Virus record (IMG/VR): IMGVR_UViG_3300037258_000615
Location: 1-30,565 of that record
Length of the DNA: 30,565 nucleotides
DNA from: a virus
Direction: 5' to 3' (one strand)
A program made the position numbers and the translations under genes. Within the stretch, counting starts at the first letter, position 1. Every line of letters begins with the position of its first letter. Below are positions 1 to 30,565 of the stretch, piece after piece. The notes beneath the pieces were generated by a model. The model worked only from the letters and a program-made list of their open reading frames with translations, did not search any database and was not told the origin of the DNA.

Positions 1-3000
1 GGCAACCTGGGCGCGGGGAAGGCGCTCGGCGACTACGAGAAGTCCCTGGAGTCGCTGCGCAGAGATGTCGCTGCCGCGGATCAGGTCATCGGCGAGCAGT
101 CCGGCACCCTGGACGACGCCGCGAAGGCCGCCGAGGACGCGGATGAGAAGTACGAGACGTTCAGGAACCACGTCACTGGGCTGAAGGCGGCGCTGGGGAA
201 CTTCTCCGAGACCGCCCGCGACTCTACGGCCTCCGGTGAGGATCTCGGCCGGGCGGCTGAGGAGCTCGAGTCGCAGTTCGGCCGGGCGTCGGAGTCCGGG
301 AGGGTGTTCAGTTCCGCGTTCGGCGACGTGGAGAGCGTCACCCGTGATGCCGCTGACGGCCTGGATCTTCTTGAGAACGCGGGCACAGATTTTGAGGGGC
401 TCGGCAAGAGCGCCGAGGATTCCGGCGACGCGATAAGCAGCATGGGTGACTCCATCTCGTCGGTGCCGGAGAGCATCGGCCCGATGACCGCCATTATCGG
501 CGGCCTGGTCGGGCTGGTGGGCGGCGTCGGGCCCGCGTTCGCCACAGCGTTCGCCGGCGCGGGCGTGAGCCTCGGCGGGTTCGCGGCTCTCGCCGTCCCC
601 ACGATCTCCAAGATCGTCAGCAGCTACTCGGACATCTCCGCCGCGCAGAAGACGTACACCGCTGCCCAGCAACTGGAGGCGGCGGACCCGTCCAAGTCCC
701 ACCTGGCTGACCAGGCGCTGGCGCTCACCAAGCTGAAGATCGCCTACCAGGACGTGCCCCCGGCGATCCGGCCGGCGCTGAAGGCGTTCGGCGAGGTCAA
801 GACCCAGTACATGAGCATGGCCAAAGCGTTCGAGCCCGAGGTGCTCAAGGTCGCCACCAAGGGCCTCAACCTGGTCTCCGACGCGATGGGCCGGTTCCTG
901 AAGCCCGCTGCCGCTGAGGGCGGCTCGCTGGTGCTCAAGGGCCTGAAGGATCTGCAGAAGTTCGCCGACTCGCCCGGGTTCGCCAAGACCTTCAACGACC
1001 TCCTTAAGGAGACTCCGGGGGCGCTGAAGGCCGTCGGCGGCCTCGGGTCGTCGCTGGGCAAGTTCCTGGGCGACGCGTTCGGCGGGGTCGGGGTCAAGGG
1101 CTCGGAGAGCTTCCTGAAGACCCTCGGGACGTTCGCGCGGACCATCGGGCCCGGGGTCGGGACCGGCGTCAAGGGTCTCGCCGACGGGCTGCAGAGCATC
1201 CTGAAGGCGTCCACAACCGGCTACGGCGACATCTCGAAACTGAGCACTGCGCTCACTGGCCTGGACAAGATCAACCTCTCCAACCTCAAGAGCCAGCTGG
1301 AGCAGGTCGCCGGCATCAAGGACAACTCCAGCGGCAAGGGCGGCGCGCTCGGCCTCCTCAACCAGATAGAGGACGCCTACCACAAGCTCCCGCAAAACTG
1401 GCAGGACCGGATCAACCAGGCCGGCAAGACGGCGATCGGCCAGATCAGCGGCACGGACGTCCTCAACAACGCCGCTGCACAGCAGAAGGCGATCGACAAC
1501 CTGGTCCATGGCGGCGGGCACGCAGTCAAGGTCCCGGTTCACCTTGACCCGAAGGTCGACAAGGGCGCGCTCGCCACCTCGCTGACCGGTGGCGGACCGC
1601 TGAACCTGCCGGTGAAGCCGAAGGCCATCGACAAGGGCGCGCTGCGGGAGTCGCTGACCGGCGGCGGCCCGCTCGACATCCCGGTCACCGCCAAAATCCA
1701 CGTCGACAAGGCGGCGCTGGCGAAGTCCCTCACCGCAGGGGGTCTCACCCCGCCGTCGGTGAACGCCAAGGCCAAGATCACCGGGACCGACACGTCGGGC
1801 CTGAAGGGCGGCGACGCCAAAGTCCCGGCCACGGCCAAGGTCGACAAGGTAGACACGGCCGGGATCCAGGGCGCGGCGAAGAACGTCCAGATCCACGGCC
1901 TGACCGTCAGCCTCGCCAACGCCAAACTGTCGGGCCTCGGTGCCCTGTCAGGCCAGCTGTCAGCGGCAGGGGCAGCGGCGGGGAAGGCGTTCGATTCGGG
2001 CCTGTCGTCGGCGATCCAGTCCGGCGGCGCCGCTGCGGTCGGTGACGCCCGTGCGATCGTGTCCCAGATCCGCGGCGCTCTCGCCGGCATGGGCGCCGCC
2101 GGGAACGCCGCAGGTGCCGCTCTCGGCGCCGGTCTCGCGTCCGGGATCCGGGCCTCCACCGGCGCGGCCGTTGCAGCGGCGACGGCCATGGCGAACGCGG
2201 TCACCTCCGCTGTGGCCAAGGCGCATGAGACCCAGTCGCCGTCGAAGAAGTTCGAGAAGCTCGGGAAAGCCGACGTCCAGGGCCTGGTCCTGGGCCTTGA
2301 GGGCGGCAAGGCGCAGGTCGCTCAGGCCGCCAAGGATCTTGCCATGGGGGTCACCACCCCGTTCACCGACAAGACCATCACCGACCACATCAAGAAGCTC
2401 GAGACCGACCTGACGAAGGCGCTGAAAGACAAGCAGATCACCGCCGGGGAAGACACCGCGCTCACGTCGTGGCTGAAGTCAGACAACACCAAGCTCCAGG
2501 GCCTCGCGGCGCAGCGGGCCAGCCTGGAAACCCAGATCCAGGGCGCCGACTCGCTGTTCAAGTCCGTCCAGTCCGGGGCAATCGCTGGCGGCAACATCGC
2601 CACCCTCGCGGGCAGTGTCACCTCGCCGGGACAGATGGAACTCAACGAGGAGCAGGGCAACTTCCCGGCACCGGGTGCCCCGAACCCGCCCACGTCGATC
2701 CAGGCGGGCCTCAAGCAGTACCTGGGCCAGGTGAAGGCGTTCCGCTCCGACATCGTCAAGCTCAAGAGCGAAGGGCTCGACGAGACGTCCCTGAAGCAGC
2801 TGCTGCAGGCCGGTGTGACGTCGGGCCTGCCGGCGGCGAAGATGCTGCTGTCCGGCGGCGAGGGCGGCGTCAAGGAAGTCGCGAAGCTCCAGGGCGAGCT
2901 CGCGAAGGCCGCGAAGCAGCTGGGCGTCACGGGTGCTAACGCGTCGTATGAGTCGGGGTCGGAGATCGGGAAGGGCCTCGCGTCGGGGCTGAAGGCGTCG

Positions 3001-3393
3001 CTGTCCGGGGTGGAGTCGTCGATCAAGGAACTCGCTGAGGCGATCGGGAAGGCGCTGGGCGGCAAGACCGGGAAGGGCCTGGCTCAGCTGGGCAAGGATC
3101 TCGGCAAGGACTTCGGCGACGGGGTGGGCAAGGGCGCGAAGGACGCGGCGCACTCGGTGCCGATCATCCGCGACAAGTCCGGCAAGGTGGTGTCGCTGGG
3201 CGGCGGCGGGATAGAGCACCCGATGCCGATCCTGAAGGGCACGACGGGGCCGGTGGGGTCGCAGCCGATCCACGTAGACGTGCACGTGATGCTGGACGGG
3301 AAAGAGATCGCCAACACCACGCAGACGCAGACGCTGCAGCGTGCGCACCGCAATACCAGTTCCGGGCTCGTGCTGCCCGGACGCCGGGCTTAG
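1..3393 (+). CDS. Tail tape-measure protein, 5' end outside window
   Basis: The frame is open from the first base, so the true start lies upstream and at least 1130 residues are present. The protein is rich in Ala, Gly, Lys and Ser and predicted mostly helical. Around residues 155-200 there is a hydrophobic Gly/Ala segment (starting near GPMTAIIGGLVGLVGG), as is usual in tape-measure proteins. Further on comes a Gly/Ala-rich stretch followed by the motif ETQSPSKKFEKLGK and then GLVLGL, a pattern common near the C-terminal part of phage tape measures. Such proteins set tail length and are ejected with the DNA. Its place directly before small tail proteins and large fibre genes fits. Family assignment is from composition, motif and position; I could not search for homologues. 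Confidence 0.88.
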   Translation, partial: GNLGAGKALGDYEKSLESLRRDVAAADQVIGEQSGTLDDAAKAAEDADEKYETFRNHVTGLKAALGNFSETARDSTASGEDLGRAAEELESQFGRASESGRVFSSAFGDVESVTRDAADGLDLLENAGTDFEGLGKSAEDSGDAISSMGDSISSVPESIGPMTAIIGGLVGLVGGVGPAFATAFAGAGVSLGGFAALAVPTISKIVSSYSDISAAQKTYTAAQQLEAADPSKSHLADQALALTKLKIAYQDVPPAIRPALKAFGEVKTQYMSMAKAFEPEVLKVATKGLNLVSDAMGRFLKPAAAEGGSLVLKGLKDLQKFADSPGFAKTFNDLLKETPGALKAVGGLGSSLGKFLGDAFGGVGVKGSESFLKTLGTFARTIGPGVGTGVKGLADGLQSILKASTTGYGDISKLSTALTGLDKINLSNLKSQLEQVAGIKDNSSGKGGALGLLNQIEDAYHKLPQNWQDRINQAGKTAIGQISGTDVLNNAAAQQKAIDNLVHGGGHAVKVPVHLDPKVDKGALATSLTGGGPLNLPVKPKAIDKGALRESLTGGGPLDIPVTAKIHVDKAALAKSLTAGGLTPPSVNAKAKITGTDTSGLKGGDAKVPATAKVDKVDTAGIQGAAKNVQIHGLTVSLANAKLSGLGALSGQLSAAGAAAGKAFDSGLSSAIQSGGAAAVGDARAIVSQIRGALAGMGAAGNAAGAALGAGLASGIRASTGAAVAAATAMANAVTSAVAKAHETQSPSKKFEKLGKADVQGLVLGLEGGKAQVAQAAKDLAMGVTTPFTDKTITDHIKKLETDLTKALKDKQITAGEDTALTSWLKSDNTKLQGLAAQRASLETQIQGADSLFKSVQSGAIAGGNIATLAGSVTSPGQMELNEEQGNFPAPGAPNPPTSIQAGLKQYLGQVKAFRSDIVKLKSEGLDETSLKQLLQAGVTSGLPAAKMLLSGGEGGVKEVAKLQGELAKAAKQLGVTGANASYESGSEIGKGLASGLKASLSGVESSIKELAEAIGKALGGKTGKGLAQLGKDLGKDFGDGVGKGAKDAAHSVPIIRDKSGKVVSLGGGGIEHPMPILKGTTGPVGSQPIHVDVHVMLDGKEIANTTQTQTLQRAHRNTSSGLVLPGRRA
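1555..1760 (+). repeat. Tandem repeat inside the tape-measure gene, period 24-25 codons
   Basis: Three successive copies begin at 1555, 1627 and 1702, each encoding a version of DKGAL-x-x-SLTGGGPL followed by a PV-containing strand. Spacing is 72 and 75 bases. The repeat lies just before the Ala/Gly-rich half of the protein. Repeats of this sort in tape measures can change tail length by unequal recombination; that role is inferred. Confidence 0.75.
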
Positions 3394-3434
3394 GTCACAG
3401 CCACTCAGAACGCAGCGCCGGGGGTGAGTGACCG

Positions 3435-3632
3435 GTGCTCACCGTGACGTGCCTGTCCTGCGGCGCATCGGCCCAGACCAGCAACGCCGCCTGGCCTGAC
3501 GACGCTCTCGTCTGCCCATGCTGCCCTGAGCCGCACGGCCACGGCGCGAACGCCCTGCTGACCGGCGTCCCCTGCCGCCCGGTGCGCATCACCTGGAACG
3601 CGCCCGCGCTCATGGTCAGGACCGTCCCCTAG
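3435..3632 (+). CDS. Small zinc-ribbon-like protein in tail operon
   Basis: A 65-residue protein starting at GTG, with a GGGGGTGAG purine tract just upstream. It carries CLSCGA near residue 6 and CPCC near residue 28, so two Cys pairs spaced like a small zinc ribbon, then a His-rich turn (PHGHG). Its stop TAG shares its last base with the GTG start of the next gene, which points to translational coupling and supports that it is real. It sits between the tape measure and a small tail protein. I do not recognise a named family; a structural or assembly role in the tail is only inferred from position. Confidence 0.6.
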   Translation: MLTVTCLSCGASAQTSNAAWPDDALVCPCCPEPHGHGANALLTGVPCRPVRITWNAPALMVRTVP

Positions 3633-4027
3633 TGCCAAGCCTCGACCAGACCGCGGCGACGAACCTCATCGCCGCGCTCCTCGGCGTGACCGCGTTCCCG
3701 TCGGTGCCGGGCACGCACATCCGGCTCGGCACCACCACCCCCACGGCCACCTCGGACATGACCGAACTCACCGGCACGGGATACACCGCAGGCGGCCAGT
3801 CGGTCACCTGGGCCAGCCCGGCTGCCGGGGTGACGCACAACTCCTCGGCGCCGTCGTGGACCAACTCGGGCACCGGCGCGTGGGCGATTGTCGGCGTGGA
3901 GATCTGGACCACGAACGGCACGCCGGTGCGGCAGATGTTCGGCATCTGGGCCGGGGCGCCGATCACGATTTCGCCAGGTAACGAGTTCAGCGTGGCGGCT
4001 GGCGGCATCTCGGCAAGTCTGGCATAG
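3632..4027 (+). CDS. Small phage tail/fibre-type structural protein
   Basis: A 131-residue protein starting at GTG that overlaps the previous stop by one base. The sequence is beta-rich with many Thr and Gly. It has LRLGTT-like and GTGYTAGGQ stretches and a segment ending in FGIWAGAPITISPGNEFSV, typical of small virion proteins annotated as tail fibre or minor tail proteins in actinophages. No signal peptide or membrane segment is visible. It lies only 3 bases before the giant minor tail gene, so it is likely made together with it and placed near the tail tip. The structural assignment is fairly safe; the exact position in the virion is not known. Confidence 0.65.
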   Translation: MPSLDQTAATNLIAALLGVTAFPSVPGTHIRLGTTTPTATSDMTELTGTGYTAGGQSVTWASPAAGVTHNSSAPSWTNSGTGAWAIVGVEIWTTNGTPVRQMFGIWAGAPITISPGNEFSVAAGGISASLA

Positions 4028-4030
4028 GCC

Positions 4031-7000
4031 GTGGCTTTCGTCACCTTCGGGCCGCAGACGCTGGAATTCACCGCATCCGGCACCTGGCAGTGCCCTCTTG
4101 GCGTGACGTCCATCGCAGTGCAGTGCTGGGGCGGCGGAGGCGGCGGGGCCGCGTCGTCGTCGCTGGCCTGCGGCGGAGGCGGCGGCGGGGCGTTCGCGGC
4201 CGAGCGGGCGCTGACGGTCACGCCGGGCAAGCTCTACAACTTCACCGTCGGCCAGGGCGGCGCCGGCGGCCTGCTGGTGTCCCTGTCCACCTTCCCCGGC
4301 TCCTCCGGCGGCACCACGACGTTCCCCGGCGACTCGGTTGCTGTCATCGCCGCAGGCGGCCAGGGGTCGGCCACCAACGCCGGCGGTAACGGGGGAGCGG
4401 CCGGGGCTGACACCGTCGCCTGGGCTGGCGGGACTGGCGGGGCCGGGTTCTCCGGGACCGGTGCCCCCAAGTCCGGTGGCGGAGGCGGCGGCGGGGCGGC
4501 GGGGATCGCGTCAGCCGGGAACGCGGGCAGCGCGGGCCAGCCGTCCAGCACCCTGTCCACGTCCGGTGACGGCGGTCCCGGCGGGGCTGCCACGGGTGAC
4601 GGCGGTGCTGGCGGGGCCGGGGGAACGTACAACGGCGCGTTCAACGCCAACGGCGCAAACGGCTCCGGGCCTGGTGGCGGCGGCGGCGGGTGCTGCGGCA
4701 CCGGTCCGGGTGCGGGGAGTTCCGGCGGGAACGGCGCGGGCGGCCTGATCGTCCTGACCTACGTCCTGCCGCCGGTGTGGACGTGCCCGGCCGGGGTGTT
4801 CGCTGTCCTCGCCGAATGCTGGGGCGGTGGCGGCGGCGGGGCGTTCGGGACGTCTGGCGGCGGGGCCGGCGGCGGCGGGGAGTACGCCAGCGAGCCCGCG
4901 CTTGCGGTCACGCCGCTCGGCACGTACAGCGTCACGGTCGGCGCCGGCGGTAACGGGGCCGTGTCCTCGGGCAACGGCTCGGCGGGGACGAGCACGGTCT
5001 TCGCCGGCGACTCGGTCACGGTCACCGCTCACGCCGGTTCCGGGGGAGCGTCAGCAGGCACCGGCGGCGCGGGCGGGTCGGGGAGTTCCAGCCACCTGCA
5101 CACGTCTGGCGGCACGGGTGGTGCAGGGCACTCCGGCGGTGGCGGGGGTGGCGGCGGCGGTTCCGGTGCTCCTGGCTCGGCCGGGAACACCGGCGGCGGG
5201 GCAACCTCGGGCGTGGGCGGGACGGGTGCGGCGGCGGTGTTCGCCGGCGGTCCCGGCGGCGACGGGGGAACGCACACCACCTCACCCGGCGGCCTGCCGC
5301 CCCTGTCCGGCCCTGGCGGCGGCGGGGGAGGCGGCTACGCCGGCGCAGGCGGCAACGGGTTCGCCGGCCGGGTCACGCTCACCTGGGCCATCGCCGCCCT
5401 CGCGGGCGAAGGCACCCTGCTGGCGTCCCAGTTCGGGCCGCCCGGGGTCGTCAACCAGTGGGCCGGGACCACGGCACAGAACCCCGTCTTCGGCCCCAGC
5501 CTGCCCGCCAACGCGTCCACGGTCGTCCCCCTCGATGCGGGTTCATCGGTGGGCAGCGGCAGCGGGACGGCCACCGGGGGCAACTGGCTGTTCGCCGTCG
5601 TCGGCTGGCACGCCGCCGCAGGCTCACCCCCGGTCACCGTCTCCGTGGGCGATGACCTGCATTCCTTCTGGCGCCCCCAGGCGCCCTCAGACGCCACCGG
5701 AGGCTCCCGGGCCACCGTCTGGTACACCCCGAACCTCACCGGCTCCCCCCAGTACGTCTACGTGGCCCCCAGCGGCTACGCAGCCGGGTTCTCGGTCAGC
5801 GTCCTGGAAGTCTCCGGCCTCGGGACCTGGGACGAAACCACCGCCGTCACCGCCTATGCGGCCACGTCGCAGGAACTGACCCTGTTCGCCCCCGCCGGGG
5901 TCACCGAACTGGAATACAGCGCCGGCGTCCTCAGCCCGGTGCTGCACCCCATCTCCGGCACCGGCGGCACAGCGGTCCCGCAGCTCACGTTCTTCCTCGC
6001 CGCCGTCTGCGGCGACTCCACCGCAGCGCAGATGTCGTTCGCCCCCTACGGGTACACCGCGCTGGAAACCGTGACCTGCGCCAACGGGTCCGACTCCTCC
6101 GGCGACACCGTCCTGGCCTCCGCCTGCGCCGTCTCCGCCTCAGACCAGACCGTCACAGCCACGTCGGTGAGCGCGGAAAACCTGTCCGGCGTCATCATCG
6201 CCGTCATCATCGACGCCCCCACCCCCGTGCCCTACGGCATCAACCCCGCATGGCCGTACCTGATCTTCGAGGCCGCGTTCGGCGCCGGGTTCCAGACCCC
6301 GCCCGACCAGATGACCTGGGTCAACCTCCAGTCCGTCACCGCCGGGCACCGCTGCCGGTCCTGGTCCGAAACCACCGGCGTGCAGTACGAACTCGACGCG
6401 CTCCAGTCGTCCGAGGTGGACCTGGTCCTCGACAACCCCGACGCGTACCTGTCGCCGTTCAGCCCCGCGTCGCCGTACTACCCGCACATCACGCCCGGCA
6501 CCCCGGTGCGGCTGCGCGCCGTCCCCCCCGGCGGCACCAGGTGGCATGTGATCCAGCGCAACATGGAACGCTGGCCGCAGCAGTGGGAGAACACGTTCCG
6601 CGGCATCACCAACGCCACCGGCACCGACCAGTGGTCCGTCGCCAACCGGTTCGTCCCCACCTGCTACCGGGCCGAGGTCCGCGCCGACGACCCCGGCTGG
6701 TGGTACCCGTGTGACGACTCCGGCGTCAACCAGGCCACATCCCTGGTCAACGCCGCCGAAGCGTCCAACAACCCGCTCCAGATCGTCATCTCCCCGAACG
6801 GCCTCACGTCCTACGGCCCGAACGGCGCCGGCGGCCCCGGTGCCGTGTTCGCCTACATCGCCACCCAGGCGTTCGCGCAGGACGCCGGGTGGATGTACGG
6901 CGACTCCGACTCCGCCTCCTGGCAGCAGGCCGGCAACGGGGTCTGGAACTACGGCCGGCACCTGTCCTGCCAGGACGGAACCTTCCCGCCCCTTTCCGGC

Positions 7001-8860
7001 GGCGTGACCATCGAGGGCTGGTTTAATCCCGCGTTCGCGAACGCGGGGATCCCGATCCCGCCCAACCACGCCGCCGCACCCGTCCCGCAGGGCTACCTCG
7101 GCCAGCCCGCCACCACAAGCGGCCCCACAGTCACAGTCGGCCCGATCGTGCTGTGGACCATCGCGTCAGCCACCGCGCCGCTGGCGCAGCTGTCGATGGA
7201 TGCCCTGTCACAGCTGACGTTCACCACCTGGTCCGGGTCCACCCCGACGTCCACGGTGATCTACAGCCTGTACCCGGACCAGTATTTGTGGGACGGCGCG
7301 TGGATGGGCATCACCGTCACCATGACCCAGTCCCAGTGGACCGTCTACGTCAACGGCGGCGCCGTCGCCACAGTCTCCGGCACGGCAGGCATGGCGGAAA
7401 ACTGGACATACTTCCTCGCCGGCGCGGGAACGGGCAACGCGGGGGCACCTCCCACGGCCACCACGCTGACCGGGTGCGGGAACGTGTCGTACTCCCACCT
7501 GGCCATCTACCCGCGGGTGCTTCCCCCGGCGCGGATCATGGCCCACTTCATGGCCGCCTACGCCGCATTCGGGCAGCTGCCCGCCCCGAGCCTGGCCTGC
7601 CAGTTCCTCACCATCAGCATCGGCGGCGCCGACCCCGGCCCCGACGGGGAACTGTACCTCGGGATCCCGTTCTTCAACGCCCAGGGCTCCGGCGGCAGCG
7701 CCGCCAGCGACCGGTCGGTCCTCACCGCTTACGTCACCTCCGCCGCGGGGGACCTGACCTCGGCGGTGTCCCAGCCCGAATCGGTGAACCTGTTCACTGA
7801 CATCGGCACGGGTGAGGCGTGGCTGTCAGCCACCGGCCTGGCACCCCAGTACAGCTTCTGGACCGGCAACGCGGGAGCCGCCGAGCAGCTGGCCGCCACC
7901 ACCGTGCAGCCTTACCTGTACGTCACCTCGTACGCCCCCACGGACGCCCCCGCGATCCCGGCCACCGCCTCGGCGCTGGGGGACACGGTGGCGGCCCGGA
8001 TCGAGCGGCTGCTGCTGTCCGGCGGGGTCACCACCCCGCAGCGGTGCATCGACGCCGCGGACCTGGCCGTCGTCGCCGAGCTCGACACCGGCGGCCAGGC
8101 GTGCGGCGACAACATCGGCAACGTCACCGCCTCCGACGACGGTCTCCTGCACGTCGACACGTGCGGGAACCTGTGCTACTGGTCGCGGCCTCACCTCGCC
8201 ACCCAGCCCGTCCGCTGGTCTCTTGGCCCGTTCACCCAGAACGGCCAGATCCCCTACATCGGCGACGTCGAGTTCGACACGGACCCGCAAAGGGTCTTCA
8301 ATGACGTGGCGATCACGCAGTACGACGTGTTCGCCGTCCCCGCAGGGCAGGCCGGGTCCGCGACCGGGTCAGCGGAAACCCACGGCGGCCTCGTGTTCGG
8401 CCCCGCCGCCGAGTACGCGCAGGCGGTTGAGGCGTCGCTGGAGCAGTTCGGCGACAACCAGCAGCAGTTCACGTCCTACCTGCAGGACACCACCCAGATC
8501 CAGGCGCAGGCGTCGTGGATCTTCGCCCAGTTCGGTGTGCCCCGGCAGCGGATCACGTCCCTGACCGTGGACGCCGCCGGCATGGCGCAGTCCGTGCCGC
8601 AGGCGTGGGAGTTCGTCCTGTCCGTCAACCCGGGCGACCTCGCCCAGGTCACCCAGTGGATGCCCGGCCAGCCGCCGTTCACATCCGTGTGGCGGATTAC
8701 GCAGGTCAAGCGGAAGATCGACTTCGCCAAGCTGACCGCAGCGGCCACGGTCGTCGCGGACTGGCTCCCCCCGGACTACTGGGGCGTGGCTTCACAGCCT
8801 GACATCGAGGACGAAGCGGGCAACGACGTCTCGGACCAGTCGGGGCAGGTTATGGAATGA
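4031..8860 (+). CDS. Large minor tail protein with two glycine-rich domains and LamG-like domain
   Basis: 1609 residues from a GTG start 3 bases after the previous stop. Residues about 10-243 and 246-453 are two copies of a glycine-rich domain, each opening with a CP-x-GV-x-x-(I/V/L)-AV/AE-CWGGGGGGA pattern and closing with a short hydrophobic beta strand. Residues about 460-740 are beta-rich. From about 743 there is a tail-type domain with SSEVDLVLDNPDAYL and TPGTPVRLRA, as in actinophage minor tail proteins. Residues about 975-1165 resemble a LamG/concanavalin fold (IEGWFNPAF, WMGITVTM, WTVYVNGG, YSHLAIYPR). The C-terminal part from about 1338 is again of phage tail type. It is probably a tail-tip protein that contacts cell-surface glycans; the binding role is inferred from the domains. 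Confidence 0.85.
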   Translation: MAFVTFGPQTLEFTASGTWQCPLGVTSIAVQCWGGGGGGAASSSLACGGGGGGAFAAERALTVTPGKLYNFTVGQGGAGGLLVSLSTFPGSSGGTTTFPGDSVAVIAAGGQGSATNAGGNGGAAGADTVAWAGGTGGAGFSGTGAPKSGGGGGGGAAGIASAGNAGSAGQPSSTLSTSGDGGPGGAATGDGGAGGAGGTYNGAFNANGANGSGPGGGGGGCCGTGPGAGSSGGNGAGGLIVLTYVLPPVWTCPAGVFAVLAECWGGGGGGAFGTSGGGAGGGGEYASEPALAVTPLGTYSVTVGAGGNGAVSSGNGSAGTSTVFAGDSVTVTAHAGSGGASAGTGGAGGSGSSSHLHTSGGTGGAGHSGGGGGGGGGSGAPGSAGNTGGGATSGVGGTGAAAVFAGGPGGDGGTHTTSPGGLPPLSGPGGGGGGGYAGAGGNGFAGRVTLTWAIAALAGEGTLLASQFGPPGVVNQWAGTTAQNPVFGPSLPANASTVVPLDAGSSVGSGSGTATGGNWLFAVVGWHAAAGSPPVTVSVGDDLHSFWRPQAPSDATGGSRATVWYTPNLTGSPQYVYVAPSGYAAGFSVSVLEVSGLGTWDETTAVTAYAATSQELTLFAPAGVTELEYSAGVLSPVLHPISGTGGTAVPQLTFFLAAVCGDSTAAQMSFAPYGYTALETVTCANGSDSSGDTVLASACAVSASDQTVTATSVSAENLSGVIIAVIIDAPTPVPYGINPAWPYLIFEAAFGAGFQTPPDQMTWVNLQSVTAGHRCRSWSETTGVQYELDALQSSEVDLVLDNPDAYLSPFSPASPYYPHITPGTPVRLRAVPPGGTRWHVIQRNMERWPQQWENTFRGITNATGTDQWSVANRFVPTCYRAEVRADDPGWWYPCDDSGVNQATSLVNAAEASNNPLQIVISPNGLTSYGPNGAGGPGAVFAYIATQAFAQDAGWMYGDSDSASWQQAGNGVWNYGRHLSCQDGTFPPLSGGVTIEGWFNPAFANAGIPIPPNHAAAPVPQGYLGQPATTSGPTVTVGPIVLWTIASATAPLAQLSMDALSQLTFTTWSGSTPTSTVIYSLYPDQYLWDGAWMGITVTMTQSQWTVYVNGGAVATVSGTAGMAENWTYFLAGAGTGNAGAPPTATTLTGCGNVSYSHLAIYPRVLPPARIMAHFMAAYAAFGQLPAPSLACQFLTISIGGADPGPDGELYLGIPFFNAQGSGGSAASDRSVLTAYVTSAAGDLTSAVSQPESVNLFTDIGTGEAWLSATGLAPQYSFWTGNAGAAEQLAATTVQPYLYVTSYAPTDAPAIPATASALGDTVAARIERLLLSGGVTTPQRCIDAADLAVVAELDTGGQACGDNIGNVTASDDGLLHVDTCGNLCYWSRPHLATQPVRWSLGPFTQNGQIPYIGDVEFDTDPQRVFNDVAITQYDVFAVPAGQAGSATGSAETHGGLVFGPAAEYAQAVEASLEQFGDNQQQFTSYLQDTTQIQAQASWIFAQFGVPRQRITSLTVDAAGMAQSVPQAWEFVLSVNPGDLAQVTQWMPGQPPFTSVWRITQVKRKIDFAKLTAAATVVADWLPPDYWGVASQPDIEDEAGNDVSDQSGQVME

Positions 8861-8880
8861 GCACCGGGAGCGAGGTCTAG

Positions 8881-11115
8881 TTGCCGCAGATCACCAGCTA
8901 CCCGGACCTGACGACACCCGCTCCCGATGATGTCCTGGTCATAGTTGACGTAAGCGACACCTCCCAGTCGCCGAGCGGCACGACCAAGCAGATCGCCGTC
9001 GCCAACCTGTCCTCCGGCACCTCCGGCGGAGGCGGCGTCTACGCCCCCCTCGCCGGCGCCGAGTTCACCGGCTTCGTCGCACCCGCCGTCGTCACCCTCA
9101 CCTACGGCACCACCATCACGGTCAGCGCCGCAGCGGGGAACGACTTCCGGCTCACCTTGACCGGCTCCACGGGCACCATCGCCAACCCCACCTCGCCTGA
9201 GGACGGGCAGACCATCAAGTTCTGGATCGCCCAGGACGCCACCGGCTCCCGCACCGTGTCCTGGGGAGCGGCTTACTCATTCGGCGGCGGCTCGGCACCC
9301 ACTCTGTCCACGGCAGCGAACGCAGTTGACCTGCTCGGGTTCACCTACAACCAGGCCGAGTCGCTGTGGCGGTTCATCGGCGGCACCGTCGGCGGGGGCG
9401 GCAGCGGGCTCGGTGTCACCCTCTCCGGCACGCCCGCAGCGGGAGACGCCGCCGTCGCCACCTCCAGCACCGCGGCTGAATGGCTCGGGCTGTTCGGGAC
9501 GCGGCCGGAAGCGTTCGGCACCATCACGGGCACCAGCGGCGACCAGGTGGCACTCTCGGCCGCCATCACCGCGATCAACTCCGGCGCGGCACCCGGGCCG
9601 CTGGTGCTCACCCAGCGGTATGCCGTGGACTCAACGGTGACGCTGCTGCCGGGCGTGGATGTCTTCAGCACGGGCCAGGGCAACCGGCAGGTCGGGCTGC
9701 CGGACACGTTCCTCGGCGGGTACATCTGCCCGTCCTCCAGCTTCCCCACCGGCTCGCCGACTGCGCTGCTGGCGATCGGCTCGAGCGGCACGCCGAACAC
9801 GAACCCGTGCGGGGCCAAGCTCACCGGACTGGCGCTGTCCGGCCTCATCGGCGGTTCCGGGAGTTCGTACGCCGCGAACTGCATCGGGCTGCTGGTCACC
9901 GACACCGCCGACGTGCACGTGACCGGCGCTTTCCTCAGCGACTTCGACCGGCCGGGCGCCACGGGGACGGCGATCAAACTCGCGTCGGCGTCCAGCGGCA
10001 ACGGGGTCGGGTTCAACCTGCACCACAGCGTCATCTCCGGGTCCAACCAGGGGCTATATGGCGACGGAGCGGGAATTTCTGACCTCCGCGTATCAAACAA
10101 CCTCTGGCATTCCTGCAACCAGCAACTCACCCTCGGCGCGACCGCAGGCGGCGGTGGCCTCCAGGTCACCAATGACCACTTCGCGTTCCCCGCGATGCCG
10201 TCATCCGGGTGGCACCTGTCCCTCGGCGCGGGTTCAGGCGACGCGATCGTCTCAGCCTGCTACTTCGATCAGGCCAACAACGCCACCCCGGTCCTGCTCG
10301 CCACGGACAAGGTCACGATGGTGGGGAACCACTTCCTGGCGACCTCCACCACCACGGCCGTCAGCCTCGTCAAGATCGCCTCCTCGGTCACGTCACCGTC
10401 CGAGATGGTGTTCACCAGCAACAGCTGCCAGGCCAGCGGGTCATCCATTTCCGCGCTGCTCCAGACCGCCGGGCACAGCGGAATCCCAGGTGGGGGCATC
10501 TGGCTCAACAACGTCGTTTACAACGCGACAGGGTCGCTCATCGCCCCGCTGATCGACTCCGCGTCTGCGGCTATCCCGCAGATCCTCCAGCCCCCGGGCG
10601 GTACGAGCCTCTACTTGCGCGGAGATGGCACCTGGCAGAACCCGGGTGTATCAGGCGGCACGGTCTCCGGCTCTTACCTGGCGAGCCCCGCAGTCTACGC
10701 CCCGGGCAGTCTCACGACGCCGACCGTGTCCAGTGCGACCCTGGCCGCGTTCTCCAGCGCCAACATCAACAGCGGCTCGATCACGGCGCCATCGTCCGGC
10801 TCCGTGGTGGTCACCGCGTCCTTCCTGCTGTCCATGCCTACGGCCAACACCAACTTCTCGTTCGGCCTGGCCGCGCACGGGACCACGACACCGGTCTGCA
10901 ACTCAGTCACCAGCAAGATCAGCTCAGCGGCGATCCAGCTGCCGTACAGCGTGCAGTTTGTGGTGACCGGCCTGACGCCCAGTTCGAGCTATAACTTCGA
11001 CCTGCTCGGCGCCATCGCGTCCGGAACAATGTCGATTCAGGCACTCGGGACGTCAAGCACCACACCAACCGGCACGGCCGGCGCCCCGGTCGTCATGAGT
11101 GTTCAGGCTATTTAG
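8881..11115 (+). CDS. Tail fibre with beta-helix region
   Basis: 744 residues, with a TTG start preceded by GGGAGCGAGG about 10 bases away. The N-terminus (ITSYPDLTTPAPDD, then DTSQSPSGTTKQIAV) is a common phage fibre attachment segment. Residues about 275-560 form short Gly/Ser/Val-rich turns, with many Asn residues, that read as a right-handed parallel beta helix. Near 570-585 there is LYLRGDGTW, a stem motif seen in many fibres. The last ~125 residues form a beta-rich tip that starts with SATLAAF and ends with PVVMSVQAI, and it resembles the tip of the protein at 12491-14812. It is likely a receptor-binding or glycan-degrading fibre. No catalytic residues can be named from sequence alone. 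Confidence 0.82.
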   Translation: MPQITSYPDLTTPAPDDVLVIVDVSDTSQSPSGTTKQIAVANLSSGTSGGGGVYAPLAGAEFTGFVAPAVVTLTYGTTITVSAAAGNDFRLTLTGSTGTIANPTSPEDGQTIKFWIAQDATGSRTVSWGAAYSFGGGSAPTLSTAANAVDLLGFTYNQAESLWRFIGGTVGGGGSGLGVTLSGTPAAGDAAVATSSTAAEWLGLFGTRPEAFGTITGTSGDQVALSAAITAINSGAAPGPLVLTQRYAVDSTVTLLPGVDVFSTGQGNRQVGLPDTFLGGYICPSSSFPTGSPTALLAIGSSGTPNTNPCGAKLTGLALSGLIGGSGSSYAANCIGLLVTDTADVHVTGAFLSDFDRPGATGTAIKLASASSGNGVGFNLHHSVISGSNQGLYGDGAGISDLRVSNNLWHSCNQQLTLGATAGGGGLQVTNDHFAFPAMPSSGWHLSLGAGSGDAIVSACYFDQANNATPVLLATDKVTMVGNHFLATSTTTAVSLVKIASSVTSPSEMVFTSNSCQASGSSISALLQTAGHSGIPGGGIWLNNVVYNATGSLIAPLIDSASAAIPQILQPPGGTSLYLRGDGTWQNPGVSGGTVSGSYLASPAVYAPGSLTTPTVSSATLAAFSSANINSGSITAPSSGSVVVTASFLLSMPTANTNFSFGLAAHGTTTPVCNSVTSKISSAAIQLPYSVQFVVTGLTPSSSYNFDLLGAIASGTMSIQALGTSSTTPTGTAGAPVVMSVQAI

Positions 11116-11157
11116 GCCCTTCTTGCCCGCACGTCCTGACCTGGAGGTGCGGGCCAG

Positions 11158-11997
11158 TTGGCGTCCCAGACTTATGCGGCACATGGGACATACACGTTCA
11201 CAGTGCCCGCCGGCATCACCTCCCTCCAGGTGCAGTGCTGGGGAGCAGGCGGAGGCGGCGGCGCCGCACTCACGGTCGACAACCGGAGCGTGGACGACGA
11301 GCCGCCGATCCTCACCTTCTACTCCGCCGGCGGCGGCGGAGGGGCGGAGTACGCAGCCGAGCCCGCCTACGCCACCACGGGCGGGGCCACCATCACCGTC
11401 GTCGTCGGCGCCGGCGGCTCGGGAGGCTACACAGCCGGGTCCGGGTACAACCTGCCCGGCACAGCCGGCGCGTCCACGACGTTCGCGGCGACCGGAGTCG
11501 TGGCCCACGGCGGGGGCGGAGGCCAGTCGGAAGCCGCCACGTCAAGCGCGGGCGGCACCAAAGGCACCGGCTCTGCTGCAACCACCCACTTCGACGGCGC
11601 CCCGGGCGGCGCCGGGAACGACTCCACGCTGGCAGGCGGCGGCGGCGGAAGCTCGGGCGGGCCGGCGGCGAGCGGTAATCCCGGGCTCGGGACGGCAGGC
11701 GGCGCGGCGGTCAGCGGCGGCGGGGCCGGAGGCAGCGGCGGCATCCCGGCGTCAGGCGCTCCGGGAAACCCAGGCGGCAGCCCCGGCGGAGGCGCCGGCG
11801 CGGGGACACCGGCTGAGGCTGAGTCAATCCCCGTTCCCGGTGCCATCACGTTCAACTACTACGCCGGAGGTGGCGGCGCTGACGGCCAGGTGGTCATCAC
11901 CTGGTCCACGACACCCCCGCCGCCTCCCCCACCCCCGCCGCCGCCGCCTGGGAGCACTGGCGGACCGACGGGATTCCTCATGGGCGCACTGGTTTAA
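11158..11997 (+). CDS. Stand-alone glycine-rich tail protein with polyproline tail
   Basis: 279 residues from a TTG start, with a clear GGAGGT about 11 bases upstream. The whole protein is one glycine-rich domain. It opens with TYTFTVPAGITSLQVQCWG and ends with DGQVVITWS, the same start and end signatures as the two domains at the N-terminus of the 4031-8860 protein. After that come about a dozen prolines in a row and a short tail ending in GFLMGALV. The hydrophobic core strands and Gly triplets suggest a polyglycine-type lattice like those of phage adhesins. It probably decorates a fibre or the tail tip. The function is inferred from the shared domain and position. Confidence 0.75.
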   Translation: MASQTYAAHGTYTFTVPAGITSLQVQCWGAGGGGGAALTVDNRSVDDEPPILTFYSAGGGGGAEYAAEPAYATTGGATITVVVGAGGSGGYTAGSGYNLPGTAGASTTFAATGVVAHGGGGGQSEAATSSAGGTKGTGSAATTHFDGAPGGAGNDSTLAGGGGGSSGGPAASGNPGLGTAGGAAVSGGGAGGSGGIPASGAPGNPGGSPGGGAGAGTPAEAESIPVPGAITFNYYAGGGGADGQVVITWSTTPPPPPPPPPPPPGSTGGPTGFLMGALV

Positions 11998-12008
11998 AGG
12001 GGGGTGGC

Positions 12009-12347
12009 GTGAGCGCGCAGTTCAGCATCGGCGCCGACCAGGGCGCGACCCTCAGCCTGGCATTTCTCTGGCTGCAGGCCGACGGCCAGACCCCGGTGAA
12101 CGTGACCGGCTTCACCGCCGCCATGCAGGTCCGCACGCAGCCCGGCGGCTCTCTCCTCGCTGACCTGGGCTCACATCTCGCCCTCGGCGGCGCGGGCGGG
12201 ACCATCACCCTGTCGGTCCCGGCTTCCACGACAGGCGCCTGGACGTGGGACGGCGGCGTGTACGACATGCAGCTCACCGACGGGTCCGGGAACGTGATCA
12301 CGCTCCTCGCCGGCCAGTTCACCATCACCCCGGCAGTGACCACCTGA
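12009..12347 (+). CDS. Small baseplate/fibre accessory protein, BppU-N-like fold
   Basis: 112 residues from GTG, with an AAGGGGGG Shine-Dalgarno 5-7 bases upstream. The layout is the well-known small phage protein pattern: GADQGATLSLAFLW, then VNVTGFTAAMQVRTQPGG, LGGAGGTITLSV, WDGGVYDMQLTDG and a final QFTITPAV strand. This reads as a compact beta sandwich like the N-terminal domain of lactococcal baseplate proteins (BppU) and its stand-alone relatives. It likely acts as an adaptor or cap near the fibres encoded on either side. It is coupled to the next small gene by TGATG. Confidence 0.7.
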   Translation: MSAQFSIGADQGATLSLAFLWLQADGQTPVNVTGFTAAMQVRTQPGGSLLADLGSHLALGGAGGTITLSVPASTTGAWTWDGGVYDMQLTDGSGNVITLLAGQFTITPAVTT

Positions 12348-12481
12348 TGGCCACGGTCCCCACTGGCACGACGTACGTGCAGGTCACGGTCACCTCGTAC
12401 ACGGCCACGGCCTCCACGGCCGGGGCGACGGTCCTGACCAGCGGTGCCCAGATCACCCTGACTGTCCCGGCCGGATCGTAG
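12347..12481 (+). CDS. 44-residue beta-rich phage protein
   Basis: A short reading frame starting at the ATG of a TGATG overlap with the preceding gene and stopping at TAG 10 bases before the next tail gene. It encodes 44 residues made almost wholly of Thr, Val, Ala, Ser and Gly (MATVPTGTTYVQVTVTSY, ending in ITLTVPAGS), consistent with two or three beta strands. The tight coupling on both sides and the coding-like composition support it as a real gene. No family is recognised. A role as a small fibre or baseplate accessory is inferred from position only. Confidence 0.6.
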   Translation: MATVPTGTTYVQVTVTSYTATASTAGATVLTSGAQITLTVPAGS

Positions 12482-12490
12482 GGGGGCGCG

Positions 12491-14812
12491 GTGGCGGCGA
12501 GGGAGTACGTCTCAACTGCGCTTCCCACGGTCCTCACGTCGCCGCTCGGCGCCTCGGGCAACCCTGTTGTGCTCGGCCAGCCGGGAACCTGGCCGACGTC
12601 GTTTCCCTACACGATCCTGATTGACTGGGGCACTTCCTCCCAGGAAGCCTGCCTGGTCACCGGGGCACCCACCGGCAGCGGCCCGTACACCCTCCCGGTC
12701 ACGCGCGGCACCGACGGGACATCGGCGCAGTCCCATCTCGCCGGCGCCACGGTCGTCCACGGCACCACCGGGTACGAGCCGAACCTGCTGCAGACCCTCT
12801 CCGGCGATCTCGCGGGCCTGGCACCCCTGGCGTCCCCGGCGTTCTCCGGCACGCCGACGGCGCCGACGAAGAGTCCCGGGACGGACTCCACGGCCCTGGC
12901 CACCACCGCGTACACCGACCTGGCTGTGGGCGTCGAGACCACCCGGGCCGAGGCTGCAGAGGGGCTGGCCGCGCAGAAGTCCGCCAACCTGTCCGACCTG
13001 GCGAACGCAGTCACGGCACGCACGAACCTGGGTGCGGCGGCCCTGCTCACCAGGACCGCCGTGAAGACCTCGGCCTATACGGCCGCTGTCAGCGACTACG
13101 TGGCCTGCGACTCCACGAGCGGCATCTTCACAGTCACGCTCCCCACCACCCCCGCCGTGAACACGGTGGTCGGCGTCAAGCTCATCGCCTCAGCAGCCAC
13201 TCCGAATGCGGTCACCGTCGCCTGCGGCGGCAGCGACACCTTCAACAAGACCTCCGGTGCGGTCACTTACAGCCTGTCGCTGCTGAACCAGGGCGCCACG
13301 TTCCAGTACGGGGCTGGCGGGATCTGGCTGATCCAGAACGACGACCTGCCGATGGGCCAGCTCGACCAGCGCTACACCCAGTTCGTCAACGTCCTGTCCT
13401 TTGGCGCGGATGCCAGCGGCACCAATGACAGCACCAGCGCCATCAACGCCGCGCTGACCGTGGTATCGGCGTCCAACAAGGGCGCGACCGTGTTCTTCCC
13501 GGCCGGGATTTACAAAATCTCCGGCACCCTGGCAGCCGACGGCAGCAGCGGCGTGACCCTTCTCGGCTGCGGCGGCACCACCGGCGGGGCTGGCGCCGGG
13601 TCGTCGCTGCGGTTCAGCAACACCGGCAGCGGCGCGCTGATCAGCGCAACCAGCACCCTCGGCTTCCGCCTGCGTGGCGTCCAGGTCATCTACACCTCCT
13701 CGTCGTTCACCGGGAACATGCTCGACCTGCGCAACGTCTCCGCCGGGGACACAGCCCTGTTCGATGTCCGCGACTGCCTGTTCGCAGCCTCTTCCTCGGC
13801 CAGCGCCACCGCGTGCGTCGCCCTCGACAAGGCCAATTCCGGGACCGTCGCCGGGTGCAACCTCGAGGGCGCCACGTGGGGAGTCATGGGCCGGGCGTCC
13901 GGGTCGTCGTACAGCAACGGCAACACCGTCACCGGGTGCCAGTTCCTCGACCTCGTCACCGCGGGCATCCGCAACCCCGGCCAGGGCTGGCTGATCGCCG
14001 GCAACACGTTCGAGAACCTGTCCGGCGGCGGCGCGGGCGGCGTCTACTGCGACTCCACCTCGACCGGGACCTACGGCACAACGATCAGCGGCAACTGGTT
14101 CGGCGACGCCACCGTCAACTCCGGTTCGCCCATCAGCATCAACGGCGGCGGGTTCTCCGTCCACGGCAACTACATCGGCTACATCACCGGCATGACCGCC
14201 GTGGCCATCGGCGCCAACTCTGTCGGCTTCAAGATCAGCGCCAACCGGTTTGACAACGGCGGCGGCTCCGGGACGACGGCCATCTCCCTCGGCTCCAGCT
14301 GCAGCAGTTACGACTGCACCGGCAACGGCGGGTCCGGGCTCGGGCTGCCGTCACCGATCACCGACACGCCCGGCACGCTGCTGGCCACCCACCAGTACGG
14401 GCCGACGACACTGACGGCCTACACGTCCACGTCAGCGACCCTGGCTGCGATAGACACCACCAACCTCACCATTTCATTTACCGCACCGCCGTCCGGCAAT
14501 GTGCTGGTCCGGCTGCATGGCGCGATCCAGAGCAACAACACTTCCTACTTCGTTCTCTGGGGCTTGCTTGACCACACTTCCGGGGCCCTGTACGGATCGC
14601 TGCTGGAAATGAATAACCTCACAAGCCTGAACGTTGTTTCCAGCACGCAACTCATCACCGGCCTGACTGCCGGGAGCGCGTACCAGATGGACTGGGCCCA
14701 CGGGACCTCCGGCGGCGCTTCAGGGAACGGCGACTTCTACGCGGGCAGCCTGGCGTCTAAGACGTACTCCAACAAGGCGGTGCCTGCGGTCATGGAAGTC
14801 TGGGGCGCCTGA
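12491..14812 (+). CDS. Tail fibre/tailspike with pectate-lyase-like beta helix
   Basis: 773 residues from a GTG start 9 bases after the previous stop, with a GGGGGG tract just before it. The N-terminal ~115 residues contain REYVSTALPTVLTSP, FPYTILIDWG and PVTRGTDGTSAQSH, a frequent fibre base domain. Residues about 118-178 have the fibre stem signatures FSGTPTAPTKSPGTDS and NLSDLANAVTARTNLG. From about 297 the VLSFGADASGTNDSTSAI and FFPAGIYKISGTL motifs are those of the pectate_lyase_3 family, followed by about 300 residues of beta helix. The last ~150 residues form a tip starting SATLAAI and ending VPAVMEVWGA, like the tip of 8881-11115. It is probably a host-glycan binding or depolymerising spike. 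Confidence 0.85.
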   Translation: MAAREYVSTALPTVLTSPLGASGNPVVLGQPGTWPTSFPYTILIDWGTSSQEACLVTGAPTGSGPYTLPVTRGTDGTSAQSHLAGATVVHGTTGYEPNLLQTLSGDLAGLAPLASPAFSGTPTAPTKSPGTDSTALATTAYTDLAVGVETTRAEAAEGLAAQKSANLSDLANAVTARTNLGAAALLTRTAVKTSAYTAAVSDYVACDSTSGIFTVTLPTTPAVNTVVGVKLIASAATPNAVTVACGGSDTFNKTSGAVTYSLSLLNQGATFQYGAGGIWLIQNDDLPMGQLDQRYTQFVNVLSFGADASGTNDSTSAINAALTVVSASNKGATVFFPAGIYKISGTLAADGSSGVTLLGCGGTTGGAGAGSSLRFSNTGSGALISATSTLGFRLRGVQVIYTSSSFTGNMLDLRNVSAGDTALFDVRDCLFAASSSASATACVALDKANSGTVAGCNLEGATWGVMGRASGSSYSNGNTVTGCQFLDLVTAGIRNPGQGWLIAGNTFENLSGGGAGGVYCDSTSTGTYGTTISGNWFGDATVNSGSPISINGGGFSVHGNYIGYITGMTAVAIGANSVGFKISANRFDNGGGSGTTAISLGSSCSSYDCTGNGGSGLGLPSPITDTPGTLLATHQYGPTTLTAYTSTSATLAAIDTTNLTISFTAPPSGNVLVRLHGAIQSNNTSYFVLWGLLDHTSGALYGSLLEMNNLTSLNVVSSTQLITGLTAGSAYQMDWAHGTSGGASGNGDFYAGSLASKTYSNKAVPAVMEVWGA

Positions 14813-14855
14813 GCCCGAGGGGCTGCACCACCCGACCGCCGGGGAGGAGACTCGC

Positions 14856-14906
14856 ATGAGGTGGCCGCCCCGCGTCTCCTGGCCCCAGGCGATCGCGGTG
14901 CCCTGA
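14856..14906 (+). other. 16-codon mini-ORF with strong Shine-Dalgarno, possible broken small gene
   Basis: An ATG at 14856 follows GGGGAGGAG at a good distance, but the frame stops after 16 codons (MRWPPRVSWPQAIAVP). Reading on in another frame gives a hydrophobic stretch (ALTLAVMSGAYCHGP), so it could be a frameshifted small membrane protein, a leader peptide for the following membrane gene, or chance. The rest of the 169-base gap before 14982 shows nothing else I can support. Confidence 0.3.
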
Positions 14907-14981
14907 CCCTCGCTGTCATGTCCGGCGCTTACTGTCATGGCCCGCTACTTCCTTGTGTGACACAGGCGAGGGGGGCGACAC

Positions 14982-15311
14982 TTGCTGTGGCTGCCCTCCG
15001 TGGCCCTTTTGGTGACCGCAGTGACTCCCGTGGACGCCCTGAGCGGCGACGCCGTCACCTACATCCTCGGCTTCGGCCCGCTCGGGATCGGCGTCGTCCT
15101 CTACCAGCTCGGGCTCATCGTCCCCAAAGCCGTCCTGACGCGCTCCGACAAGCAGTCCGACCGGTGGCGGAAAGCCTACGAGGACGAGCACGCCGGTCAC
15201 CAGGCCACGCGCGAGGCCCTGGCTGTGGCCAACGACCGCGCCGAGGCGGCCGTGGAGGCAGCCCGGGTGACCACCAAGCTGCTGGAAGTCATCCAGCATA
15301 AGGACGCCTGA
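14982..15311 (+). CDS. Holin-like membrane protein with cytoplasmic coiled coil
   Basis: 109 residues. The TTG start is chosen because GAGGGGGG lies 6 bases upstream. The N-terminus is hydrophobic (LWLPSVALLVTAV), and a second hydrophobic helix follows at about 27-48 (YILGFGPLGIGVVLYQLGLI). From about 52 on the protein is charged and Ala-rich with heptad character (WRKAYEDEHAGHQ, then AVANDRAEAAVEAARVTTK), so a soluble coiled coil. Its position as the first gene after the fibres and before other lysis-type membrane genes is typical for holins or holin partners in actinophages. Its stop overlaps the next start as TGATG. Whether it acts in lysis is inferred. Confidence 0.6.
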   Translation: MLWLPSVALLVTAVTPVDALSGDAVTYILGFGPLGIGVVLYQLGLIVPKAVLTRSDKQSDRWRKAYEDEHAGHQATREALAVANDRAEAAVEAARVTTKLLEVIQHKDA

Positions 15312-15529
15312 TGCGGTTCAGCAGGAAGAAGCGCAGCAAGCCCAACGGAGCCCTCAGCGCCGTCGCCCAGGCGGTCGCCTCCCGTGAGCAGGCGGAAGCC
15401 GAACTTGAGCGGCAGAAGACCATGGCGTCCACTGAGGCGCACCACGTGTTAGCACCACTGCGGCGCATGCGCGAACGGAATCATCTTGCAGAGGACTTCG
15501 CGGATGCCATCCGCCGGGGGTACTCATGA
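15311..15529 (+). CDS. Small charged phage protein, resembles DUF7620-type actinophage proteins
   Basis: 72 residues starting at ATG within TGATG, so translationally coupled to the holin-like gene. The N-terminus is very basic (MRFSRKKRSKPNG), followed by an Ala/Glu/Gln helix (AVASREQAEAELERQK) and a C-terminal helix with RRMRERNHLAEDFADAIRRG. The RERNHxAE signature is one I associate with small actinophage proteins of the DUF7620 kind found near the end of structural or lysis clusters; this is from memory and unverified. There is no membrane segment. Function unknown; a partner of the adjacent membrane protein is possible because of coupling. Its stop codon is part of a perfect hairpin shared with the convergent endonuclease gene. 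Confidence 0.6.
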   Translation: MRFSRKKRSKPNGALSAVAQAVASREQAEAELERQKTMASTEAHHVLAPLRRMRERNHLAEDFADAIRRGYS

Positions 15530-15554
15530 TGCAGGCGGATGGTGGCCTGCATCA
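15527..15554. terminator. Perfect hairpin between convergent genes, containing both stop codons
   Basis: TGATGCAGGC at 15527-15536 and GCCTGCATCA at 15545-15554 form a perfect 10-bp stem with an 8-base loop. The first three bases of each arm, read on its own strand, are the TGA stop of the + gene (15311-15529) and of the - gene (15552-16046). There is no T run on either side, so it could act as a bidirectional block or mRNA stabiliser rather than a classical intrinsic terminator. Confidence 0.6.
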
Positions 15555-16046
15555 GGGGGGGTTGAGGCAGGCGTACTCGCCGAATGCCTCCAGGGCAGCC
15601 TGATCGTAGGCGCGGGCCGCGTCCTCCTCAAGGACATACAAGCCGAGGTAGTGGCGATGACCCTTGATCACGATCTGCGCGAGCCACTTCCGGCCCATCT
15701 TGTGCCAATAGACGCCCTTGAAGCGCGATGATCCCTTTATTTGCGGTTGCTGATTGGCATGGTTCTGGGACCTGGTGGCGTCCCGCAGATTCAGCCGCTG
15801 GTTGTTCAGGCCATCATGATCCTTGTGATCAGTCTCGGCAAAACCGGTGATCAACTTGTGCATGAGGACTGTCCTGGTGCGGACATCGCGACGATCGTGA
15901 GCTGTCGCATACGGCCCATGGACGCTCCCGGGACGTTTCTGCTCCTGGACGAACCAGCGGTATTGCATCACCAGTTCATAGTCCGCATCGTCGACCAATG
16001 CGACTCTTCCCGCGGCTTTTGCGCCGTGCAGCGGTACGGTTTTCAT
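15552..16046 (-). CDS. HNH homing endonuclease with AP2 DNA-binding domain
   Basis: 164 residues from ATG at 16046. An upstream in-frame extension was discarded because the family starts with a short beta strand like MKTVPLHG, followed by VALVDDADYELV. Residues about 60-97 form the HNH core (VLMHKLI, then DHKDHDGLNN and LRDATRSQNHAN), with H63, D73-H74, H77 and N96 as likely catalytic or metal-binding positions. Residues about 106-162 form an AP2 domain (SRFKGVYWHKMGRKWLAQI, then LGLYVLEEDAARAYDQAA). Such HNH-AP2 proteins are free-standing homing endonucleases that cut intron-less or endonuclease-less alleles. It lies opposite to the surrounding + strand lysis genes with little room around it, which suggests invasion of this site. 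Confidence 0.9.
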   Translation of the reverse strand: MKTVPLHGAKAAGRVALVDDADYELVMQYRWFVQEQKRPGSVHGPYATAHDRRDVRTRTVLMHKLITGFAETDHKDHDGLNNQRLNLRDATRSQNHANQQPQIKGSSRFKGVYWHKMGRKWLAQIVIKGHRHYLGLYVLEEDAARAYDQAALEAFGEYACLNPP

Positions 16047-16144
16047 GTCGGCCTGCTCTCTCAGGTCGGTGCTTGATCCCCGGTGCCTGTAGCTTGGCGG
16101 CGCAGGTGCTGGGGCTTTATTAGAACAGCATAGCGGGGGGCGCG

Positions 16145-16546
16145 GTGAGCCAGGCACAATTCCTCGCCGACGCGTCGCAATGGGTCGTCCAGGCCGCGTT
16201 CTGGAGTGCGGCAGGGTTCATCCTGTGGTACTCATTCTGGGCACCGTGGTTTAAATCTCCTATCGGGCGCGCGATCATTGCCCTGGACAGCGCCATTGCC
16301 CTCGCCTGCCTCCCCACCGTGCTCGGCCTCATCTTCGGTGCCTCGCTGGTAATGAACCCGGCGTTCTCCTGGCTCACGGTGGCTGCCTTCGCCTGCATTC
16401 CGGTCATCACCGTCTACCGCGCCTGGGTCGTGGCCCGGATACAACTGCGGGCAGTTTCCGGAGGGCAGCCCAGGCGCACTCTGCTGGCGCGCATCCGGGC
16501 GCGGCACCGGCAGCCGGAATCAGGCGATGATGCCGATGGCAGCTGA
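16145..16546 (+). CDS. Actinophage membrane protein of lysis region
   Basis: 133 residues from GTG, with a GGGGGG tract 4 bases upstream. Hydrophobic segments lie at about 14-32 (VVQAAFWSAAGFILWYSFW), 43-66 (AIIALDSAIALACLPTVLGLIF) and 73-95. Between the first two is the signature WAPWFKSPIGRA, which recurs as VAPWWRHQVGRT in the next protein. The C-terminus is basic (RRTLLARIRARHRQ) and should face the cytoplasm. Sets of such small three-TM proteins are common near the lysis genes of actinophages, often listed as putative holins or membrane proteins. Lysis involvement is inferred from position. Confidence 0.7.
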   Translation: MSQAQFLADASQWVVQAAFWSAAGFILWYSFWAPWFKSPIGRAIIALDSAIALACLPTVLGLIFGASLVMNPAFSWLTVAAFACIPVITVYRAWVVARIQLRAVSGGQPRRTLLARIRARHRQPESGDDADGS

Positions 16547-16865
16547 TCTCGCCACCGTCACCGTCATTGCCGCGTTCGTCGCCCCCTTGCTCCTAATTCT
16601 GGTGTATTCGGCAGTGGCCCCCTGGTGGCGCCACCAGGTCGGCCGGACGCTTGTCACGGTGAAGGCCGCGATCTCGCTGGCCCTGCTGCCGCCGTTCGCG
16701 CACCGCATCACCAACGGCACCGGGCAGCCGGGCGCGGCGTTCACCTTGTTCCAGGCGGCCACCTGGGGAATCCTCGCGCTCGTCCTGCTGCGGATGACGT
16801 GGGTCATCATCGCCACCCAGCGGCGCGGCAGCCGGGAAGAAGCAGTCGGGGCTGAGGTGCCGTGA
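16527..16865 (+). CDS. Second actinophage membrane protein, paralogue of the preceding one
   Basis: 112 residues from ATG at 16527, overlapping the previous gene by 20 bases; ATGs at 16530 and 16536 are also possible. The order of parts copies the upstream protein: first hydrophobic helix (VIAAFVAPLLLILVYSA), the APWWRHQVGRT loop, a second helix (LVTVKAAISLALLPPFA), a short polar loop with NGTG, a third helix (ATWGILALVLLRMTWVII) and a charged tail (TQRRGSREEAVG). This points to a tandem duplication followed by divergence. It overlaps the next gene as GTGA. It may form a hetero-oligomer with its neighbour in the membrane; that is inference. Confidence 0.7.
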   Translation: MMPMAADLATVTVIAAFVAPLLLILVYSAVAPWWRHQVGRTLVTVKAAISLALLPPFAHRITNGTGQPGAAFTLFQAATWGILALVLLRMTWVIIATQRRGSREEAVGAEVP

Positions 16866-17317
16866 TCTGGCACTGGTTCCTCCACTTCACTGGCAGCGAC
16901 AATGTTTCCGGCCCGTGGTATGGCTTTTTCTCAGGTTTCGGCTCCGACCTTGGCGAGATCGTCCTTCTCGGCGCCCTCTGGTCGATCCTGCGGAAACACA
17001 ACTGCGCCGTCCATCACTGCTGGCGCGTCGGCCGCCACAAGGTGCCGGGCACCGAGCACATCTGCTGCCGGCGCCACGCACCAGGGGGCGCCCCCACCCA
17101 CGAAGACGTGATCGAGGCCCACGCCGCAGCACAGCGCGCCAGGCGGCCACGGCGGACCGATCCCCGGGCCACGGGCGAACGGCTCCAGTCCGCCGAGGCG
17201 TCAGACGCCGCCGCTGAGCAGGTCCACGCCGAGAACTCCGCAGCCGAGATCGCCGACGCCCAGCCGAAGACACGCCGCCCCCGCAAGCCAGCCACCCGGA
17301 AGGGGACGGCGAAATGA
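16862..17317 (+). CDS. Actinophage membrane protein with Cys/His-rich cytoplasmic segment
   Basis: 151 residues from a GTG in a GTGA overlap. The opening IWHWFLHFTGSDNVSGPWY, followed by GFGSDLGEIVLLGALW and RKHNCAVHHCWRVGRH, is a pattern I recognise from many actinobacterial phages, where the gene lies in the lysis region and is listed only as a membrane protein. One hydrophobic helix covers about 30-43. After it come Cys and His residues (C48, C53, H59, then HICCRRH near 66-72) that could bind a metal. The last ~75 residues are hydrophilic, Ala/Glu/Arg-rich and probably disordered. Function unknown. Confidence 0.7.
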   Translation: MIWHWFLHFTGSDNVSGPWYGFFSGFGSDLGEIVLLGALWSILRKHNCAVHHCWRVGRHKVPGTEHICCRRHAPGGAPTHEDVIEAHAAAQRARRPRRTDPRATGERLQSAEASDAAAEQVHAENSAAEIADAQPKTRRPRKPATRKGTAK

Positions 17318-17808
17318 CCGACTTCTTTGACAGTGCCCGCTGGGGCCTGATCCCGTCAGGTTCCGACGTCGTGCTCTACTGGGACGGAAAGTACGCCACG
17401 CCGCCAGCGCAGGCCACACGCTTCGGGAAGGTCCGCTGGAACACCGTCCTTGGCGGCAGTGCCGTAGCCGCGCACGCGGGGGCCTGCGACTACGAGCCCG
17501 GTAACGCGGTCTATGAGATCGCCGGGCGCCTGCGCTCCTGGGCGCTTGAGCGGCAGGCGATGAACAAGCGCAGCCGGGTCTACGTCGGCCGCAACCACAT
17601 CAGGCAGGCACACTCCCTCGTCGGTGACATTCCGGGGGTCGTGTACTGGGTGCCGACGCTTGACGGAAAGCGGTGGTCAGCAGCCGAGCTCATCGTCAGC
17701 ATCGCCGGGGCGGGCGTCGAACTCGCCGAGGGGAGACTCTGGGCCGTGCAGTTCGCCGGCGGCATGACGGCAAAGTGGGATGAGTCCATCCTGTTCGGGG
17801 ACTGGTGA
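17314..17808 (+). CDS. GH25-like candidate lysin domain protein
   Basis: 164 residues from ATG in an ATGA overlap. The order of motifs follows a degenerate GH25-like TIM barrel known in actinophages: SGSDVVLYWDGKYA at the start, RWNTVLGG, then AGACDYEPGNA with a D-x-E pair resembling the GH25 catalytic strand, followed by a helix ending ERQAMNKRSRVYVGR, then VYWVPTLDGK, LWAVQFAGG and a terminal DW. No signal peptide, wall-binding domain or amidase motif is visible. Since it sits between membrane proteins and a holin, it may be the endolysin, but a non-catalytic role cannot be excluded, as the protein is shorter than classical GH25 lysozymes (~200 residues). Confidence 0.6.
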   Translation: MTDFFDSARWGLIPSGSDVVLYWDGKYATPPAQATRFGKVRWNTVLGGSAVAAHAGACDYEPGNAVYEIAGRLRSWALERQAMNKRSRVYVGRNHIRQAHSLVGDIPGVVYWVPTLDGKRWSAAELIVSIAGAGVELAEGRLWAVQFAGGMTAKWDESILFGDW

Positions 17809-18068
17809 TCATGGCGCATGCCGGTCCCACACTGGACGCTGAGCGCACGTGGGTTCCCTCCCGCAAGCTCACCGCAGCGATCATCACTAACGCGCTCACG
17901 TGGCTGGTGGCGCTGGCTGTCACCAAGCTTGGGCTGCACGAGTCCGTGGCGGTCGCAGCCTGGGTCAGCACGGTCATTGGCATCGTGGCCGGCGCTGTGG
18001 CCGGATACCTGGTGAAGGAGATCCCGGTGCTTGAGAAGGACATCGAGGTGCCCAAGGCGCACCCTTAG
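17805..18068 (+). CDS. Two-TM holin
   Basis: 87 residues if started at the GTG of a GTGA overlap, or 85 from the ATG at 17811. After a short N-terminus with WVPSRKLTAA come two hydrophobic helices, about 26-45 (IITNALTWLVALAVTKLG) and 50-70 (AVAAWVSTVIGIVAGAVAGY), separated by a tight polar turn. The C-terminus (VKEIPVLEKDIEVPKAHP) is charged. Length and layout match small class II holins of actinophages (r1t-like group). It is the last gene of the lysis block and is followed by a strong terminator. It would form the membrane hole that releases the lysin. Confidence 0.75.
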   Translation: MIMAHAGPTLDAERTWVPSRKLTAAIITNALTWLVALAVTKLGLHESVAVAAWVSTVIGIVAGAVAGYLVKEIPVLEKDIEVPKAHP

Positions 18069-18084
18069 CCGCATAGAGCCGAGT

Positions 18085-18122
18085 CGGCCCGCTCCACCTC
18101 CGGGTGGGGCGGGCCGATTTTT
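18085..18122 (+). terminator. Strong intrinsic terminator ending the tail/lysis operon
   Basis: CGGCCCGCTCCACC (18085-18098) pairs with GGTGGGGCGGGCCG (18103-18116), a 14-bp stem with one G-T wobble and a TCCG loop, followed by ATTTTT. It lies 17 bases after the holin stop and reads in the + direction. There is no T run on the other side. Confidence 0.9.
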
Positions 18123-18133
18123 GGCGTTCCCGC

Positions 18134-18442
18134 TCAGGGCGCCATCGCCCGCACTCTGGCCTCGTAGGCGGCCCGGGTGTGCTCCTCGCATGAGTCCAGC
18201 GACGGGACGAAGGTGCCCGGATGGTGCTCGGCGTGAAGCACCTCAGCCTCGGCGCTGATCTCACCGAAGGTCTTGCCGTGCCGGGGCCAGAAGATATCGC
18301 CGACGAAGGCGCCTGCGTACCCGGCGTGGTCGCCCTCGTGGCCCTTGGCGTATTTGCACTGGACTCCGGTGTTCATGAGGCTGTGCGGCGCGCTGTAGCT
18401 CGTGGTCGCCGCACAGCGCTGCTCCGCCGTCATCTCGGTCAT
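18134..18442 (-). CDS. Small Cys/His-containing phage protein
   Basis: 102 residues from ATG, with AGAGGA about 8 bases upstream. Near residue 29 it has CKYAKGHEGDHAGY, the C-x4-GH-x2-x-H pattern seen in many short actinophage early proteins, where it probably binds zinc. Near the C-terminus there is a second Cys/His pair (DSCEEHT). It points toward the lysis operon from the other strand, ending 12 bases after the terminator tract, and diverges from the membrane gene at 18499. I do not know its function. Confidence 0.65.
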   Translation of the reverse strand: MTEMTAEQRCAATTSYSAPHSLMNTGVQCKYAKGHEGDHAGYAGAFVGDIFWPRHGKTFGEISAEAEVLHAEHHPGTFVPSLDSCEEHTRAAYEARVRAMAP

Positions 18443-18486
18443 GCGTGCATCCTCTCACTCGCCCGTGCCGGAGCCATTCCCGCAGC

Positions 18487-18492
18487 TAGAAT
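18487..18492 (+). promoter_or_regulatory. -10 box TAGAAT for leaderless gene 18499
   Basis: TAGAAT is followed by six bases and then the GTG start at 18499, so transcription would begin at or next to the start codon. No Shine-Dalgarno is visible and no clear -35 is seen. Leaderless genes are common in actinobacteria. Confidence 0.5.
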
Positions 18493-18498
18493 GGCCTT

Positions 18499-18879
18499 GT
18501 GCAGACCTTCTTCCGCTTCTGGATGCGCACTCAGAGGACGCGCGTCGCTGTGACCCTGGCACTCCTGTTCGCGGCCGGCGCGCTTACGATCTATACAGCC
18601 GTCGCGCGGCCTGTTTCCGCCGGCCTGCTCCTGTGGGTGTTCCTCTCGGTGATCTTCTCCACCGCATGCGCCATCTGGAGCATCCGCTACCTGCTGAACC
18701 CGCCGCGCGCCTCGCTGGCCAGGGCCGCAACCGACCGGCGCCTGGGTGCAGCGTGGAGAGCGCTGAGGGGTCACTCGGTGGCCTACCGCGTAGACACCAC
18801 CGGAGGCGGCCTGGTCATCAACGGAGGCACCCGCGCCCTCGTCGCTGACTGCACGTTCACGACGCCGCTGACGGACTGA
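18499..18879 (+). CDS. Two-TM membrane protein of accessory region
   Basis: 126 residues from GTG, apparently leaderless. Two hydrophobic helices lie at about 15-36 (VAVTLALLFAAGALTIYTAV) and 41-65 (AGLLLWVFLSVIFSTACAIWS). After them comes a basic helix (ARAATDRRLGAAWRALRG) and a small beta-rich domain (HSVAYRVDTTGGGLVI, then VADCTF). The helix plus GRP/GH-x-AYR step is also present in the membrane-anchored protein at 20745-21185, which suggests a shared domain. The gene is a single transcription unit between oppositely oriented genes. Functions such as superinfection exclusion or lysogen surface modification are possible, with no direct evidence. Confidence 0.6.
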   Translation: MQTFFRFWMRTQRTRVAVTLALLFAAGALTIYTAVARPVSAGLLLWVFLSVIFSTACAIWSIRYLLNPPRASLARAATDRRLGAAWRALRGHSVAYRVDTTGGGLVINGGTRALVADCTFTTPLTD

Positions 18880-18890
18880 CCGGAGAGCCC

Positions 18891-19070
18891 CTACATCCGC
18901 TCCGGGTCCAGCTTCGTCCACCGTCCCGTGACGGGATCCTTCCCCACGGTCGGCCTCCGGGGCTTCTCCTCAGCGCCGTCCGCGCCCTCGTCCGCCTGGA
19001 CGGCCAGCGCCTCGGCCTCGGCATAGGTCTCAGGCCCCCTGGAGCGCTTGGGCCTCAGCGAAAGCTTCAT
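18891..19070 (-). CDS. 59-residue charged small protein
   Basis: A short frame of 59 residues from ATG at 19070. It opens basic (MKLSLRPKRSRG), continues acidic and Ala-rich (AEAEALAVQADEGADGAEE), and ends with VGKDPVTGRWTKLDPERM. The GRW-T-KLDPER type ending is common in small phage proteins of this group. TACCCT lies 6 bases before the start, so it may be read as a leaderless message; no good Shine-Dalgarno is seen. It ends only 11 bases from the convergent gene 18499-18879. Function unknown. Confidence 0.5.
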   Translation of the reverse strand: MKLSLRPKRSRGPETYAEAEALAVQADEGADGAEEKPRRPTVGKDPVTGRWTKLDPERM

Positions 19071-19110
19071 GCGCTCAGGGTAAACCGGCCAGGGCCGGTG
19101 TTCGGGCAGG

Positions 19111-19224
19111 TCACCTCGGGTTCCGTGCCGTCATCCAGAACAGCAGCCCAGTGCAGATGACGAGCGTCACGCCCACGGCTGCCGGGATCAGCGCGAAGTA
19201 CAGGGCGAACTGGAGGCCGGTCAC
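19111..19224 (-). CDS. 37-residue single-pass membrane peptide
   Basis: A short frame of 37 residues whose GTG start overlaps the TGA of the secreted protein gene 19221-19652 as GTGA. One hydrophobic helix covers most of it (LQFALYFALIPAAVGVTLVI and then CTGLLFWM), followed by a short basic tail (TARNPR). The coupling to the upstream gene and a clean TM segment support a real gene. It could anchor or assist the exported protein encoded just before it; that is inference. Confidence 0.5.
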   Translation of the reverse strand: MTGLQFALYFALIPAAVGVTLVICTGLLFWMTARNPR

Positions 19225-19652
19225 GTCCGCTTCCTGTAGGTGACCTTCAGGGCGATGTACCCGCTGCGCTCATTGAAGTTGCTGTCAAAGCCCAGCGACG
19301 CGGTAGCGAACACGTAGCAGCTGCCCGGGTTGCGCATGGGCAGCTTCAGGTTCAGCCGGTAGGGCGCCTTCAGGGTCTTGTCGCCGCTGTTGCTCGAGGA
19401 CGCACCCGAGGCCGTGAAGCAGTCCGTGAGCCAGTTCAGTTCAACCGGCTGATCCGGGCTCGCGCTCACCCAGGCGTGGATGCTCGCCGGGCGGTACGCG
19501 GGGTTGGAGGGGTCGGTGCTGCACTCAGCCAGCTTGCCCGAAGCATGGCAGCGGCCCTCGTGGTAGACGGTGCTGCTCTCGGCGCCCGCAGGGGTGCTAA
19601 GCAGAAGGGTGGCCGCGGCAGGTATCAGGGCAGCGGCACGGATGATCTTCAC
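19221..19652 (-). CDS. Exported protein with signal peptide, 4 cysteines
   Basis: 143 residues. The GTG at 19652 is chosen because AAGGAGA lies 7 bases upstream and a textbook Sec signal follows (MKIIRAAALIPAAATLLLS, cleavage likely after TPAGA). The mature part of about 120 residues has four Cys (in GRCHASG, LAECST, TDCFTA and GSCYVF), which may form two disulfides, and a beta-rich pattern with NLKLPMRNPG and a final ALKVTYRKRT strand. I recognise no family. It lies downstream of another secreted protein gene, with hairpins between them. As phages rarely export proteins outside lysis, it is a candidate lysogenic-conversion or host-derived cargo gene. Confidence 0.7.
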   Translation of the reverse strand: MKIIRAAALIPAAATLLLSTPAGAESSTVYHEGRCHASGKLAECSTDPSNPAYRPASIHAWVSASPDQPVELNWLTDCFTASGASSSNSGDKTLKAPYRLNLKLPMRNPGSCYVFATASLGFDSNFNERSGYIALKVTYRKRT

Positions 19653-19682
19653 TCGGTTCTCCTTAAGTTCAGCAGACAGGGC

Positions 19683-19716
19683 GGAGCCCCCGGGGCCACA
19701 AATCCCCGAGGGCTCC
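19683..19716 (-). terminator. Strong GC hairpin in the leader of the exported protein gene
   Basis: GGAGCCC-C-CGGGG (19683-19695) and CCCCG-A-GGGCTCC (19704-19716) pair over 12 bases around one mismatch, with an 8-base loop. It lies about 30 bases before the GTG of 19221-19652 on the - strand, so it could be an attenuator or an mRNA-protecting hairpin. Confidence 0.45.
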
Positions 19717-19748
19717 AAGGGGCCGGGATCCATCACGACTCAGCCCCA

Positions 19749-19774
19749 CGGTGCCTCCCCCTAGGCAGGCACCG
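19749..19774 (-). terminator. Hairpin downstream of secreted protein gene 19786-20514
   Basis: CGGTGCCT (19749-19756) pairs with AGGCACCG (19767-19774) around a 10-base loop, starting 12 bases past the stop of the - strand gene. There is no T run, so if it stops transcription it does so in the U-less way described for actinobacteria. Confidence 0.45.
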
Positions 19775-19785
19775 GGTCTTGCGGT

Positions 19786-20514
19786 CTAGAACGGGCCGGG
19801 CTGGCCGACCGATTCCTGCGTGTCAATCCCGCCGCCGCCGTTGAACACCACGGTCGACCAGGTGGGGGCCTGCCAGGCCAAGGTGTTCTGGACGGTCAGG
19901 ACCAAAGGATTACTAAAGTTGTTGCTCCCGCCATTGATGATCCACACAGCGCCGGGGGCGGTGACATGACCGCCGGGCAGGTGGTTCGCGAGGATCTGCA
20001 CGGTGGAAGCGTTGTTACCGAGCGGCTCGAGTCGTGCCCGCCATCCAGACGGCGGGTTCAGGGTGCTGTTCCAGTCGCCGAGACCCATCGTCTCCGGGCC
20101 CCCATTGTTAGGGTTCTGGGCCAGCTGGAACGTCTCGTCGCCTGCGTAGCCGTTGGCGATCAGGCCATGGCACTGGTTCGCCGAGAAGATCGAGCCCGGG
20201 TACGGCGAGCCCGTGGTGGGGTCGCAGTACAGCGCGCCGACCGTACCTTGCAGCGTCGGGGACAGATCCTCGGCCGCTGAGGCGTTGCTGCCCTGGTTGA
20301 GCGCGAACGTGGTGTTGACGGCAGTCAGGCCGCTGTGGACCTTGAGGATCTCGTGACGGCCGGGCTGCAGGAAGTGGATGTCCGTGCAGGCTCCGCCGCA
20401 GGCGGTCGTCGCCGCCGGGCGCACAGGGGCGGCGCTCGCCGCTGTCGTGGCCGCCGTAGCCACGCCAGCCCCAAAGGCGAGCGTGGCGGCAGCCCCGTAG
20501 ATGAACTTGCGCAT
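19786..20514 (-). CDS. Secreted protein with Sec signal peptide
   Basis: 242 residues from ATG, with AAGGGGA about 9 bases upstream. The signal peptide is clear: a basic start (MRKF), a hydrophobic core (YGAAATLAFGAGVATAAT) and cleavage near ASAAP at about 29. The mature part has an early Cys pair (ACGGACTD), two further Cys (LYCDPTTG, NQCHGLI) and many Asn, Gly and Trp in a beta-rich pattern (GVAWIINGG-like strands, AWQAPTWSTVVFNGGG). This style is common among secreted actinobacterial proteins of unknown function. It has its own upstream region with a 16-bp perfect palindrome. It is probably host-type cargo expressed from the lysogen; function unknown. Confidence 0.72.
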   Translation of the reverse strand: MRKFIYGAAATLAFGAGVATAATTAASAAPVRPAATTACGGACTDIHFLQPGRHEILKVHSGLTAVNTTFALNQGSNASAAEDLSPTLQGTVGALYCDPTTGSPYPGSIFSANQCHGLIANGYAGDETFQLAQNPNNGGPETMGLGDWNSTLNPPSGWRARLEPLGNNASTVQILANHLPGGHVTAPGAVWIINGGSNNFSNPLVLTVQNTLAWQAPTWSTVVFNGGGGIDTQESVGQPGPF

Positions 20515-20559
20515 TCTTTGGTTCCCCTTTCAGGGAGTCAGGTACCTAATCCCGCCATC

Positions 20560-20575
20560 ACCCAGGGCCCTGGGT
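20560..20575. promoter_or_regulatory. Perfect 16-bp palindrome upstream of secreted protein gene
   Basis: ACCCAGGGCCCTGGGT reads the same on both strands. It sits 45-60 bases before the ATG of 19786-20514, in a 230-base gap without genes. It is a likely operator for a dimeric regulator. The same gap also contains a 10-bp palindrome, CGTACGTACG, at 20609-20618. Confidence 0.5.
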
Positions 20576-20744
20576 ACTAGCCGCGCTGGCGGTTGCGCTT
20601 GCTCTAGGCGTACGTACGACGTGCTACGTGCGCGGTTGGGTTACGGCACGTGGCCGTGGTGTGACCGTGTGTGCCGGTTGCCCCCGTCTGCACCCCTGAC
20701 CTGGGGGTTTGCGGGTGACCGGAAGCGGCATAACGGGCGTGGTC

Positions 20745-21185
20745 TCAACCGGGCTCATCCTCGTCAAGCCCGTCGCCGTGCAGCCCCTCGTCATCCTCGT
20801 CGTATGGATCGTCTGCCGTGACGTCAGGATCGGCGGTGAAGCGGATCCCCGCCGACGGGGCACCGACGAACATGGAGTCCCGGATGACTGTCCCCTGGCG
20901 GTCTGGCCGTACCGGGACGTCGGGCGTGATGCGGACGCAGTCATCCGGCGGCTGGCGCACCACGACCTCGCCGACGAAGTTGCGCTCCCACGGTGCCAGC
21001 TCTATCCCCGTGCCCCGCAGGTGCAGCCGGTAGGCGGTGGGGCGGCCGAGCAGAGCCGAGCGGGCGGCCTGGATGCGGGCGGAGCGCCGGAGCAGGACCG
21101 CCGCGGTAGCTGCGGCACCGAGGCTGGCGATGGCCCCTGCGGCGGCAGTGGCGATGCGGTCGTCTAGCTGGAAGGCGATCTTCAC
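20745..21185 (-). CDS. Membrane-anchored protein divergent from serine recombinase
   Basis: 146 residues from GTG at 21185, chosen because a TATACT box ends 7 bases before it, which implies a leaderless message; the longer open frame across the recombinase gene is antisense noise. One hydrophobic helix covers about 14-32 (ATAAAGAIASLGAAATAAV), then a basic helix (LLRRSARIQAARSALLGR), a beta domain (PTAYRLHLRGTGIEL) and a strongly acidic tail (DDPYDEDDEG). The helix-and-strand step matches 18499-18879. Its position back to back with the integrase is where phages often keep immunity or exclusion genes, but no repressor motif is seen. Confidence 0.6.
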   Translation of the reverse strand: MKIAFQLDDRIATAAAGAIASLGAAATAAVLLRRSARIQAARSALLGRPTAYRLHLRGTGIELAPWERNFVGEVVVRQPPDDCVRITPDVPVRPDRQGTVIRDSMFVGAPSAGIRFTADPDVTADDPYDEDDEGLHGDGLDEDEPG

Positions 21186-21192
21186 GGGGCTG

Positions 21193-21198
21193 AGTATA
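21193..21198 (-). promoter_or_regulatory. -10 box TATACT for leaderless gene 20745-21185
   Basis: On the - strand TATACT is followed by seven bases and the GTG start. The box abuts the left arm of the inverted repeat 21199-21246. No Shine-Dalgarno is present. Confidence 0.6.
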
Positions 21199-21246
21199 AC
21201 CAGGGTACAGATCCTATGAATCCGCCCAAGTCTCGCTAACCCTGGT
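21199..21246. repeat. Inverted repeat between divergent promoters, candidate attP or operator
   Basis: ACCAGGGT at 21199-21206 and ACCCTGGT at 21239-21246 are perfect 8-bp inverted arms, 40 bases centre to centre. Each arm lies immediately upstream of the -10 box of one divergent gene, sharing one base with the + strand box. A ~48-bp imperfect dyad directly upstream of a large serine integrase gene is also what attP sites of such integrases look like. Confidence 0.55.
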
Positions 21247-21251
21247 ATTAT
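21246..21251 (+). promoter_or_regulatory. -10 box TATTAT for the serine recombinase gene
   Basis: TATTAT is followed by six bases (CGGGCA) and the ATG at 21258, so the message is probably leaderless. The box begins with the last T of the right inverted-repeat arm. Confidence 0.6.
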
Positions 21252-21257
21252 CGGGCA

Positions 21258-22640
21258 ATGCCAGAACCCCCTGTGCTGGCGGGAATCTACTGCCGACTTT
21301 CGCTCGCCCAGTACGGCGACAGCACCAAGGTTGAGGACCAGGAGCGCATCTGCCGCGACCTCGCCAGGAGCCTCGGCTGGGAAGTCACCGCCGTCTACGC
21401 TGACAACAACCGGTCCGCCTGGCAGAAGAACCGCAAACGTCCCGCCTGGGACCGCATGCTCGCCGACGTCGGCGCCTGGAAAATCAACGCCATCATCGTC
21501 TACCACGGCGACCGGCTCGTGCGCCGGCCCGAAGACCTCACTGACCTGCTCCGCCTCGCCGACAACAAAGGCGTGAAGCTCGCCAGCCCCACCGGTACGC
21601 ATGACCTTGACAGCCAGCGGCTTGAGCTCTGGATCCGCGCGGCGTTCGCCGAAGAGGAATCCACCCGCACGAGCGAACGGAAGAAGAGCCAGTACGACCG
21701 CATGCGCCGCGCCGGCCTGGTCCGCACCGGAGGACGCGGCGGCAGGGCCTACGGCTTCGCCAGAGACGGCGTCACCCAGATGCCCGAAGAGGTGAAGGCG
21801 GTCCGCGAGATGGCTAGGCGCGTCCTCGACGGCGAGGGAACCGGGGCCATCGCCGCCAGCCTCAACGCCCGCGACCTCACCACCGTCACCGGGGGGCCGT
21901 GGTCCCACGCCACCATCCGCAAGATGCTCTGCCGCCCCCGGTACGCCGGCCTCATGCCCGACGGCGAGCACACAGCCGCCTGGGAGCCGGTGCTGGAGCG
22001 GGACACCTGGGAGACCGTGTGCGCCCTGCTGCACTCCCGCGGCGCCGGGTACGCCTACACCACCAACGCCCGGCGTTACCTGCTGACCGGGATCGCCCTG
22101 TGCGGCACCTGCGGCCACCCCCTGGCCATCCGGCACTCCACCCGCTCGGAGTCGCTGCGGGGCTATGGCTGCATCAACGGCGAGTGCCGGCGCAAGCTGC
22201 ACCGGTCCGTGCACTACCTCGACCTGGCCGTCACCGCATGGGTGCTGGAGCAGCTGTCCTCACCTGAGTTCGCCGAGACCGTCGCCAGAGTCCCGGAGCC
22301 TGTCGCCGCGGCGGAGATCGTGGCGCTCGAGAAACGCAAAGCCGAAGCCGAGGCCGCGCTGGACAGCCTCGCCGACCATCCGGGGCTGAGCGTGGAACGG
22401 GCCGCGCGGGCCATCGCGTCCTTCGACGCGAAGATCGCGGCGGTGCGGGAGCGGATCGCGGCGTCACCCGGTCGGCGGCTGCTGGCCCGGCACACGGGCA
22501 TCAGCGAGGAGGAGTGGGAACGGCTGCCGCTGTCCTCACGGCGGGCGCTGGTGTCGGCGGCGTGCCATGTGACCATCTGGCCGTCTCGCCGCGGGCCCGG
22601 GTTCGACCCGGACTCGGTCGACATCCGGCCGCGGGAATAG
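21258..22640 (+). CDS. Large serine recombinase (phage integrase)
   Basis: 460 residues from an ATG without Shine-Dalgarno. The resolvase-type catalytic domain covers about 1-150: IYCRLS gives R13 and the nucleophile S15, HGDRLVRR gives R86 and R89, and the long E helix starts at AEEESTRTSERKKSQYD. The recombinase domain follows (GRAYGF, TIRKMLCRPRYAGLM). A zinc ribbon uses C282, C285, C305 and C310 (LCGTCGH, GCINGEC). The C-terminal part contains a coiled coil (IVALEKRKAEAEAALDSL). It is somewhat shorter than many large serine integrases (450-600 residues) but has all domains. It would integrate the phage between attP and attB without host factors. The neighbouring dyad at 21199-21246 is a candidate attP. 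Confidence 0.93.
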   Translation: MPEPPVLAGIYCRLSLAQYGDSTKVEDQERICRDLARSLGWEVTAVYADNNRSAWQKNRKRPAWDRMLADVGAWKINAIIVYHGDRLVRRPEDLTDLLRLADNKGVKLASPTGTHDLDSQRLELWIRAAFAEEESTRTSERKKSQYDRMRRAGLVRTGGRGGRAYGFARDGVTQMPEEVKAVREMARRVLDGEGTGAIAASLNARDLTTVTGGPWSHATIRKMLCRPRYAGLMPDGEHTAAWEPVLERDTWETVCALLHSRGAGYAYTTNARRYLLTGIALCGTCGHPLAIRHSTRSESLRGYGCINGECRRKLHRSVHYLDLAVTAWVLEQLSSPEFAETVARVPEPVAAAEIVALEKRKAEAEAALDSLADHPGLSVERAARAIASFDAKIAAVRERIAASPGRRLLARHTGISEEEWERLPLSSRRALVSAACHVTIWPSRRGPGFDPDSVDIRPRE

Positions 22641-22655
22641 GCGTCCGGAGACGCC
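22640..22655 (+). terminator. Small hairpin after the serine recombinase stop
   Basis: GGCGTC-CGGA-GACGCC forms a 6-bp stem with a CGGA tetraloop, starting on the last base of the stop codon. There is no T run, so the termination role is uncertain. Confidence 0.35.
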
Positions 22656-22659
22656 AAAT

Positions 22660-22738
22660 AGTATCGGTTAGTCGGCGCGGCGCCCTCCGACCTGCTCCGG
22701 AGCGCTATAGAGTATCGGTAAGTAGACAAAGCGATACT
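22660..22738. repeat. AGTATCG repeats between the two recombinase genes
   Basis: AGTATCGGTTAGT (22660-22672) and AGTATCGGTAAGT (22711-22723) match at 12 of 13 positions, 51 bases apart. A third, inverted copy of the core, CGATACT, is at 22732-22738, so the last two form a dyad. A 10-bp palindrome, GCTCCGGAGC, lies at 22694-22703. The 111-base gap leads straight to the tyrosine recombinase start. These are candidate recombinase arm sites, an att core or operator sites. Confidence 0.6.
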
Positions 22739-22751
22739 CAAGGCGGTTCGC

Positions 22752-23357
22752 ATGGCCGATACGGGGCGCAAGCAGCCCGTGGAGATCCTGACCCGGTCTG
22801 AGGTCACCGCGCTGATGCGCCAGTGCTCGGTCCGGGCACCGACCGGGCTGCGGAACCGGGCACTCATCGCAGTTATGTACCGCGCCGGCCTTCGCCTCGA
22901 TGAAGCCCTTGCCCTGAAGCCGTCCGACATCGACCCGCAGCGGGGAACCATCCGGGTCCTCCACGGCAAGGGTGACAGGGATCGGACTGTCAGCCTCGAC
23001 GAGGGCGGCACGGCGATCGTGCAGCAGTGGATGATCCGGCGCTCGGCGCTGCGCCTCCGGAACGGCCTCCTGTTCTGCACCCTGGACGGCAACCCTGTGA
23101 AGGCGGTGTACGTCCGGAACCTGATGAAGCGGCTAGCGCGCAAGGCCGGGATAGAGAAGCGCGTTCACCCGCACGGCCTGCGCCACGCCCACGCCGCCGA
23201 ACTCGCGGTTGAGGGCTGGCCCATGAACCTGATTCAGCAGCAGCTTGGCCACGCCTCGCTGCTCACCACCGATGTGTACCTGCGCCACATCTCACCAGCC
23301 GAACTGATCGCGCTCGGCAAGTCACGCCAGTGGAATCTGGAGGAGTCAAGCGCATGA
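22752..23357 (+). CDS. Tyrosine recombinase, catalytic domain only
   Basis: 201 residues from ATG, with AAGGCGG about 7 bases upstream. All the catalytic residues of the XerC/D-like family are present: R48 (AGLRLDEAL), K73 (HGKGDRD), H141 and R144 (HPHGLRH), H167 (QQLGHASL) and Y176 (TDVYLRH). The first ~20 residues lead directly into the catalytic fold, so the N-terminal core-binding domain of about 80-100 residues is absent. An in-frame TAA at 22719-22721 rules out a longer start. It overlaps the next gene as ATGA. It may be a second integrase, an accessory resolvase or a catalytic remnant that still folds. No other gene nearby looks like an excisionase. Confidence 0.9.
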   Translation: MADTGRKQPVEILTRSEVTALMRQCSVRAPTGLRNRALIAVMYRAGLRLDEALALKPSDIDPQRGTIRVLHGKGDRDRTVSLDEGGTAIVQQWMIRRSALRLRNGLLFCTLDGNPVKAVYVRNLMKRLARKAGIEKRVHPHGLRHAHAAELAVEGWPMNLIQQQLGHASLLTTDVYLRHISPAELIALGKSRQWNLEESSA

Positions 23358-23572
23358 GATACAAGAACGGCAAGGAGGTCATCTCCGCCCCCGCGGCGGT
23401 ACAGATCGCGCGCTACTGCGTGGCCGTCTCCGCTGCATGCATTATCTTCACGCTCGCCGTGGCCGTGTTCGGCAAGACCACGCTCGGGGACTTCGCCGGG
23501 GCGATGACTCTGGGCGTCCTCGGCGTGGTCTTCAGTTCAATGTTCCTGCACACCTGGAAGAGGCAGATATGA
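23354..23572 (+). CDS. 72-residue two-TM protein coupled to tyrosine recombinase
   Basis: 72 residues from the ATG of an ATGA overlap with the recombinase stop; an upstream in-frame ATG inside the recombinase was rejected. After a short polar start (MRYKNGKEVIS) there are two hydrophobic helices at about 17-38 (IARYCVAVSAACIIFTLAVAV) and 44-66 (FAGAMTLGVLGVVFSSMFL), and the protein ends in a basic HTWKRQI. Both ends should face the cytoplasm. It overlaps the next gene as ATGA, so the recombinase and the following genes are co-translated. Function unknown. Confidence 0.6.
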   Translation: MRYKNGKEVISAPAAVQIARYCVAVSAACIIFTLAVAVFGKTTLGDFAGAMTLGVLGVVFSSMFLHTWKRQI

Positions 23573-23856
23573 GCATCGTCAGCGGTCAGGTAATGAGCGA
23601 TTCGTCGTCTGGCGGCAAGCTCGGCAACCACCACCGCTGGCACGTCGCACGCGGTGTGGTCAATCCTGACTGCCCCCTGTGCGGGGAGGGGGGCGGTTCG
23701 CCAGGTGACGGCATCGGAGGCGCCCTGGTTCTCGCTGAGAAAGAACTGCACTTGCTGCACGCGCAGTTGCGGGCAGCCCAGGGCCGGTACGACGAGATGC
23801 GGCAGATCTGTGACGGGCTTCGCCTGGCCATCAAGCGGTACGGCAGTGAAGATTGA
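23569..23856 (+). CDS. Zinc-knuckle plus coiled-coil small protein
   Basis: 95 residues from the ATG of an ATGA overlap. The first half is polar and has HHRWHVARG followed by NPDCPLCGEG, one CxxC pair with nearby His residues that could bind zinc. The second half is a predicted coiled coil (ALVLAEKELHLLHAQLRAAQ, then RYDEMRQICDGLRLAIKRYG). This pairing of a short zinc motif and a helix is common among small actinophage proteins. Co-translation with the tyrosine recombinase unit suggests expression with it. No specific function can be assigned. Confidence 0.6.
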   Translation: MSIVSGQVMSDSSSGGKLGNHHRWHVARGVVNPDCPLCGEGGGSPGDGIGGALVLAEKELHLLHAQLRAAQGRYDEMRQICDGLRLAIKRYGSED

Positions 23857-23926
23857 CAGCGGCGGGGATTCCAGCGCGAGTCGGAGATGAGCCGCGACGC
23901 CTTCCACGTCTACCGGGCCGCGTTCG

Positions 23927-24229
23927 GTGACCGTCATGACTTCCTCACGGAACCGGCGCCTGCGTGAGCGCCTGATGGCCGAGGATCCCCACTGCGCGAA
24001 CTGCGGCGCGGCGGTCGTCTACTTCCGGCCGGAGCCGCGCGAGCCCTTCCCTGACAACTTCGCCACACTGGAGCACGTCAACTCGCGTAACCAGTCGGTG
24101 CCCAGGCCCTCACCCGGCCGGATCGTGCTGTGGTGCAGGAAATGCAACCAGGGGCGCAGCGAACGGGAAGTCGCAGCCATGCCCCGCGAGGAACTATGGA
24201 ACCGGTCAGGGCGGCGACCCGCCTGCTGA
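23927..24229 (+). CDS. HNH-like zinc nuclease domain protein
   Basis: 100 residues from GTG at 23927, or 97 from ATG at 23936, which has GGTGA upstream. The order CANCGAAVVYF, then ATLEHVNSRNQ, then LWCRKCNQGRSEREV is that of small phage HNH endonucleases: a CxxC-CxxC zinc site framing an E/D-H step and a terminal N-x-x-R/K. The catalytic first His would be in LEHVNSR. In many phages such HNH proteins work with terminase near cos; here it lies after the recombinases, so that role is not supported by context. It could be a small homing-type or DNA-processing nuclease. Confidence 0.7.
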   Translation: MTVMTSSRNRRLRERLMAEDPHCANCGAAVVYFRPEPREPFPDNFATLEHVNSRNQSVPRPSPGRIVLWCRKCNQGRSEREVAAMPREELWNRSGRRPAC

Positions 24230-24246
24230 CAGCCTGATGTGGGAGA

Positions 24247-24537
24247 ATGGGCATCGTGGTCACTGTCTACATCTCGATCGGCAACAGCGACGACAAGCTC
24301 ACCCAGTTGCAGTGGGCCGGCTACTGCGCTGAGGTCCGGGACCGGTTCCAGGAGCACTCCGGGCAGATCTACGGCGAGTGGCATGCCCTGCCGAACTCGC
24401 CGTACCAGAATGCGTGCTTCGCCGCGCTGTTCGATGACGATGACGCGGCACGGCTGAAGCGGCAACTTGCCGGGATCCGGGAGCGCCGTGGCCAGGATGC
24501 GGTTGCCTGGGCAGTCGCCGAAACGGAAATGATCTAG
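24247..24537 (+). CDS. Unknown small acidic protein
   Basis: 96 residues from ATG at 24247. GTG at 24256 is the better start by Shine-Dalgarno, since GGGAG lies about 10 bases before it but touches the ATG. The sequence opens VTVYISIGNSDDKLTQLQWA, has GYCAEVRDRFQEHSG and FAALFDDDDAARLKRQLAG, and ends VAWAVAETEMI. It reads as a compact alpha/beta protein without Cys motifs or membrane segments. The start resembles actinobacterial and phage proteins of about 90 residues that I know only as hypothetical. It ends 8 bases from the stop of the convergent early operon. Confidence 0.65.
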   Translation: MGIVVTVYISIGNSDDKLTQLQWAGYCAEVRDRFQEHSGQIYGEWHALPNSPYQNACFAALFDDDDAARLKRQLAGIRERRGQDAVAWAVAETEMI

Positions 24538-24545
24538 GTGTCCGC

Positions 24546-24767
24546 CTAGTCCCACATCCTCGCCTTGACGTCCGGGTCGTGCCGCGGGTCAAACCACAGC
24601 ACCCCGCATCCCTCCGCCCGGCATTCCACAACGTGATGGCCGCCGTCGCGCGCTGTGGGGCAGGTGCAGGTCATCCAGCTCAGTTGCCAGGACCCGGGTT
24701 CGTAATAGTGCCCGTTCTCGCAGGCGCCGGGCATGTCACCGGAGGCGAAGACGAGCGGGCGGCTCAA
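24546..24767 (-). CDS. Small Cys/His-rich protein, last gene of early operon
   Basis: 73 residues from a TTG in a TTGA overlap with the upstream gene. It has five Cys and several His: ACENGHYYEPG, MTCTCPTARDGGHHVVECRAEGCG, spread so that one or two zinc sites are likely. Trp residues (WQLSWM, VLWFDPRHDP) fit a small beta-rich fold. It is the final gene of the leftward chain and ends next to the convergent 24247-24537. No family recognised. Confidence 0.6.
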   Translation of the reverse strand: MSRPLVFASGDMPGACENGHYYEPGSWQLSWMTCTCPTARDGGHHVVECRAEGCGVLWFDPRHDPDVKARMWD

Positions 24768-25012
24768 GGCATGGGCGTGAACGACACCGTGCCGCCGCCG
24801 TCAAGGTCGATCACGAACGGCTCGCCTCTGCGCAGTGCAGCGTCCGCAGACCGCACCGAGTGGGGAGTGCGGCGCCTGCGTTCCGAGCGCGTCACGCAGC
24901 TGCGGCCGGGAAGGGCCTCGCAGTACTGGCAGGCGCGGGCTTCGTCCAGGTGGAAGGCGAGCGTGAGCGTGGTGATCCCGAGGTCATGGTCATGGATCGC
25001 GGAGGCTGTCAT
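24764..25012 (-). CDS. Zinc-finger-like small actinophage protein
   Basis: 82 residues from the ATG of an ATGA overlap. It contains ARACQYCEALPGRSCVTRSER, a CxxC followed by a third Cys eight residues on and basic residues, then TPHSVRSADAALRRG. The CPxCxAxxGxxC...H..R pattern is typical of short actinophage early proteins that probably bind zinc and nucleic acid. The N-terminus (IHDHDLGITTLTLAF) is beta-like. It overlaps its downstream neighbour as TTGA. Confidence 0.6.
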   Translation of the reverse strand: MTASAIHDHDLGITTLTLAFHLDEARACQYCEALPGRSCVTRSERRRRTPHSVRSADAALRRGEPFVIDLDGGGTVSFTPMP

Positions 25013-25227
25013 GCGCGCCCCGTTGCACTAGCGCCTCCACCGCCGCAGCCCAGGGCGGCAGATCCGGGGCCTCCGGCCGCGCCATCGCTGCCGGTTCCGG
25101 TGCCGCCGCCTCCGCCGATGAAGGTCAGGCCGCCGGGAACGTAGTACACGCCAGGCGGGGGGTCTTCCCCCCTGCCAAGGAAGCTCTGGACGTAGGCGGT
25201 GTCGTCGCGCCGAGGCGGCTCGCTCAC
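25009..25227 (-). CDS. Glycine-rich small protein at start of a sub-operon
   Basis: 72 residues from GTG at 25227. The first part is polar (MSEPPRRDDTAYVQSFLGRG) and includes PPPGVYYVPGG; the second half is glycine-rich with GGGGGTGTGSDG and a single Cys, and probably disordered. It overlaps the next gene as ATGA, and upstream is a gene-poor region with strong hairpins, so it may be the first gene of its transcript. No close Shine-Dalgarno is clear. Function unknown. Confidence 0.5.
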   Translation of the reverse strand: MSEPPRRDDTAYVQSFLGRGEDPPPGVYYVPGGLTFIGGGGGTGTGSDGAAGGPGSAALGCGGGGASATGRA

Positions 25228-25484
25228 GGCTTCATTCTCTCACGGCCCACCGTCAGAACGGGGTGAGCTGGCCCCGCCCAGCTGCGGGTCGTGGTGAGCC
25301 GGGCGGGGCCCCGCATCCGGAGGTGCATTCGGACGCGGTCAACCCCCTCGCCAAGGTTAGCAGCGCACAGTGACAGCCGGGTTACGGAGCGCACCGGGGC
25401 AGCGCGGCTGTGCTGCCCCGGGCGAGATCGCTCCCTTGGGCCAGAGTGCTCCTCCCTCTTGATGCCTCTCCGTTCACCACTCAT
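25224..25484 (-). CDS. Doubtful ORF across the hairpin region
   Basis: An open frame of 86 codons from ATG at 25484 that ends in a GTGA overlap with the next gene. Against it: it runs through two perfect 10-bp hairpins, its product is rich in Arg, Pro and Ser without fold-like pattern (for example RSRPGQHSRAAPVRS), and its base use is unlike that of its neighbours. The overlap alone is weak support. I list it so that the stretch 25228-25536 is not left blank, but think it is more likely non-coding regulatory DNA. Confidence 0.2.
   Translation of the reverse strand: MSGERRGIKREEHSGPRERSRPGQHSRAAPVRSVTRLSLCAANLGEGVDRVRMHLRMRGPARLTTTRSWAGPAHPVLTVGRERMKP
25270..25310. repeat. Perfect 10-bp inverted repeat, long loop
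   Basis: GGCCCCGCCC at 25270-25279 pairs with GGGCGGGGCC at 25301-25310 across a 21-base loop. It lies 43 bases upstream of the GTG of 25009-25227. It may be a terminator without U tract or a leader structure. Confidence 0.5.
25394..25421. repeat. Perfect 10-bp hairpin, 8-base loop
   Basis: CCGGGGCAGC at 25394-25403 pairs with GCTGCCCCGG at 25412-25421. With the hairpin at 25270-25310 it makes the 309-base gap between 25227 and 25537 strongly structured. No T tract follows on either strand. Confidence 0.55.
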
Positions 25485-25536
25485 GGTGAAGGCTCAGCGA
25501 CAAGCAGCAACTAGCCGGGAGGTCACAGAAGGGTGG

Positions 25537-25731
25537 CTACCCGCTATCAGCCTTCGTGAGTTCCACGGACATCCCCGAGCCCTTGCACGGGATCGCGGGA
25601 CCCCAGTTGCTCTCCTTGGTGCCCACCAGCGCAAGCATGTGACTCCTCAGCACCAGTTTGCCGGCAGCGCCAGCCCGGCCTGAGATCCTCCGGCCGCATA
25701 CAGGGCATGTGGCGCGGGGCCGCGAGGTCAT
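25537..25731 (-). CDS. Small zinc-ribbon protein
   Basis: 64 residues from the ATG of an ATGA overlap with the upstream gene. The N-terminus has ATCPVCGRRISGRAG, one CxxC knuckle, followed by LVLRSHMLALVGTK with a His that could be a third ligand, and IPCKGSGMS with another Cys. This C-x2-C...H...C layout suits a single zinc site, likely for nucleic acid contact. It is the last gene before the structured gap, so the first early transcript may end behind it. No specific function known. Confidence 0.6.
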   Translation of the reverse strand: MTSRPRATCPVCGRRISGRAGAAGKLVLRSHMLALVGTKESNWGPAIPCKGSGMSVELTKADSG

Positions 25732-25928
25732 TTTCCGGCCTCAGGCGCGGGGCGCCCCACGACCCGCAGCCTGCGCTCCGGATCAAGCCCGAGAAGCCCA
25801 GCCGGCACGAGCCGCCAGTCGATCACGATGGTGCACACCCGGTAATCGCTGCCTGGATCGTGGCTGATGGTGACAGCCTCGTCGGGCAGTTCGTCTAGCA
25901 GCGCGTCCAGGCGCTCGCCCAGGTTCAC
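25728..25928 (-). CDS. 66-residue unknown early protein
   Basis: Start set to the GTG at 25928 because GGAGGGGAGAG lies 6 bases upstream and the upstream stop overlaps as GTGA; the longer frame has no coding character. The product opens with an acidic helix (LGERLDALLDELPDEAV), followed by strands (VTISHDPG, YRVCTIVIDW) and a basic end (ERRLRVVGRP). It reads as a small alpha/beta protein. It overlaps the next gene as ATGA. No family recognised. Confidence 0.6.
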   Translation of the reverse strand: MNLGERLDALLDELPDEAVTISHDPGSDYRVCTIVIDWRLVPAGLLGLDPERRLRVVGRPAPEAGK

Positions 25929-26128
25929 GGTGCGCTCTCCCCTCCCTGGTAAGAGAAGTCCCCCGCTGGTGCCTGGCAGCGATGGGACCTGACCGTCAAG
26001 CCGTCCTCGCTGACGCGGGTAAACATGACCCAACGTCCGCGGCCTGCACGGGGAGACCAGAGCCAGATGATCTCCGCTCCGCAGTGCAGGCAGGTCTCCG
26101 TGGTGGGGATGGGACCGGTCTCAGCCAC
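25925..26128 (-). CDS. 67-residue zinc-binding early protein
   Basis: Start set to the GTG at 26128, with GAGGGGGAG about 5 bases upstream. It contains ETCLHCGAEIIWLWSPRAG, a CxxC knuckle, followed by RGRWVMFTRVSEDG and VRSHRCQAPAG with a His and a Cys. This pattern of CxxC, aromatic strand and H-x-C is frequent in short actinophage proteins and fits one zinc site. It overlaps the upstream gene by 8 bases and the downstream gene as GTGA. A nucleic acid or protein adaptor role is inferred. Confidence 0.6.
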   Translation of the reverse strand: MAETGPIPTTETCLHCGAEIIWLWSPRAGRGRWVMFTRVSEDGLTVRSHRCQAPAGDFSYQGGESAP

Positions 26129-26375
26129 CGCCGCTCCCCCTCTTGCGGAGCAGCTCGGTGGTGATGGCCTCGCGGATGTCCGTGGCCAGCACGAGGCGCT
26201 TGTCCTGCGCCAGTTCCAGTACGGCTTCAACCGCGGCGAAGAGACGCGGGGCGGCAATCCTGACCGTGTGCACTTGCGCGGGCGTCAGCGGCTCGGCTGA
26301 GGCGATCAGGCGGACACGCTTGGCTTCCGAGAGGAACAGGTCCAGGCCGGCGGCTGCCGGGTCCGTGTCAGGCAT
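26121..26375 (-). CDS. 84-residue helical early protein
   Basis: Start set to ATG 26375 because of GGAAGGTGGG just upstream and the TAATG coupling with the preceding small gene. The protein is almost all helix: LDLFLSEAKRVRLIASAEPL, then TPAQVHTVRIAAPRLFAAVEAVLELA, and a C-terminal DIREAITTELLRKRG. There are no Cys or membrane segments. It may be a small dimer-forming or adaptor protein. No family recognised; the coding call rests on composition and coupling on both sides. Confidence 0.6.
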   Translation of the reverse strand: MPDTDPAAAGLDLFLSEAKRVRLIASAEPLTPAQVHTVRIAAPRLFAAVEAVLELAQDKRLVLATDIREAITTELLRKRGSGGG

Positions 26376-26518
26376 TACACCCACCTTCCGTTCTTGCATC
26401 CCGGGGAAGGGCAGGACCACCTGTCCTGGTCAGCAGCATCACTGGCGGACTGGTCGTAGGCCAGGACCAGGTTGTGGACGTCACAGCGCCAGAAGGGGTC
26501 GTCTTGCCAGGAGGTCAT
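26375..26518 (-). CDS. 47-residue Cys/His small protein
   Basis: A short frame between two well supported genes, coupled on both sides: its ATG overlaps the upstream stop as ATGA, and its stop overlaps the downstream start as TAATG. The product has FWRCDVHNLVLAYDQ and RWSCPSPGCKNGRWV, giving C-x2-H and C-x4-C, a likely zinc site in a very small protein. It fills a gap that would otherwise look empty. Function unknown. Confidence 0.6.
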   Translation of the reverse strand: MTSWQDDPFWRCDVHNLVLAYDQSASDAADQDRWSCPSPGCKNGRWV

Positions 26519-26772
26519 GGGGTGGGCTCCTCATCTGCGTCCTGCGCGTCAAAGATGCCCACTACATCCTTGACCTCGTTCAGCGCGGCGATGCGCCTCT
26601 CCAGTTCAACGGCGTCGTCGACGAGGTGGTAGTAGTAGGGGATCTCACCCTTGTCGAGCTGCCGCAGGATGTAGCCCGCGTGCTCCTGGATGCGCTCGGC
26701 GGACTGCCTAGCCTTAGCGGCGTGGCGCTCGCGGATGCTGTTCAGCGCCCGCTTGGTGTGTGTGTCTTGCAT
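26515..26772 (-). CDS. 85-residue helical early protein
   Basis: Starts at ATG 26772, with GGAGGG about 9 bases upstream. The product is charged and helical: TKRALNSIRERHAAKARQSA, then ERIQEHAGYILRQLDKGEIP, a YYYHL turn, and ELERRIAALNEVKDVVGIFD, ending acidic. Two long amphipathic helices suggest a coiled-coil dimer. There are no metal or catalytic motifs. It is coupled downstream by ATGA. Function unknown. Confidence 0.6.
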   Translation of the reverse strand: MQDTHTKRALNSIRERHAAKARQSAERIQEHAGYILRQLDKGEIPYYYHLVDDAVELERRIAALNEVKDVVGIFDAQDADEEPTP

Positions 26773-26777
26773 CGGTC

Positions 26778-27032
26778 TCAGCCCTCCCCGGTGTCGTAGC
26801 GGCGGACGGCGGTGAGGTGATCGTGCTCCTTGCGCAACTCCATCAGGGAGCCCTCCAGCCCGATCTCAAGCCAGCCAGGCGCAAGGGCGTTCGTGATCTC
26901 CCGCACGAGGTACAGCTGGCCGCCGGCTAGCACCAGATCGCCCTCACGGACGTCGGACCACGGCAGGATCATGTCGTGGACTGCGCTGGGCGGGCAGGTG
27001 CGCGTTTCGGTCTGGGCGTCGGTGGTGGTCAT
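26778..27032 (-). CDS. 84-residue beta-rich early protein
   Basis: Start set to ATG 27032 because GGAGG lies 7 bases upstream and the previous small gene overlaps as ATGA; the longer frame to 27242 covers that other gene. The product has a polar N-terminus (MTTTDAQTETRT) and then VREGDLVLAGGQLYLVREI, which looks like the start of an SH3-like or other small barrel, followed by GWLEIGLEGSLMELRKEHD and AVRRYDTGEG. This kind of GDxVxxxGxxxxV protein is frequent in phage early regions. Function unknown. Confidence 0.6.
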   Translation of the reverse strand: MTTTDAQTETRTCPPSAVHDMILPWSDVREGDLVLAGGQLYLVREITNALAPGWLEIGLEGSLMELRKEHDHLTAVRRYDTGEG

Positions 27033-27190
27033 CGGGAAGCCTCCTGCCGCTGCCTGAGTTCGGCGTGGAAGTTGTCGTGCGTGACCCGGCGGTGAAAGGG
27101 CACCAGCGCCCCGCATGCGTTGCAGCACAGGATGCCGGTGTCGATGCCGACCGTCATGAAGTCGGTGTAGGAAACCACTCCGTAGCTCAT
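27029..27190 (-). CDS. 53-residue zinc-finger-like protein
   Basis: A short frame from ATG 27190, overlapping the upstream stop as ATGA and the downstream start as ATGA. The product has GILCCNACGALVPFHRRVTH followed by DNFHAEL, a C-x2-C...H...H layout that could form a small C2H2-type zinc finger. This H-x4-H ending behind a CxxC is common among small actinophage proteins. The coupling on both sides makes it convincing. The exact role is unknown; nucleic acid binding is possible. Confidence 0.65.
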   Translation of the reverse strand: MSYGVVSYTDFMTVGIDTGILCCNACGALVPFHRRVTHDNFHAELRQRQEASR

Positions 27191-27438
27191 TGGTTGCCCC
27201 CCCTCTGCCAGCGGGCAAAGGCCGCGATCTCGTCCTCGTCAACGGGTCCGCCCTGCGACATGGCCTCCAGCAGGGCGGTCATGTCCGGCGCCTCGATGAT
27301 CCGCGTGCCGTCGTCGAGCACATGCAGGTGCAGGGTCACGCCCAGGACGCGCATCTCCCCCTGCCAGACGGAAACGCGGTCGGCTGTCTCGCTCATCGGT
27401 CCTCCGGGTTGTGCTTGAGGTAGAGGGGGGTCGGTCAT
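27187..27438 (-). CDS. 83-residue early protein
   Basis: Starts at ATG 27438 in an ATGA overlap, with AAGG 6 bases upstream. A second good start is ATG 27396, with GGAGG in front, giving 69 residues that open SETADRVSVWQGEMRVLGV. After it come beta strands (TLHLHVLDDGTRIIE) and a helix (DMTALLEAMSQGG), and the end is acidic then basic. It reads as a small alpha/beta protein. No motif or family recognised. It overlaps the downstream zinc protein as ATGA. Confidence 0.6.
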   Translation of the reverse strand: MTDPPLPQAQPGGPMSETADRVSVWQGEMRVLGVTLHLHVLDDGTRIIEAPDMTALLEAMSQGGPVDEDEIAAFARWQRGGNQ

Positions 27439-27923
27439 CGGTCGCCTTCTCGCAGATCTGCGAGTGCCCGCGCCACGCTCCCGTCCGCGATGCGCTTAAG
27501 CGTGAGGGCAACCGACTGAAGCAGCGCGCCGATGTACTTGCTGGTGGCTCCTGGCTCACGGGGGATAGCGACGAGAAGGGCGCCGAGGGTGTCCTGGTCC
27601 ATTCGCGCCCGCGCCATGACTACCTGACCGGCCCAGCGGGTCTCGGGATGCACCTCGTCAGCCGTCTCGACACCCGGTGCCTCATCGCTCGACCAGGCAA
27701 GGACTGCCACGCCACCCGCTTCTATGCCCGCCGTGGACGGATGCTGGGCGACGAGCCAGTCGCACCATGCGCAGATGGCGCCGGTCAGTCCCTCGCCGCC
27801 GAACTCGTCGCTGATGGCCTGCGTTGCCTTTGAGGCAGCTGGCCAGTCGTCGCGCATCGCATAGGTGAGTGCGGCTGCGGCAAGCCTGACGATGCGGTCG
27901 TCGGGGTTCGTGGCGTCGCTCAC
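27435..27923 (-). CDS. 162-residue helical early protein
   Basis: Start set to the GTG at 27923 because GGAGG lies 7 bases upstream and the previous stop overlaps as GTGA. The product is mainly helical: DRIVRLAAAALTYAMRDDW, AASKATQAISDEFGGEGL, AICAWCDWLVAQH with a CxxC, and a long C-terminal helix (YIGALLQSVALTLKRIADG). It is one of the largest proteins of the early chain. The pattern resembles actinophage and Streptomyces proteins known to me only as hypothetical. Function unknown. Confidence 0.65.
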   Translation of the reverse strand: MSDATNPDDRIVRLAAAALTYAMRDDWPAASKATQAISDEFGGEGLTGAICAWCDWLVAQHPSTAGIEAGGVAVLAWSSDEAPGVETADEVHPETRWAGQVVMARARMDQDTLGALLVAIPREPGATSKYIGALLQSVALTLKRIADGSVARALADLREGDR

Positions 27924-28285
27924 CGCGATGCCTCCACCAGCACCTTGATGCGCTCGGTCTCGGCCGGGTTCGCAGTGCGCCACTCAGCCCAGGACTCGTC
28001 GGTCAGCTTCCAGTCCAGCCACTCGGCCGTGTCCGGGGTCGGGTCGAACGGCGGATCGCTGGCCGCGCAGCGCTCGCACATCTGGCGCGGGAAGTTGCCG
28101 GCCAGCAGGTGCTCGCCGCAGAAGTACAGCCCGCACCCGTGCTCGCCGCCGTATGGCTCGCCGCCGCAGACGCAGGACAGGCCCCGGTCGATGTCCTTGC
28201 CGCAGCCCGGCTGATCGCAGATCGCGGGGACGCCGTAGCCGATGTCGCGGTTCCAGTGACTGTCGAAACCAACTTGCCAGCCCAT
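27920..28285 (-). CDS. Cys-rich first gene of the early operon
   Basis: 121 residues from ATG 28285, with AAGGAGT 6-7 bases upstream. The middle is packed with Cys and His: AICDQPGCGK, LSCVCGGEPYG, HGCGLYFCGEHLL and QMCERCAA, enough for two or three zinc sites in a treble-clef or RING-like arrangement. The C-terminus is Trp- and Glu-rich (EWLDWKLTDESWAEWRTANP). It is the first gene after the - strand promoter at 28323-28351 with its operator, so it should be under the control of the divergent regulator. Function unknown. Confidence 0.68.
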   Translation of the reverse strand: MGWQVGFDSHWNRDIGYGVPAICDQPGCGKDIDRGLSCVCGGEPYGGEHGCGLYFCGEHLLAGNFPRQMCERCAASDPPFDPTPDTAEWLDWKLTDESWAEWRTANPAETERIKVLVEASR

Positions 28286-28309
28286 CGCTTACTCCTTACT
28301 GCATGTCTC

Positions 28310-28323
28310 TGTGTCTAGACACA
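28310..28323. promoter_or_regulatory. Operator palindrome at the early (-) promoter
   Basis: TGTGTCTAGACACA is a perfect 14-bp palindrome, directly downstream of the -10 box of the - strand promoter (shared edge at 28323) and covering its likely transcription start. It shares TGTCTAGACA with 28371-28380. Confidence 0.75.
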
Positions 28324-28351
28324 CGTTACCCGGTCTAGCGCCTTCGCGCAA
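28323..28351 (-). promoter_or_regulatory. Promoter of the leftward early operon
   Basis: On the - strand TTGCGC (28351-28346) and TAACGT (28328-28323) are separated by exactly 17 bases. The first gene starts at 28285, about 30 bases after the expected start of transcription. Confidence 0.65.
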
Positions 28352-28364
28352 GCGTGTTGTACGG

Positions 28365-28370
28365 TACACT
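28365..28370 (+). promoter_or_regulatory. -10 box TACACT for the regulator gene
   Basis: TACACT lies directly before the operator at 28371-28380. The -35 is weak (possibly TTCGCG at 28343-28348). Transcription would start within the operator, giving a short leader to the ATG at 28395. Confidence 0.5.
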
Positions 28371-28380
28371 TGTCTAGACA
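28371..28380. promoter_or_regulatory. Operator palindrome at the regulator (+) promoter
   Basis: TGTCTAGACA is a perfect 10-bp palindrome abutting the -10 box. It is the same core as at 28310-28323, in mirror position relative to the divergent promoters. A half-like GTCTAG is at 28333-28338. Confidence 0.72.
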
Positions 28381-28394
28381 CCAGGGAGGTGGCG

Positions 28395-28571
28395 ATGTCG
28401 CCCATCCGGGGCACTAAGCGAGAGGCCATCCGGGTCGATCCAGAACTGTGGCGCGAGTACGGCCTTGCCTGCGAGGCGCTCGGCACCGACCGGTCCAAGG
28501 ACATCCGCGCACTCATGCTGCGCCGCGTGAAGGCATGGCGCAAGGAGCAGGACAGGCAGTCCGGTGAGTGA
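28395..28571 (+). CDS. Ribbon-helix-helix-like DNA-binding protein, likely autorepressor
   Basis: 58 residues from ATG 28395, with GGAGGT 5 bases upstream; an upstream start would run through the operator. The order is that of small RHH (Arc/MetJ/CopG) proteins: a basic N-terminus, a short beta strand (REAIRVDPELW), helix 1 (REYGLACEALG), a turn with TDRSKD and helix 2 (IRALMLRRVKAWRKEQ). Such proteins bind palindromes as dimers or tetramers. Here two matching palindromes lie in front of it at both divergent promoters, so it probably controls itself and the early operon. It overlaps the nuclease-like gene by 8 bases. Antitoxin function is an alternative. Confidence 0.72.
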   Translation: MSPIRGTKREAIRVDPELWREYGLACEALGTDRSKDIRALMLRRVKAWRKEQDRQSGE

Positions 28572-29124
28572 GAAGAAAGCGCTCTACCGGTTCTTTGATG
28601 CGGCAGGCGCGCTGCTCTACATCGGCCGGACCCTGCGGCCTCCATGGGATCGCTGGCGGGAACACCGCGCCGGGAAGACATGGTGGCACGAGGTCGCGAC
28701 CATCACGATTGAACTGGTCGACACCAAGGAGATCGTCAGCGAGGAGCGCCGCGCCATCCTTGCCGAGAATCCGCGGTACAACCGGGAGCGCTTTCCGGTC
28801 GAACGATCGCCGATCGTGCCACCGCGCGTCTGGGAACCGCTTCCCGCCGATCTCCGCCGCCGGGTAGCGGTGAAGGCTCGCAAGTATGCCGACGCTGAGA
28901 CGCTCACCAGTCGCATAGCCCTGGCAATGGTGGTCTACAAGGCATCCGCGCACGGTTGCCGGCCAATGGACGTCGCCCGCGCCGCAGGGATGACCCAGGA
29001 GCAAGTCAAGGCGCTCGTGGTCTTGGCGCGGAAGGAGAGACCGGAACTCCCGCCGATCGCCAGCAGACATGGCAGTGGGCGCCGAACGGTCCGAGCCATG
29101 CGCGCCGCCCGCGAGGCGGCCTGA
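28564..29124 (+). CDS. GIY-YIG nuclease-like protein with helix-turn-helix tail
   Basis: 186 residues from GTG, overlapping the RHH gene by 8 bases. The N-terminal domain has ALYRFFDAAGALLYIGRT, with LYR at 7-9 in place of GIY and Y19-I20-G21 as the YIG, then R30/R32 with H34 (WDRWREH), and EERRAILAENPRYNRER with E60/E61 and N73. These are the catalytic positions of GIY-YIG nucleases. Residues about 120-160 (YKASAHGCRPMDVARAAG, then MTQEQVKALVVLARKE) form a helix-turn-helix. The pair is transcribed opposite to the whole early region and ends 5 bases from the convergent 29130-29510. It may be a homing or restriction-type nuclease, or the effector of the RHH pair. Confidence 0.78.
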   Translation: MSEKKALYRFFDAAGALLYIGRTLRPPWDRWREHRAGKTWWHEVATITIELVDTKEIVSEERRAILAENPRYNRERFPVERSPIVPPRVWEPLPADLRRRVAVKARKYADAETLTSRIALAMVVYKASAHGCRPMDVARAAGMTQEQVKALVVLARKERPELPPIASRHGSGRRTVRAMRAAREAA

Positions 29125-29129
29125 CACGC

Positions 29130-29510
29130 TCACCGCACACCTCCCGGCGCTGGACGGAGAACCGGCCTCGGCCTTGCTGCCTCCCGCTGCTTGCGCACGA
29201 GGGCAGCGAGACGGGCAAGCGACTTGGCACCGAGGGCCTCAAGAGCCCGCTTGCGGTTGCGCCTGCCACGGTCACGCCACCAGTACCACGTGTTCAGCGC
29301 CGTCAGCGCGCCGTGGAACACGAGGGGCAGCCACGAAGCCCGCAGGATGTCCTGGAGCGCCCACGCGCCGAAAGCGACTGCCCACAGGGCGTTCTCCGAC
29401 ACGCCCCAGAACGGCGCACGCAGCCTGAAGAGGCGCGCGGCAAAGGCCACTATCGCAGCCACGCCCAGACCGAAGCCCAGTGCTCCCAGCGCTGTCGCTA
29501 AGGCGCTCAC
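29130..29510 (-). CDS. Three-TM membrane protein
   Basis: 126 residues from the GTG at 29510, chosen because GGAGAG lies 4-5 bases upstream and the upstream stop overlaps as GTGA. Three hydrophobic helices: about 3-27 (ALATALGALGFGLGVAAIVA), 38-57 (ENALWAVAFGAWALQDILRA) and 62-80 (LPLVFHGALTALNTWYWW). After them comes a very basic tail (RDRGRRNRKRALEALGAK, then RLAALVRKQREAARP) that should lie in the cytoplasm. It resembles small actinophage membrane proteins of early regions. It ends next to the nuclease-like gene of the other strand. Function unknown. Confidence 0.65.
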   Translation of the reverse strand: MSALATALGALGFGLGVAAIVAFAARLFRLRAPFWGVSENALWAVAFGAWALQDILRASWLPLVFHGALTALNTWYWWRDRGRRNRKRALEALGAKSLARLAALVRKQREAARPRPVLRPAPGGVR

Positions 29511-29803
29511 GTCGCTCTCCCCTTCCCGGCCGGGTACGGCCGCCGCGCTGCGGCCTCGATCAGCCGCGCACACAGCCCCTCCACTCCTGCCACCTGCCCT
29601 GGGGTGAGGCCGTACTCGTCAAACGCGGCCCGGAGCTTCTCCGTCAGCCCCGACTGCGGCTCACCTGCCTCCAGATGCGGCTGTGCGGCGCTCAGCGCTT
29701 CGTACGCGAGGCTGCGGCACGCGTCCTGGCCCAGGCTTGGGAGACGGCGCAGAATGGGTCTGGAGGCCGCCGTGACGGCTTCGGGGCGTGGCTCGGTCAG
29801 CAC
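29507..29803 (-). CDS. 98-residue early protein
   Basis: Starts at GTG 29803, with GGGAG about 8 bases upstream, overlapping the upstream gene by 7 bases. The product is mostly helical: EAVTAASRPILRRLPSLGQD, then ACRSLAYEALSAAQPHLEAG and LTEKLRAAFDEYGLTPGQV, with an end that is Ala- and Arg-rich (LCARLIEAAARRPYPAGKG). No metal motif or membrane segment. It is coupled to the membrane protein behind it by GTGA. Function unknown. Confidence 0.6.
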   Translation of the reverse strand: MLTEPRPEAVTAASRPILRRLPSLGQDACRSLAYEALSAAQPHLEAGEPQSGLTEKLRAAFDEYGLTPGQVAGVEGLCARLIEAAARRPYPAGKGRAT

Positions 29804-30093
29804 GGCGAGACTCCCTCAAGTGCGGCCAGCCGGTTCTCCAGCTGGGCGATGTACCGGTCCCGGTTCTCGATGATCTGCTCGGCTGCGCGGACGGAACCCA
29901 TCAGCGACGAGATGGTGTCCTGGTCTGCCTTGCGGAGGACGGGAGAGGCGGCAGCGAGGGCAGCCTGCGCGAGCTTGTGGGCATCGCCAGCGATTCGCAT
30001 TCCCTGGCCGAGTTCGGTCTGGGTCATGCTCGCAGCGTTGCCGATTGCCAGGACGGCTGCCCTGCTGGCCTCTGGCGGGATGGGGTCAGTCAT
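29797..30093 (-). CDS. 98-residue helical early protein with C-terminal coiled coil
   Basis: From ATG 30093. The product opens MTDPIPPEASRAAVLAIGN, followed by helices (ELGQGMRIAGDAHKLAQAAL) and a C-terminal coiled coil (SVRAAEQIIENRDRYIAQLE, then NRLAAL). It likely forms a dimer or trimer. It overlaps the tiny membrane gene upstream by 8 bases and the next gene by 7. No family recognised. Confidence 0.62.
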   Translation of the reverse strand: MTDPIPPEASRAAVLAIGNAASMTQTELGQGMRIAGDAHKLAQAALAAASPVLRKADQDTISSLMGSVRAAEQIIENRDRYIAQLENRLAALEGVSPC

Positions 30094-30193
30094 GGAAGAT
30101 CCTGAAGAACGTGATGACGACGGCGGTGAAGCACACCGTGCCTACGCACCACCAGATGGCCCACAGCAAGTCGCCGGAGTTCATGGGGGTCAT
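30086..30193 (-). CDS. 35-residue single-pass membrane peptide
   Basis: A short frame from ATG 30193, overlapping the upstream stop as ATGA and the downstream gene by 8 bases. The product has a polar N-terminus (MTPMNSGDL) and one hydrophobic helix (LWAIWWCVGTVCFTAVVITF), then FRIFHD. GGAGGCGACGGC precedes the start, a good Shine-Dalgarno. Tiny TM peptides of this kind are frequent in phage early operons and may act on host membrane enzymes. Function unknown. Confidence 0.55.
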   Translation of the reverse strand: MTPMNSGDLLWAIWWCVGTVCFTAVVITFFRIFHD

Positions 30194-30534
30194 GCCGTCG
30201 CCTCCGCCGGGATGTACTCCAGCGCGCGGGCGTGCATGATGTTCAGCTCAGCGCACGCCTCCGGGCCATCCTGTTCGGCCATCTCGGCGAGGATCGGCAG
30301 CCCGGAGTCGATGGAGTCGAGCACCTCATCGCGGGTCGCCTCACGGCCACGAGCGAACCACAGCGCCTCGCGGGGCTCGCCGACGTTGAACAGTGTGGCG
30401 CCCCGGCCGTCGCTGCGCTGCGTCCAGGACTTGTAGCCGGTGACCCAGACCAGGGCCACGCCCGGGTTGCGCGTGATCATGATGCCTGCCGGATTAGTTG
30501 CCTCCGCTGGCTTGTGGCGGTCGCGGCGGGTCAT
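30190..30534 (-). CDS. 114-residue early protein
   Basis: From ATG 30534 in an ATGA overlap with a frame that enters from the right edge. The product is alpha/beta: MTRRDRHKPAEATNPAG, strands ALVWVTGYKSWTQRSDG and ATLFNVGEPREALWFARG, then acidic helices (EVLDSIDSGLPILAEMAEQD, ACAELNIMHARALEYI). It has no zinc motif. The order of strands then helices suggests a compact single domain. No family recognised; the coding call rests on composition and coupling. Confidence 0.62.
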   Translation of the reverse strand: MTRRDRHKPAEATNPAGIMITRNPGVALVWVTGYKSWTQRSDGRGATLFNVGEPREALWFARGREATRDEVLDSIDSGLPILAEMAEQDGPEACAELNIMHARALEYIPAEATA

Positions 30535-30565
30535 CTGCGGCGTGGACAGGAACGGGCAGTGAAGC
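30531..30565 (-). CDS. C-terminal end of a further early gene, cut by window edge
   Basis: The frame entering from base 30565 reads FTARSCPRRR and stops at a TGA that overlaps the start of 30190-30534 as ATGA. Only about 11 codons are visible, so nothing can be said about its function. The overlap matches the style of the whole chain. Confidence 0.4.
   Translation of the reverse strand, partial: FTARSCPRRR

Follow-up and report, generated by a model that had tools for sequence, protein, structure and literature searches.

The window analysed here, a 30,565-bp IMG/VR virus record with a G+C content of 68.7%, carries two genes for site-specific recombinases side by side: a large serine integrase (21258-22640) and a short tyrosine recombinase (22752-23357), both intact, both on the + strand and separated by 111 bp (22641-22751). 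The ordered pair is more than a chance arrangement, because the same order recurs in other records. The explanation ranked first, held tentatively at just short of an even chance, is that these are two modules, in which the serine integrase would provide integration and excision of the prophage and the short enzyme would form a single-site resolution system resembling Cre/lox or XerS/difSL. Second comes a role of the short enzyme as another integrase, which is possible though rather unlikely; third, and less probable again, the repeats between the two genes are an operator.

The window looks like a fragment, since its first gene is cut. Its left part holds tape-measure and tail-spike genes; the tail spike at 12491-14812 has a rhamnogalacturonase/pectate-lyase-like domain (PF12708). 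Megablast of positions 15000-30565 against phages returned no match. An initial annotation had described a complete serine recombinase and, 111 bp apart from it on one strand, a tyrosine recombinase whose active site is complete, and coordinates, profiles and catalytic residues all agree with this description. The comparison of codon use that it had proposed gives GC3 values of 0.90 for the serine gene and 0.85 for the tyrosine gene, both in line with the window. The features of the locus are as follows.

21194..21251, no strand assigned: candidate attP of the serine integrase; 28-bp half-sites, central dinucleotide CC at 21222-21223, outer arms ACCAGGGT/ACCCTGGT
21258..22640, + strand: large serine recombinase (serine integrase); ATG start, 460 aa; Pfam profiles, relatives at 44 IMG/VR loci
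22660..22671, + strand: distal half-site AGTATCGGTTAG; repeats the proximal half-site in direct orientation, 51 bp upstream of it
22709..22740, no strand assigned: dif/lox-like core, read as 13-6-13, AGAGTATCGGTAA-GTAGAC-AAAGCGATACTCA; perfect 8-bp arms at 22710-22717 and 22732-22739
22752..23357, + strand: short tyrosine recombinase (P0002); ATG start, 201 aa, catalytic domain only, all six catalytic residues
23354..23572, + strand: small protein of 72 aa with a hydrophobic stretch (read by eye); its ATG overlaps the stop codon of the tyrosine recombinase (ATGA)

Because of this overlap of start and stop, the 72-aa protein is probably co-translated with the tyrosine recombinase; a longer frame around it, 23330-23572, has no family match.

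The serine integrase contains a catalytic resolvase domain (Resolvase, PF00239, 82.3 bits) with its serine, S15, which is invariant in an alignment of 18 sequences, and a recombinase domain (PF07508, 53.5 bits). The third feature of large serine integrases, the zinc ribbon (Zn_ribbon_recom, PF13408), scores 23.7 bits, just below the cut-off of 25.3. Relatives of 35-59% identity were found at the 44 IMG/VR loci; single-protein IMG/VR scans for P0001 and P0002 had given one relative each, the families being reached by larger alignments, and a genome scan gave only two, distant serine recombinases, which offered no host or prophage junction to read. Just 5' of int, many of these relatives carry a palindrome of 28-2-28 form: in 20 of 39 loci, the 150 bp before the gene contain one with at least 17 of 28 positions paired, compared with 89 of 699 control stretches, a count that includes the window, itself below the threshold of 17/28. 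According to a weight matrix from 17 relatives, 21194-21251 ranks 4th of 30507 window positions, with a weak palindrome of its own, and is the candidate attP of the serine integrase. The repeats in the gap between the genes were also considered for this role and rejected, as they rank 209 by the same matrix. Several of the records with serine relatives, seemingly isolate genomes by their numbers, start within about 35 bp of the int match (record ends are approximate), as would be expected if a prophage end were located there.

In the tyrosine recombinase, the Phage_integrase domain (PF00589; profile positions 2-168 of 172, 133.2 bits) spans residues 12-179 of 201, preceded by only about 11 residues, and R48, K73, H141, R144, H167 and Y176 align with XerA, XerH and XerD. 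Profile search detected neither a core-binding nor an arm-binding domain in the 201 aa. An AlphaFold2 model from 32 family members has a mean pLDDT of 88.4, its ordered part being the catalytic domain; in a fold comparison, XerH and XerA were the best solved folds, and Cre complexes were also among the matches. Simple tyrosine recombinases (the Xer group) are described as usually possessing both a core-binding and a catalytic domain (PMC8138268), and because the 201-aa enzyme lacks the former it is not filed as Xer. Cultured phages and plasmids searched with P0002 contained no place of 60% identity or more, and among the matches listed none exceeded 41.5%. The Salinibacter ruber plasmids pSR118 and pSR35 (L035, L036) encode 191-aa, catalytic-domain-sized tyrosine recombinases with about 38% identity to P0002.

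Directly 5' of the tyrosine gene, the gap contains AGTATCGGTWAG twice in direct orientation, 51 bp apart, together with an inverted third copy at two mismatches; a search of the window for further matches at up to two mismatches gave none beyond these three. Three matches also occurred in 5 of 100 shuffles, a control in which clustering was not part of the test. The proximal and the inverted copy form an inverted repeat, GAGTATCG-N14-CGATACTC (22710-22739), and the core at 22709-22740, present as a single copy in the window, ends 11 bp before the start codon. One triple site at spacing 51 scores at least 25 in the window, against 0.017 expected per random sequence, and it is located in the gap; across spacings 30-90, two other places in the window reach this threshold. 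The best 13-bp arms of the window's core match at 10 of 13 positions, a value equalled by 18% of control stretches.

In L044, the record with the closest serine relative, the gap again contains two direct copies spaced at 51 bp, with an inverted repeat where the proximal one lies; the sequence differs from that of the window, and several other relatives likewise combine this layout with another sequence. In some relatives the proximal repeat is more obvious, and two cores are perfect 13-6-13 palindromes, namely AGAGTGTCGAATC-gtcagg-GATTCGACACTCT in L114 and ATGGTACCGCTTT-cattca-AAAGCGGTACCAT in L132. Inverted repeats and three-half-site arrangements were tested in 44 upstream regions, cleared of near-identical duplicates and with start codons hand-picked from open frames. 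For distal, proximal and inverted copies at spacing 51, at least 22 of 27 positions match in six regions (window, L108, L109, L114, L120, L133), and 0 of 34-39 control stretches per locus attain such scores; spacings of 50 and 40 give 2/44 each, and all others 0 or 1. The remaining 38 of the 44 regions fail this strict test. The 51-bp spacing was first noticed in the window and L044, and five of the six passing regions are among the other 42. Taken alone, the inverted repeat is unusual (at most 5% of controls) in 6/44 regions, the window not being one of them. L044 and L096 have most of the site sequence in common; since L096 keeps the site with its serine recombinase about 2 kb away and divergent rather than directly adjacent, the site is tied to the tyrosine gene.

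That the same gap layout exists in another phage (L044) also bears on the suggestion, made in the initial annotation, of a phage-within-phage boundary between the two genes: no element ends were found between them, and the suggestion is not upheld.

Under a purely regulatory interpretation, a repressor, or the recombinase repressing itself, would bind the three half-sites at the promoter and control expression of the tyrosine gene and of its operon. Copies of the same sense at a distance of 51 bp would be in helical phase, the inverted copy lies just before the start codon, and beside the proximal copy TATAGAGT looks, by eye, like a −10 element. Palindromes of up to 13-6-13 with a 6-bp spacer, however, fit a recombinase core; the catalytic residues, needless for a pure regulator, are kept; and the site occurs once per record, unlike many phage operators. 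An operator and nothing else is accordingly considered improbable.

The single occurrence of the core (once per record in all 11 records read nearly whole, of which G019, G046 and G060 miss 0.4-1.3 kb at one end) also counts against a FimB- or Rin-type enzyme, be it a DNA invertase or the recombinase of a shufflon. The enzyme does have the catalytic-domain-only size of FimB/FimE-type proteins, whose models are about 200 aa long, and it matches the tyrosine-type DNA invertase model NF007371 at 63.8 bits. This score is far under the cut-off of 222, and FimB/FimE-type enzymes and Rin invert segments between two or more sites, whereas the window has one. An invertible segment at the locus was looked for and rejected, as a search of the window revealed no convincing long inverted repeats around it. 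This explanation is given very little credence. Rin itself is described as a Bifidobacterium phage tyrosine recombinase separate from the integrase, and in the available account it has core-binding and catalytic domains, compared with the catalytic domain only in the window's enzyme (PMC6109161).

Short relatives with 38-63% identity were found, in two rounds of alignment scans, in at least 48 IMG/VR records (L044 included), and the window makes 49. All 48, which are metagenome contigs by record number, come from the best 80 of 145 candidates; 32 rows that were distant (26-35%) or partial (L147-L178) were left out, and near-identical sets with zero-length branches in the tree (L110/L111/L112, L118/L119, L121/L123, L138/L139) are contained in the count. 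The catalytic R, K, H, R and H are invariant in 49/49 records and the tyrosine is present in 48/49. A few members have longer open frames upstream of the match, of up to about 190 codons, and not every member is proven to be as short as that of the window. Whole-record searches found large serine recombinases in 15/49 records and further tyrosine recombinase domains in a minority. Some other integrase-type domain is present in 23/49 records and lies within 2 kb of the short recombinase in 14 of these 23, whereas 2000 random placements average 3.9 and never exceed 11. Nine of the 14 nearby integrases are upstream and on the same strand: five are serine integrases (window, G019, G092, G061, G073) and four full-length tyrosine integrases (G051, G052, G080, G081).

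Seen from the serine integrase, the association is looser. In a first survey of 18 records with relatives of this gene, a tyrosine recombinase was present in one, about 31 kb off, and the absence of adjacent neighbours raised the suspicion that the tyrosine gene had been inserted in a single case; this idea was dropped on the L044 tandem. L044 (G019), with the serine integrase closest to that of the window (59%), has a short tyrosine recombinase 47-48% identical to P0002 directly downstream on the same strand, after a gap of 109 bp, and so the check for the same pair in related phages, advised by the initial annotation, gave a positive answer. A larger scan detected PF00589 matches in 3/44 records with serine integrase relatives; the match in G002 is unlinked to the serine integrase, and G041 has two, in frames of 433 and 848 aa. 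An adjacent short recombinase was not seen in 43 of the 44 records, some of which are cut nearby (L084 is cut inside the serine gene and carries no information on its neighbour); the serine integrase, therefore, does not need one.

Ten records have a serine recombinase nearby, and across these the identities of the serine enzymes do not correlate with those of the tyrosine enzymes (r = 0.00). Within the clade of L044, L146, L115, L127, L120 and L096, the tyrosine enzymes are 59-73% identical and the serine enzymes 19-39%, and the tree places the short enzyme of the window with L091, L105, L106 and L107; two of these four, L105 and L106, adjoin tyrosine integrases. As the lack of correlation suggests, the short gene would seem to be kept while the integrase beside it changes. 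The initial annotation had raised the possibility that the integrase was swapped recently and that the old one has yet to disappear. An exchange of the integrases next to the short gene does seem to have taken place, yet the short recombinase itself lacks the look of a dying integrase: its active site is conserved throughout the family, and it is found beside serine and tyrosine integrases alike. In G075, a fragmentary serine recombinase frame of 100 aa (39655-39804) lies 189 bp from an intact short recombinase (L129). This adjacency could be counted in favour of a leftover enzyme on its way out; the broken gene, however, is the serine one, and here the integrase seems to decay first. That the short recombinase is such a leftover is thus most improbable, and the pair is neither unique nor a relic. 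Among the reasons offered at the outset, the best fit is a division of labour, for example between integration and the resolution of dimers, the genes being intact, the pair recurrent and each gene having a candidate site directly upstream.

In the preferred scheme of two modules, the serine integrase, with the candidate attP 5' of its own gene, would integrate and excise the prophage, and the short tyrosine recombinase, with the site directly 5' of its own gene, would make up a single-site module. The short enzyme would act on the gap site in its 13-6-13 reading, presumably in a resolution role. Two copies of the 32-bp core would be brought into synapsis by four protomers, which would cut at the edges of the 6-bp spacer, and strand exchange would proceed via a Holliday junction, as in XerS/difSL, XerH/difH or Cre/lox. 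The lone half-site located 51 bp upstream, a distance of about five helical turns, may bind one further protomer, which would tune the reaction or repress the gene. Given a single core per genome, the simplest use would be recombination between two phage copies, by which dimers of the circular genome or tandem prophages would be resolved to monomers.

Several known systems resemble this arrangement in part. In Cre/loxP of P1, a phage recombinase gene lies near one 13-8-13 site, and the system resolves dimers; Cre itself includes a core-binding domain, and the prophage that it serves is a plasmid. The window's system differs in having an integrase next door, and the partition ATPase ParA (PF13614) was found in 0/49 short-recombinase records, all of them fragments or of unproven completeness; a plasmid prophage, the state with the greatest need of dimer resolution, is for this reason without support. 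XerS/difSL is described as one module of gene and site (PMC5357621), and in XerS/difSL and XerH/difH likewise one tyrosine recombinase gene directly adjoins a dif-like site (PMC5357621, PMC2731167), the anatomy also encountered in the window. XerS and XerH are chromosomal enzymes of 354-362 aa, whereas the window's enzyme has 201 aa, lacks a core-binding domain, is phage-borne and stands beside an integrase; the spacer is 11 bp in difSL and 6 bp as read here. Among phages, Tyrovirus gp50 is reported as a tyrosine recombinase whose putative attP consists of two 11-bp repeats separated by 6 bp, in phages that have several recombinases each (PMC9703825), and it shares with the window's enzyme a dif-like site beside the gene. 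Its description differs in giving three tyrosine recombinases, an N-terminal integrase domain in gp50, a site downstream of the gene and a location in the structural module, and the available part of the text mentions no serine integrase (PMC9703825), which the window does have. Gordonia phage Culver is an actinophage reported to have two integrase genes (PMC10868165); both are tyrosine integrases, genes 60 and 85, and lie apart, in contrast to the adjoining serine and tyrosine genes of the window.

This picture is complicated by 26/49 records, seven of them of at least 40 kb, in which no other integrase domain was seen and the short enzyme could itself be the integrase. Extended to the window, this would mean two integration systems, with the core and the distal half-site constituting an attP like those of arm-less simple phage integrases. 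The attP of Brujita has a 6-base overlap and an extra half-site. The Brujita integrase, from the simple-recombinase subgroup and likewise arm-less, is reported to insert a mycobacteriophage genome (PMC8138268), and a site beside the gene is the usual place for attP. The Brujita enzyme is, however, the integrase of its phage, whereas the window has a serine integrase as well and a short enzyme devoid of a core-binding domain. In nine records another integrase domain is encoded immediately upstream, on the same strand; the best cores, as perfect 13-6-13 palindromes, are closer to loxP than to a site in common with a bacterial gene; cores vary between phages; and ARAGORN found no tRNA in the window. 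A second integrase is hence judged clearly less probable than a resolution module.

In the open-access literature, no description was found of an integrase-linked short recombinase with its own site. It is tentatively suggested, with slightly less confidence than the resolution role in the window, that a widespread and undescribed family of catalytic-domain-only phage tyrosine recombinases, many with a three-half-site element, forms a portable module that temperate phages may retain next to any integrase, serine or tyrosine, and that adds a second recombination step to lysogeny, multimer resolution, independent of the integrase chemistry. Dozens of uncultured viruses have this kind of extra enzyme, in some cases next to quite different integrases, which would point to a helper module, so far overlooked, that handles the viral DNA inside the host. 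If this is true, integrative phages, and not plasmid prophages alone, carry a dedicated second site-specific recombinase, which persists while integrases of different chemistry are swapped beside it. As a tool of the lox type, a tyrosine recombinase active on a 32-bp site without a core-binding domain would be unusually compact, and with so many natural pairs of enzyme and site it would become easier to deduce site specificity from sequence.

Further features were noted to the right of the pair. A 26-bp unit occurs as two imperfect tandem copies at 25355-25403. The protein encoded at 27920-28285 (− strand) is 61% identical over 118 aa to one in L019 (3070-3405); recombinases and one 19-residue match aside, this is the only other gene that the window has in common with the serine-integrase relatives. 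At 28310-28571, palindromes around TCTAGACA (tgtgtctagacacacg, ttgtctagacacc), recognised by eye, lie upstream of a small + strand gene amid − strand genes, which looks like that of an autoregulated small DNA-binding protein. A GIY-YIG-like motif, also read by eye, is present in predicted proteins at 28564-29124 of the window and, close to the serine integrase, in L044 (7152-8567) and L003 (8148-8999).
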